NCBI GenBank assembly: GCA_947034895.1
Contig: OX344762.1
Location: forward strand, 80,160,981-80,224,980
DNA length: 64,000 nt
Source of the DNA: Rhytidiadelphus loreus
Lineage: Eukaryota > Streptophyta > Bryopsida > Hypnales > Hylocomiaceae
Direction of reading: 5' to 3'
Shown: positions 1 to 64,000 of the stretch, one piece after another
Layout: each line of letters starts with the position of its first letter
Numbering within the stretch: position 1 is the first letter of the stretch
Program-made: the position numbers and the translations under genes
Notes under the pieces: generated by a model
What the model was told of the DNA's origin: nothing
What the model saw: only the letters and a program-made list of their open reading frames with translations
Databases searched by the model: none

Positions 1-755
1 AATATAGTGGAGAATTGAGTTGAGAGTCTAAATAAAAAAAAGGTTTTCAAAAAAACTTAATTTTCATTCTTAAAAAACTTGTAGAATAGAAGTACATATG
101 AGATTGAATGAAAATCTATTTTCTTTCTAAGATAGAATTAAAATGCACTAATCCCCACGGTCAAATTGTTGTTGCAAGCAAACTAAACCATGTCAAACTT
201 CTTTTCTTGAACAATTGCCAAAATTGCGTTCCTAAATTAATCTTACAAGGTATTTTTCCCACCAGAAGCTCTAATTGCCCAATAAACAAGATTGTCCATA
301 ACTTTCTCATAAAATATCCAAATGAAATGAAAAAAAGCTTTCCGGATAGACAAAATTATAATCTATGAGGGAAAAAAACTTAGAAAAATAAATTCAAATG
401 CTTGTCACATTTTTTTGCTGCCCATTCTCCCCTGCTTTGGAGTTTGGACTATATGGGCATAACTTTTGTTCCCGGGCACCGATTGGAAAAAAAGTTATAT
501 TACCACAAAGGTAATCGTTTTTTCTATTTTCAAATAAAGTTTCAAAAATTCAGTCCCAATTTTTAGCCCGTAGGTACCATCTCTGACATCCATTCTTGCA
601 AAGACACCAAATTCATAGCCCTCGTATTCAAAATATAATAAAAACATATGTACATTTCAAAAACAAAGGTGTGAATTTCTTTATTCCACAAAACCTTTGG
701 AAAATCAAAAATTGGAAGGCCAAATTGTTTTTTTCTACCACACTAGATCCAACCA
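1..755. other. AT-rich flank, no gene seen
   Basis: No frame here has codon structure or family similarity that I recognise. It lies downstream of the minus-strand coiled-coil gene, so part may be its 3' untranslated region. Confidence 0.4.
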
Positions 756-2261
756 CTAAGCATTTTTTTCACTATTCACAAAGTCACTTTCTTTGGGCTC
801 CGGTCTCATTCTTTGAAGTTCCGCACGGGTGGCACCTATGCCTTCATAGGCCCACTTGCGCCATTCCTTAAAATAAAGGATGTGGTGCTCCAAGTCCAAT
901 ATGCCCTCGTGCAACAACTCTTGTTTTTTCTCCAATAGCTTCACCAAATAAAAAAGCGTTGTTCTTTCTTCTGTATTGCTACCATAATCCGGAGCTAAAG
1001 CCAAGATGCCCTCTTTTTTGGCTTCTTTTAAGGCATCATCATAATATTCCATCTCTAGTTCACATATTTGAAGATTCAAGCTTCTCCTTTCGCTTTGATG
1101 GGACCATTTATCACGTTGCAAAAGATCAAGTTTATTTTGAAGCACCACTAAATCATCGGAAATGTGTGCTCGCCCGTCTTCGATCTTCTTGAAATAATTT
1201 ACTCTACTTTTGTTTAACTTAGAGTAAATCTTCTCATTTTCAGCAACGGCGTTTTCAGTCGCCTCTAACTCCTTCTTCAACCCATCCACAACAGTTGGAT
1301 TCACTGGAAGATGTTGTACCTTCTCTTTCAAATTCATAAGATCCGCTACTGTTGAAGTCAAAGCTGCTCATGCACTTTCGATCTTAGTGCCCAACATCTC
1401 CAAATTGTCTTCCGAATCATTGTCACTACTTCCGCTAGACCCAATGTCTGCACCAGAACGGTCCACATTGATCGGTACATGAACATCTTCGCTTTGTTTT
1501 TGAATCTTGGACAATGATTGCGGCTCCTCAAGCTTCCTCTTGCCCTTCTTGTCAACTTGAACGTCTTCAGCCGCCTCTTGTTTTTCTTTGCCAATGTCTT
1601 CGTCGTCACTCTCAAAAGAATATCCATCGTATTCGTGAGTGTGCTCATCTGAGCTAGAAGTTAAAGACCATTGAACTTGGTCATCACCAACAGCCAACTT
1701 GCCAGGCTTTGCCTCTAAAAGCTTCTGATTTGCTTGAAGAAGTCCTTCATCCAGCACTATCGGTCTGTCCGGGCGGTCACCGATAGGAAGCTCCTTCAAG
1801 GTTGTCCAATCTACCTTTTTCTTCAATTGAACTTCAACGTACACCATTTGCACAAGATAGAAAGAGAAGTTGTCATTTCGATAAGGTTGGGATTCCAAAT
1901 AGAGTTGCTGCCATACCTCCAAACACCTTCGCTGGAAGACAACACTCTTGCAGTAAGCCAAATTTGCCTTATTAGACTTCACGTACAAAGGGTGTCGCCA
2001 AAACGGGAACAACTTGTTGATGTGGCACCAATCCACATATTTGTTTACAGTTTCATATGTCCAAGGCTCTGGTTCTACTTCCCATCCCAAAAAGGCCTTC
2101 ATCTTTGGATGCAACAAGATGGGTACACGCTTCTTGCGAGGTTTGCCGCTCCTTTTACGATCCTTGTCACGAACCGCCTTTTGTTGAGCCGAAGTCGGTA
2201 TCTTGACATACCGTGTGGCGGTTGAGAGTCCTCGCCCTCCATAACGATCACTTCGTCTCAA
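756..2261 (-). pseudogene. Coiled-coil protein of the array A unit, one in-frame stop, no clear ATG
   Basis: One continuous minus-strand frame runs from about 2261 to 756 and is broken only by a TGA at 1368-1370. The N-terminal part (VDWCHINKLFPFWRH, then NKANLAYCKSVVFQRRCLEVWQQLYLES) matches the protein at 11409-13016 (GWCHIDKLFPYHRH, NTANLHPCRNDAFVQRCIEIYRYLYG), so they are paralogs. An acidic Ser-rich linker follows, then a Lys/Glu-rich coiled coil. No in-frame ATG precedes the conserved part. An ATG near 2240 opens another frame (MEGEDSQPPH), which suggests an early frameshift. Array A lies about 265 bp upstream. I do not recognise the family or its function. The single stop and missing start suggest a decayed copy. 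Confidence 0.6.
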
Positions 2262-2431
2262 AAGTAGCCAACTAAGTACTATGCGGTTTAGGGTTGCAAG
2301 CCTAAACCGTAGGTGTAAAAAATGCTAAACGTAATCCTATCACATTTAACATTTACAAAAATACAATGTTCTCGTGAAACACCCTATGTCATCTAAGCGT
2401 GAATAAAATGAGCTGTGCAAAGGGACAAAAA

Positions 2432-2506
2432 TCCCCCCCCACAACTCAAACCCCTAGCTTCTGTGTACGCATTTAGCCACGTCAGCAGGTGAAAGACAGT
2501 GCGCAG
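2432..2506 (-). promoter_or_regulatory. Shared leader block, array A unit
   Basis: Read on the minus strand, this block has GCGCACTGTCTTTCACCT, then GTGGCT, ATGCGT and GGGGTTTGAGTTG followed by a G run and T run. The same order of words is found at 6308-6380 (minus strand), 11226-11300 (plus strand) and, in part, 8101-8140 (plus strand), always between a 14-mer array and a gene. Its place suggests a core promoter or 5' untranslated leader, but no TATA box or start site can be fixed. Confidence 0.5.
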
Positions 2507-2526
2507 AATGCCAGGGAAAATTTAAT

Positions 2527-2891
2527 GGCGACTGCGGGTGGAGGAGAACACTGATGTACCCGAGGTCGCCCCTGGGGCGCGTGTGGGTCCTGAAGTGGGG
2601 CGAGTGCGAGTCAGCCCAGTGCTCCAGGGCGACCGCGGGTCCGGAAGTGGGGCGACTGCGGGTCAGCGCAAGTGCTCCAGGGCGACCGCGGGTCCTAGAG
2701 TGGGGCGACTGCGGGTCTGGACAGGTGCTCCAACGCGACCGCGGGTCGAAGGAGCCCGGGCGAGTGGGTGACCGCGGGTCCAGGGCGACTTCGGGTCCAG
2801 GGCGACTGCGGGTCCACTTTGCGAAGGCGACCGTGGGTCCTGGGCGACAGCGAGTCCTGGGCGACCTCGGGTCCCAGGCGACCGCGGGTCC
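2527..2891 (+). repeat. 14-mer array A (GGGCGACTGCGGGT)
   Basis: Roughly 20 degenerate copies of GGGCGACTGCGGGT or GGGCGACCGCGGGT, separated by short variable spacers such as CCTGAAGTG or TCCAGG, in a GC-rich island within AT-rich DNA. All copies have one orientation, so the minus-strand gene downstream sees ACCCGCAGTCGCCC. Open frames across the array are by-products of its GC content and period. Confidence 0.9.
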
Positions 2892-4654
2892 ATCTATTAA
2901 TGCATGGACTTTTCTTTTCTTTCTTAGTACATGTTTATAGATTGTGATATTTTTTTCCATTTTTCCTTGCGCTGGGAAAGTGGCGATACTAAATGTTACG
3001 GAGGGGCTCCAAGCTTCAACATTCATCCACGTACTGGATAGAAAATGTGATACTAAGTATCTAAAATTCTATTTTCATTTACATTGTGGCGATTTCATTG
3101 AAGACTTTTCTAGAAGTTGAAGTTTTTCTAGCAATTTCATCCAAAATTTTCCTAAAAAATTCCTATAGCTTATAGCTAGCCTAAATTTTTTGTTGCTTTT
3201 GAGCACCAAATCTCAAGGGAAAAAAAAAGGATTGTGAGCTCAATCCCATTTGTGTTGCAAAATTTATGGAATACTAGTTTATACTTTATACTATATTTGG
3301 GGAGCCATTAGGGTTGAGGTCGGTTGTGGTACAAATGGATTCCTTATTGATTATCTGAACAAAAGTTAAATCTTTGCAATTGTTTTAGAAGAAGTTCTTG
3401 TTAACTAATTTTTTTCTTATTAATTAATTTCATTGTTAATTCTTAATTTTATTGTAAATGACTTATTTCATTGTTAATGACTAATTTTATTGTTAATAAC
3501 TAATTCAATTGTTAATAACCAATGTTATGATTATTAAGTATTAACCATTGCAATTGTAACAATAATGTCTTTGTAATTGTTTTGACATGAGATGTTCATT
3601 ATGTATTTTTGGATGTAGACTCAAATTACATACTATGTTACACACACTAATTTTGGTAAATTACATGCCTAATAACTAAATTTCTTGTACGGACACAAAT
3701 CTATAAATGAAAGTCATTGTTGGACTTATATCATACTCCAACCATCTATGAAAGAATGTGTGTTTTTATCAATTTGGATGACATATACCAAAAAAAAGAA
3801 TATGGTAAGAAAACATTATGCTACTAGGAATAATATATATGGTAAAACCAGATTTACATTTATTATTGAATTCATCCAAGTTTTCTTGAATTGCGTGTTT
3901 AATAAATGACAAAGATTATGGCTACATATCTTTTTTGCAATATCCACTCTTGTTTCATTGTCTCAAAAAAAAAAAGGGGTCGCAAGAAGTCAATGAACTT
4001 CCTTTTTCCAAATAAAATAAATAGGAAGAGAGCGAAAAAGGTTAAATAAATAAATAAAAACATCTCTCATCTATTTTGAAATAGGTAAAGTACGAATAAA
4101 AAGGAAAAGTCTAAAAAAGTCTAAAATGTATGTTTCCTATATTTGAATTAGAATAAATAGGAAAAAAAACCCAACTTGCTTTTATTTTTGGAAATAGAAA
4201 AAATAATAAGAGAATGTAAATGATGTATGGCTTACATTTTTTTAGGGATTAAAAAAACAACTATTTGAATTCAATGACCATGAAAGTAAAACTCCTTTCA
4301 AGTGCATACTAGCACATTTTATTCAAGAAATAATACAAGTCTTCAACATCAATTACCAACTAATTTATTTTCATTTTCTTATTTTCCTTGCGTCCATTAT
4401 ATACTACGGAATCAAAAAGGACCAAGAACATTTGAATTCAAAAGTTGTTATACTTTGCATAACAATGTGTAAAAGGCCATATTCAATATATACAATTTGA
4501 CAAATAGCCCATTGAGTAATTGTTTTTCTAAAGACAAGGCGCGTAGCATAAAATTCCTTCATATATTATAGGAAAATATTACAAAGTAAGCAACACATAA
4601 TTGGCCACCAAGCTCATTGCTTGCAGCACTAAACTCTTGCTCTAGACTATCCTA
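2892..4654. other. AT-rich intergenic region with a small minisatellite
   Basis: No gene is supported. About 3425-3530 is a degenerate tandem run of roughly 20-bp units of the type ATTGTTAATAACTAATTTT. Poly-A stretches occur near 3965. The short open frames match nothing I recognise. Confidence 0.5.
3425..3530. repeat. ATTGTTAATAACTAATTT minisatellite
   Basis: About five degenerate copies of a 17-22 bp AT-only unit (ATTGTTAAT, AACTAATTTT) occur in tandem. Confidence 0.6.
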
Positions 4655-6247
4655 TTACAAAGGTGAGTCTCGGAACACCAATTCGGGGGGCATCATGGAC
4701 CATGGTGGAGACATAAGGGAATTTGTGATCTCTATACACGTTGGTCTCTTCTTTGGGTCAGTGTTCACGAGTTCACGCAACTTCATTCCAAAGTACATTG
4801 ATCCCTCGCGGTTCTTGAACAAATCCTTGTCCCAATCGTCCATATCACCAATTCTCATCCATTCGGTCAACTTCCCAATAGAATACGAGTCTGACTGTTG
4901 CGTATATTTATACCGTTGTTGCATGATCGGTATGCTTGTATCGGAATTTGGAGGTCCATATGCATAAAACAACTCCGGGGCAACCCATCAACGACCTTCT
5001 CGGTATTGATCCCTCTCGGCCTCAGATGGCTTTCCAAAATGTGAAGGCGCGTTTTCGTCAAAACGACTTGATATTCGAAAATCACAAATTCCAATGTTGA
5101 TTATGTCGTTTGAATAATCCGGAAAATGCAACATGATGTTCATGGGAGACAAGTCATTGTGTAGCACGCGGCACTTGTGCATGAGATTTGTCACATATAC
5201 TAAAGCCCATGCCAACTTTGCCTTGTGCCTTCGGAAGAGACCAAATTCTTTTTGTTTCTCTTCAGGAAGTCTTGTGGCTTTTTGCATTTCATGCCAGTCA
5301 ATGGTTGGTGATACAGAACGATCTAAATGCCTCAACTCATTCAAATGGCCCCCATTCCACCACAAAGTGTACACTTCATTCGTGCGAGAATGAATGGCAA
5401 AAAACTTAATGATGCCAGGGTGGTTCAAGGGGCATGCAAGGGCCTCCATGGATCGTTGCACTCTCCCCTCGCGCGGGTTTATTGCCTTGGATACTTTCCC
5501 AGCAAAAGCGATGTAGCTTGGAATTGTATCCATTCCTTCAATGCGTACCTTACGCACTTTTGCATACCCCCCTTCACGTTCAAAAGCACTAAGGGGCACC
5601 ACTTTCGCCGTATCGGGGATCCACGTGATACACAATCCACCATCTTGTGCAAATGCTGCCTGCACTGCTGCATTTTTCCACTTAAAACCCCTTGCCGAGC
5701 CTCTTGCCAATTTCTTCACTGCGTTGGACCACCACTCCATTTTTTGGCGGAATGCCTTGATGTCTTCTGATTCCTCTACTATCGGAAGAAATGGTCGATG
5801 TTCCTCCATCAATTTCTTGGTATTGAACATCACCGCTTTCAATGTGTTATCAAGCCATTCAAATAGTCTCAAAGAATATGTCAAGTCAATGTCTACGAAA
5901 TCATCGGATCCCTTTAGCTTGGTTAAAATCCGTGCTTGTAAATCGTTTGGCAAGGCCACACTACCAGTTGTAGGACACCTCAAATAGCTTGCCTCCAAGA
6001 ATTGTACACTTTTCCCTGCGTACTACTGGAGACACGCTTCGTATGCATATCGGGTATAACTCGGGGGAGGATAGTTGGAGTCCTTGTCATGTGCTGACTT
6101 CTGCTTCTTGCCCTTCCGTCGCTCTTGACTCCCTCCTTCTTCGTTTTCATTTACAGCTATCGGAACCTCAAAAAAAATTGGATCATCAAGGTCCAGATCC
6201 CATAAAGACTTTCTCCTTGTAGTGTTGCCTTCATGTGGAAAAGCCAT
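4655..6247 (-). pseudogene. Protein-kinase-like gene with two in-frame stops (array B unit)
   Basis: A single minus-strand frame of 531 codons starts at ATG 6247 (MAFPHEGNTT) and is interrupted by TAG at 6023-6025 and TGA at 4988-4990, with no frameshift. Kinase features follow in order: IAFAGKV as a possible VAIK lysine segment, HPGIIKFFAIHS, the catalytic loop VLHNDLSPMNIML (HND instead of HRD), CDFR where DFG is expected, then WVAPELF directly after the TGA and a C-lobe ending with KKRPTCIEI. The long N-terminal extension is unfamiliar. Altered HRD and DFG motifs suggest a pseudokinase even before the stops. Array B and the shared leader block lie directly upstream. Family assignment as kinase fold is fairly firm; the substrate is unknown. 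Confidence 0.75.
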
Positions 6248-6307
6248 GTTGTACTTGGGAACAATTCAAAACCGTAGTTCAAAATTCGTAGATTGAAAGG
6301 GTAAAAA

Positions 6308-6380
6308 TTCCCCCCCCAATTGAAACCCCAGCCCATGGGCACGCATCCAGCCACCTGAAGGTAGGTGAAAGACAGTGCGC
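6308..6380 (-). promoter_or_regulatory. Shared leader block, array B unit
   Basis: On the minus strand this has GCGCACTGTCTTTCACCT, GGTGGCTGGATGCGTGCCC, GGGGTTTCAATTGG and a G run followed by ATTTTTA. It is the closest relative of the array A leader. It ends about 60 bp upstream of the kinase ATG, which fits a promoter or untranslated leader. Confidence 0.55.
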
Positions 6381-6426
6381 AAGGCTAAAGTAAGGTGAGA
6401 ATCGAAAGTGGGGCTAACGCTTAAGT

Positions 6427-6759
6427 ACCCGAAGTCGCCTCAGGGCGCGTGCGTTTGGGTGACTGCGGGTCAGGAGGGGGCGACTGCGGGTCTGAAGTGG
6501 GGCGACTGCGGGTCTGAAGACAGCGGGAATGGGCGACTGCGCGTTTTTGGAGCGCTGAAATGGGCGACTGCGCATCAAGGGCGACTGCGGATCGTGGGCG
6601 ACCGCGGGTACCAACTAAACCATCCTGAAACTTGCACACGCGGTCGCCCACAAAGAAGTCTCTTCGACCCGCAGTCGCCCCCTACGCGCAGTCGCCTTGA
6701 TTCAAATGTGTTTTTTGCTTCGTCGATGACCTGCGGTCGCCCCTGACCCGAGGTCGCCC
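6427..6759. repeat. 14-mer array B, two opposed halves
   Basis: The gene-proximal half (6427-6610) has mostly GGGCGACTGCGGGT on the plus strand. The distal half (about 6640-6759) has the reverse complement, ACCCGCAGTCGCCC. The array is therefore a large imperfect dyad around 6615-6640. The minus-strand kinase gene downstream again sees ACCCGCAGTCGCCC in the proximal half. Confidence 0.85.
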
Positions 6760-6922
6760 TAAACCAACAACCAATCTGACCCAACACTAATTAGCATCTG
6801 CAGCATATTCTAATTGATTTTTCCTTATCTCACATCCAAAATTGGTAATAAATGTTAGGCGTCAGTTCATATCAAAGACATAGCAAGGCAATGGAAGAAT
6901 TATTCTCACAATGTGAAGGGTT

Positions 6923-6952
6923 TCCCTAACCCTAAACCCTAGACCCTAGACC
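6923..6952. repeat. Short interstitial telomere-like run
   Basis: The stretch reads CCCTAACCCTAAACCCTAG and then two CCCTAGACC-like units, close to the plant telomere unit CCCTAAA. It is too short and degenerate to be a telomere. Confidence 0.6.
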
Positions 6953-7066
6953 TTAGAAAACAATAATACAACTTTTATCTAGAATCAAATCTTTAAACCT
7001 ATATAAAATACTTACACATCCTACACGAAATGTAGTGTTTTAGACCTAAAACAGAATCATGTCTTT

Positions 7067-7390
7067 TTTGTCTTGTTGAATTTGTAAACAAAATGGAGGA
7101 AGTAACATATGATTAAAGGGAATTAGAAACAATAAGGGAGAGGTCCCAAAAAAAACACCATCTCGTGAATCATGCCCAAATAAATCTAATTACACCTCCC
7201 CACTATTAGAATGTACATAAAACTTTCATTTGGAACTTCTTGCCAAAGGAATGTTGGAGAGCTAATGCAAAACCTAGGATTTGTTTGTCTTGTTGAATTT
7301 GTAAACAAAATGGAGGAAGTAACATATGATTAAAGGGAATTAGAAACAATAAGGGAGAGGGGTCCCAAAAAAAAAATTAATCTTGTGAAA
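7067..7390. repeat. Direct duplication of about 105 bp
   Basis: The segment beginning TTTGTCTTGTTGAATTTG at 7067 recurs at 7284, 217 bp downstream. Both copies contain AAATGGAGGAAGTAACATATG and a following GGTCCC-polyA stretch, with only a few differences, so the duplication is recent. Confidence 0.8.
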
Positions 7391-7399
7391 CATGCCCAT

Positions 7400-8047
7400 A
7401 CCCGCAGTCGCCCAAAGCGCAGTCGCCCTAGAACCCTAGGTCTGATTTTGGAAGTGATCTGGGGACCCGCAGTCGCCCCTTACGCGCAGTCGCCCTGATG
7501 GAAGGGGGGAGATTGCATTTTCAAAATTTTTGGTGTCTCCCACCTTGATCCGCACTCGCCCCCTACGCGCAGTCGCCCTGATGGAAGGGGGGAGATTGCA
7601 TTTTGAAATAGTTAGGTTGCTCCCACCTTGACCCGCAGTCGCCTTGATGGAAGGGGGGAGATTGCATTTTCGAAATTTTTGGTGTCTCCCACCTTGACCC
7701 GCAGTCGCCCTGATAGAGGGCGGAAAAGTATTTGGTGTCTCCCTCCCCTTCCATATGGGCGACTGCGGGTCAAGGAGTTTGCATTTTCTCCTTGACCTGC
7801 AGTCGCCCCCTATGCGCAATCGCCTTGATAGAGGGGGGATTTTGAAATGTGTTTCCTCCTCGAGGACCCGAGGTCGCCCTGACCCGCGGTCGCCCTGATC
7901 CAAGGTCGCCCTCATCCGAGGTCGCCCTTGAAAGACGCGAGGGATCCTTGGACCGGACCCGCGGTCGCCCCACGCGCAGTCGCCCCATGCGCTGTCGCCC
8001 TAGTATCCGTGTTAGGGTTAGCGCATGCGCCCCTGGCGACCGCGGGT
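7400..8047 (+). repeat. 14-mer array C with a longer tandem unit
   Basis: About 20 copies of ACCCGCAGTCGCCC or close variants lie mostly on the plus strand, with inverted copies near 7755 and 8035. From 7470 to 7745 the motif sits within a higher-order repeat of about 75-90 bp: the 14-mer, then TGATGGAAGGGGGGAGATTG, then TGGTGTCTCCCACCTTGA. Three to four copies are visible, so the arrays grow by duplication of larger blocks. Confidence 0.85.
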
Positions 8048-8100
8048 ATTTCATGGGCTGTTCCAGCCTGTGGTCCATAATTTTCATAACTGCTCCTTGT

Positions 8101-8140
8101 AGTTCACCTACCTTGTAGTGGCTGAATGTGGGCCCAATGT
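8101..8140 (+). promoter_or_regulatory. Partial shared leader block, array C unit
   Basis: TTCACCTACCTTGTAGTGGC and TGAATGTGGGCCC follow array C and resemble the leader words of arrays A, B and D. The first words (GCGCACTG) are not clear here. Confidence 0.4.
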
Positions 8141-8756
8141 TGTGGAGGTCTCGTGGGTTTTTTGGTTTCCCACAAACAGCCAACAATACAGCAGACACTT
8201 CTTGTATACTTCAATGAACCCAAAATCTTTTCCATTAGTTTAGGATAGTGAGAATATCAAAGCCATTTGATGTAGAGGGCCTTGAAACGGCAATTGCATT
8301 CATTGTGGCAAAGTTGTTGAATAATAAGGATGCACACACAAATGGGTGTGAAGTCACCGAAAAAGGGTACACTAAATTTACATTTAAAACAATTAGCAAT
8401 TCAAATGAAAATGATTCATTTGGTTCTTCATTGATTCTCTTTCATTTTTGGGTGTTATAGTAACGTAGGGGGGCCTCAATTGTTATGTAGCCTATTCAAA
8501 TTTAATCTTCTTGCATTGCTAATGATTAGTTATTTGGCTCCTTACAGGCTTAATGGCAGGTGTTCAATTTAGCAAGTGCTCAGAGGAAGTCATAATTATT
8601 CTCGACCATGAATATTTCCAGTAAAAATTTGTTTAGTTTGCCTTTGACTTCCTTATTGTCATCCACTTGTATTGTAGACAATGTCTTTTTAATAGGTGGG
8701 AGAATCACCATGACAATGACTATTCTATTGGAATTGATTTGTGATCTTTGAAATAG

Positions 8757-9563
8757 GATTAAGGACTTTTGGAAAGGCTACAAATTGTATTGCTTTGCTC
8801 ATTATGGCCAATGCAATGAGTCCAAAGGCCATTTCCAAGCCAGCAAAATGGGTGAGTAAAATATTGCCCTTCATTTTGTATAGGTGATTTGAATCCTTGA
8901 ATAATGAAATGAACATGTATTAATGAACATTTCTAGTTGGATAGTTAGTGGTGGACATTTCATCTCACTATTAGTGCTTATTTGCTGCATGACGAGTGAT
9001 GTGTTTGATACAAAACACACGCGATATTGTTTGGGGAGCCAAATTTGATGAGGCCATTAGGGAGGGGTGGGCCATGATGGAAGAATATGTGTGGGTTCGG
9101 CAAGGAAAAGATTGCACAAACCTCAGGTTCGGTTGTTCTAGTATAGAACTTGTATTATAAGATTATATGCTAAAAATACCCATATGTAGTTGTTATGTTT
9201 TAATATTCATTGATATGGGGGGCCGGGAGATGCAGGGCTTTATTAGAAGAATTTGAGGATGTCGAGAAACTTTTTGAGTCTGAGAATGGATGCTTGTTGT
9301 TACAACTCATTAAGGTTAGTGCAATACCACAACACGAGTTAATATACTTGCTAGGTTAGTATTGTTTGTACCCCATTCTGTGAATATCATATGTACTAAT
9401 GACAATTTCACCTTAGGATGATGAGCACGGGACGGAACGCGCATTTACACAATCTCTGAGCGTTCAAATCAACACCACGGATATCTTTGAGCAGACCAAT
9501 AATAGGTTAAACCAAGCTCGCGCAAACTTGGACAACCTTGTGCCACGGGCAAATCGTTCGTGA
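8757..9563 (+). CDS. Unrecognised spliced gene downstream of array C (3' exons)
   Basis: Four exons fit one frame with GT-AG borders and matching phases: 8757-8851, 8997-9126, 9236-9314 and 9417-9563 (TGA stop). They encode about 150 residues: IKDFWKGYKLYCFAHYGQ, then IVWGAKFDEAIREGW, LLEEFEDVEKLFESENG, and a Gln/Asn-rich likely helical end (FEQTNNRLNQARANLDN). The joins are phase-consistent, which chance would rarely give. The 5' exon is not found: the frame at 8248-8460 opens without ATG and does not join cleanly. A CNES/CFAH-type Cys pair is visible, but I recognise no family. Confidence 0.5.
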
Positions 9564-10827
9564 CTAGAGACATTGTTGTGGTGCATCAAACGGCAGCCTT
9601 GTACCATGGCATAAGACCCTATTTTGATTTTTGAGTTGGGATCATAAAAAGAAATAAGTTATTTATGAAGATAATAGTACTAAAGTCATGCTAGACATGT
9701 GAAATAGCAATGTGCTTGACAAAGAACTTCATTTTACATTTCTATACTATGATTTTGCTAAACAATGCATGGATTGTTTATCTCAAATGGATGATCATAT
9801 TTTGCTAAACAGTCCATGGTATATGAATGTTTAATTAATTAGTGCCCAATACTTTAATGGTTTACATATTTGACCCCTCCCAAAAAATATATACCCATAA
9901 ATGTGACCCCCCAATAAAATATATACCCATAAATGTTGTGGCTTGTTATTCTTGGTTCACAAGTTTGAAATCCCCAAATATTGAAAATGTACAAATGTAT
10001 GCCCTTGATTTAATCCCTTTGTTTGTAAATATGATGGCTACACTTTTAATTAATATGAAACAAGTTTTATTGTTTGGATACCTATGAATGTACAGATAAA
10101 TAAAATTTGAACAAAACCATGAAATCAGCTGGGAAATAGCTATGACAATTAATTGTGACAATTAGTTCCCAACTACACCTTCACGGTGCTTGATGAAGCA
10201 CATGATGAAAGTTATATGGGAGCTCATGCTGTCACACCCAATCCTTATGAGATATTTGAACAACCATCTTACTACACCTATCCTATGCATTGTATAATTG
10301 ATTATATTGAGTTTTGTTCTCTCACGCAATTTATAATGTGTCAATCACACTTGACCATAAATGAATAAAAGGTATTTATTCCTCAATTCCCAAACCCCTT
10401 CTTTTGGAGCTCTCCGAAAGTGGTCTACATTGATCAAGAATCCCACATTCTTCATAGTTGGATCTTGTTTTACAATGGATTCACCATACAAATTCAAACT
10501 AAACATAATAGAGATAGCATTGGAAAATAAAACGCAACCATGTGAATCATGGATGGTAAATTTCTTATGTTTGATTATTTTCTTATTGAAATTGCAGAAG
10601 TGATGTTAGGGTGGGAATCCTCTTTTTGCATGTCAAATCTAATAAGTTGCAACAATAATTAATAAAATGGCTAAAGATGCATAACCCAAATTTTTAAATA
10701 AAAGATGAAAAGGTGCAATACATTTTTATGAAGTGCATTGGTAACTAAAATTTATGTCCACAATTTTGTGTAAGAGAACTTCAAAGTGAAAGTCTTAGAG
10801 GTTCAGAAATTCAAAATCCCGCCCTGT
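9564..10827. other. AT-rich intergenic region, no gene seen
   Basis: The region holds short open frames only and nothing recognisable. A small direct repeat, AAAATATATACCCATAAATG, occurs twice near 9882-9935. Confidence 0.4.
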
Positions 10828-11180
10828 ACCCGCAGTCGCCCACCCGTGGTCGCCCCACCCGCGGTCGCCCTACCCGCGGTCGCCTCACTGTAGGGGTCCA
10901 GAAATTACTCTGTGGTGCCCCACACGCGGTCGCCCATCTCCAGTAGCCTCAAACCCGCAGTCGCCCTACCCACAGTCGCCCTACCCGCAGTCGCGCAGGA
11001 CCCCAGTACTTCTATAGCCATCGACCCGCGGTCGCCCATCCCCAGTAGCCCCAGACCCGCAGTCGCCCTACCCGCAGTCGCCTTCGCAGTCGGCCCCTTA
11101 GACCCGCAGTCGCCCTACCCGCGGTCGCTCTCAGACCTGCACGCGCCCCTTCCCGCACTCGCCCCAGGGCGATTGCGGGT
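10828..11180 (+). repeat. 14-mer array D
   Basis: About 15 copies of ACCCGCAGTCGCCC or ACCCGCGGTCGCCC, several in direct 15-bp tandem with a T or C between copies. A duplicated higher-order block, GGTCGCCCATC-CCAGTAGCC, occurs near 10927 and 11030. The last copy, near 11165, is inverted. The orientation is the coding sense of the gene at 11409. Confidence 0.9.
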
Positions 11181-11225
11181 TAATTAGCTGTCTCCCCACC
11201 CGACTTCGCCACTTTCCCTTCTTGC

Positions 11226-11300
11226 TGCGTACTGCCTTTCATCTACTTTACAGTGGCTGATTGCGTGCCCGGGAGCTTGGGTTTTGAGTTTCACTTACAT
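11226..11300 (+). promoter_or_regulatory. Shared leader block, array D unit
   Basis: GCGTACTGCCTTTCATCTAC, CAGTGGCTGATTGCGTGCCC and GGGTTTTGAGTTTCAC match the leader words of arrays A and B in order and spacing. A TTTAGGG telo-box-like word follows at about 11360; a similar one lies upstream of the array A gene near 2285. Confidence 0.5.
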
Positions 11301-11408
11301 GTGGCTCATGTTCTTGATTTTACTCCATCACTCACTAATCGCTAGATAATACTTTGCGGTTTAGGGTTAAGTTTAGATTCCTTGCCCCAAATCTCAAGAG
11401 CATCTCCA

Positions 11409-13016
11409 ATGGCGGACCACAAGAAGAAGACCAAGGCAAAAGGAGCCATGCACCCTAGGCAACGACGCATCCTTTTGGACCCAACGTGTGTGGCCTACCG
11501 AGGTTGGGATCGAATTACGGGCCACTGGACCGCCAAGACTTGTAAGTCCTTCGTGGGGTGGTGCCACATTGACAAGTTATTCCCCTATCATCGGCACTAC
11601 ACGAATCGGCGCAACAATACGGCCAATTTGCATCCATGCCGTAATGATGCATTTGTGCAACGTTGTATCGAAATTTATCGATACTTGTATGGCACATATT
11701 CAGTGCCCAGGAGCGAAGTCCCGTATTTCATATGTGCAATGGTGTATGCGGAACTCATTTTGTTTCGAAGCGTGGATTGGAGTTCAATCAAGGGAGTGAA
11801 GCATGCTCGCCTTCCACCGACAAAAGACATCCCAAGGGCGGTTCTATCTGCCAATCCACGTGAAGGGCTAGGCCAGAAGAAAAACTTGAAGGAGGGAGTG
11901 CCCGATGAGCAGTTTCATTGGATGTCATCTGATTCATCTTCAGGAGAGGAAGACAACCTTGGTGAAGACCTTCCAATGCAGCCCCAAAACATGGCGATGG
12001 TGGCTTCTACTTCACAAAATTTACCTCCTCCGAGAATGGAAGAAGAGGGTGAACCAGCTAGGCAACCACAAAATCTTGATATTTTGCCTCTTGCTATGGT
12101 GAATCCGATTACAGTCCCTCGCACTGAAGAAGATGAAGTTTTGCAATATGTGCTTGCATGCATGCAAGAAGCAGAAGATGATGTTTTTTGGACAGAGATG
12201 GAAACAGAAGAAGATGTGAAGCCTTCTTTATTCCAATTGGATTGTGTTGATGACATGTATCGAAGTGAGGAATTTGTTGAAGATGGAACTGTCCCTGACA
12301 CAGTAATGTTGGACACCAAAGTTGTTTACAAAGCTCAACTCAAGAAGCTTCTAAATGAGTTGGATGAAAAGCATCTAGAATGTGAGAAGCTTCGCAATCA
12401 AGAAACGCAAACTTTGAGTGGAGATATTGTGAATAGCTTACGTGTTGAACTTGAAAGTCGGCAAGTTCTTTTGTCAACGCAAATAACAAAGATTTTAGAC
12501 TTGGAAGCATTTTACTTTAGATTCTCTTCTCGGCATGCTGGAGGATCTAGTTCTTCTAGCAATGAGTTTGCAAAAGAACGGCTTGCCAAAATTATGGAAG
12601 CATGCAAGTTGGAGGAAGATCAGATAGACTTGGAGAAGCGAGGGGTGGAAGAAGCACGATCAAGATTAAATTCCTTGAAAGCATTAAAGGACAAAGCCCC
12701 CCTTGACTGTGTTGCAGAAATGTGTGGTTGGAAAGACGTGGCTACTAAACAAGCATTGTCTCTTACGGAAGTAGTTGACTTGAAAAAGAAGCTTGGGGTT
12801 TCTTTGTCATTGGATCCAAAATTGGAAGAACATCGGGATGCATTGAAGGCGCTTTTGAAGTTCCAAAAATCATACAAGCAATTTTGGTTGGAAAAGAAGT
12901 TGGGGAAGGATGACCGATACCTTAGGAATTTGCAGTTGGAAGGTAGGAAAGTCTTGTATGAGATGGAACGTGAGGCTCATGACCGCAAAGAAAAGGCCAA
13001 AATGGATGTTGAATGA
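11409..13016 (+). CDS. Intact coiled-coil protein, paralog of the array A gene
   Basis: The frame is intact for 535 residues from ATG 11409; the frame upstream opens only with TTG. Residues 1-25 are basic (MADHKKKTKAKG). About residues 30-145 hold the conserved domain shared with the array A gene, with GWCHIDKLFPYHRHY and later the SVDWSSIKG segment. A Ser/Glu-rich linker follows. From about residue 310 to the end there are long Lys/Glu/Leu-rich helices of coiled-coil type. No catalytic motif, signal peptide or membrane segment is visible. The conserved Trp/Cys/His-rich domain could bind DNA or protein, but this is inference. It is intronless. Its neighbours are hAT-like genes carrying the same upstream array. 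Confidence 0.8.
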   Translation: MADHKKKTKAKGAMHPRQRRILLDPTCVAYRGWDRITGHWTAKTCKSFVGWCHIDKLFPYHRHYTNRRNNTANLHPCRNDAFVQRCIEIYRYLYGTYSVPRSEVPYFICAMVYAELILFRSVDWSSIKGVKHARLPPTKDIPRAVLSANPREGLGQKKNLKEGVPDEQFHWMSSDSSSGEEDNLGEDLPMQPQNMAMVASTSQNLPPPRMEEEGEPARQPQNLDILPLAMVNPITVPRTEEDEVLQYVLACMQEAEDDVFWTEMETEEDVKPSLFQLDCVDDMYRSEEFVEDGTVPDTVMLDTKVVYKAQLKKLLNELDEKHLECEKLRNQETQTLSGDIVNSLRVELESRQVLLSTQITKILDLEAFYFRFSSRHAGGSSSSSNEFAKERLAKIMEACKLEEDQIDLEKRGVEEARSRLNSLKALKDKAPLDCVAEMCGWKDVATKQALSLTEVVDLKKKLGVSLSLDPKLEEHRDALKALLKFQKSYKQFWLEKKLGKDDRYLRNLQLEGRKVLYEMEREAHDRKEKAKMDVE

Positions 13017-13492
13017 TTTTCATTTTTAGCACATTTTTGAGGACTATGTATATTCCATCTTATGTATATATAAAAGGATATTATCCATTTTGAACATTTT
13101 AATGCAAGCACATTGAATTCTATGTAGTTCCTTGACAAGAGTACATAAATATAGATATGAATTTTTGGTTATTTATGTTTGCAATGTTGTGAATACTTGA
13201 ATATTCTAGGAATTTTGGCAGAAAAATGACCTTGGGAGTTCGGACTTTCGGAATTAAAAGAGAATTAAAAAAAAAAGGAAAATTCAAAACTTGCCGGATT
13301 GGAAACGAACTTGTTATTGAAGTTCAGAGCAATTGTCACGGCTAGGGTGAATTGACCTACTCATTGCCACTCCAGGGCAAATACTAGAATTTTTTATTTC
13401 AAGGCTTATTTTTTTAGTGGAAATTCTGAATTCATAGTTTCAATTATAGGCCCCAAATTACCCCAGGGGATGTAAGAATTATCCAAACAAAT
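13017..13492. other. 3' region, no gene seen
   Basis: This AT-rich stretch follows the coiled-coil gene, with TATATATAAAAGG-like words near 13061. It is probably 3' untranslated sequence and spacer. Confidence 0.35.
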
Positions 13493-13735
13493 GGCAGTCG
13501 CCCGTTCTTGGACCCGTAGTCGCCCATTACTGGACCCGCAGTCGCCCGTTCCTGACCCGCAGTCGCCTGTTTCTGGACCCGTGGCGCCCACTTCTAGACC
13601 CGCAGTCGCCCACTCCTGGACCCGCAGTCGCCCACTTCTGGACCCGCTGTCGCCCAATCTTGGACCCGTAGTCGCCCATCACCTGACTGATTTCAGGTTT
13701 TTGGACCCACATTCTCTCATGGGGCGACTGCGGGT
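13493..13735 (+). repeat. 14-mer array E
   Basis: About ten copies of GACCCGCAGTCGCCC lie on the plus strand, mostly separated by ACTCCTG, ACTTCTG or GTTCCTG spacers, with one inverted copy (GGGCGACTGCGGGT) nearest the gene. The array ends about 250 bp before the ATG at 13987. The conserved leader of arrays A-D is not evident here. Confidence 0.9.
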
Positions 13736-13986
13736 CCAAGGAGTTTTCTTGTATAAAGTTCTAGGGGTACCCCTTGTTTTATCACCTTGGCTCCGTTGAT
13801 AAAACTCTTGTCTTGGACCTTCGAAAGAGGCTTCATGCGGACGTTTAACTTCTTCGGAGGGCAACAACCGTGTTTAGAAGGGTTTACAAGACCACTCTAA
13901 GCGGGTTGCTTTGTCATTACATCTTCCATAGTATTAGTGTGATTATTGTAGTCATTTTCTTTGAAGACCCAGTGTTGATCTACTAC

Positions 13987-16900
13987 ATGGCTGGACAAGG
14001 TGTTGGGAGGGGGGGGACCATGAATGATACGCGGAGGTCCACAAAGGATTGGGACCCTTGGCTAGTACCGTGTACCCCAATTGATAATTCCCCCCATGCT
14101 CGAAAATGCATGTTTTGTGGGTGGAGCAAAGCATTTGTACGAAAGAGAGCATTGATTCACTTTGGCTATGGCGGCTCGACTACATCGGAGCGTTGTAAGG
14201 AGATCCCTAGAATTGTACGAGAAAAGTTTCAGACTGGCGAGGGGCAAGTTCCAAGGTCCATGAGTTACGAAGAGATGTATGATGCACCGGCTAGACATGA
14301 TGCACTAGTTAATGTTGCAGAGTCTATTGTCGCACCTGCGTTGGATGTCGAAGAAGAAGGGTCTCTCAATCCCTTTGAATCAAATGCAAGACCAAATCCT
14401 ACGCCTGATTCAGTAGATTCTACTGGAACAATGCTTGAGAGAAGGAGGAACATGCCATCTGTTTCTCGGCAAAGAAGCATGGATGAATCATTACAGATGG
14501 GCCGCAGACAAGAGTTGGATAGGTTGTGGGCTTCTTTCTTTTACGAGGCGAACATTTCATTTAATGTTGTGCGCCACCCGGCCTTCGTGAATGCTGTTAA
14601 ACAAACTGCAGCAGCTGGATTCGTGTACCAACCGCCACTGTATAATGCGATTCGCACGAAAATGATAGATGTTAAGAAGGCATCGGTTGAAGTCATGGTC
14701 TCGGAGCGGACGAGGGTTTCAATAAGTCAGTATGGAGCGACAATTTGTTCAGATGGTTGGTCCGATACTAATTCGCGGCCATTACTAAATATGATGTTGG
14801 TGTGTCCCACCGGGGATGTCTTTTTGGGATCAGTGGATAGTACTGGGGAAAAGAAGGATATATCTTACACGACTGAGACGATGGCACGATACATTGAGGA
14901 AGTTGGGCCTACCAACGTTGTGCAATTGTGTACGGACAATGCTGCAGTCATGACGGGGGCGATGGCAAGGTTGGAAGAAAGGTACCCTCACATTTATAGG
15001 CAGGGTTGTGCGGCACACATTTTGGACTTACTCTTAGAAGACTGGGGAAAGGATCAGAGAGTAAAGGAGTTGGTAAAAAAGGCTTCATCAATTGTGAAGT
15101 TCATCAAGAAATACCAACATACTTTGGCATTGTTTCGGAGATTTTCACCAAACAAAGTATTGAGACTTCCAAGCAAAACACGTTTTGCCACAAATTTCTT
15201 GATGATTGATCGTTTGGTAGACTGCAAGCAAGCAGTGCACAACGTGACACTGGATGAGACATACATGACGTTCGAGTTGAGTTTGCAAAACCGCAGAAAT
15301 GGACATTTCATTATGGGCAAGGCCAAACTTGCAAGGCAAGATATCCGTTCAGAAGAGTTCTGGATTCAGTGCGACAATTTCCTCCATATGGTAGAGCCCG
15401 TGCTACTTTGTCTTCGTCATTTTGATGGAAAAGTCCCGGCAATGCCGAAAGCTTTAGTAATGATGACAGCCTTGAAGGAGCACATTTATTCTCTCAAGAA
15501 TGCTCCATTTTTCCTTGATCCAGTGGTGGCAACACGATATGAGAAACAATTTGATGCTCGCTGGAAGTTGATGATTACTGACCTACACTATGCGGGGACA
15601 CTACTAAATCCATACTTGAGTGACGTGGAGGCTATTCATAACAATGGCTACGCGAAGGGAGCTTTGAATCGAGTCATACGAAAACTGAGCGTACCATTAA
15701 ACGTGTCAGTGGTGGAAGCAATGCAGGAGCTAACTCAATTTGAAGAGAAGACAGGTGCATTCGATCCTTTACATGAGGCTCCCGATATCATTGAATGTCA
15801 ATTATTGCCTCATCAATGGTGGAATCGTGTGGGGGGCAATGCTCTTCCAAAAATTGCAAAGCGAATTCTCGGTTTGACGTGCTCTGCATCTTCGTGTGAA
15901 AGGAATTGGAGCATGTATTCCTTTGTGCACAATAAAGTGCGAAACTGCTTGGCCACGACAAAGGCAGAGACATTGGTGTATATCTACGCGAACAACAAAC
16001 TTGAACGTCAAAAACGTGGACACAACCCAGCCATTTTTTACGACCAGATGCTTGCAGATGGAGACGATGAGGACGAGCGTGATGGGCCTTTGTCTTCAGG
16101 GGAAGAAGACGACGTTGTTCCTGATTTTATGAGAGAACGCGAGAACCGCAGGGATGAAGAGGATCGGTTGCGCAACAATCCTTGGAATGCAATGGTTAGG
16201 CCGCCACATAGTCCTCCACGACCAATATACGGGAATACATTTGATTTTAGTGACGATGGGTATGTTTCTCCGGGAAATTCACCTGTACGCAGTCCACCGC
16301 AGAACGTCGTGCACAATATGGATGCAATTTCGCCGGCACATGCATCACTGAGGAGGGAAAGCACCCCCGACAACAACGACGAAGGCGTACCTATTCCCAT
16401 GGCACCCGTAGAGGAAGAAGCTAGATCTCTAATATCAACTAGTTCGCCTCCAAATATGGCCCGCAATTTAAGAAGCAGTGCACAAGTTCCAATGAGAAGC
16501 GAACATGAAGAAGAGGCCATCGAAGTCAATGAAGTTGTACACGAGGGAATACCAAATCCCGTTGTATTGAACGCATGTACCTTCGGAACAACTGTTACTA
16601 CAGATGATGATGATGATGTGCCATTGGCATATGTTATGAATCGAAGTCAGAATGTGCCGTTGAATCCAAAGACGACTACAAATGTGGCAACAGTGAGGAG
16701 GTCTATCCCAACCCTTCCAACAAGGCCACCGGTGCGTGGAGGTGCTCTATGGACGATTGATGAAGAGGTTCACGGCTCAGCTCTACAACCCACTCAACCT
16801 TCATCCGTGTCTGGCCCTGGCGAATCATCATTAGGAATCCAAGGGCGCAACAGTAGAGGCCAGAAAAGGCGTATTAGGAGGGTTGACGAGAGGGGACCTC

Positions 16901-17262
16901 GAAATCCTAAACGACCCACTCAAATTGTCCAACGGTGTACCATTGGAGCGGGATGTTCCACCCAGAATGTTGGACAATCAAGTAGAGGAGGGCGACACCT
17001 TGCATCCAACATGGATGGAACTACGGATGCGTTGAGGCTCACGAAACGACTTGTGCAAACTGAAGGGTTCAGTGGTGTAGATACAGAAGTTCGAAATCTG
17101 AACTCAGAGGTAGAGCGTGAGGTACAAATCGAAGTAGTAACAAGGGAAGATGATGAAATCGAAAGCTCGGGCGACAACAGGAGCAACGAAAAGTCTTACG
17201 AAGATACAGACCCTAATGCTAATGAGGTGCCGAGTGATTCCACATTCACGCCTGGTGACTAG
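13987..17262 (+). CDS. DUF659/hAT-family transposase-like protein (hAT-A), intact
   Basis: The intact intronless frame has 1,091 residues from ATG 13987 (MAGQGVGRGG). The longer frame from 13870 lacks homology in its first 39 residues. A BED-like zinc finger is visible (C41, C44, H58, C70). The DUF659/RNase-H-like region carries CSDGWSD (D256) and CTDNAA (D317), then AAHILDLLLEDW. The hAT dimerisation region near residues 600-665 has LPHQWWNRVGG and CERNWSMYSFVHNKVRN. A low-complexity acidic tail of about 400 residues with basic patches follows, which is unusual for hAT transposases. It is a likely nuclear DNA-binding protein, either active or domesticated. No terminal inverted repeats or 8-bp target duplications were found. 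Confidence 0.88.
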   Translation: MAGQGVGRGGTMNDTRRSTKDWDPWLVPCTPIDNSPHARKCMFCGWSKAFVRKRALIHFGYGGSTTSERCKEIPRIVREKFQTGEGQVPRSMSYEEMYDAPARHDALVNVAESIVAPALDVEEEGSLNPFESNARPNPTPDSVDSTGTMLERRRNMPSVSRQRSMDESLQMGRRQELDRLWASFFYEANISFNVVRHPAFVNAVKQTAAAGFVYQPPLYNAIRTKMIDVKKASVEVMVSERTRVSISQYGATICSDGWSDTNSRPLLNMMLVCPTGDVFLGSVDSTGEKKDISYTTETMARYIEEVGPTNVVQLCTDNAAVMTGAMARLEERYPHIYRQGCAAHILDLLLEDWGKDQRVKELVKKASSIVKFIKKYQHTLALFRRFSPNKVLRLPSKTRFATNFLMIDRLVDCKQAVHNVTLDETYMTFELSLQNRRNGHFIMGKAKLARQDIRSEEFWIQCDNFLHMVEPVLLCLRHFDGKVPAMPKALVMMTALKEHIYSLKNAPFFLDPVVATRYEKQFDARWKLMITDLHYAGTLLNPYLSDVEAIHNNGYAKGALNRVIRKLSVPLNVSVVEAMQELTQFEEKTGAFDPLHEAPDIIECQLLPHQWWNRVGGNALPKIAKRILGLTCSASSCERNWSMYSFVHNKVRNCLATTKAETLVYIYANNKLERQKRGHNPAIFYDQMLADGDDEDERDGPLSSGEEDDVVPDFMRERENRRDEEDRLRNNPWNAMVRPPHSPPRPIYGNTFDFSDDGYVSPGNSPVRSPPQNVVHNMDAISPAHASLRRESTPDNNDEGVPIPMAPVEEEARSLISTSSPPNMARNLRSSAQVPMRSEHEEEAIEVNEVVHEGIPNPVVLNACTFGTTVTTDDDDDVPLAYVMNRSQNVPLNPKTTTNVATVRRSIPTLPTRPPVRGGALWTIDEEVHGSALQPTQPSSVSGPGESSLGIQGRNSRGQKRRIRRVDERGPRNPKRPTQIVQRCTIGAGCSTQNVGQSSRGGRHLASNMDGTTDALRLTKRLVQTEGFSGVDTEVRNLNSEVEREVQIEVVTREDDEIESSGDNRSNEKSYEDTDPNANEVPSDSTFTPGD

Positions 17263-17770
17263 AGTACTAGAGAAGTAGACAATAATTATAGTTATAGTTA
17301 TAAGGTTTTAGCTTATATGTTAGGTAGCAAATCTTTGTAGTTCAAGCTTTGAGCCTTCATCCTGATGTGTAAGGATTTTGTAATGCTTCATCAAGCATAT
17401 GAGCATTTAGAGTGAGGGACAGATTACCGGTTTTAAAATATATGTTGAGTTCTAATTGGTAGGCAGTTAGGTGATGACTGCAACGTGGTTATAAAAGTGC
17501 AATGCAAGTATGGCTACATTTGAAGTCCGCCTCAAAGCAATATCGATGACTAATTAATATAATCGTTGTTGACATTATTATTGTGGCCTTATACTGGGTG
17601 AATTTTTGGGATTAGAGAAGTTTGTCCAATTTACATTTCATGGGCTCTATTATTTGCACTTGTAAATTGTAAACCCCAATATAACATAGCACCTAATTCT
17701 GCGCTTATAAAACACCTATGTGACGTGTTACTTCAAAGACTGAATATGCCAAACTGAAATCCTAAACTGA
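17263..17770. other. Spacer between hAT-A and array F
   Basis: No gene is seen in this AT-rich spacer. It is probably the hAT-A 3' untranslated region and flank. Confidence 0.35.
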
Positions 17771-18128
17771 ACCTGCGGTCGCCCTGGAACACGCGGTCGC
17801 TGACTGCTGCTCCGACCCGCAGTCGCCCTGTAACCCACAGTCGCCCCTACTTGTCGGACCCGCGGTCGCCCTCAGTACCCGAAGCCGCGGTCGCCCCTTC
17901 ACCCGAAGTCGCCCTAAAGCCCCTGACCCGCAGTCGCCCACTCACCCGCAGTCGCCTTCAAGCCTAAACCCGCAGTCACCTCTATTTTTTCCACCCGCGG
18001 TCGCCCCTTCACCCGAAGTCGCCCTAGCGCCCCAGACCCGCAGTCGCCCCTTCACCCGTAGTCGCCTCAATTTTTCCACCCAAAGTCGCCCAAGGCAGAC
18101 CTGCACGCGCCCACACCCGTAGTCGCCC
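17771..18128 (+). repeat. 14-mer array F
   Basis: About 17 copies of ACCC-GCAGTC-GCCC variants, including GAAGTC and GTAGTC forms. A duplicated block of about 90 bp reads GCGGTCGCCCCTTCACCCGA, AGTCGCCCTA, GCAGTCGCCC, and occurs near 17885-17940 and 18000-18060. The array ends about 167 bp before the first ATG of the truncated hAT-B frame. Confidence 0.9.
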
Positions 18129-18295
18129 ACGCTGGCTGTCCACGTCAGTTCTGAAGCCCTGCCACGTAGGCAAAATCTATTTACCATGGGGTAAAATTTT
18201 TTACCCCTCCGCGACACGATGTCAAGTAAACTCGACACTTTGTGACACGCGACACGCGACGTCAGACGTCATACACGACGCCTAAACCCAAAAAT

Positions 18296-20990
18296 ATGTC
18301 AGACAAGACAACCCTGATTGACACCACCGGGCAAAAGAAGTCCATGCGCTACATAGCGGACCAGATGAAGGTATTCATTGAGAAAGTGGGTTCAAAGTAC
18401 GTGACACAGGTTTGTACGGATAATGCAGCGAATATGCTTGGAGCATTGGATGATATCGTTCGCACGTATCCACACATTTTCAAGCAGGGGTGCATGGCAC
18501 ATGCTTTGGATCTCATGTTGGAAGATTGGGCCAAAGTACCAGAATTCAAAGATTTAATTCAGAGGGCAAGAAGATTGTGCCAGTACATTCGGAACCATCA
18601 CGCGACCATGTCGGTATTCCGGGAATTGAGTCCGACCCTTCAGTTAGTAGTGCCCAGCGAAACCCGCTTTGCTTGTAATTTTCTCATGTTGCAGCGATTG
18701 GAGAAACTTCGCGGAGTACTGCTGTGGTTAAAAGACCATGCGCGCGTTCAAAATTACTTTGATGGTCTACGAGACAGACAAAATGCGGAGCAAGCAGCTA
18801 CAACTTCACGTAATGTGGTGTCAACTATCGAAGACGTGGGCTTCTGGCAACGATGTGCAAATTACGTGCACATGACTGAAGACGTGTTGAAGGCATTGCG
18901 CATATTTGATGGCCGAGAACCAGCTATGGGTCGGGCGTGGCTCGTAATGCACAATTTGAGGGCGCATGTGTTTTCTTTAAGAGGGCCACCCTTCAACCTA
19001 CGAGATGACATAGCCACCACCATGGAGGAGTCTTTCACATCCAGGTGGGACATGGTGTTTACGGATGTTCACTATGTTGGGGCCCTTCTAAATCCGTATC
19101 TCTTGGATAACGTGGCACTTAGGGTTGATGGAGTTGCACTCCGTGCATTGTATCAAGTCATCCGCAAAATGAAAAATGTAGTGGGTGTGGAGTTTAACAA
19201 CGTGTTGGCGGAATTAACAGAATTCGAGGAGGGCACGGGGCCATACAGTGCAGTAGAGACACCTGACATCCAAGCGACACAGATGCTTCCTCACCAATGG
19301 TGGCACAGGGTTGGAGATCGAGCACTATCTAAGATTGCCGTTCGTATCTTGTCATTGACGTGTTCAGCATGTTCATGTGAAAGGAATTGGAGTATGTATT
19401 CCTTCGTCCACAACAAGGTCCGGAATCGGTTAGCCCCCGAGAAGGCTGAGTCATTGGTATATATTTATACCAATAGCCGTGTACTTCAGCAAAGACCAGG
19501 GGCTGATCCTATTCGTTGGTATGATGCTAATATCCTCTCGGAGGATTCTGATCCAGATGCCCTTGGCCTCATTCCAGTGGCTGAACGCAATCGTGAATTT
19601 GACGCGATGGTAGCTGAGGAAGAAGAAGAGGCTGATGTGGAAGCTAACCGAGCACCCCGAGAATACCGACCAAATCCAGAGTTGTGGAAGGCGGGGGCTG
19701 ATCACCTTGCAGAAGCTAGAAATTACTACGGAGATGGTCATGAAGTGGAAGAGGAAGTCCTCCCTGGTCGCTGGGGCCCTTGGGGAGCCGATCCTCGCCG
19801 AAGTCCTACACCCATTGGCGATGAAAATGTAGTTGTTTCTAAAGTGCAACCTTTGTCATCATCTTCCGAGAGTGATCACCCGGCCACAGTGGACGCTGAT
19901 GATGATAATGTTATCTCGAACAATGACGACAACCTCCCTTTGGAAAACGAAGGGGGAAATGGAAATGGCAGTGAGAATCTGAGGAACAATGCAACTCAGA
20001 ATACTGAAGGATCCGTTTGCGATCGTGATGGCAATAGGGGGCCCAGAGGAGTGGGGGGCCGCGATAGCAACAGAGTTGTTGGAGGACGCCATGGCCAAAA
20101 CATTGGAAATACAAGGATGGCACGACCGATCACAAGACATGTTGTGGAGGTTAATGCAGTGGAAAGAACGCGTTTTGACCCTGAACATTTAGATCACAAT
20201 GATGTTTTTGCGTTTACTGACCCGCTTGAAGACGAAGCCCATATACCACCACTAGTTGCAGTGCATACTATTATTTCTAACCCTTCATCTCCCGCAACTT
20301 TGAGTGCTCCTTGTCGACCTTCCGAAGAAGTGCTAGGCTAAATGGGAAATGTTGCAATGACGACTCAAAGCATTTCAAATGTTACAACGGGTGGTAGACA
20401 CCATACCGTCTTTCAACCCGCAATTCACCACACTATGGGTGAATATCAACAAGGACGTGGAAGGAGTTTCGTCCGTGGAAGAGCAAGAGGTCATGCAACA
20501 ATTGGAGGCCGTGATATTAGAAGTGGACGAAACAATAACGAAGTGTCGTCATCGAGGCCCCCTAAATGCCCTCTTCTAGGAATTGGGGTCCGAGACCCGA
20601 ACGTGGTGATAGAGCCATTTTTGAATACGTATGTCCCAGGACCAACTTTGTCCACTCCAGCGAATGGCGTTCCTCGAGTACAAGGAGGCCCCATTATAAA
20701 TTCTGACACGGAGGACCCTAGAGCTCAACGGCACAAGAAGTTTAAACGTAGTCGTAGGCATGGTCAAACAGCTGTGGAGCTTCGAAATGAGAACTCGGAA
20801 GTGGAAAACCAGTGGACCATAGACGGTGACGATGGAGTCATGGAGAAGATGAACGTGGAACTAGTGAAGTTGGTGATGATGAAGACGACCCTGATTGTGA
20901 TGAGGCACCAGCAGATGATGATGTGGTCATTCGAGATGTTGCATTACCAGATCCGGGTACACAAGAAGTTCGCAGATCAAGTTGTTTCAA
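18296..20990 (+). pseudogene. Truncated DUF659/hAT transposase-like gene (hAT-B)
   Basis: This is a tandem paralog of hAT-A. It starts at ATG 18296 inside the region equal to hAT-A residue 275 or so (DTTGQKKSMRYIADQM versus DSTGEKKDISYTTETM). The zinc finger and first catalytic aspartate are therefore missing, while CTDNAANM, HALDLMLEDW and CSCERNWSMYSFVHNKVRN remain. The frame ends at TAA 20339-20341, which is followed directly by an in-frame ATG and a continued Gly/Arg-rich tail (RGRSFVRGRARG). A +/-1 frameshift near 20836 moves the acidic end (GEDERGTSEVGDDED) into another frame, ending near 20990. It is probably a nonfunctional or regulatory remnant. Confidence 0.8.
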
Positions 20991-21778
20991 CAATTGAGGG
21001 GCACCTGACAGCATCTGTGTTCTGTAGACCTTCATTCATCATGAGTTCAAGACAATTGCACTAATTGAAACATGAAGTAATGAAGATCTACAAGAAGAAG
21101 AAGGAGAATCTTAGATAACCAGTAGAAGAGGAGGTGTATCTTGAGAGCAGTATATTCATTGTGTTGTGAACTTGTTATTGTACTGAACAACGCTTGAAAT
21201 ATAAAAATGTTTTTGGTTATCTAAAATAAAAAAGTTTCCAATTGTGTTTGTAGAATTATCGCATTTGCCATGCATGAAGATGACATTCATGAGTGTAGTT
21301 ATATTGTATAGTTTGAATGTTGTAAGTAAGGTGTACTAAATTTATTACTATCCTTGCATTCACGTAGAAAAAAACATTCACTACTATCATCTTTGATGCC
21401 TTCCGAAGGGTTGAAAATTTGTTATTTAAACATGAAATTCTTTTCACAAAATGATCTCTTTGCTAATAACATGTGTGCTAAATTTCAAGGCCAGAAGATT
21501 TACACATAAAAAGATATTCACAATGTACCAACATGTATACTTCTGTGGTTCAGAGAAACAATTTCAATGCTACCAAGTACTAACTCCCAGAAATTGAGAA
21601 ATCAAAATTCGGCCATGAATTTTTTGGCATGAGATCATGTCTATGTTGATAACATGTGGGTCAAATTTGAAGTTCAAAGGATTTGCCTATAAAAAGATAC
21701 TGGAAATGTTTTTCACCCTATGAAAGCAAGAATTCGTAAATGAAGTACAAAAATTCTCCAAAAATTCGGATTAAACTG
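20991..21778. other. AT-rich spacer, no gene seen
   Basis: No supported frame. Near 21460-21700 there are two related stretches (AACATGTG-G/T-G-C/T-AAATTT followed by a CATAAAAAGATA word), suggesting an old duplication. Confidence 0.35.
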
Positions 21779-21876
21779 ATGCGTCCCCGCCCTGTCCAAG
21801 ACGTCCCCGCCCTGTCCAAGAAGTCCCCGCCTTGTCCAAGACGTCCGCGCCTTGACGGAAACGTCCACGCCCTGAT
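21779..21876 (+). repeat. Tandem 20-21 bp repeat (CGTCCCCGCCCTGTCCAAGA)
   Basis: Four to five degenerate copies of CGTCCCCGCCCTGTCCAAGA lie in tandem; the later copies diverge (CGCGCCTTGACGGAAA, CCACGCCCTG). It is another GC-rich minisatellite in AT-rich DNA, distinct from the 14-mer. Confidence 0.85.
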
Positions 21877-22234
21877 TTCAGTGTTGGAAAATTTCAAAAA
21901 TGAAAGGTGTCCGAAGCGTCCGATCACTCTGACCCGTCCGGTATGACAACCCTGGCATTGACTGTCATTGACCACAACAATTGACATGTTTACTTCTCAA
22001 TTGTTAAAGTAAAAAATCAATTATAATTTCAGGAAAAATTGATAGGAGTAAATTCATTTCAAGTGCCTCCGTTGACCTTTCCACATAATTGTTAACTAAT
22101 CGGTGTAGAGGACCATCTGAACAACATTCAGAACGTCAATTGCATTCCACGAATAAAACGCTAAAAAGTTTTGGATATGATACCCTAAAATATATTTGAA
22201 AGGAATTAATGAATAGTTTAGAAGCGAAGCTTAC

Positions 22235-24355
22235 ATTGTCACGGTAGTAAATAATGGGTGACGTACTACGAGATTTACTTTTCAAATCCAGGAAAATTTG
22301 TTTCACTGGATTCTGTAGTTGCACAACAATGTTAGTCGAAATGTCCAAGTCCATCATCCTGCCTCGCATTCTTTTAGACGAGCCATTTGGAGACGGCATT
22401 TGATTAATCAAAGTATGCTTTGTAGGTGTTTTAGAAAATTTGGGAACCAATACATGTTCTGCTATGTCCTCATCTTCTTCCCCAACACCGTCCTCTTTTT
22501 TCAAAACAAAAATTTAAGATTTGTTAGTGTCATTGAAAACAACTGTACATTACCACAGTATTCATATTCATTGTTCACGAATCAAAATTCACGAGCAAAA
22601 TTAATGAGTTCAACACTTACTGTTAATGCATGCTACATATTCAACGGCAGATCTTTAAATTCTGACATACGAAACAATGTTCATTTGCACACTTGTTGTC
22701 TTCGAGTTTAACGGAAAAGATCCTGTAATGATCTTCCTTCAACACAATAATCTTAACTGTGGACAAAATGCTAGTAGGAGATGTGCATTACCTTCTGCAG
22801 ATGCCATTTGGAGGACTGCCTCGTTACCCTTTTTGAAGACGACGTGCTCTGAATTTGCTTTTCTACTCTTGGGTGAAGGGCTACGATGTCCAGTCCTGTT
22901 TCCTATAGTTTTCATAATCCGGCTACATTTTAATGCGTCTTCTTCTCTCTTTCTTCGAAGTTCTTCCAAGTTTGGGACCGGCATTTGAACTTCATTGAAT
23001 ACGACATCCAATACTACTGGAGGTAGACTTTTGGCTTTATTTTTTACATTGAGAGAACCTTTCTCTGTGGGATCAGATTTCTTGCGTCTAGCACTCCCTC
23101 TCGGCATGTCTTCCACTTCGGTAATTTTTTTTTCTGTTTGGCAGAAACTACTTTGCTTGTAGCTCTAGTCTTCCTTTGTTTTTCCACAGGTGCTTCTTCA
23201 TTCTCCAGCATGGGTTCTGCGACTGTAGCTTGCTTTCGAGACGATACCATTATGGATGTTGAAGTCTGTGAAAGCAAAAAAATTCAATGAGAAGCCTTTT
23301 TGGAATTCCAGTAATTAAAATAAAATAAAATAGAAATACTTGCACTCAAATATAACGAATAGTTTCAGTGAGGATGGCCTCACTAAGTCACTGTTGTTGT
23401 TGCTTTAATATGTTCAGACTTCACAGAAACTTGTTTGCCACTTGAAAATCAGTTGTTTACTATTTTCACGGTTCTTCACAATTTCTCAAGGAAGCTGAGA
23501 ATGCATAGTGGAAGACAAATCATGGAAGTTTTACCTTTCAGAGGAGTACATTTGACTATCTAATTTTTAAGTCATATGAAACTGAAAACATTCTTTTGCT
23601 TTTCCAATAAACACTAATTTCCTGTGACAGAACCTTTGGCAGGTTAAGTGAAAACTGAGTGCTATCGCAAACAAATACTGTACCTAAACTTGAAATTGAT
23701 GAACAATAAACTACTTCAGCAGAAACACGACTCATCCTTCTCAAAAACAGTACTAAGAAAGCCACAGCAAAAAGAACATGTGGTAAGGATATAACTTACT
23801 TGTTGATGTCTGGATCGCGTGAATTGTATTGAACTTCTTTTATGCTTCCTCAGTTTTTTCCTCCTCTCCTTCAACGTCGTTTTTGGAAGCTTGTTCTCTG
23901 CTTCTGCATTTAGTGATCCATTGTCACCGTTGTTCAGTTCGGAATCATTGAAAGCCTTTCTCGCATCGAAGGTAGAGTCAGAGTCTGAAACAGTGGTATC
24001 ACTACACGTTCCAGTATCACCATTGGACGATGCCATTGGCAAATCATCGCTTGGTGCAGCCTTTCGAATTTCCGGAGATACTTCCTGACATTGACATAAT
24101 TCCTCTGAGCCGCTTGAGAGTAGTATCGGTGCTTGAGACAGGTGTATGGGAAATCTAATTTCAGTATTAGACAAAGGAAGAGAACGTGGGCTAAGTGTAG
24201 TAGGACTCTGCCCCTCCACTTCAACACCTTCTCTCGAAATTTCTTGTGCATCAGCATTTGCGGAGCTGTCAGGTGTAGGTGACGGAGTTCTTACTCTACC
24301 TGTTTTTGCAAAATACTGTGCGTCTTCCAACACGGTACGATTCAGTTGTACATAC
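22235..24355 (-). CDS. Unrecognised spliced gene, Ser/Lys/Glu-rich (partial model)
   Basis: Three minus-strand exons join with GT-AG borders and matching phases: 23800-24355, 22791-23265 and 22235-22494. They encode YVQLNRTVLEDAQYFAKTGR, a Ser/Thr-Pro-rich part, a basic patch (KERRKKLRKHKRS), then MPVPNLEELRRKREEDALK and VQLQNPVKQIFLDLKSKSRS. One defect is seen: a T9 run at 23125-23133 (A9 in the gene) shifts the frame inside exon 2. That could be a true lesion or a homopolymer error. First and last exons are not found. It could be a TnpA-like second gene of the nearby CACTA element or an independent gene. No domain is recognised. Confidence 0.5.
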
Positions 24356-27300
24356 CTGCATATGCAGAAGCCCGGATAAATTAGTGTTTTAAAACACAGA
24401 CTATGGTACACCTTTGGCCACTAGTAAGGGTTAGCGAACTTTTCCAGATTGTTTAATTTGAAAAAACTAGTGAAGTTCAAGACATTTTCAGACCAACAAG
24501 ATATAATTACTGATGCAACATAACAAGCCATGTAACAAAAAGCAAAGACAAAGGGATAACAGAGGAAACAACATTAGAAGAGTGAGGCGCCGTAAGAAAT
24601 ATGGAGAGATTTTACTGCAGCATATTGTCAAACGAGTTTCATCCACTACTTACGTTGAAATTAGGGTAAGCAGTATTCAAGGCACGTTTCACGAGGTGAA
24701 CGACGGCCTCTCATTTTCTAGAGCAATGGCTGCTGGTGAACCCCAAATCGGACGAACTATAGTGGCGCTCGTTCGACAATTGCATGTCTCTCAACCGATT
24801 TGTTTTTGAATCGGTTTTCTAAAAAAAGTTTTCTGCATTCTAGAAGTTGCTCTTCTTTTTTTATTTCATATTTACATTCCATTTGTCAGTGGAAGAGTTC
24901 GCATCTTGCTCTCACTAATTTAAGCAGCGCACAGGTGGGTGGAAGTTGACTCCTTCTAAAAATGCAAAAATGCTTGTCAGATTAGAAACGCCGCATTCAT
25001 TTGAAGCATGTGCAGCTGCCGTCTTTCTTAAATGTTCTATGGCTAAATATACAAGAGACTGCAAAGTCGCGCAACAAGTGGAAATCGGAGCAATACACAA
25101 AGCGAAGGTACTAACTTTCTCCTACAATTTATTTGAGCAACCTTAGCTTCTGCATTTTTTCAGCACATCCATTAGTGCTCAAGGCAACGTCACCGTCATC
25201 TTCGTGAAGTCATACTTACACAAAGTCTTTGTGTTGTAGCGTGCTGTCCAGGAATCGGTTGTTTGATGTGATCACTTCTAGACGAAAAACTTCATACGCT
25301 GTGGGAATCGGCATACTGATAGAGCTCTGAACAATAGCTGTAGTGTTTGGCGCTGTAGAAATTGTGCAAGTTTTTCGAAGCTCAAGAGGATGATAAGGCA
25401 CAAGTTTTCCAGAAATTCAAACTACTACGGTTAAGGTGAGTGCCTTTGAGTGTCTTTGATAAAGAAGCGTAGTACATATAAGAACGTCCGCTTTCCAACG
25501 GAAAAGACAATTTGTACGGCAGAGAATTGAATGAACTTCATGATTACGTAATTCATGTTGTTAGCAAGATGTAGAAGTGAACTAATAATTTTTCAAATCC
25601 GAATCACTGATTGTTTGAGATTTGTCTCTTTATTGCAATGTAAATGGACGTTAGCGTTGCAATATTACGTAAAGAAGTTAAACTTGAAGTTCACGTCAAC
25701 TTCCTTACCGAGTGGACGTACTGTCCATGAAATTTGCCAAGTGTTAAAGAATGTATATTCCCAAAAGATTTCATTTACCTTCCGTTCGACACAGGTCTAT
25801 GTATTTGGACTTTGTTACTTCCGTTGTTTGTAATTCTTTTCAATGAACATAGTTTTGTTAGTGGAAACTTTGTCTTACTTTTGCCAATGTTTTTCATTGC
25901 ATTTGAGTTTCCTTGAATGCGATGAATGTACAAGGAAAACTTCTCACTAGTACGCATTCCATTGCCTTAAAAAAAACGCTTCTCGCTTCCAGACTACTGG
26001 AAGCATACACTGGACAATTTCTGATAGAAATGTGGATTAGTAAATGGAAGTCTCAGTACTGTACTACAATATAAGTAGTATTGCTTCAGAGAACTAGAAC
26101 TGTAGAATTGAAGGAGGTTAGCCTTGTTCACTTGTCAACTTTTACTATGGACAATTTCTAACATTATGATGCACGAAAACTATAGCTTGAAAATGTATAC
26201 AAATTCTGTTGAGTTCATGTTGCTCCTACACACTTTCTGCACATTTTCTTTCTGCTTCATTGTAGTGAAGGTCTTAGAACTTGTGCCAGTGTTTCATATA
26301 TCTAGAAAGGAACAACTGCTGGTGCTTTCAAATTTACTTATCCAAATCAAATCAAATGAGAATAAAATGTACTGATTACTCTAATTTATGTCATATTTGA
26401 AGAAGTGACTTGAAGAACATTTACATAACAGAGTTTTTAGCTCCAATATCATGAAAATGAAGAGTAAATTAGACATTCCAAGAGGATTTTTGGTTCAGAT
26501 GTTCATTAGTAACAAAAATTTAGAGAGGAGCATGCCATTGAGGGATTATGGTTTTTGATCAAATAAGGTAACAACGGCAGTTATAAAAGTGTTATGTGCT
26601 CTTCAATGTAACTAAAAAACTGATGTGCTTGAGTAATGCAGGAATTTACAAGACCAACAGGAGCCTTGTGGAGTCTTCACATGAGGAAAACATCATTTCT
26701 ATTGTAAGTTATTCATTAAGCATTTGATTGCTACATTGTAGGAATGGAAAGGATGCATGCATAGTCATGTGTGATGCAATAAGTTATAATAAATTTGAAT
26801 TTGAATTAAAGAATAATTTTGACTTTGGAGAGATGGCTTCCAAACAGGAGTAGTTATATTATTCATGTCCATGTACTCCATTTTCATAAGTTGTTTTTAT
26901 GGAATTATAAAAATGTAACTAAGCTTTTTGCCAATATGAAGTGCATGTAAGACTCTTTCATGAACTGTAAGTCTAACAAAATATGCATGTGGTGTACTTC
27001 TTGACTGATGAAGATCCAGGGAAACATGTACTCTTTGCCGAAGATTGTTTACAACGAAAAAAGTAGTATTGAAAATATTGTGAAGAAGGCAGATGTGTGC
27101 ATGTCAAATGTGGAATGCCCTGGACTTTGCAAATGCATTTCAAATTGTAAATGCACATTAGAGCAATGTAGTCATCCACACCCTGTAAATGCCGACATAC
27201 AAATTTCAAAAGCTCCTAGTATTAGTCAAAATAGGAAGGTTCTATTCAGGAATCAGTTGTTGGAGATGCTAGGCAATTCGTGTATACTCTTGGAGAAGGC

Positions 27301-29168
27301 TAACACTAATAGAAAATCTGAATTTTTTGTTGTTTTGGTCGCGTTGATCCAGGGTAGTTTTCTGCTGATTTTGTCAAAAATCTGTTGAAATCAATAGATT
27401 TTTGACAAAATCAATAGAAAACTGCCCCGGATCAACACGACCAAAACAACAAAAAATTCAGATTTTCTACTAGTGTAAATGGCTAATAGGCTAAAAAAAG
27501 AATCTCAACTTGCTTTAGAAGACAGTAGTGATTAGAATGACCTTGCCAGTTCTTGTTTTGAAGGAAAATGCATTCCTTCTATGTAAAATTGCTCTACTTC
27601 TTAATATAGTAGCATATATAAAGATTGCTTTGAAAAAATAATGTTAGTGTAAAATTTGTATGGATACATGTTTCAATTTTTTGTTTGGAAGTGTTAAATG
27701 TCAGCATATGTTGAATGTCACATTATTTTTCTCCTGTTCACAGAGTATGGTTGAGCACAAGAAAAAAGATGTGGCAGTCAAGATGTTTTAGTGCGTTTTG
27801 GTTGTGCAGTATGAGGTATGTGATTACAGTCCTCGTATTCTGCAGCTTTGGATTTGGACTAGTAATGCACTTCAGATTATGTTTTTTTGGTACAATCATT
27901 TTCTTCCCACATTTTTTAATTGTACATCAGTACTTAGTAGTAGTTCTGAAATAATGGAAGTCCAATGTTAAATTCTAAATTTCAGTTATATTACAGCATT
28001 TGAAAACTGTGAATGCTGTTTAAAGTGGTTACCAACATACAACTTCTACGATGCTGTACAGAAACAAAGATACGTATTATAAAATTGTAGTTGGTTAAAT
28101 GTCTACATTAATTTTGTGTTTTCATGGAATATTTAATTTGTTGGGAAGAGGGTAATGTAGTTGAAGAGTAATTGTATTTCTAGGACTAAAGAAATGTCTA
28201 CAAAAAATAATTGTTTCTAATAATGGTGTAATTGTTCAGGAGTGCTTCATTAAATTTCAGGAATCATTGATTGTTCAGATGCAACACAACAAAAAATAGA
28301 CGACAATGCTTTTTAGAGCAATAATTAAATGAAAAATCTAATTGACATGTAAGTGAGACACTTCAAATGCAAGGTTTAATTAAAGAGCAATGGCAGATAT
28401 CCCTGAAATAGCTGAGAATTGAACCATACAGTAACTTGTTGTATTTTTGTGTTCCTTGATTGAATGGGGAAGATATTGATTTCTGTTAACTTCATCATGT
28501 ATACAATATGAAAGTGCTTAAGAATTGAGTGTGGCTATGCCTAAACTAATAGGAGTTAGTAGAAGTGTAGGAAACTTCGGTTTCTCTTAATTTTTGTTGT
28601 TTTATTTGTCAATGCTTTCTATTCTTTTTGAATGATAGTTATATAGAACATTTCCATGAACATTATAGCAATTTCTGAAGACTGATGTTTGCTTTTGCTT
28701 AGTATTGTCATTTCGAAATATGTTTTTATCTATAACTTATTGCAGCACTTTGAAATCTATTTCATAATTCATGTCTATTAATGACGCAGGAACTTTCACA
28801 TGTGAACGCGCGGGAGCTGTATATGTGTCGTGTAGCAGCCATTGGATTTCATTGTGTGAATTAAGTGTGTACAATTCTGTGCCCTGTAGACTGACTCTTC
28901 CTTGATCAACAGAGGACACTAAAAAATTTCAGGTGAGCCTAAGGTACACACATGCCACATATTTATATGTAGTTCAAATATATTCACAGAATGGGCATGA
29001 GAAATGTAGTAAGTGATGCAAAAGTCAGGAACCTTTTAAAATGATGTTGCAGAAATAGTGCATTATATTCTCATAGTAGGTACAACTAGGTAAGCATGTT
29101 TTCTACATTTCTGTTTATTTTTAAATTGACAATTGGAAATGATAGAAAAAACGCAATTGATGTGCAGT
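24356..29168. other. Long AT-rich stretch between divergent genes, few exon-like pieces
   Basis: No complete gene is resolved. Possible coding pieces on the plus strand are 24513-24666 (basic, RRVRRRKKYGEILLQHIVKR) and 27008-27303 (Cys-rich, ECPGLCKCISNCKCTLEQC), the latter cut by a MITE. A minor exon-like piece lies at 26641-26700. These could be 5' parts of the CACTA transcription unit. Confidence 0.35.
27304..27475. mobile_element. CACTA-type MITE, 172 bp, TAA target duplication
   Basis: Its ends are CACTAATAGAAAATCTGAAT and the complement ATTCAGATTTTCTACTAGTG, and nearly the whole element is an inverted repeat. It is flanked by TAA at 27301-27303 and 27476-27478, the 3-bp duplication expected for CACTA elements. 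It has no coding capacity, so it must have been mobilised in trans. Confidence 0.92.
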
Positions 29169-29348
29169 ATGCGTAGGAGGCTTTGTGCAGCTTACCACAT
29201 CGAACGGTCCATAGCCAACAGATTGGGGTTGCCGGAATATCCTTGCGCATGCAATGAATGCAGAGGTGGTCGTGTCAGGAAAGTAGAGACTGTCGCAAGG
29301 CACCACATGCAACATGGACGAGATCCTTACCTCATATACCCAGTCATG
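29169..29348 (+). CDS. Possible 5' exon of the CACTA transposase gene
   Basis: The exon is bordered by TGCAG and GTGAGT and encodes CSMRRRLCAAYHIERSIANR, CACNEC and VETVARHHMQHGRDPYLIY. The CxCxxC segment followed by a histidine-rich helix resembles the N-terminal transposase-associated region of plant CACTA TNP2 proteins (C-C-x-K-C then HL..G). Its splice phase does not join simply to the next frame at 29632, so the connection is uncertain. Confidence 0.45.
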
Positions 29349-29631
29349 GTGAGTGCAAAGAACCACTAAACCTGAAGCAATGGTTACATAAACGTATTTG
29401 AGTTTTGATCTTTCCTAAATACATAAACATTTATGAGTTTTCAGAGCGATGTAATTCACTAAATGGTTAGTGCTTTCAATAAGTTATAGTGTACTCGGAA
29501 ATGAAGGTTGGTTGGAATGCAAAGATTCTGTAATCTTATTAGAGGCACATGAAAATAATTTCATTTTAGCACATATTTCATGCAACATTGTGTAGTCCTA
29601 TTATTAAATAAGAGTATTGGATTGCAAACAG

Positions 29632-32600
29632 TGGACGGAAAAAATGTGCGGGGTCTAGTTCGTCGTCCAGAAAGAGAAGGAGAACCATATCGTCGCATAG
29701 AAGGTGAGGAAGGAGAACCTGCATTCACATGGCCATAGAGGACAGCAGTGGACATCGACAACATGGCTCGAGATGCATTCATTCGCATTGACGACATTCA
29801 TAGTGACATTTTGAATGATGATGGGCAATTGCCAAGTGATGAAAACACTATGGACGAAGAGCAGGAAGGGAATGATGTCAATATGGAGAATTTATTTCGA
29901 GAGTCCACAGAAAAAGTGTTTGATGGTAGCCACCTGAACCGCCTACAAAGTGCTATTATTATATTTTCACTGTGCAGCTTGTACTCAGTACCAAATACAT
30001 TTGTTGATGCATTGCTTACTTGGGTAGCTGGGGATCTTTTGCCTACATCGAATTGTTTCCCAAGAACATCATATGAAGTTTGAAGCATTTTGATGAAATG
30101 GGGCTTGCAGCATAAACAAGTTCATTGTTGTCCTGATGGACATGTATTGTACGAAGGGGAGAATGAAAATTTGTCGAATTGTCCTACTTGCAATTCGTCA
30201 CGATATATTCCAGGTTCGAGTACAGTACCTCAACGAGTTGTGCGTTATTTCAATGTCATTAAGCATCTATTAAGGATGTTTAGGTGCCCCGAGATTGCCA
30301 AACACATGATTTGGTATAATGTGAACAAATCTCAAAGTCAGAAAATGTGGTCTGTAGCAGACAGTGACCAATGGAAGGCTATTGATCAAGCATATCCAGA
30401 CTTTGCAGAAGTCCTGACTAATCTAAGGCTTGGATTAGTAGGAGATGGCATTGTTCCTTTTAAAAACAATACCATTAAGCACTCTACGTGGGTGCTTTTG
30501 ATTGCAATTTACAATTTGCCACCTTGGTTATTGACCAAAAAGTTTTTTATATCTCTTGCTATCTTAATTCCTGGTCCTAAAGCCCCTACAGCTAAAAATA
30601 TAGATGTTTTCTTGGGTCCTCTAGTGCGGGATTTGTTGAAGCTATGGAAAGGAGTTCCAGCTATAAATATGTCAAAGCCAGAGGGAGAAAGGAAATTTAA
30701 TTTGAGAGCCATGCTAATGTGGACCATTAATGATTCTCCCGCTTATGGACTATTATCAGGACAACAATGCCATGGATACAAAGGTTGTCCTTTATGTGGT
30801 CCTGAAACGTGCAGTGAATATGCAATGCTTCTGAATAAAATGATATACTTAGGAGGCAAGAGATATTTGGATGAGAATCACAGATTCCGAAGGGAAAGGT
30901 CCTCATTCAACAACCAACAAGAATGGCAGTTGCCTCCAGCAAGACCAATTGGGGAAGAAGTATTTCGTTGGGGCATAGAGAGATCCAATTTCTTGAGGGG
31001 GGGTGGAGTTGAAAATTCGGATGATGACCCTGTGAAACTGCATGGCATAAAGCGATGTAGTATTTTTTTCCTCCTTCTGTATTGGAAGGTATGTGCAATT
31101 TGAACTCTTCTGAAAGCACAAAGTTCATTGTTTATTTATTATAATTTGTCTTCAAGAAACATAAAGCATAGGTTATATTGAGTTTATAGAGTGAATATGC
31201 ATGTTTTCCTAAGTGGATTGGTTCATATTAAGAAATGCAAGTTGATAACTGTGGAAGTCATCTTAGGTGTCCAGTCTGCACGTATGGTTTAACGTTTGAG
31301 GTACTTTAAATGTTCCAAAATGACAAACATAGATGTGCATCGATTTTGGTGAATGCAGTACCTGCATCTTTTGAACTCATTGTAATGACCCGTACCTAAT
31401 TTATATCTTCCACACCCATTCACAAATTTCTGTACACATGAGGGATATCTTTGTTTACAATATAAAATTACTACCAAAATGTCTCCATGGATAAGGAAAA
31501 ATCAAAGTACAGTTAGGGGAGAGAATGTAGGTAGTTCGCAATATTTGGAGGGGTCCTTTAATGTTGTGTACTTAGTGCATAGCAACTGTTGTTGTTTAAT
31601 ATGTTTTGCTAATTGAATTTTCAATTTTTGAAATTGGGCATTGCAGAAAATTTAATTGTCCATGTTTTTTAAAATGTCTTGAACTGTTGTTGAAAATGAC
31701 CTTCATAGAACATGTAGTGGCAAGACATAATTTAAAATTGAGTAGAAATTATGGTTGAATTTGGGATTTCCGCCACCAATCTGTAGTTTCATTGTAGAGA
31801 TTTGTTTTTACCTCATAAAATAGACGACAATATTGGTTAACTATTCCTAGTTCAATTTATCACATACGTTTTCTTGTCCAAAAAGAATATCATGAAAAAA
31901 TCCACACTGCAAGGGAATACTTGCTTATTTGAAAGGAGATTTCATAAAATAGGAACAATTTCTTTTTGAAAAGGTTAGAAGTTTGAAACCAATGCAAGAC
32001 TAAACTGAAGTGCCAAGATGGAGAATGGGAGGTAGTCATGTCATAAGATTGTGGTTTTTTTTATTCAACATGAATGCAATTAAAATAACTGGTATTTAAG
32101 GATTCATTTTAATCTTTTACTAATGTTTACTTTATGAAAATGGTCCAGGGAGTCTTCATAGACAGTGTTGTAGGGGAGAGAAGTCCAGAAACAACTGATT
32201 CATGTATCTGAGATTGCAAAACAACGATGAATTGGGTGATGTCTGATGTGTCCCTCCATTTTTTTTTAAAAACAACATTTGTTGATCACATTATCAATGG
32301 ATGCAGTTTGCAGAGACAAATCTTGGAAATTGTTTATGTCAATGTGGTTATTCTCCAATTTGAATCAGATTGTGTAATAGTGAACCTTTTAATGAAATGA
32401 AGCTGATGATGAAGGAATCTTATATTTCATTTGCAATTATGGAGAAAGTTTCACCTTGTAATGAAGTTTCTGTATGATTTGAATTGATTTAATAATTATC
32501 AAATTATAAAGTGGAATGACTGAAATGAAAAATGCATTACTAGTTTGGGACCTGGTTTTTAGTGCAACTACCGTATATGAGCTTGCATGAATTACAAAGA

Positions 32601-35600
32601 TAGGGAATTTAAAATTGATTTCTTTTTTGTCTGTTTTTGTATTTCTTGTTGAATGACTTCTGTTTGGTATTTGCAGGATCTCTTAGTACGGCATGTTCTT
32701 GACGTCATGCATTGCGAAAAAAACCTTTCGGAGAATTTGTTGAGGACAACGTTTGGTGAGAAAGATACACCGGCAGTGAGAGTCGACATGCAGGCATGTG
32801 GAATACGACCTCATCTTCACCTACAACCTCGTGGCCCCAACCGTGATCGACTACACATGCCACATGCAACATACGTGCTTTCTGCAGCAGATAAGGCAAA
32901 GGTTTTACGAGTGTTGAAGTCATTGAGGACACCTACAAATTACGTGTCTGCGTTGTACAACAAAATTAGCAAAGGCAAACTCAGTGGCTTGAAGTCACAT
33001 GACTTTCACGTGTTGTTGCAACAAATTTTACCTTTATGTTATCGAAAAATATCAAACAAGGCTCTTGCTGGTGCAATCATCCGATTGAGCAGAGTCTTTC
33101 AAAATTTATGTGCAAAGGTAGTTAATTGCAACGATAAGGCCCAATTGATGACAGATTCAGCTGAATCTATGTGTATGTTGGAAAAAGAAATGCCTCCTTC
33201 TTTTTTTGACATAATGTCTCACATGCCTAATCACCTAGTAGAGGAACTTTTTCTGTGCGGCCCTGTTCATACGAGATGGATGTATCCATATGAAAGGTAC
33301 TTCAAGACTTTGAAAGGATATGTGAGGAATTTGGCTAAACTAGAAGGTAGCATTGCTTCAGGTTATCAAACAGAGCAGGCTCTTGGCTTTGTTACCGAAT
33401 ACATGTCAGAATATAATATTACGTCAGGAAGAGTTTGGGACGACAAAGAGGAACCGACAATGGTTGACGAAATTCTAGAAGGGAAAGGGAAGGCGAAGGT
33501 GCTTACAGAAGAAGTGAGGGCTGCAATGCATGAATTTGTATTAGATAATGCTGTGCACATCGAGCCTTATAGGCGGTGAGTTTATCAACCTTGAAGTGTA
33601 GGAAAACACTCACAAGCAGAATTCATGGTTCTAGAATTTGTGTATGTATTTCATATGAATTGGACAGTTCTGTTGTTGTTTGAAGGAATTATTTAATTTT
33701 AGTTTTAATGTATTCTGTTTTTTTCTTCCATAATTTCAGCTTCATATTACTGAATTTCTTTTTTTTGTTTTGAATGGGAAAAAGATGCCTTCAAAGTTCA
33801 GAGTGAAAGCAATTCAGTATGTGCAGAAGTTCATTAATTCTATGAAGGCAACTTCACTTAGTCATGTATGAATATACTATTCACACTGCAATGCAATGTA
33901 GTTTGAAGTCGAAATCGTTCAGCATTGATGTAAGTGTTAATAGAAAAGATTTTATTTTATTCATAAATTTGTTGCGTCAAAAGAAGTGTACTCAAACAAA
34001 TGGTTATTAAAATAAACAGAATGTCACTTTCTGAAGTTGATTATTTGTGAACCCTCAAACTTCTTGAAATGTTTTTCAATAAACTTTCCTTGAAAGGCAA
34101 CAGAAATTGGCATCTAACCTGAGTTGTTTCATATTTTTTGAAGCTTTGTAGAAATAGTTATGAATTTCTGAAGTTGCAGTGAAGTGTATTTTTGTGGGCT
34201 CTAAAACCGACCACCTCCTCAAATGCACCCCACTTGTACATTAGAAAGTGCAAAATGTACCTCTACAACCTAATTAATTTTAGAAGCCGCTCTAGTTTAG
34301 GACCTCCTACCTTAATGCATGGGAATGGAAAACAGGTAGGGAATGTGTGTGGTAGCCTTTTTTTTTAATGAATAACCTTCGGTAACAACCGTATAATATA
34401 AATGAAAGCAATGTTGAAGGCATTGCTGGCAACGTAGTTTGATTTTTTGCTTTAAAATTGTACACATTGAATAAATTGGCTTTATGAACTCATTAACGAA
34501 GTCCATTTTTTTTCTGTTCTATAAATTAGCTGCTCCCATTACAAGAGGTTGCAGCATGTACTAAGAAGTCGGCATATGAACTGCAGAAATTCATAAAAAT
34601 TTAAATTTAAATCCAAGAAATAAAAAGAAGAGGAGTTTGATGCCAATTTACTTCATGTGCATTCAAAAGTGTCCTCAATTGTTATTTGAAGAGTTCAGTT
34701 TCTTTGAAAACAGAATGAGCTCTTAATATGTTACCTATAAGAAGAAACTACAGAATGGAAATTTGTTTTTGAACAATTTAGAAGTCAGTAATGTTGAAGA
34801 TCAATGTTGGAACTGAAACGAAGGAGTTAAGATTTTTCTATGACAACATGGTATTTGTCTTCTTTGTAGATTTGAATTTCCAGTCAAGTTACATTGAGTA
34901 CATGTACCGAAAACAACTATACCAAAGGAATGTTTTATAGATGAAGGTTTTGTAATAGGAACTTAGTTCTGTAGGAGGATGCAGTACATTTTGACGACAA
35001 TGATGATTAGAATGTGTGCAAATGAAGAAGGTCAAGGCAGTGAACATAAAACTTATTATTAATTCAGAAGGAACTTTAAGTGGCTGAATGAAGTTTAGTG
35101 CAAGGGTACTTACAAACAACAAGTAAATTTAAATAACAACGAAACTGAGTGCATGTAGAACGTAGTATGGATTGTTCAGTGAATGGGTATAAAGCTAATG
35201 CATTTTTAGACTACCACTATAAATGGAATTTTTTTTTTAAAATGTTTAAAAAATGAAACTGTAGCTTGTACTTATAAGCAAATTCAAGTTCTGTTTTCTT
35301 ATTTAACTTATTCAGGAATGGACTACTATGGTGTGGAGTGTATTATAGGAGGTATGAGGTGGTATATGAAGAGAGAACCAATGCACGAACAGAGTTTCGA
35401 CGAAGACATCCGCATAGAAGAGGCAGGAGAGGGGCACCATTTCCAACAGGGTTGGAAGAAATTTCACCATTTGTGAAATGGCTTGAAGAAGATGTGGTGA
35501 AGTCTATCGAAGAAGGAGTCGGGGTTCCAGAAGACGTGGAGGACTCATCAAAATTACCTTCGTTCCAAGCAAAGATGTTCAAGAGCATATATGCATATGG

Positions 35601-36231
35601 ATCCCACTTCCGTTGCAAGGCTGCAGAGCGAAGGAGTACTAGTACTTGCGACTCTGGTGTGGCAGCAATTTTTCGACAACCATGTCATTCTGGAAGACGA
35701 GACCAGAACATAGTGAACGAAGACCTCGAATACATAGGTCAAATTCAAGAGATAGTGGAACTAGACTATGGTAGACATTGTGTAGTCTTGATAGTCCGTG
35801 AGTGGGTGAAAGCAAACTATAGAGGAAGGAATGCAACAGTTAAAAAAGATGAGTGGGGGTTCACAATGGCAAATTTCAGAGCACTAGTACCATTTGGTTA
35901 TGAATCATTTGCTTTCCCTATTCATTGTCAGCAAGTGTTTTTTTCAGATGATGAAGATGAGCCTGGTTGGAAAGTAGTGTTACGGACGGAGGTAAGGGGA
36001 CGTAGAATTGACATTGAAGTGGTAGAAGAAGAGGAGCCCCAAATGTTTGCTATGGGACTAGATGTTGAATTTGAGGGATTTCATAAGGCTGACGACTTTC
36101 TAGAGAATTCCGAAAATGATTTTCCAGATGGCAGAGACATTGAAGTGCATGAGCTTATGAATGAGTTTCTTCAAGAAAATGAGATGATGTTTGATAGGGA
36201 CATTGGGGAGTCATCTGAAGATGATCAGTGA
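29632..36231 (+). pseudogene. CACTA (En/Spm) TNP2-type transposase gene, spliced, two stops
   Basis: Exons 29632-31088, 32677-33575 and 35316-36231 join with GT-AG borders and correct phases. Exon 1 shows TNP2 signatures: VHCCPDGHVLY, CPTCNSSRY, a segment around LRAMLMWTINDSPAYGLLSG, YKGCPLCG and LLLYWK. Exon 2 begins DLLVRHVLDVMHCEKNL, the usual continuation, then has the DUF4218-like part with CGPVHTRWMYPYERY and FKTLKGYVRN. Exon 3 has a DUF4216-like part (YGRHCVVLIVREWV, HCQQVFF) and an acidic end. In-frame stops TAG 29736-29738 and TGA 30081-30083 suggest it no longer makes a full protein. Introns of 1.6 and 1.7 kb separate the exons. No convincing element ends were found. Confidence 0.85.
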
Positions 36232-39200
36232 AGGAAGATATGAAGTTTTATCAGGTATATTTTTTTTCTTGAACTGTATGGTACCTCATAATGTAAGAGA
36301 AGTGTTTTTAGTTTAAATTAATTGTGGAAGTCATTTTTTACTCTGTGAAATTGTTAAGTCAAGGGTGATGATGGAATTATAGAAATTAAGTAGTGAAAAT
36401 GGAATTATTACTTTTGAAAATTCAAGTTGTAGAAGTCGAGGATGAGTTCAATTTGAAGGTTATAAGTTAAGCTGAAACAACACATTTTGGTGAAAGTTTT
36501 GAATTTGTCCTCATGCGCTTGCTAGAAATTCAAAATTTTATTTCCAGAAACAGAGAAGTGTGAGAAAATAGTGTAAGGAATAGAAATAATATTATTTCTT
36601 AAAGAGTATGAATGTGCAATGAAATTCAGCCACGTTTAGTACATTGTGGCACAAAAGAATTTTTAGTGAACCCCATTTCCAAGATAAACGAAATCTATAA
36701 TACTCATTTAGTTCAACTGGAACAATGATAATGTTTTCTAACTCATGAAGCTTTTGTTAGTTCAATCTGTGTATGAACTATTTAAAAAAATTCAAGAATT
36801 TGTAAGAAAGTTACTAAGGAGTCCAGTGTTGTCATAGAAGACAGGTACTATGGCCATAATGTCTCCTATTGGAAGAACCCAGAATGTAGTCATTTTGTAT
36901 GTGGTCAGTATCAATCATTTGAGAACAGTGGGTTAGCTAACCGTATTGAACATCCTTAAAAGTATATTTTTTACGTACAATTTATGATTTCGTAAAGAAA
37001 GTAAATTTCTGTTCTTAAATATTAGAATTGCACAGGAATGTGCATGGTAAATGGAATTGCAGTTCATGTTGGCACTCAATTCTACACTATAAAAATGGAG
37101 AGAATGAAGTGAGCAGAATGGAAAGAGTGAGGAAAACAATCTGTGAAAATTTGCAAAGGAATGCAGTTACATTTGGAACATGTGAATTGAATGACACATG
37201 TGTGACTTGTTCTGAAGTGTATATACACTATAAGAAACCCATGTTTTTTGTGATGAGCCCTGATTTTTTCTGACGGATTTTTTTTGATGTCTAAGTTGAC
37301 ATTTAGTTGTTTTTATGTTTTTCATGACATCCAATTGATCTAATGAACATAATTAAAAACATAAAAACAACTAAATGTCAACTTAGACATCAAAAAAAAT
37401 CCGTCAGAAAAAATTAGGGCTTGTCACAAAAAACATGGGTTTCTTATAGTGATAATGTGAATAAAAATAAAAGGTAGGTAAAAAATGATGGCAGTGATGG
37501 TTGAACTGCTGGCTTGCATAGGGTAGAGGACTGTACAACAAACGAGTTACAGTAAATAAGTGTAGACCTTGTTCTACATGATCCTAAATTGCTTTTGTGT
37601 TTGTTTTGTTTTGTTTTTGTTTTTGTTTTTTGTTTTTTGAAACAAATGAAACGGAATTTCATTGCAAAAAGATAAAATACAAGCACCAGCCACAAGTGGC
37701 CTGGTGGGGGAGCCAGAGGACCTAAAATTGCTTTTGTGTTTGAATTATGTGAAGGACAGAAACAATTAGTCTAAGGGTTCAAGGATGTATTACATATGTT
37801 TTATGAAACACTGTACAAAATGGAGAAGACTATGTCTTTGTAAGCACTAAACCAAAGTACATTCTCTGATAAGTACTAGTACATGAGTTGTGAACCACAA
37901 AATTGTTTTAATTTTTTGTTTAAATGACCTCAGGTTCTTTTTTGTATGACATTGGACTTTGAATTATTAGTGTGCATGAGAAATTGTAGTTTCTGTATAG
38001 GAATGACATAGTAGTGGTAATTTAAGTATTTCATAAGGTATGAGATTCCTGAATAACACAGCTAGGATCTCGAATTAGAAGTTCAGGAAGCCAATTCTGT
38101 ATCTAGAAATAAATTCTATTAAATTAAAATGGAAAAGAAGTGAGTGATGCATGTAATAGAAGGAATTTCATATGTTCTAGAGTTCTGTGGAAATAATCCT
38201 AGAATTTTTAACATGAAATGGCATACTTTGGAGGAATTAAGGAAACAGTAACAAAGGATGTTAGGTATATTGTATGCAAAGATTTCAACAACTGTCCATT
38301 CTATATTACATGTTTGAATGTTGGCATATTGCATATTCGCATATAGAATATGAAATGCAAATAGCAACTGTGAATTAAAGTAGAAGAAGATTTTCTGTGT
38401 TACAGATGCGAATTGTACTGTACAACATGGACATGTTTTGGTAGCTAATTTTTTTCTTTGGGAGGCTTGCCTTGTTCAGGTGAATGGAAGAGGATGTCCT
38501 AGCAAAGTCCAAATTCAGTATGATCTATGATTGTACATGCTAAGGAGTGAGAGGATGTATTATGGAAGTTGCGTTGCAATGGAAGAAAATTATCTCTAGT
38601 GTGGAGTACTATGGGTTCTCAAAGATAGTGCTATAGCAGGTGAACTTGGCAGTTTTGGTAATGTGTATTGTCAATGAAATGAATTCTTTTGCAACAAAAA
38701 GGAGGATGTATGCCTTATAAACTGTATATGGCACTTGTATTTGGCTAAAATAAATAGTTCAACATTATCAATGTTGCTAGAGGAGGTACATATTGTTAGG
38801 GACACCCTTTATAGAAGTTTGTAGTTGACAGATTATGATTATGAGAGGATCATATGATGTACAACAACTTTAAAGCAATTAAAATTACATAGACTTAGAA
38901 GCCCGTGTTGGACTCATAAATTTTTGTGCAATGTTCTTTCCTTGTGACTCTTTGAAAATTGCAATTGACTAATACAGTGGAAACTGCACAGGGCTTTCAT
39001 ATTCAGAATTTACCATTTGTTTTCAAAAGTGAAGCCCAATGAATTTTGCTTCACATCTCATCACTAAAGCATTCCCCACTTCAAACTTTTTTATGAGATT
39101 CTGATTTCTGTATGAGGCGTACCTGATTTTCTGATTATAATATAAGTAACCTACCTTGTCTCTACAGATTTGAAATATAGAATGAAAACATTGTCTGACA

Positions 39201-40524
39201 AAAAACTGTAGTATCGGAATCAACAAAATTAAAGAGATATAGTATCCTACTCAACAGAAAAGTACCACACTCCCAAGCAAACTTGAGAAGATTGTTAAAA
39301 ATGTGTTGATACAGTCAATGCAGTGCCGAAGTCAACAAAAAATTATCAAAATTCTGTTGATATGGACATCATTTTCCACTAGTGTTGGGAGCAAAAGTTA
39401 TGCCATCTTAAACATAATTTTCACGTCACCGGGCAAAAAAAGAAATCCAAAAAAATTTGAAATTAAATTAAAAAAATTCTTCTTAAACATCATATTTTTA
39501 GCTACATGTGAAGCTTTGATTCATTCCATTTGGATTAGTAATGTAAAAGTTATGAACAATCTTGTATTTTGGGCAATTTGAGCATCATCTTGAAAAAATA
39601 ACTTATAGGATTCAATTTTGAATGTAATTTTTACAATTTTTCAAAAAAAATTGTTTGAAAAGGTTAAGTTTTCTAGCTAAAACAATCTCACCATTGAGAT
39701 TATTGTGATTCAATCTCATTTGAGAGCTATTAGCAATTTAGTTTTTCTTTCAATCTTGAACCTACTTCTACTTAACAATTTTCTAAAGAATGATAATAAA
39801 GTGGGTTATTTTATTTTTTTTCAACTTTGAATGCTAATATCTTCCAATCTGTACAGTCAAACTTCATGAAAATTTTACGACATGATCCTAGACAAATATA
39901 TCCTAGACAAATGATCCTACAAAATCCTATGGTTAAATTCTAAAAAAAAATATATATATATATATTTTTTTTGGATGAATGCAGCAGAAATGGCAGTTTT
40001 GAGTAGTTTTTGACAGAAAAATGGCCTTGGTCCTTTAGGGGTTAATTTTCTGTTATCTTTTTCTTTGTTTTTCCAATGTTTTTTTAATTTTAATTTTAAA
40101 AAAATTCCCTTTTTTTCCTTATGAATATTTTATCTCTTTTTTATTTTTGGCTTCTTCATTATTTTATTTGTTTCATTCCTTTAAATTTTTAAATTTATTT
40201 TATTTTTTATATTTCTCTATTTTTCATATTTTTAATTTTTCTTTTTCTTTTTTCTTTTGGTTCTTTCTTGTCTTCTTCATTTCTTGAAATCTTTTTAAAT
40301 CTTTCTAATTCTTGTACTCCTTGCTTATCTTTTTCATTATTTTTTTAAACTTTTTGTTCAACAAAAGTTTTCTTTTCTTTTCATGAAATCATGCATTGTC
40401 TATGGCCTTTTCTTTTTGTTGGTGTATATTGTTTTCTTCCTTTGGATCCACTATAGAATTTATTTAAATTCCTAGTAGTATGCCAATAATGGCTTTTAGA
40501 ATTTTGTGCCATTGTCACCACAGA
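36232..40524. other. AT-rich intergenic region with one MITE, no gene seen
   Basis: Apart from the MITE at 37226-37451, only short frames are present. Near 37640-37720 a run (GAAACGGAATTTCATTGC, then CAAGCACCAGCCACAAG) looks like a piece of a dispersed element. A CACTAGTG-type word ends at 39384. T-rich sequence runs from 40020 to 40380. Confidence 0.4.
37226..37451. mobile_element. CACTA-type MITE, 226 bp, ATA target duplication
   Basis: The ends are CACTATAAGAAACCCATG and the complement CATGGGTTTCTTATAGTG. Long inner arms are complementary (GTTGTTTTTATG / CATAAAAACAAC). It is flanked by ATA at 37223-37225 and 37452-37454. It shares its terminal 13 bp and target duplication with the MITE at 43405, so both belong to one family. 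Confidence 0.92.
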
Positions 40525-41658
40525 GTTGCTATTTTGTGAGTCTATGAGCGTGAGCTTGTGAGCCTATGAGCCTATGAGCATATAATTTTTTAGAGATTCT
40601 TTCTAAAAATTTTGGTCAATATTTATTATTTTTGGTAAATTTTAGTAACTATTATCATGATCCTATTATTATGGACCTATTACCGTGGTCCCTTAAACAA
40701 CCTTGATGTGCTACTTATTAGACTTTGTTAGATTTTAAGAAGAAGAAAAATCGGTTATTAATTAAGGTTTGTTTGAAATCAACTAAGGTTGATCTATTGA
40801 GATTAAAATCACTCCCTTCTTGTTGCTTGGGTCCCCTCGGCACTGAGGGGAGTCCCCTTGCAATAGGAAAAAAAAAAATTGTAAATTTTTTTTTCTTGCT
40901 ACAACAAGACTCCCCTTGGCGCCGAGGGGACCCAAGAAAGAAGAAGGGAGTGATTAATTAAATGATTGTTTGATCAATAAATAGAAGAGTTGGACCTTTG
41001 GAAATCCTATAAGAGGACAATGATCAACTAATCAACAATTTGGTGTAACTGAGTTCATTCCTTACAAAAATAATCCTTATCAACCAAATATTTCTTCCAA
41101 AATCTTAACAAGTCCGATTATTAACACATCAAGGTAGAAGCGTAGGTACCTCCCATCGGCCTTGAGAAGACCCACGCTTCTACAAGATAGTAGTTCTTAT
41201 CAACAATTTTTTTCTAAAATCTAAACAAGTCCAATAAGAATGCATCAAAAGAAATTTATTGGTATTTTCTTATTAGCCCCAAGAGGAGCCACACTACTAT
41301 AGGACAGTGATCAACCAATATTCTATACAAACTTATTTCCATCTCTATTCATCTTTCACATCAATTAAGCTCATCATTTTCAAAATGTATACTTCTAATA
41401 TTTAGACAACACTGAAAATTATAATTTCCATATGAATTCTACATAACCACAGTAATAGATCCACGGTAATAGGTCCGTAGTAATAGGTACTAAAATTTAC
41501 TAAAAATGGTAAATTTTGGCCAAAATTTTTAGATAAAGTCTATTGTTAGAAATATTATTAAGTTTTTTTGTGCTTCTTCAAATTTTTTAAGCTCAACGCT
41601 CTCATAATCCATGCTCAACGCTCATAGGCTCATGCTTACAAGCTCACAAAATAGCACC
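40525..41658. mobile_element. Foldback-type element with inverted ends of about 165-210 bp
   Basis: The left arm starts GTTGCTATTTTGTGAGTC and runs to about 40692 through ATAATTTTTTAGA, AAAATTTTGGTCAA, GGACCTATTACCGTGG. The right arm (about 41447-41658) is its complement, ending GAGCTTGTAAG-type words and CTCACAAAATAGCAC. A second inverted repeat is nested inside. No coding capacity and no clear target duplication are seen. A relative of one arm lies at 55110-55210. Confidence 0.75.
40808..40960. repeat. Nested inverted repeat with CTCGGCGCCGAG-type words
   Basis: TCACTCCCTTCTT, GGGTCCCCTCGGCACTGAGG and GGAGTCCCCTT are followed by an A/T loop and then their complement (GACTCCCCTTGGCGCCGAGG, GGACCCAAG, AAGAAGGGAGTGA). 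It is a hairpin of about 60-bp arms. Each arm carries a CCTCGG...CGAGG palindrome like those in the 60-62 kb intron. Confidence 0.75.
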
Positions 41659-43139
41659 GTTGATTGTCATCACACTACTAAATACTGTATATGATTCACA
41701 TTTGAATTACTAGGGGTCCAAACAAATATACACTAAGGTATTTAGATGGGTCTCGCAATAGTAGTTAAGTCTTGTTTTCCCCTTCCACGGACGACAACGT
41801 TGCCTCTTTGAAGTTACAATAGAATGACTTCCTGCGACTACCTGAGCAACTACTGAATGACTACTTAGAAGTCTTAGACTACTATGCACCTACTGTACTA
41901 TTGCTTTGGCACTTTGTGCATTGTAATTCAAAATGCCATTTGCAAACATCCTATGTAGTCATCATCTCATTTCCTAAACATGAAGTGAGAAAACTTAGGA
42001 CAATTATAGATGTCCGTGTTGTGGGGAAGTCAAATAGGTGATCTTAGTACTCTTCCTATGTCAATCCTTTTCATTCTCTTTAGCAAATTTGTCTATAACT
42101 TTCGATTTGAGACTCAAAATCTAAAATGGATTTTTAAAGATGAAAGTGAGATTGATTTTCCAACTTCAATTAGTTTAAAGTTTTTTGAAGAAGGATAATA
42201 TACTATGCCTAAATGAAGTCTAAAATATTACTTGTGATACAATATTAATTCTTGCATTTTATATATCCCACATGGTTTGTCTTGCCTCCTACCACCCCAC
42301 TTGTATAAAAAGTTTGTCATTTCAACTCTTTATACTCACACACTAAATGGCTTTGTAGCCATGTAACATATTTGTCAAATGTGGTGTATTGTATGTGGTG
42401 TATTGTGCATTATTTATAGTGTATTATATATGTATGGTGTATTGTATATTATTTATGGTGTATTGTATGCTATTTATGGTATATTATTGAAGAACTTTGA
42501 ATGCATTCATATGTCATTGTAGAATGACTACTCTCCATGCAATTGTCATTACACTCCATTTAGCACACAATGTTGCAACTTGAAAAAGACTATAAAATGA
42601 CTCCACGTCCTTGGGAAGTGATATAATCCCTAAATCTATATTACTACAAAATGAATTGCCACGTGTCAATCCATTTGAACAGCAAAAGACTTCATTGAAA
42701 CTTCTAAATGACTATACAATGACTTTTGACGTGGCCGTGCACATCAGATGAGACATGGGTCTATCATAACTTCTAAATGACTTCTAAATGACTAGCCATG
42801 TGACTATCCATGTCAAATGTGGCATGGGTTTGTCATAACTTCATAATGACTTCTAAATGTTTAGCTACATTGAACTCAAGGAATTAGCACTTTCCACATG
42901 GTAGCTAAAAAGTCATTTCCTTAATCCAAATTTTCTTTATCACTTGAATAGAAATAGTTAGTCACATACTTATACATCCAAGGCCCTTCATCCTTGGTGA
43001 TAATAAAAACTGCAGTCATTTATAAACTACTTGTCCCCTATGACTCTAGGACCCTTGAGTCATTCCACAGTCACATGTGTCCAATGTGACTATTTTGCAA
43101 TCATTCTTTGAAGTCATTTATGTGCCTATTTTTTTATAG
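41659..43139. other. Intergenic region, no gene seen
   Basis: Simple runs of GTATTGTAT-TATTTATGGT occur near 42385-42485, and repeated words such as ACTTCTAAATGACT occur near 42700-42860. No coding frame is supported. Confidence 0.4.
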
Positions 43140-44990
43140 TGGATGCATTTGGGATATTAGGTTGAAAAACAATAGAGTCAATAAAATATGCTAATAGTGC
43201 TATACATATTTTCACTTTAGGTAAAATACCTAAAGGCTTGATCTTGCTTTGGTTGGCCATGTGCAAGACCAATTTGGTTTCTTGAATTCTTGGAGTCCAA
43301 GGAGGTGAAGTCTTTGCATTGTGTCTCAGTTCATTAAATTTATGCTTGAGCCACCATCTACTTGGACATTAAAAATTATAAGACCTTCAATTTTGACATC
43401 AATACACTATAAGAAACCTATGTTTTAGGTGACATTTTGTAATTTTTTTAGATATATTTTAGGTGACATCAAAAAAAAAAACTTGTGTTTTTTTGTTAAA
43501 AATCATGTCAAATATAATATGTGGATGTTATATTTGACGTGATTTTCGACAAAAAAACACAAGTTTTTTTTTCGACATCACCTAAAATCTATCTAAAAAA
43601 ATTACAAAACGTCACCTAAAACACATGTTTCTTATAGTGATAATAGGAGCACTTGGATCTGGATTCAAACCCACTTCATGAACTTGCCTACCATGCCTCT
43701 TAACCAATTTGGATTTTAAAGTTGCCCTACAACTAGGAGTTATGCCCAAAAGTTGCCTAGTTGTAATGTCAGCCTTAACTTGACCCAAATTGTCAATGAT
43801 GTCATAAGAATTTGTTACGTCAGTAATTCCTATTTGGTTATTTATTCTTTTTTTCCTACTAAGCAATTTAACTGACTTACCAATTTGTTTTTCAGCTTTC
43901 ACTAAGCCAATTTTTATCAATTTGGGTTCATCCTTCTCCACAAGGTTCTTTGACTCTATCCAAATAAGTCTAATAACCAATGATTTATGATCACTTGAGC
44001 CAACTGGCTCAACCAAATCGGATTGATGACTATTATTAGATACAACTATCCGATTTGGTTTATGAATTGTATTAAGTATAGTCATTGTAATGACTGGTCC
44101 AAATTGGACTGACTTCCCATTTGGTTTACTGGTCTGCCCTTCATTCCAAATTGGATTTGTCACTGGTTTACTTGATGTCTCATCTAATTTGAAATTAACA
44201 TTTAATCCTATTTGATTTTTATGCTCCAACAACTATCGGGCTTCCTTACGGGTCATTTCTTTTTTCCTTTTTCTAATTTTCTTGATATATTTTCCTTTAT
44301 AATCTTGCCTTTTTAAATCAAATTGATTTTTGATTTTGATTTAGATTTATATAAGGTAAAAAGCACAATCCTTATCAAATCAGCTAATAATACAATTTTA
44401 AGACTATTATCCTTTTTCTTGTTATTATATCCATCTTGGGATTTGTTTCTACATGAAACATTGCACTCCTTGGTTGTATGGCCGTTTTGATTGCAATTTC
44501 CACATAGTAGTACATAACCCACTTATGCCCTAGCATTTGGACAATTTGTCGAAATATGGCCCGATTGTTGGCAATTATAACATATAATTGTTTTGCCTTG
44601 ATCCCAATTGGGCACTTGTCCCCCCTAAGTGGATGGACCTTGGTTCACATTGCCAAATGGCATTTGTGCCCAACCTTGATTATTATTGGTTGGCATTTGT
44701 GCTACACTCCGAAATCTTAGGATTATTACTAAATCTACCTTTATTAAAATTGTTAGGATTGAAATTTGGATTGGATTGATTATAATTAGGGTTAAAATTT
44801 TGGTTAAAATTTCTTCGCTTTGGTCTATTACCCCAATTTGAATTACCCCTTTGATAATTATTACCCTCCACTTGGTAAACTTAGCTATTCCTATTTTGGC
44901 CAACTTGTTGGACCAAACTTGCTTGCATATTGCGGCATGGCTTAGTTTCATGTTTTAAACTACAAAACCTACACTTCATGAAAGCATGTA
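43140..44990 (-). pseudogene. Ty3/gypsy gag-protease fragment
   Basis: The minus strand encodes retroelement gag pieces: a CX2CX3HX4C motif (CRFCSLKHETKPC) near 44975, then an Asn-rich stretch, then two CCHC zinc knuckles, CYNCQQSGHISTNC and CGNCNQNGHTTKEC, separated by a TAA at 44523-44525. Further on, VKADITTRQLLGITPSCRATLK is the usual segment before the plant gypsy protease. VQVDGGSSINLM, the protease active-site DGGS form, and LVLHMANQSKIKPLGIL follow beyond the MITE at 43405-43639. Several stops and frameshifts occur. No reverse transcriptase or LTR is seen. Its 5' side ends at the TA-flanked inverted end at 44991. Confidence 0.82.
43405..43639. mobile_element. CACTA-type MITE inside the gypsy protease, 235 bp
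   Basis: The ends are CACTATAAGAAACCTATG and the complement CATGTTTCTTATAGTG, and the arms are complementary over most of the element (AGGTGACATTTTGTAATTTT and its partner). ATA is duplicated at 43402-43404 and 43640-43642. Removing it and one ATA rejoins the gypsy reading as PIITI then VKIEGLIIFNVQVDGGSS. Confidence 0.95.
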
Positions 44991-45026
44991 AGGTAAACCA
45001 ACCTATGATAGGCCAACTGCCTAATG
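44991..45026 (+). repeat. Left 36-bp terminal inverted repeat of a pogo-like element
   Basis: AGGTAAACCAACCTATGATA followed by GGCCAACTGCCTAATG matches the complement of 53931-53966 at 30 of 36 positions by my count. It is preceded by TA at 44989-44990. Pogo/Tc1-mariner elements duplicate TA on insertion. Confidence 0.7.
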
Positions 45027-45410
45027 CAGACATCTACATAAAGGCCCATTATAGGTAAAAATTGAGTAGTTTACAGAATAATTCTAGGTAGAAACTTCTG
45101 ACTGCTTTAGAAGGTAGTTGGGTTGCATTTTAAATTTAATTCTTTGTCATAGAATTTACGAATGTTGTATTGGGAGATGTTGTGACGGTTCTGACAATGC
45201 CAAGGGGTTGATTAATACATAAATTTTACCAAATTAGGCATACTTACAGCCTCTCTTTAAATTGAAAATTGACGGCTTTGGAAAAATGACAAACTGCAAT
45301 GGAATGGAATAGTAAAGACAAGAGGCAATTAGGTTTCAAAGTGGCTTGTAGAACTTATCAATTGCAATTGCAAGTGTTTTCTTAGAATTGTAGAATGTTC
45401 TAATGTACAT

Positions 45411-48119
45411 TTGAGACTACCTAGAACACCACTAGTTCTACATTCTGCCATGAGAGAACATAATAGTGATGATGAAATGGAGACTTCATTGTCTGTTGAT
45501 TTGTTTGATAGAGGAGATTCAAGTGTTGAAAATTATAGTACTAGCAGATCAAAGAATGACGGAGACAATGCTTCTGATGAACTTGGAGAAGAAGAACAAT
45601 ATGAAAATCTCATTGACTCCATTTTTGGAGATGAGGATTCTGAGAGGATCCCTGCAACAGAAAAGGGCAAGAGTGTTAGGGAAAAAGGCAGCAATATTAG
45701 AGAGAGGGGCCAAAATGAAAATAGAGACACATGAAGTAGAAACAAGCAGTGGAAAAAAGGAGAAGCAAGTAGTGGAAATGATGTAGGAAGAACTGAAGAA
45801 GGTGATGGAGGCAATCAGCAGTCTGCTGCAAGTGATTCAGATGGAAGCAATTAGCAGTCTGATGCAACTGATTCACATGGTTGCAACAGTCTAGAACATG
45901 AAGAAAATCAAAAGACAAGAAGGAAGGAAAAACAAGGAGGAATGTGGAGGCAAGGGGAAAGTTCACTCACACCAAAGGGATGCTCTTCAATTGCAAGGCT
46001 AGCCCACCAACACAATGTTAGGGACAATACAAGAAAGGCAAAGGTAATTGTCCCTACAACTTTCCTAAAACCAACCCTAGATGTTATGGACACATTACCT
46101 TTGCCTCCTAAACAGAAAAATGGATCAAAGAAGCCCTTGAAATAATCCCGTGGATCATGGTCTAATGAGGCCCTTCAAAAAGTTGTTTTAGCTATAGAAG
46201 ATGGACACAAATTGAGGATTGTTAGTGACTTTTATAACATTCTAAGAACAAGCATCATGGAGCATGTAAATGGCAAAAGAAAATCAAGGAAACTAGGAAG
46301 GAAAGGAGTTCTTACCAATGAGGAGGAGGTTGGTCTAGTAGACTATCTAGACAAGATGTTAGCATGGGGACATCCTTTAACTATTCATGATTTGAAAGAA
46401 AAAGTTGCTGAAATGGTGGAGGAAAGACCTAATCCATTTACAAATGGAAATCCAGGAGATAGTTGGGTTAAATGGTTTAAAAAAAGACATCCTACCTTCA
46501 CCCTAAGGGTAGCCCAAGGACTAGAAGTCAATAGAGCCATTGCCTTATGTCCAAAGAATGTAAAAACATTCTATAAAAATCTTGCATTTTTGTATGCAAT
46601 GAACCAATATCCTCCTCATCACATCTGGAATGTGGATGAGAGTGGAGCCCAAGCTGGAAAGGGAGGAAGTAGGGTACTAGCACGTAAGGAAACAAGGGTG
46701 GTTCATTCTTTAATTGCAAACGAAAGAGAGTCTTTGATAGGTTTAAGTTCTATAAATGCTGGAGGTCAAACCATTCCTAATTTTTACATATTCAAGGGCA
46801 TTCACAGAATGAGAGACTATCTAGCACTTTGTGAGACTGATTCCACTATGAGAATGCAACCTAATGCCTCGATGACTTCATTTCTATAATCTAAATGGAT
46901 TGATCACTTCATAGCAAATGTTGCAAAAAATGGAGGAATGAGTCCAACTAATAGACACCTAATGATTTTAGATGGACACAATTCCCATGTCACTTTGGAT
47001 GTCATAACAAAAGCAAGAGAAGCTGGATTAGATGTATGTTCTTTACCTTCACATACCTCCCATGCATTACAGCCTCTTGATGTGGCAGTTTTTAAACCTT
47101 TCAAGACTGCCTTTAAGGCCTATAGGGACATCTGGTCCTTGCAAAACAAAGGCAAAAGTGTTAGAAAAGAGGATCTAGCACAATGGGTTAGTCTAAAACT
47201 TCACAAGGCCATGATACCAAACAAAATCAAGGCTGGATTTTCTGCCACAGGGATTTGGCCACTAAATCCACAAAAACTAGACAATAAAATGAGACCTAGT
47301 GAGGGATTCACTCACAAACCACTAGATGTACAAATCCAAGAAATTTTGGAGGAAGATGTACTTGGCACCCAAGAAGATGTTGTCCATTATTTTGTTGATG
47401 AAGAAAGTGAATGTCCATTTGAAGACCAAGAAACAGATGATGATCTTGATCCTGCAAATGATAGACATTTTAGTAGATTTGTGAGACTACCTCAACAAAT
47501 CATCAAGCCAAGAAGAAGCATAGAAGATCCAAGAATTGACTATTCAAAGTCACATATTTTGACTAGTAGCCAACATATTCAAAATGTGGAGGCATTGGCA
47601 AACAAGAAAGCTAAGGCTATGGAAGAAACAAAAAGAAGAAAAGAACAGAGGGAGCTTACCAAAGTGAAGAGAAGGGAGGACAAAGCTCATTTGGAGGTGA
47701 TCAAATCTGCAAAACAAGCTGAAAGGGCAGCAAGCAAATTATACAAGGCACGTTGGAAAAACAAGGCAATAAAAGAAGCATGTGAGAATCTACATAGACT
47801 TATTAAGGCAAGGGGGAGGGGAAATACAAAATTACCTCTATACTGTGGATTACAACCACCTCATTGCAAATCAAATCAGAAAATTACTATTGAGAGGCTT
47901 AGAGCAAAAAGAAAAAGAAAAGATGATGGAACACCTCTACCAGATTTTCCTCCCATTGTAGAGCTACCATGGACATGGAACCAAGAGCCTAGAGGTCCAC
48001 AAGTCCACATAGGAATGCTTGTAAGAGGTTCAGCTTTTGGAATGCCACAAGGTTTTCTAGATCCAAATGGACAACAGCCAATGCAAAGGACAAACCCCTT
48101 TATAACTTTACTGAAGTAG
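45411..48119 (+). pseudogene. Pogo/Tigger-type DDE transposase with four in-frame stops
   Basis: One frame of about 900 codons is broken by TGA 45732-45734, TAG 45852-45854, TAA 46143-46145 and TAA 46887-46889, with no frameshift. After an acidic, low-complexity N-terminus comes a psq/CENP-B-type helix-turn-helix (RGSWSNEALQKVVLAIEDG), then a second DNA-binding part (WVKWFKKRHPTFTLRVAQGL), then the DDE_1 catalytic core: WNVDESG, LDGHNSH, and SHTSHALQPLD with 35 residues between the last two aspartates. A Lys-rich coiled coil ends the protein. The catalytic residues survive, but the stops should prevent a full product. The frame is AT-rich and intronless. Confidence 0.88.
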
Positions 48120-49938
48120 TGAAAGTTTTTACATTAAAAAAATTTGAAAATGGAAAAGAGTTTAGAATAGGGAAGAATTAGATACTTGTGAGCAATTTAG
48201 AAGGAGAACATGGCTGAGTATGTTTCTAAAGACAGTAAAATGGGATCCAAAAAGCTGCACAATAGAAGTAAGGATAAGCTCAAAGCAGATTACAATAGGT
48301 CAATTGAAAAGAGCAGAAAATTTGACTAAAAAGGGCTAAAAGAAGCTTATCAGTTCTCTAGGTAAGAGATCCTAAATTTGCACCTACACAACCAAGGACA
48401 ACTTAGCATTATTAGTTATGAAGACTACTCTTTTGTACTCAACTGATTCTTTACAAATATATAAGTATTCTTTTCCAATTGTTTGGACTCATGTTTTTCT
48501 CATTTTGAAGTTTATGTTGATGAAGATATTGTGCTAGCTTAAAAAAATTCCAAGATAATGTTAATTTGTCCCTTAGTGCAAGTCTTTTTTTAGCTACACT
48601 TCTCTTGTCTAACACCCTAGGGATGCAATGACAAACATTGTAAGTTATATACCAAATTATTAAATTTTCATGCACTGTGCCATCTGAAACCTACCAAAAT
48701 TAGTATTCCAAAACAAACAAAATAGAGGCTTTGAGCAATCATTAGAATCATGCTCAATAACACTTATCAGAATAAAATATATTTGACAAAAATTAAAATG
48801 TTTGACATACCTAAAAAGACACCCAACATATTGTAAATGAATCTGATTCCAAAAGACATCCTAACCAACTAAATTCATAATGTATCACTTCATTTAGGTT
48901 TAGTTGACCCTCACAATTACCAACTGACTATGCATGGAATCACTAAATACAATACACCTCTCCTACTGTGATTGCTCACCATAGACATAGTGATTGTAAC
49001 TATAACCCAAGTTGTCCCATCATCTGCTTTGACAAAAAAAGAATGGAACTCTTTCTATAGAACTATCCTTAAAGTTCTTTAAGAGATTTCAAAACTGCTT
49101 CTAGAGCTATAGCCCAAATGAATGTGCCAAATGCATCCCACCCTACACAACAAATCGAAATACTTTAGCTTAAAGATTTTCCACTTCAACCTTAATCCAA
49201 AGTAGGGGTCAATATATTCTATGAAAGACGTTCCAGAGTGAGATAGATGACTCAAAAACTCAAGACATTGTAGCACATTTATTTGAGTTTGACTTCCAAT
49301 GAGTGTTTTTGCTATTTCTTCAGCCAATGATAAACACAATAATAAAAAGAGGTAGCCTGTTTGTCCTTTAAGGGTTAATTGGAGGTAAAGAAAATACACA
49401 AAATCATCACCTAGCTAGTTTATTCCCCCAAAAAACTTTCCCGGCCCATCGAGCACACATTGATTTAGCACATCATTATATCTAGCTCTCAAAAAACTCA
49501 CCCATATATATATATATATATATATATCCATTGATTAGTCTAATCATCATTGCTGCCTTGCGCACCTTTTCTCTAAGCATGGTTGGCTAGCTGCAGAGTG
49601 AGTGTTGACGTGATCCCACATATCCCGATCTGCACAAATGAAAAACCAGACCACTTAACTCTTGGAAGGAAAGATTGAAGAAGACCCATGCCGTGATGCA
49701 ACATAGCAAATTTGATAATTGTTTCTAAAATTTTAGTTGACACCAGAAAAATCATTGCATTTACTTAATGGCAGGGTCACAGGCTGGGATGCAAAACACA
49801 GTCATATGATTTAATTAATTAACAGCATCCGCATTCGTTTGCAGTGCGATTAAATAATTGAGGCCATCTAATTGCATTGCAGATGCCGCAAAGAGAAGCA
49901 TGGGTTATGTGGATTGTGCTTACTTAGCTCTGACTGGA
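48120..49938. other. Interior of the 9-kb TA-flanked segment, no gene seen
   Basis: No coding frame is supported between the transposase and the PLP-enzyme fragment. A (TA)n run of about 24 bp lies at 49504-49527. No nearer copy of the right inverted end was found, although diverged copies cannot be excluded. Confidence 0.4.
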
Positions 49939-51990
49939 TCATTGATCACCAGTAGTACCAACTAGTTGCAGCACTCCCACCACATACGCCGCTCGTTGCG
50001 ATCGATTCTTGCCATGACGACGTACAAGCTGATGAATCCGATATGACCAGTGAACCACCTCTTTGGAAAGAGGGAACCATTTGTTGTCTTTTATCAAGTA
50101 TGACTTATAAAGACTGTCACATGAAAGCTCACTGTTACTTCCATCTACAAAGGTTCCATCGGCAAACACTACCTGCATAGTGTACAACAGAAAATGAGTA
50201 TGAGAATTCAAAAGGCAAAAGGACATGCGACCATTATTTGAAAAATAGAACAGAACACTTAACTAAAGTTGCCTCAGAAAAGGATCTTACTAGGATCTAT
50301 TGCACATTCTTGCACACTATAGGTAGCATTGGTCAAGGATCGATCAGTAGTAGCCTTGTTAAATAAATTGGCGTGTTTTACAGCACCGAAATTGTGACAT
50401 TCATATGCTCTGATGTTCCAGAAAGAGAAATGTCCAATTTCCTGAACTTTTGCCAGACTTAACAAGTCAGTCTTCAAGCATGTATATTTTCCTAGCTAAC
50501 TCACATATCCATAACAATATTATCATACACACTTTAGCATTTTATTTTAGCGAAGTGAAACTCATATCAAACTTACAAAGTGCCATCTGAAGCCATGCAG
50601 GAATAGGATGACGGTCAAATGTGTTATACCTCAAATCTCTGCACAAGGTTCAATTCAAAATATCAATAGTCATTTTTACAACTCAAAAAAATCCAAAACG
50701 GTATGTTTTGGAAAGCCAAAATTATAACATTCAAGTACACAAATTTCTAAAAACTAGTACTGGTTTCGATTTAAGATTCCAGATGAACAATTGGAAAAGT
50801 GTTTACTTCAAATTTCAGTGTTTTAACAAATTATATGGCGGTTTCAACAGGGCATGGCAAAAGAGATCTTCACAACTTGTAGTCCAGCAGCCACTATTGT
50901 CAAGTCTAGTTCCAGTGAATTGGTTATGTTCTAGAAGTCTGTATAATGTAGAGACAAACTCATGGTTAACATTGAAAATCCATCTTGAGTGAAATCCCAG
51001 AAAGAAAAAGAAAAAAATGCAAAATCATCGTCAATGTTCTGAGCTCTACCTGAGTATGAAAAGCTGCAATAACTAGAGATGCAAACTGCAATTATCTACC
51101 ATATTCAACCCTAACTATATTCGAGATTTCTGAGTAGTCCATGATTTTCAGGCAGTAGCTACAAAAAGAACGACAGGATCATATAGTGTTCTACGTCAAA
51201 GGGACATACCTTAGGATTACAAAAGTCTTGGAGTTGCTAGAGTTTGCAAGAAGGCATCTAGAACTTATTCCACTTGTTGATCTTCTAGTCATCCTGCACA
51301 GAAGTTTCTACATTTACACTAGTGTATAGTACATGAATTAGGTGCCCTACAACCAAGCTCGTTGCCGCAGCATTTGGACAGACGACCAGCCCTTAAGGCA
51401 CCCAATAGCAGGCCCAGACAACTTTGAAAACAAGAATATGGATTGGCCTAGTCCAAGGCCGGAATGGTACAATGACCTCATCCTACTTAAAAAAAACTAA
51501 ACAAAACAATTTCATTCAAATTCAGAGTGTATTATCATACCTGTGAGTGTACAATAGCAACCTCCGAGCCAACAATATCTGCTAATGCTAGGTCAAGAGC
51601 CTCTCGCCCTCCTACATCATGCCTGTTGTGCTTGCAAAGTGCTGCAAGAAAAGATTGTATATTTCAAGATGACAAACATAACAGACAATGAGAATCATGA
51701 AAGAAACTATCTGGCCATGCTGATGCAAGTCTCCTTACTCTGAAGATTCTTGGTATCACCAGCTATTATGCTCTAATAGCTGCAAGTTATTCACAGTTCC
51801 CCCTAGTTGCATCTAAACCATCGTGTAAACACTTTGAAGAGTAGTATGTCAACATCAGGCAAACAGTGGCTCTTACATGTAAACCAACTCGAGCATTTGT
51901 GTAAGCATTCAAAACACGGCGGATATTAGTTGCCACTAGGCCATCTATCTCCATAAATTCAGGCAGCAAAACTTTGACAACTGCTGCAAC
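49939..51990 (-). pseudogene. Broken Met_gamma_lyase / aluminium-resistance family PLP gene fragment
   Basis: Exon 51877-51990 encodes VLLPEFMEIDGLVATNIRRV then NAYTNARVG, the typical N-terminus of plant and bacterial PF06838 proteins. Exon 51541-51641 continues HFASTTG, then after an apparent 7-bp loss that shifts the frame, HDVGGREALDLALADIVGSE and VAIVHSQ. The splice sites are canonical. A C-terminal exon from 50172 encodes VVFADGTFVDGSNSELSCD, the family's late conserved block, then diverges to a stop at 49939. The central PLP-lysine part is absent. So an intron-containing host gene copy was deleted internally. It lies inside the 9-kb segment bounded by pogo-like inverted ends. Confidence 0.62.
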
Positions 51991-53930
51991 CTGCCAACCT
52001 CTGTGTTAAGTAATGCGAACCTCACGGAGGAGTACGCATGCAACTCCACATTGTCAATCCAATAAAGTATCTAATTCAAAGACAAGCAAATAAATAAAAT
52101 TTGATCCTCTCCAACTAACTAAAACAAAATACGGGTGTGATAAAAAAAACGTAGCATCAACAAATATTAGCAACAAGAATGAAGAACGTCAAGCAAAATA
52201 CAAAACCCCCCGTCATCTTATTCTGCAACGTGCTAAGAATCTGCGCACATACACATAGTAATGAAAACTCATCTCAAAATCAAGCACTTAATTGCTCCAC
52301 ATTGCAATTTCAATATTTACTCACATTGAACCATTACAGTTCAATCGCAATAAGTAAAAACCGCTTCCCTCTCACATACTTAAACAAACTACGATGAAAA
52401 ATTTAGCAGCAATCAAGGATTTACAGTGTCACTGAGACTACAAAATCTCGCGCCACTTCAATCCTCTGACGTGGCTAAGAATGTCTAATTGTGCGTACAA
52501 TAATGGAAATTTCAAGTCAACCAGTGGAGTCGCAAGCAATGGCACCGCGCGGAAGCTGGACCTCAAATCAACCATGGATCAGTGGTGTCAAGACATAAAG
52601 CTTCCGATTCCGCGACGTCCGCGATTCTTACTCCCTCCTCCTATTGCAACGATGCTGACTTCTTTCCGACTCTCTTCATTCAATATAGTGTGGTCACAAA
52701 AGAAGCTCTAAACAACCAACTTCTCAGAGAGTGAAACTGTAAACCCTAAATTCACCCCTTCCTCAACCAGCCTTTACCAGATTATGTTTGTAGACACTGT
52801 TGTATCCTTGCGTCCTTAGAAACGAGCCTAAGTACAGTGGCCAAGTTAAAGTCCCTGCAAGCAGAAAAGAGATGATCAATACCTCAGGTTCGAATTTGTG
52901 TGCGCAGCAGTTGCCATATGCAAGAAAACATGTGTTAAGTGTCATCAGCAGAGTGAAACCCGACGAACCACTATGTGATGTGGAGAAAAGAAGATAGTTC
53001 GCTTTCTCATAAAAAACAAGGATTCAAAAGTCCAATCGAATACATGTGATGTCTCCGGTATTGTTGGTATTAAGATGAAAAATGGATGGCGCAACATTGC
53101 CTCTCCTAAAAATTGAGTTACAAAGAATGAGACAATTTTGCACATTTCTTCGGAGCTTCTTGACACGCAGTTCAGCGACTGAGAACTCTAAATCCTAATG
53201 CAAAAAAGCCTACAACAAAATCGAAGAAGAATCGACCAAAGAGACAATCACATGAGGAAAGCATACTTTGAGAATGGTGAATGGCAAGGGCGGGAGAAGG
53301 GATTGTCAGAGAAGGGAAGGGAAAGATGGAAGAGAAACGGTAATTATCCCTGCAATGCGTCGGTGTGAAGGTTTCAGTGAGCATCCAACGCAAGTTGTCA
53401 AATTGGCACAATTTGGCGGGTGTAAAATTTTGACAAGGATGCATTAGTAAAACGGTTGGAAGGCCATGTCTTGTGGCCTTGGAGCATGTAGCCATTGCTC
53501 TGTGTTCACCAACAGATGTCAAATTCTGACACAGACATGATGACAGAGCATGGCCATTATGCCTGCCTCTAATGAAATTTAAAACAATCACTTTGCAATC
53601 TGTCAATGACTGTTTAATGTCTTAAAAGGGCCGGTTTAGATTGAAAGCGGTTTGATTTTAGTATCCTCTAACTCTAAATTGCCTCCATTAATACCTGAAT
53701 TAGGCATGTTCATCTTGATTATGGGCACATAATTGCCCTGAAATGGTGTTATTTCTGACTGTCATGACCCAGCCAACGGGTTGTTTTGGAATTTCCAGTC
53801 AGTTTGCTTTATTAAATGAAATGAAAATGATGTGATTATTGAATTTTTTTTGGATCATCCTTGTTGTTTCTTAACTCTTTCACAACACTGAAAATTAATC
53901 CCTTTGTCACAGACCTCTATTTTCATACCT
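51991..53930. other. Upstream flank of the PLP-gene fragment, no gene fixed
   Basis: Less AT-rich than its surroundings. It may hold the promoter and a transit-peptide exon of the broken gene: a short minus-strand frame near 52433-52572 begins MVDLRSSFRAVPLLATPLVD. No splice link to 51990 was confirmed. Confidence 0.3.
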
Positions 53931-53966
53931 CATTAGGCAATCTGCCTGTCATAGGCTAGTTTACCT
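53931..53966 (-). repeat. Right 36-bp terminal inverted repeat of a pogo-like element
   Basis: Read on the minus strand it is AGGTAAACTAGCCTATGACA followed by GGCAGATTGCCTAATG, preceded by TA (53967-53968 on the plus strand). It pairs with 44991-45026. The pair spans 8,976 bp. Confidence 0.7.
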
Positions 53967-53968
53967 TA

Positions 53969-55109
53969 GTAATAATGCGCACGTTATGTATTCTGTGATC
54001 CTAAGAGAATTTAAATATTAAATTCCATTTCACAATGCACTAGATTGAATTGTTTATTTTTGTGGTCAATTAAAGTAGGATTCTAGGCACTAAATGAAAC
54101 CATCATTGCATATTTTTTCAACACTTTGAACAAATTTAATAAATTTGCAAACAAGTGCTTAATTACAGTATCCTTTATTAAAAAATACTTGTAAAGATTT
54201 TGTTATAAAAGAACTCTTTATTAGTAGACTTAATAAAAAGTCATTAAAAATCTTTAAAAGTCTTATAAAGACTTTATACTAACAAACTCAATTAAAAGTC
54301 TCTTTAAAGAATTTTTTTTTAAGGGTTTTGATAAAAAATAACTTTTTTATTGAAAGACTTAATAAAAATTCTTCTATTCATCAAAATTCTTATTTTAATA
54401 TAAAGTCCTTTTTAATTCAAAAAATTTCTATTAATATAAAGTCTTGTTTTAATATAAAGTCTTCTTTCAATTAAAAAGTATTCTTAATAAAATAGATTTT
54501 TTTTACTTATAGATGACTTTTCATTACATCTTTTATTAAAAAATCTTTTAGGGATTTTGAAGACTTTGTATTAAGTCAATTTATAAAAAGTTTGTTTATA
54601 GAAAGTCTTAAAAAGTATTTTTTTTAAAAAGACTTTGTATTAAGTCATTTAATAAGAAGTTTGTTTATAGAAAATCTTAAAAAGTATCTTCTAAAAAAAA
54701 CTTGTATTAAGTCTTCTAAATAATGAGAAGTCTTTCAAGACTTTTCAAAACTTTTTATTGAGTCTTTCAAGAAGAAGTTCTTTTATAAAATGTCTTAAAA
54801 CATAGTCTTTCTAAAAAGAATTTTTTTATTGAGTCTTTTATTGAATCATAGCATACAATTTTTGAGCATTATGAATATGTTTAATAAAATAGCAAATAAG
54901 TGCTTAATTACAACATTCTTTATAAAAAAATGCTTTTTAAGACTTTTTAGAAAATAACTTATTGTTAGATTGAATAAAAATTCATTAAAGTCTTTAAAAG
55001 TCTTATAAAGACCTCTTACTAAAAGACTCAATTAGAATTTAGAAGTCTTTTTAAAAAAAAGACTTTTTAAGACTTTGGTAAAAAATATTTCCTTATTAAA
55101 AGACTCAGG
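53969..55109. repeat. AT-rich degenerate repeat field (AAGTCTTTTAATAAAAAGTC type)
   Basis: From about 54130 on, variants of AAGTCTTTTAAT and TAAAAAGACTT recur every 15-30 bp in both orientations, so the strand can fold back on itself. TTTGTTTATAGAAAGTCTTA-like blocks recur near 54590 and 54660. No coding frame is supported. Confidence 0.75.
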
Positions 55110-55210
55110 GTTGCTATTCTGTGAGCCTACGCTCGTGAGCTTGTGAGCTTGTGAGCTTGCGAGCATACAATTTTTTGGTGTAAAGTTTAGAGTGAGACCT
55201 ATGACCGTGG
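55110..55210. mobile_element. Solo arm related to the 40.5-kb foldback element
   Basis: GTTGCTATTCTGTGAGCCTA, GAGCTTGTGAGC repeats, GCATACAATTTTTT and ACCTATGACCGTGG match the left arm at 40525-40692 in order. No partner arm is seen within the window, so it is a fragment or a strongly deleted copy. Confidence 0.65.
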
Positions 55211-56198
55211 CTTTTAGAATAGTACAGAAATGGAATAAAATATTGAAATAATATTCCCATTTTGGCAATCCAAATCAATTTTAATCCTAAAAATATATTG
55301 TAAGTCCAATTTTGTTGAAGTTCATTATATTTACCTATTAATAAATTTGTATCAAATATCACATATTTTATATGTGTACTATTTAATTCCACAATTTCTA
55401 TAATTAGAAACATTCAATTAAGATTCTGAATACTATCAATAAGAAATTCTTTCATTAAATCATACTAATTGAAAATATTTGAGAATAGGAAGAAAGGTAT
55501 AAAAAAAATAGGAGTAGCCAAAATGGTGGTGACATTGATATATTCATTGAATTGGAACCACAAAAATTCAAGACAAAATTTTTGAAAGTGTAATGTTTTG
55601 TGATCACAGGATACTATCATTGAAGTGTCAAAACAATGACAATATTGAAAAGTTGAAATAAGCATTCAAAAGAACTAAGAAGTACAAGGTTCATAATATT
55701 TTAATTGAAGAAGTATATCCAAATTCAAATTCTACCTTTCAAAAGGCCTAGAAGAATTGCACTGACCTATAATGGCTACAAAAAGAGTTACGGTGGAAAT
55801 CAAAAGGTTGACACTAGTTCCTTCTCTCGGCTCTGAGAGGTCCTACAACGATAGACAACATTGATCAATCTTCCAAAAAATCAATGTAACAAGGCTCTCT
55901 CCATTTCAATCTAAATCCTTGTGAATTAAGTCTAATTTATCCACCAAAAATATTAAGAAGAGGAGGCTATAGTATCCATAGCATATTTTATTGTACAACA
56001 AAAACATCACATAAGAAATTGAAAGTATAGAACAATGCAATGTAGTTGTTTTGCCTTCATTATGAAAAACTATAAAAAAATCAACAAAAATTAGAAGTTC
56101 AATGTAATGAAATAGTAATTGTTTTCCCTTCATCATGAAAATAAATAAAAACAAATGGAAAATTTGATCCAACAACTATGCAGTAACTGAAAATAGAA
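55211..56198. other. AT-rich spacer downstream of the methyltransferase-like gene
   Basis: No gene is seen. A CTCTCGGCTCTGAGAGG palindrome lies near 55835. Two related stretches containing TTTTCCCTTCAT or TTTTGCCTTCAT-TATGAAAA occur near 56050 and 56120. Confidence 0.4.
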
Positions 56199-59100
56199 TC
56201 ACATAGATGAAGAAGACATTGACTGAGAATAATCACTACTATCAGTACAAGAATGGCCCTCATCTACTTCTATAGCTGTCAAATCTAAAAACTGCAACAC
56301 CTTGGGATGTACATTGGCAATTTTATTCCATGTAGGAATAAGTTGCCGAGATGCACAATCAACAGCTAAAGCCTCAGCATACGTCGGTAGAATATATGAT
56401 TTCTCCGGACTCGGAAAAAATCCTGGTAAGGAGTAGAACGGCCGGTGTATGGCCTCAGTATGAATCATGCTACAAAAACAAAATTTAGAGTTAGAAAAAC
56501 TTAAAGATAGTCTAGTGCTTGAAACTCATGGAAAGCAAAATCAAAACAAAAAACAAAAAAAACTTACTTATTGAATCGGGATTTTTTGACGATACGTGGA
56601 ACCACAACATCCTCTGCATCGGGGTCATCTGAGGGCACCATTACTACTGTAGGTGTGGCAGGAACAACCTCAACTGTACGAATGAGAGGGGCAAGCATTG
56701 CATCAAAGATGGCCTTATCTTCTTCCAAGGCAATGATGTGCCTGTCTAGAAGCCTACAGCTGTGGATGGCCGCACCTGAAATATATGCATTGACTTAAAA
56801 TTAAACTGGATATAAAAAAACATGTACAACATATTCAAAAACTTAGTTCGTTAAAAAAAATGTAGATTGTAATATTTACCAGTTGAAGCTGTACAATCTA
56901 CAACCACGTCACCAGGCATAGATGAAGCTTCAATGAACATCTGCATAAATCGAGGGTCCTTCTCACGTGCACCTCTCCAAGGAATACCCTCATTCATGGC
57001 CATTGTCTCCGCCTTTGTGTAGTTTTGGAGAATGTCGTCACGTGCAATGTCTACTCCAAGTGCCTTCAACTTTGGGCACGCTTGAAATGTAAACTTCGAA
57101 GGTCCAACCTCTGGCAAGTTTCTCACCCATAGTGAGATTCCAAAACGCAATGTCTGTAGAACAAGGCTAGAGAATGTCAATAGAATACTTTAGAAATTAC
57201 AAGAGAATTTATATAAAGTTGAAAAACTTGTAATAATTTAAATTAAACATACCGTGAAAGAACGATCCAATGGTGACGTCAAGTGTAAGCAGTTCATCCC
57301 CCACCATTCCTTCTGTAGTTTAAATGCATATGGGTCTGCATATCCAAGAATGTCTGCTTTGGCCTGAGCCCTATACGGATGGATAATAATCAATGCCCCA
57401 TCATCTTGCAAATGTCCATCAGCAAACTCAAAAAGAGACTGAAGCCAAGTATCAGATCGTTGATTCCACTTTGGAATGGTAGTAGGAGGCTTGGAAACAT
57501 CAGGTACTGGTAATCCTTCTGGCATGTCAGCAATGATAAGATCTACACGTGGCTTGTCACTTTGAACCCCTTTAAAGAATCGATCTTTATCCGCCATGTG
57601 CTGCAACAAATACAAATGTCAAAATAAAATAAGAAATAAATAAACTTGAGAAAGAGGAAGCATTTAAGAGGTAATTGAACGCACCTTTTCCATGAATTTG
57701 ACAATGTCATGGTATAACTGAGGTAAGGGATCACCGAGGACAACCTCCAAAGACAAGTTGCAAATGAACTCATCAATGGTGATGTCACTATCATTGATCA
57801 CATCAATGACAGTGGGGCCATGTACTAACCCATCTTCCGTCAATACTAGATGCTCAGATCCACGTTTTGTGCCTCTTGAACTGGATGTCTGGAGTTGAGA
57901 TCCCTGATCCACTGCAGATGACATAGGAATGGGGTGCTTTGAATTCTTCCCCAAATTCTTTTCAGTAGGCGTTGCCTTCCCTTTCTCAGCATTTCGTGCA
58001 ATCTTCCTTGAAACTCTTTGGAGAGCCTTGTCCACGGCCTCAGAATTCTTAATGGCAATCATTTTATCTGCGTCGTCTCTCCTCTTCACAGCCTTTGCCC
58101 TAGTATCTTCATCCAAGTCAGCAAACTCCTCGTACTCTTGAACAACTTCTTGCGAATCGATGGACTGCTTCAAGCGGTCTTCAGGAAGAGGAGTGAACTC
58201 TGGTGGGCAATCAAGGTACCATGCACCTGATTTCAAGTGCGCACTTGTCCACCACTTCAACTGAGAGGGAGAGAACATGCAATGCTCAGTAGACACGTCC
58301 AACCAAGTACCAAGAAAAGGTGGCAAATCACGTTTTGCAATTGCTCCCTTTGGAAGTAATTCATACTTGAAGTACCTACAAGCATGTGAAATAATTTTAG
58401 AGATAAGGAAACAATGAAGAATGAGAAGAAAATGACATGAATTTAAACTTATAAATCAGCACTTCAAAAGAAGAGTTACCTAAATAAAACGCGCTTAACC
58501 ACAAGGTCCGAGCCTTTGTGCTTTATGAAAGAATCTGACTTCCTGAAGACATCATGTCCTCTGAAGTTTGCAAGAAAAGCATGATCCCAGAGGCGAATTC
58601 TCCAAGCCTCAATGTATTCTGATAGGTCCTCTGGTTCTTGGGGAGAGTCCATGTCCAAGACTAGGTTATCCTTCTTCACGATAGTATCAAACATATCTGT
58701 GGCAGCATCTTCAATCTAGACATAAATAGATACATTCTGGTTAGATTAAAGCGTTGATCACTAAGTCAACACTTCAAAATCTAATCTCAATTGTAAATAA
58801 AAATTATATATACATAGCAAAATCCTCAAAATTTAATTAGAATAACTCACCCCTGAATACCAACATGCCTTTACTAAAAAGGACTTCAAATCCGATTCTC
58901 CAACAGGCTTCAATGGAAACCGATGTGCCTCTCTAGTCTGGACGGAAGAGTTCCACCAACGTAGCCACTTCACTTTGTGCTCAGTTTTTACATTGCAGGT
59001 AGCAATCATCTGCAACTTTTCGAGAGTCATCTCTGGCACAGCATTCGTACTCCAATGGCGCTCAATCTTCACACAATAAAGTCATTTATCAAAATGATTG

Positions 59101-62100
59101 CAATATTGAAAACCAACAAAATACAAAAATCCATTGTAAAGATGTAGTCACCTCATCAAGCCATTCCTTCCCAAGGTTAGGATTAGCCACAGCAGTGAGT
59201 TTTCCCAATTTCTTTGTTAGATGAGTTGTCTTCTCTTTGCTGCCTTGTCTCATGGTAGCCAAAACTCCATCTTCTGATTGATCCTCGACTATTGTCTCTT
59301 CTTTATACAACCTCACTGCGGTATCAGCTGCGGCAGCAATCTCGTACTGTAGGAAATAATTCAAACAAAGAAGTCAGAAATGACATAGGTCCAAGTAAAA
59401 AAATATAGAGAATTAATCGTTTGAGGTCAGCTGAAACTTACACAATAGATGAATGCTGTAAAAACCTCCGTGGACATACTGTACCAAGACTTCCTTAAAT
59501 TCTGAGTGCACTGAGACATCTCGGAGGGGCTCAAGTGCTCAGAGAACTTATCCAACGTCATGACTCCATACTTACGCACCCTATATAGGGTGTGAACCAA
59601 GCTTGTTTTGATAAAAGAATTCTCAGTATGCCTGTAAAGCAAGAAATATTGATTTGTTAAAATACATGAAATCAATAAACAAAAGAATGAAATGACATTA
59701 ACAAATGGAGTCAAGGATAGACATACTTGTTAATGTCATGCATGATATGCATGACAACACCAATCCGTCCTTTGGTCTCTAATAAAATAGAGTCAACAGA
59801 AACATGCCAATCTCGGTCGGCGGCATGGTGGCGAGAAATGTAGGCTGACCAGGCCAGAAGTCGATGGTTCCCATCACAAACAAAAAACTTGGAATTCTGA
59901 AGATGCTTCAATTCAGGGGTAGCATTCAAATGTGCATTGAATATATCGTTCTCCTCAATCCAGAGAGGTCCCCATGCAACTTTATCACTGTCAGTCACAA
60001 CCTCTTCCTCCCCTTGTTCATTAGTAACTGAAACATAAAAAACAGATGACCCATCTCTGTATCCATGTACATATTCTTGCTCTAGCCTTGTCAAGTCACA
60101 CTGCAATGCGGGACGAACCATAGGCATTTGCACAAGACGACACAATGGAATGCGGAGACGAGAAACTGCATGAGGCTTCATCCTTAAACTGGAGATTGAA
60201 GCCACCGAATTGACTTTCTGAAACCTACGAAGGGCATCTTCAGAGGTGAATTCATCCGTTGCCTCTTCATCATCAGAACCTCCATCATCAATGTCATCAG
60301 TTGTCCCAATAGCCGACTGATCGGAGGCATGGGATTCAACCATGCCCGATATCGTAACAACCTCTTGTGCAGGAGGTGCTTGTAGCTGAACCTACATAAA
60401 AGAAGCATATAAATCATGATTGATTAGGCAACTATAAAAGCAAGGAAAATATAATTCTATACTAACTGAGAAATTTATCATCTATTCACTCCACACTTAA
60501 TCCAGACTCGGCGCCGAGACGTACAAGAGATTATCTTGTATTTGATATATCAATGCAAACGTAGGACTTCTCCTAAATATAACCAAACCGGAAATTCCAA
60601 TAAATGATACAAACTACTAAATAACAATCTGGAACATTATCCAATAGATGTCAAACATACTATGAAGAACATGTCCTCTCGGTGCCGAGAGGACATATTT
60701 GAAGGCCAGAACTGGATCAAGTACATAAACTATTAGGCTCAATTTGAAATTTAAATAGGTATAATTTGGGGTCCGGCCTTGCTCTCGGCGCCGAGAGGAA
60801 GGAATTGAGCCTGCCCACTTGATCACCCTAATCTCCACATTAACCTTATAATATAACTAAGGGCCGCCTGATATCCAACATATGCAAAACATATGGACAT
60901 TAAGGACTAGCACTTTTAGTCTGAGATCGAAACAACATTGGGATATATGTAGTGGCTGTGCCAAAAAGAATTTCGTTTTCCTCCTAAACCCCCCAAATTA
61001 CCTTAGAATATCAACTAACAAAACATCATAGAATGATGCTATCTATAGAAGTCCACATATATATGTAGCTCTCGGCGCCGAGAGGTGTCTATGAATGTGT
61101 TAGGTTTTGCTAGAAAACAACAAGCATGAAATGAAGTTCAAGAATATTAGAAATATACAAGAAAAATAATATGTAAAGTATCCCTCACGAATCATGTACA
61201 TGATCACAAGTTTAAGGGTCCGCGTTCCTCTTGGCCCCGAGAGGTACAATTTATCCTAGAAAATTTGTCCATGTTATCAAAATTCTTCTATTGACTTGTT
61301 TTAGTTCATCTTAATTCTGCTTAGAATCTAAAAATCCAAGTTTTATGATATTTAATTTGTAGGTCTTACAAAATTATGGATTTACGGCTATCTAATCAAT
61401 TGTATCCATCAAATGTGGATGGTCCAGTTCATCCTCTCGGGGCTGAGAGGTGTCTTTTAGTAGAATACTACTTATCAAAATAAGGTTTTCATGCACATAG
61501 AAAACAATTATTTGCAGTATGTCAACTAGAGATAGACCCTATCCATTGGCCGAACACCATGAAATTTAGACATGATTTTGCCTTAAAGTCAACATGGCTT
61601 GGGTCTTTCCTTGCTCTCGGCGCCTAGAGGTCCACTTCAGTCGGCAACAATGAATGGACTTGATGATCGATTTGAAATAATTCTAGGTTGAATTTAGTGG
61701 ATGTTGACTGTTTACCTATTAATTAGCAAATTAGCTTCAAATGGAATCTAAACTAATTCTTGCTTACATCATTAATTATACAAATATGAGAGCATATGAT
61801 TAGGTCAAATTTTAATCATCACAGTGATCATGTAAGAATAGTAAGATGGACATGTCAATGATGTTAAAGATTGATTTTCATAAATTATTAATCTAATACC
61901 AACTTGTAACTTTTTGTTGGAGCTCTACATCAAGGTGAGATCGTAATTTATTTCATCTAAAATCAGTCTAAGGAAGGAGCACTCTAATCAAATATTGAAT
62001 GGTCTCGAAATACATTTGCCTCGAAATACATATTCGGCTGTCTGGTGTTCCCATTCCAGACCAGCCCTCGGCGCCGAGAGGGAGAATTCCAGCATCCAAA

Positions 62101-63344
62101 CTGAAGTCGTCATCACAGGGAGGAGAGAACGGGAGACTGATTTCAAGGCTCCACACGTTCGCCTCGGAGCCGAGAGGAAGGAAGGCAGCCCGCCAGTGTG
62201 ATGGTCGGGGTTAACAAAATAACTAGTCCTGTTACCTTAGTTCTGGTTTCCTGAAGCCACAATACGATTTCTGATCAAGCATGATTTGAACTATTTGCAC
62301 GATGCCTGAGGTCACCCACCCCTCTGTGCCGAGAAGCTGCAGGTAGTCCTGTTCTCCGGTAATATATCAATTGTTCGATTCACAATGGAGAGAGCAAAAC
62401 CTAACGTCTATAGATTTCAATCCGAGCTTATTTTGAAACTGGAATATGGAAGTCTGACTGCGATGCAAGTCCGACTACGATGCAAGTCTGACTGCGATGC
62501 AAGTCCGACTGCGAGCTACTCTGGTTACCAAAATTTTTTAAACATACTCGTCCATCTGCTCTTGTTCTTCGAAGCTCAGATGTTCCATTTTGAGCTGCAC
62601 CAGACGTCGACAGTCTCGAAACACGGAGGACAGTGCGACAGGTGCGAAACACGGAGGATGCAAGCCTGACTGCGAGCTACTGTGGATATCGAAAATTTAA
62701 AAAAAACTCGTCCACCTTCCATCTGCTCTTGTTCAATGAAGCTCCGATGGACCAGTTCAAGTTGCCCTGGACGTCGACATGCTGCAGACACTCCTAAGGA
62801 TCCAGCGCTCGAAACACTAAGGACAGTGCGACGAATTGAAATCTAACTTCTACAGATTTCAAACGGAGCCAACAGCATGCAAGTTTGACTGCGAGCTTCA
62901 TCGTGAATACCTGAACCGTACATCTATACCGGATCTTTGATGCTCTGATGGGCCAGGTCGAGCAGCCGTAGATGTCGGAGGAATACAAATAGTCTTGCAG
63001 GAGTCGAAGATCTCGGACCACGGAGGAGACAGAGGTGTCTATGAATCAAATATCTAATTGTTGCCCTCGGAGATGAGAAGAAGCTAACTTGACCGGAAGC
63101 TGGATCAGCAGCTACCAAAAATTTCAGATCCAGTCACCAAAACCCTAGATTAGAATTTCTGCTCTGCTGGCTTGTACCGCCTAAATCTCTCTCCCACTGG
63201 AAGACAACTACAGTTAAGTGTAGTTTGAGCAAAACTTACCTCGTTCGGCACTTGTGCAGGAGTCGAAGAATCATTGATGTCGGTTTCGTCATCTCGAGCT
63301 CTGTCCTCGCTTCCGCTCCCGTCGCCGTCGCCTCCCCGTCCCAT
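56199..63344 (-). CDS. ParB-like plus beta-class N6/N4 methyltransferase-like fusion, 11 exons, intact
   Basis: Minus-strand exons: 63240-63344, 59727-60391, 59442-59631, 59152-59346, 58851-59066, 58480-58715, 57685-58375, 57253-57600, 56880-57153, 56568-56775, 56199-56469. All borders are GT-AG and all phases agree, giving 1,132 residues with no stop. ATG 63344 is in a perfect GCCGCCACCATGG context; an in-frame ATG at 63380 would add 12 residues. Residues 36-90 are acidic. Residues 110-220 resemble a ParB/sulfiredoxin fold ending FFVCDGNHRLLAW (206-216). The C-terminus looks like an amino-methyltransferase: DLIIADMPEG (790-795, motif IV place, but DMPE rather than DPPY), a GALIIIHPYR strand, then PRFMQMFIEASSMPGD (motif X), VVVDCTASTG (965-974, motif I) and RHIIALEED (motif II acid). 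The order IV-X-I-II is that of beta-class DNA methyltransferases. Loss of DPPY may mean altered or no catalysis. No transit peptide is evident; nuclear action is inference. Confidence 0.82.
60392..63239 (-). other. 2.85-kb first intron with dispersed GGCGCC palindromes
   Basis: The intron is bounded by GTAAGT and TATGTAG on the minus strand. It contains about eleven words of the type CTCTCGGCGCCGAGAGG, spaced 100-700 bp: near 60507, 60673, 60782, 61069, 61227, 61433, 61614, 62065, 62161, 62322 and 63064. Four have the exact CTCGGCGCCGAG core (60507, 60782, 61069, 62065); others differ at one to three bases. The surrounding DNA is AT-rich and unique in appearance. Confidence 0.8.
62446..63010. 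repeat. Degenerate tandem repeats inside intron 1
   Basis: At 62446-62512 a 17-bp unit (AGTCTGACTGCGATGCA) occurs about four times. From about 62497, a larger unit of 150-190 bp recurs three times: GACTGCGAGCTAC, ACTCGTCCA, ATCTGCTCTTGTTC, GAAGCTC-GATG, GTCGAC, CGAAACAC...GGACAGTGCGAC. The third copy (about 62876) is strongly diverged. Confidence 0.7.
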
Positions 63345-63380
63345 GGTGGCGGCACTTCGAGTCCCAGGTCTCCTCCCCAT

Positions 63381-64000
63381 CTCAATTGCAGCCTAGAAAA
63401 ATATTTAAAAAAATTCAACCCTTACATCAAGAGATCGATAGAGCCCTCACGAAATTCACAAATCAACCGTCACAACAAGAAAACGAACCAACTTTTAGAA
63501 CAACAAATTTAGGGTTACCCGGATTGGAGTTCAGATTTTCAGAACTAAACTATAGCATCCAGTATTGGCACTTACTGTCTTCAGAACCATTCGGGATTTC
63601 TCAAAAAATCTACAAGAAGCCCTTGCTTACAAGGTCAAAGACGAAGGCTGACGTTTTGCGACTTGCGATAAAAAGACCCCGTATCCTCCCTAAGTTTTGG
63701 GATTTAGAACGGACAAGCTCTTCAACGGAGCATCCTTCGGCATGTACGTTATTTGGCTATCATAGCAGCTTAGATAGTATACTCGAATACAGAGCATATT
63801 TAGAGCTGATTCTTCTTTATAATATGTTTTGTGGACATAATCCATTTTAGTTAAGATTCCTCATCATTGAAAATTTCTTGTTTGTTTTTTAATCATTTTT
63901 CAAAGAAAGAAAAATAAATACTAAATGTAGCGTAAGTGGTATTCTAGTTTTCTTTTCATTTATTTAGAATTTATGAATTTTTAATGATTTGGGGTAGTGC
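63381..64000. other. Upstream flank of the methyltransferase-like gene
   Basis: This should contain the minus-strand promoter, but no clear TATA box can be assigned. A plus-strand frame (63386-63850) with no recognisable domain overlaps it and is not called. Confidence 0.35.

Follow-up and report, generated by a model that had tools for sequence, protein, structure and literature searches.

A gene for a protein with ParB and DNA methyltransferase parts, predicted to make N4-methylcytosine (N4C) or N6-methyladenine (N6A), is described as an accessory gene of the Ectocarpus transposon Sola1-1_Ec32 in the passages on that element in PMC12477816, a paper whose reference list includes Petroll et al. 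2025 and Iyer et al. 2011. As described there, this gene resembles the one analyzed here (with its putative ParB-like part and transposase-like neighbor) in its length of about 1,100 aa, in the pairing of a ParB-like part with an N4/N6-type methyltransferase and in its place within a large DNA transposon, where it runs opposite to the transposase gene (PMC12477816). Compared by description, the two systems differ in transposase (Sola1 in Ectocarpus, MULE-like by eye in the moss Rhytidiadelphus loreus), and relative to that account a degenerate motif IV and an element-specific palindrome array are particular to the moss element. Fungal DNA transposons are likewise described in PMC12730594 to carry an accessory enzyme related to DNA modification; these TET/JBP dioxygenases are, however, unrelated to the protein considered here.

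Phage ParB-methyltransferase fusions (for example those of Streptococcus phage Javan316 and Acidithiobacillus phage AcaML1) share with the moss protein the order of a ParB-type part (putative in the moss) followed by a beta-class methyltransferase with motifs in the order IV-X-I-II, but are about 400-450 aa in length with canonical DPPY, HPTxKP and F[GNS]G-type motifs. CcrM (DNA N6-adenine) and the rotifer N4-cytosine methyltransferase differ from the transposon protein in that the catalytic motif of the latter is changed. A paper on a ParB-methyltransferase gene of plants was not among the matches listed in our literature search.

VANDAL elements are MULEs, and to our knowledge their VANC proteins have no methyltransferase-like or ParB-like domain. 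According to PMC10398659, the VANC anti-silencing proteins of Arabidopsis are encoded by the element and target fast-diverging tandem repeats in its noncoding regions. The likeness to the moss locus is that of a protein encoded by an element together with diverging noncoding repeats of the same element, and for the moss it extends to repeat anatomy only.

Gene structure

The window (the whole stretch of 64,000 nucleotides of R. loreus DNA that was analyzed) includes the following gene.

56199..63344, reverse strand: gene for a putative ParB-like and methyltransferase-like protein, 11 exons, 1,132 aa; from splicing and translation, homologous proteins and intact copy D
63240..63344, reverse strand: exon 1, residues 1-35; GT-AG, phase 0; backed only by close copy D
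59727..60391, reverse strand: exon 2, residues 36-256; putative ParB/sulfiredoxin-like domain with IPLCRLV and CDGNHR motifs by eye
58480..59631, reverse strand: exons 3-6, residues 257-535; middle of the protein, with partial conservation in Ceratodon
57685..58375, reverse strand: exon 7, residues 536-766; conserved YFKYELLPKGAI block and charged linker; protein P0007 aligned
56568..57600, reverse strand: exons 8-10, residues 767-1042; methyltransferase-like core
56199..56469, reverse strand: exon 11, C-terminal tail; LPTYAE and FLDL blocks common to Ceratodon

The coordinates, 11 exons and uninterrupted 1,132-residue frame given in a preliminary description of this DNA were borne out by GT-AG introns (10 of 10), independent proteins and the intact copy D. 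The spliced gene of 3,399 nt comprises 1,132 codons and a stop in an unbroken frame, and copy D could be aligned to every one of the 11 exons without an internal stop or frame indel (1,133 codons including the stop). Ceratodon P0004 was found to be continuous across seven of the ten exon junctions (residues 385 to 1042), while P0005 and P0006 were each gapped at one junction and the P0007 alignment spanned residues 536-766, exactly exon 7. P0001 and P0002 diverge from the family at the 973/974 junction of the window's gene, as would be expected from a retained intron. Identity to Ceratodon was 40-45% over aligned residues of 331-457 in the region of exons 3-6, and identity of the C-terminal tail to P0004-P0006 was 23-27% (103 aligned residues of 1013-1132). 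Exons 1-3 are supported by copies within the same genome only. An alternative model from a coding-score search, which placed two additional small exons within intron 1 and shortened exon 3, was judged less good than the 11-exon model.

The surrounding transposon

The gene, the second of two in a transposon, occurs in many copies, and a genome search returned 277 matches.

55106..64000 in the window and on to 70904 in window numbering (G000:C2:80216086-80231884), no strand assigned: 15.8-kb transposon, from a shared left edge, inverted repeat and target duplication
55106..55156, forward strand: left terminal inverted repeat, starting CAGGGTTGCTATTCTGTGAG
40521..41662, no strand assigned: related non-autonomous element with similar ends and target duplication ATTGTCACCA/ATTGTCATCA (9/10 match)

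The left edge at 55106 is common to copies A and D, with unrelated flanks. The terminal repeat and the reverse-complemented 70855-70904 were 78% identical over 51 bp (18 of the outer 20 positions), and a 10-bp target duplication, TTAAAAGACT/TTGAAAGACT (9/10 match), was detected; the right end and the duplication are seen in the element's own copy only. The neighboring ORF (66486-68666, continued to 70419) lies on the strand opposite to the gene and appears transposase-like from CxC...CxH and DDE-like blocks found by eye, with its first 1.16 kb 99.0% identical in copy D; Pfam gave no transposase match (MULE, SWIM zinc finger) up to E = 1. Target duplications of MULEs are about 8-11 bp, a range that the 10-bp duplication fits, and this two-gene terminal-inverted-repeat element looks MULE-like. 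With the ParB part and the transposase identity both putative, a gene beside and opposite to a transposase-like gene in one element would match the Ectocarpus arrangement.

Homology of copy D to the element ends at 67655, which was considered as a right end; D runs on with another CAGGGTTG, and the position was read as a break in D. The fetched 5' stretch of copy A did not match, and the gene match of this copy begins only at residue 730. A CACTA element, with CACTACCCC near 63999 as its end and making use of the tnp2 gene at 30-36 kb, had no convincing partner end and was dropped because copy comparison placed the ends at 55106 and 70904. Target duplications of hAT elements are 8 bp, and the hAT assignment suggested by a CAGGG end fits neither the 10-bp duplication nor the transposase-like ORF. 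The non-autonomous element is 83% identical to the left end of the transposon over 71 bp and has two related palindromes (40833 and 40912). The transposon had gone unnoticed in the first reading of the sequence.

Palindrome arrays

60504..62336, no strand assigned: array of ten 18-bp palindromes, consensus CCTCTCGGCGCCGAGAGG, in intron 1 of the gene
55823..55840, no strand assigned: palindrome flanking the gene on its 3' side, occurring also in copies A and D

An eleventh, decayed copy was found at 63063. Over these eleven and the copy at 55823, core information was 1.29 bits per base compared to 0.09-0.22 in the flanks. Within the window, the 16-bp core had 11 matches at up to three mismatches, nine of them in intron 1 (0.03 expected). 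At up to four mismatches the whole element has 13 palindromes, 11 in or beside the methyltransferase-like gene and two in the intron of the transposase-like gene. Other copies of the element had 12 (copy D), seven (C2:45.0M) or a single palindrome (copy A). The copy at C5:7.1M (49% identity) had nine variant sites spaced at multiples of 150 bp and a second array in intron 6, and that at C1:33.9M had none of the palindromes at up to four mismatches and carried, in the same intron, a different array of 86-bp units.

We favor, with a little better than even confidence, the view that this is the accessory gene of a multicopy two-gene MULE-like terminal-inverted-repeat transposon and that its protein most likely recognizes the element's own palindromic arrays, keeping the element active. 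In this mechanism, the protein, which joins a putative ParB/sulfiredoxin-like N-terminal domain to a methyltransferase-fold C-terminal domain with motif IV changed from DPPY to D[MVA]PEG, would recognize the arrays in the introns of both genes; recognition may oppose host silencing or help the transposase, and by analogy the protein would act like VANC. A more specific proposal, which we put forward only tentatively, is ParB/parS-like self-recognition in a eukaryotic DNA transposon, in which the protein would bind the intronic clusters, the catalytically altered fold would serve a purpose other than amino-methylation, and protein and sites would co-diverge between subfamilies in an arms race with host silencing.

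The arrays may instead be ordinary repeats, intronic or subterminal, to which the transposase or host factors bind, with the protein doing something else, such as acting as a partner in the transposition complex. This we regard as rather unlikely, since most sites are in intron 1 of the gene and arrays persist there in three diverged copies, although two palindromes do occur in the intron of the transposase-like gene and a separate part of the window shows motif arrays of its own upstream of ORFs, with no ParB-like gene noticed there.

Against the favored explanation count the C1:33.9M copy, with only another repeat, the transposase-like protein as a possible array binder and its lack of a transposase match in Pfam, the non-significant ParB homology, the ParB part missing from the three Ceratodon models, the right end found in one copy, the lone palindrome of copy A, and the omega values and stop codons of the close copies reported below.

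The methyltransferase-like domain

The core carries motifs IV (DMPEG), X (PWRGAREK), I (DCTASTG) and II (ALEED). On the modeled structure of a relative, the C-terminal domain has the class I methyltransferase fold of beta-class DNA amino-methyltransferases (PF01555), with best matches to CcrM (6pbd, 16% identity), M.BceJIV and the rotifer N4C enzyme (8s9m, 12% identity). A family profile aligned to the methyltransferase part of eight phage proteins (of ten fetched; two short proteins without DPPY were omitted) with 93% probability (E 2.8e-7, 175 columns), compared to 3.7% for the best of 30 column-shuffled controls, and this alignment upheld the motif order IV-X-I-II reported earlier. The PF01555 score was below gathering (26.7 bits) for the core alone (25.1 bits, E 2e-5) and was 21 bits for the whole protein.

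The catalytic motif of beta-class methyltransferases is [DNS]PP[YFW]. By contrast, motif IV was D[MVA]PEG instead of DPPY in all seven family proteins and DMPEG at 27, NMPEG at one and DMPKG at one of the 29 genomic loci for which data were available, representing about 20 distinct copies, with DPPY absent from these loci and proteins; the FxGxG loop reads [TS]A[SN]TG. An active transposon-borne methyltransferase, targeted to the element by its ParB-like part and writing N4C or N6A as proposed for Ectocarpus, would agree with the fold matches, the retained motif I, X and II stretches, the constraint against diverged copies and the activity predicted for the Ectocarpus gene. We nevertheless consider it improbable in view of the altered motif IV and loop, and the earlier hint of N4-cytosine methylation is without support because motif IV is degenerate throughout the family.

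The N-terminal domain and searches for relatives

The ParB/sulfiredoxin N-terminal domain (PF02195) has a G-x-[HR]-R-type motif after a beta strand. The DGNHR segment previously placed near residue 210 was located at residues 208-212, and by eye CDGNHR occurs in four of five copies and YDGNHH in the fifth. Exon 2 was 73% identical in a copy whose methyltransferase stretch was 66% identical. No match naming ParB was obtained in Pfam, PHROGs, NCBIfam, PADLOC or PDB sequences (limit E = 10, with HMMER filters dropping most matches above 0.1). The hhalign score of the N-terminal part against ten phage ParB domains, 17.2, was reached by 6 of 200 shuffles, and a five-copy profile scored 17.2 compared to a mean of 12.8 and maximum of 28.2 for 100 column shuffles. 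Structure prediction of exon 2 alone gave a mean pLDDT of 33.7, and the ParB part is absent from all three Ceratodon gene models. Thus, of the likeness to phage ParB-methyltransferases proposed at the outset, the methyltransferase part held and ParB homology was not significant in profile tests.

A tblastn search of phage with the whole protein returned nine records, which had a best E of 5e-3 and matched solely within residues 946-1000, and a protein search with residues 766-1012 only gave no match and missed P0001 too. Motif-seeded scans, which find only sequences keeping the chosen words, matched 16 stretches in prokaryote species genomes and 242, 16 and 80 stretches in three scans of viral contigs, none a relative.

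Selection on the gene

The gene is under purifying selection against four diverged copies (omega 0.17, 0.14, 0.11 and 0.08). Among eight close copies, with few changes to score, omega was 0.46-1.45 or undefined, and a stop codon interrupts two of them. Of the earlier statement that the gene is under constraint or young, constraint was thus confirmed against diverged copies and was not visible among close ones. A decaying copy, intact merely through youth and with no present function, would suit the few, not clearly selected differences between close copies but is highly improbable given the values against diverged copies, which indicate that the gene is needed for persistence of the element. 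Equally improbable is an origin as a domesticated host gene or as a single-copy acquisition from phage or bacterium, which, despite the long intact frame and a distant relation to phage ParB-methyltransferases, conflicts with the genome matches and the prokaryote and viral scans and is refuted for the window's copy because of its transposon ends and target duplication.

Significance

The question of how transposons evade silencing is still open, and few elements are known to us that encode a protein together with its own recognition sites. In the moss element, the protein and its candidate sites may both be visible, as a sharply bounded 18-bp palindrome clustered in an intron of the gene for its possible recognizer; diverged copies in the one genome have arrays that are related or replaced. 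Binding is directly testable because the site is short and the protein intact. The changed catalytic motif, in all family proteins that cover it, raises the question of what a methyltransferase fold does if it may no longer methylate.

An accessory gene carried by a two-gene transposon

The locus of the ParB-like/methyltransferase-like gene was compared with copies A (C2:28.61M) and D (C4:3.63M) of the same genome, and in each of them the match sets in at 55105/55106, the flanks outside being unrelated. The left end at this position is CAGGGTTGCTATTCTGTGAG, and its inverted partner ends at 70904, outside the window, agreeing with it at 18 of the outer 20 bases and to 78% over 51 bp; this right end is known from the own copy only, copy D homology ending at 67655 and the fetched 5' stretch of copy A being unmatched. 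The flanks TTAAAAGACT and TTGAAAGACT form a 10-bp target duplication with one mismatch. The stretch from the ParB-like gene to the right end contains an ORF on the plus strand (66486-68666, apparently extending to 70419), in which CxC...CxH and DDE-like blocks were read by eye; its first 1.16 kb are 99.0% identical in copy D, and a Pfam search up to E = 1 gave no transposase match. The shared left edge, inverted ends, target duplication and opposite-strand ORF therefore define an element of 15.8 kb with two genes on opposite strands. A non-autonomous relative with similar ends, likewise flanked by a 10-bp duplication with one mismatch, was detected at 40521-41662. A genome search, in which the window maps to C2:80160981-80224980, used exons 8 and 9 as query and gave at least 277 matches, a lower bound from scoring 150 of 1,896 candidates and one in which a single copy may contribute two matches.

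Gene model and selection

The preliminary description had proposed an uninterrupted frame of 11 exons, and this was borne out by splicing and translation: the exons run from 63344 to 56199 on the minus strand with introns that are all GT-AG, the spliced 3,399 nt form a single frame of 1,132 residues, and family-protein alignments back exon 4 onward. The first protein search recovered one relative, P0001, and a profile search brought the family to a total of seven, three of which come from the moss Ceratodon purpureus and are annotated as hypothetical; the longest match among them spans residues 364-1119. The predicted splice model is sound from exon 4 onward because the P0007 match coincides exactly with exon 7, P0001 and P0002 part from the other family members where the window gene has its 973/974 junction, and the P0004 alignment traverses 7 of the 10 exon junctions; for the predicted exons 1-3, support comes from splice sites and same-genome copies. 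The Ceratodon purpureus proteins P0004-P0006 are three paralogs (locus tags 6G, 1G and 9G), P0005 and P0006 being 84% and 79% identical to P0004, and their annotated gene models begin downstream of the ParB-like part. These moss relatives, together with plant-like features, point to a plant as the likely host.

The gene had also been described as under constraint or young; dN/dS supported constraint for diverged copies but not among close ones. Over 1,133 codons, the own copy and copy D differ by 9 synonymous and 28 nonsynonymous changes, with no stops or frame indels. Against eight close copies (D, all exons; A, exons 8-11; six others, exons 8-10), omega was 0.46-1.45 or undefined, with few changes, and two of the eight carry one stop each. 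By contrast, omega against four diverged copies (exons 8-10) was 0.17, 0.14, 0.11 and 0.08, the last from a comparison near saturation (dS 2.7) with one frame-shifting gap; a fifth diverged copy was saturated. These codon comparisons indicate that young copies drift and that persisting lineages are under purifying selection, as expected for a gene needed by its transposon.

Methyltransferase-like and ParB-like parts

All seven family proteins that span motif IV show D[MVA]PEGLPVP there, and D[CLW][TS]A[SN]TG is the form of motif I in 6 of 6. Among 30 genomic loci (ten same-place pairs reduce these to 20 copies, the window's own among them), 29 had motif IV data: DMPEG was found in 27, NMPEG in one, DMPKG in one and the canonical DPPY in none. 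Compared to DPPY, the family motif keeps the aspartate and second proline and lacks both the aromatic residue and the proline that comes first; catalysis by the methyltransferase-like part is doubtful, the usual amino-methylation being probably lost or altered.

For the proposed ParB-like domain, the motif likeness is one read by eye; profile scores fell within the shuffle range and no library match named ParB. Exon 2 contains IPLCRLV...RP...DGNHRLLAW...VDS, which by eye resembles ParB/sulfiredoxin domains. Its conservation is good: in a copy with 66% identity across the methyltransferase stretch, it reaches 73%. No match naming ParB was found in profile and sequence libraries (Pfam, PHROGs, NCBIfam, PADLOC, PDB sequences) at a limit of E = 10, where HMMER filters discard most matches above E 0.1. 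When aligned by hhalign to 10 phage ParB domains, this part scored 17.2, a value reached by 6 of 200 shuffles, and the two top-scoring of 13 sliding windows were the two containing the motif. A five-copy profile gave the same score, 17.2, against a column-shuffle maximum of 28.2. The ParB identity of the N-terminal part is thus putative.

Palindrome arrays within the gene

Intron 1 was found to hold near copies of CCTCTCGGCGCCGAGAGG. Its 16-bp palindrome core, at up to 3 mismatches, matched 11 times in the whole window (0.03 expected), 9 of these within intron 1. Over 12 copies, the core carries 1.29 bits per base compared to 0.09-0.22 in the flanks, so mainly the site itself is preserved; a weak conserved block (up to 0.84 bits) lies about 20 bp downstream. 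At up to 4 mismatches the whole element has 13 palindromes, two of them in the intron of the transposase-like gene. Five other copies were compared. Copy D has 12 palindromes, the copy at C2:45.0M has 7, and copy A, where the gene match begins only at residue 730, has one. In the copy at C5:7.1M, whose matched core stretch shows 49% identity, 9 variant sites spaced by multiples of 150 bp lie upstream of exon 2, and intron 6 holds a second array, with TCTCGCTACCGAGAG. The copy at C1:33.9M has no palindromes at up to 4 mismatches and carries in intron 1 an 86-bp repeat of 16.7 units. A second short repeat near GATGCAAGTCCGACTGCGAGCT occurs in intron 1 at 62443-63101 (7 copies, partly 17-bp tandem).

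Other elements in the window

4988-6022, minus strand, kinase-like ORF within the GGGCGACTGCGGGTC-bearing region; its Pkinase match (E 4.1e-6) falls below cut-off
30084-36231, plus strand, CACTA-type gene remains (Transposase_21, DUF4218, and DUF4216 below cut-off)
44989-53968, 9-kb element with 38-bp inverted ends (84%)
37226-37451 and 43405-43639, foldback element present as two copies, ends CACTATAAGAAAC

At 2526-18128, 63 copies of GGGCGACTGCGGGTC were found at up to 2 mismatches, compared to none in 100 shuffles. They cluster upstream of ORFs 756-2324 (-), 4988-6022 (-) and 11346-13016 (+) and of the hAT-type ORFs 13849-17262 (+) and 18230-20341 (+), oriented against the gene save at 11167 and 13722, with an additional cluster at 6666-7985. 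GGGCGACTGCGGGTC looks like a promoter motif that the genes of one large multi-gene hAT-type element have in common, and the kinase-like ORF is possibly cargo of a large transposon. No ends of the CACTA-type element were found. The 9-kb element holds neighbouring HTH_Tnp_Tc5 and DDE_1 ORFs with a stop between them.

Proposed role

The gene, the fold of a relative, the element, its arrays and the selection are the established parts of a mechanism in which the protein most likely recognises its element via the palindrome arrays and supports the element's activity. We infer that the ParB-like/methyltransferase-like protein, rather than the transposase, would bind the arrays; which of its domains would do so, and that binding would support activity, are likewise inferred.

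Transposons bearing such accessory genes are of an already known kind. The targets of the Arabidopsis anti-silencing protein VANC in VANDAL elements are reported to be rapidly diverging tandem repeats (PMC10398659), which the present arrays, holding their position while their units change, resemble; TET/JBP dioxygenases are carried by fungal transposons (PMC12730594). Judged by the papers listed in the literature searches, what is new is an element that pairs ParB-like with methyltransferase-like parts in a MULE-like arrangement, a family extending to mosses, a catalytic motif altered family-wide, and element-specific palindrome arrays within the gene.
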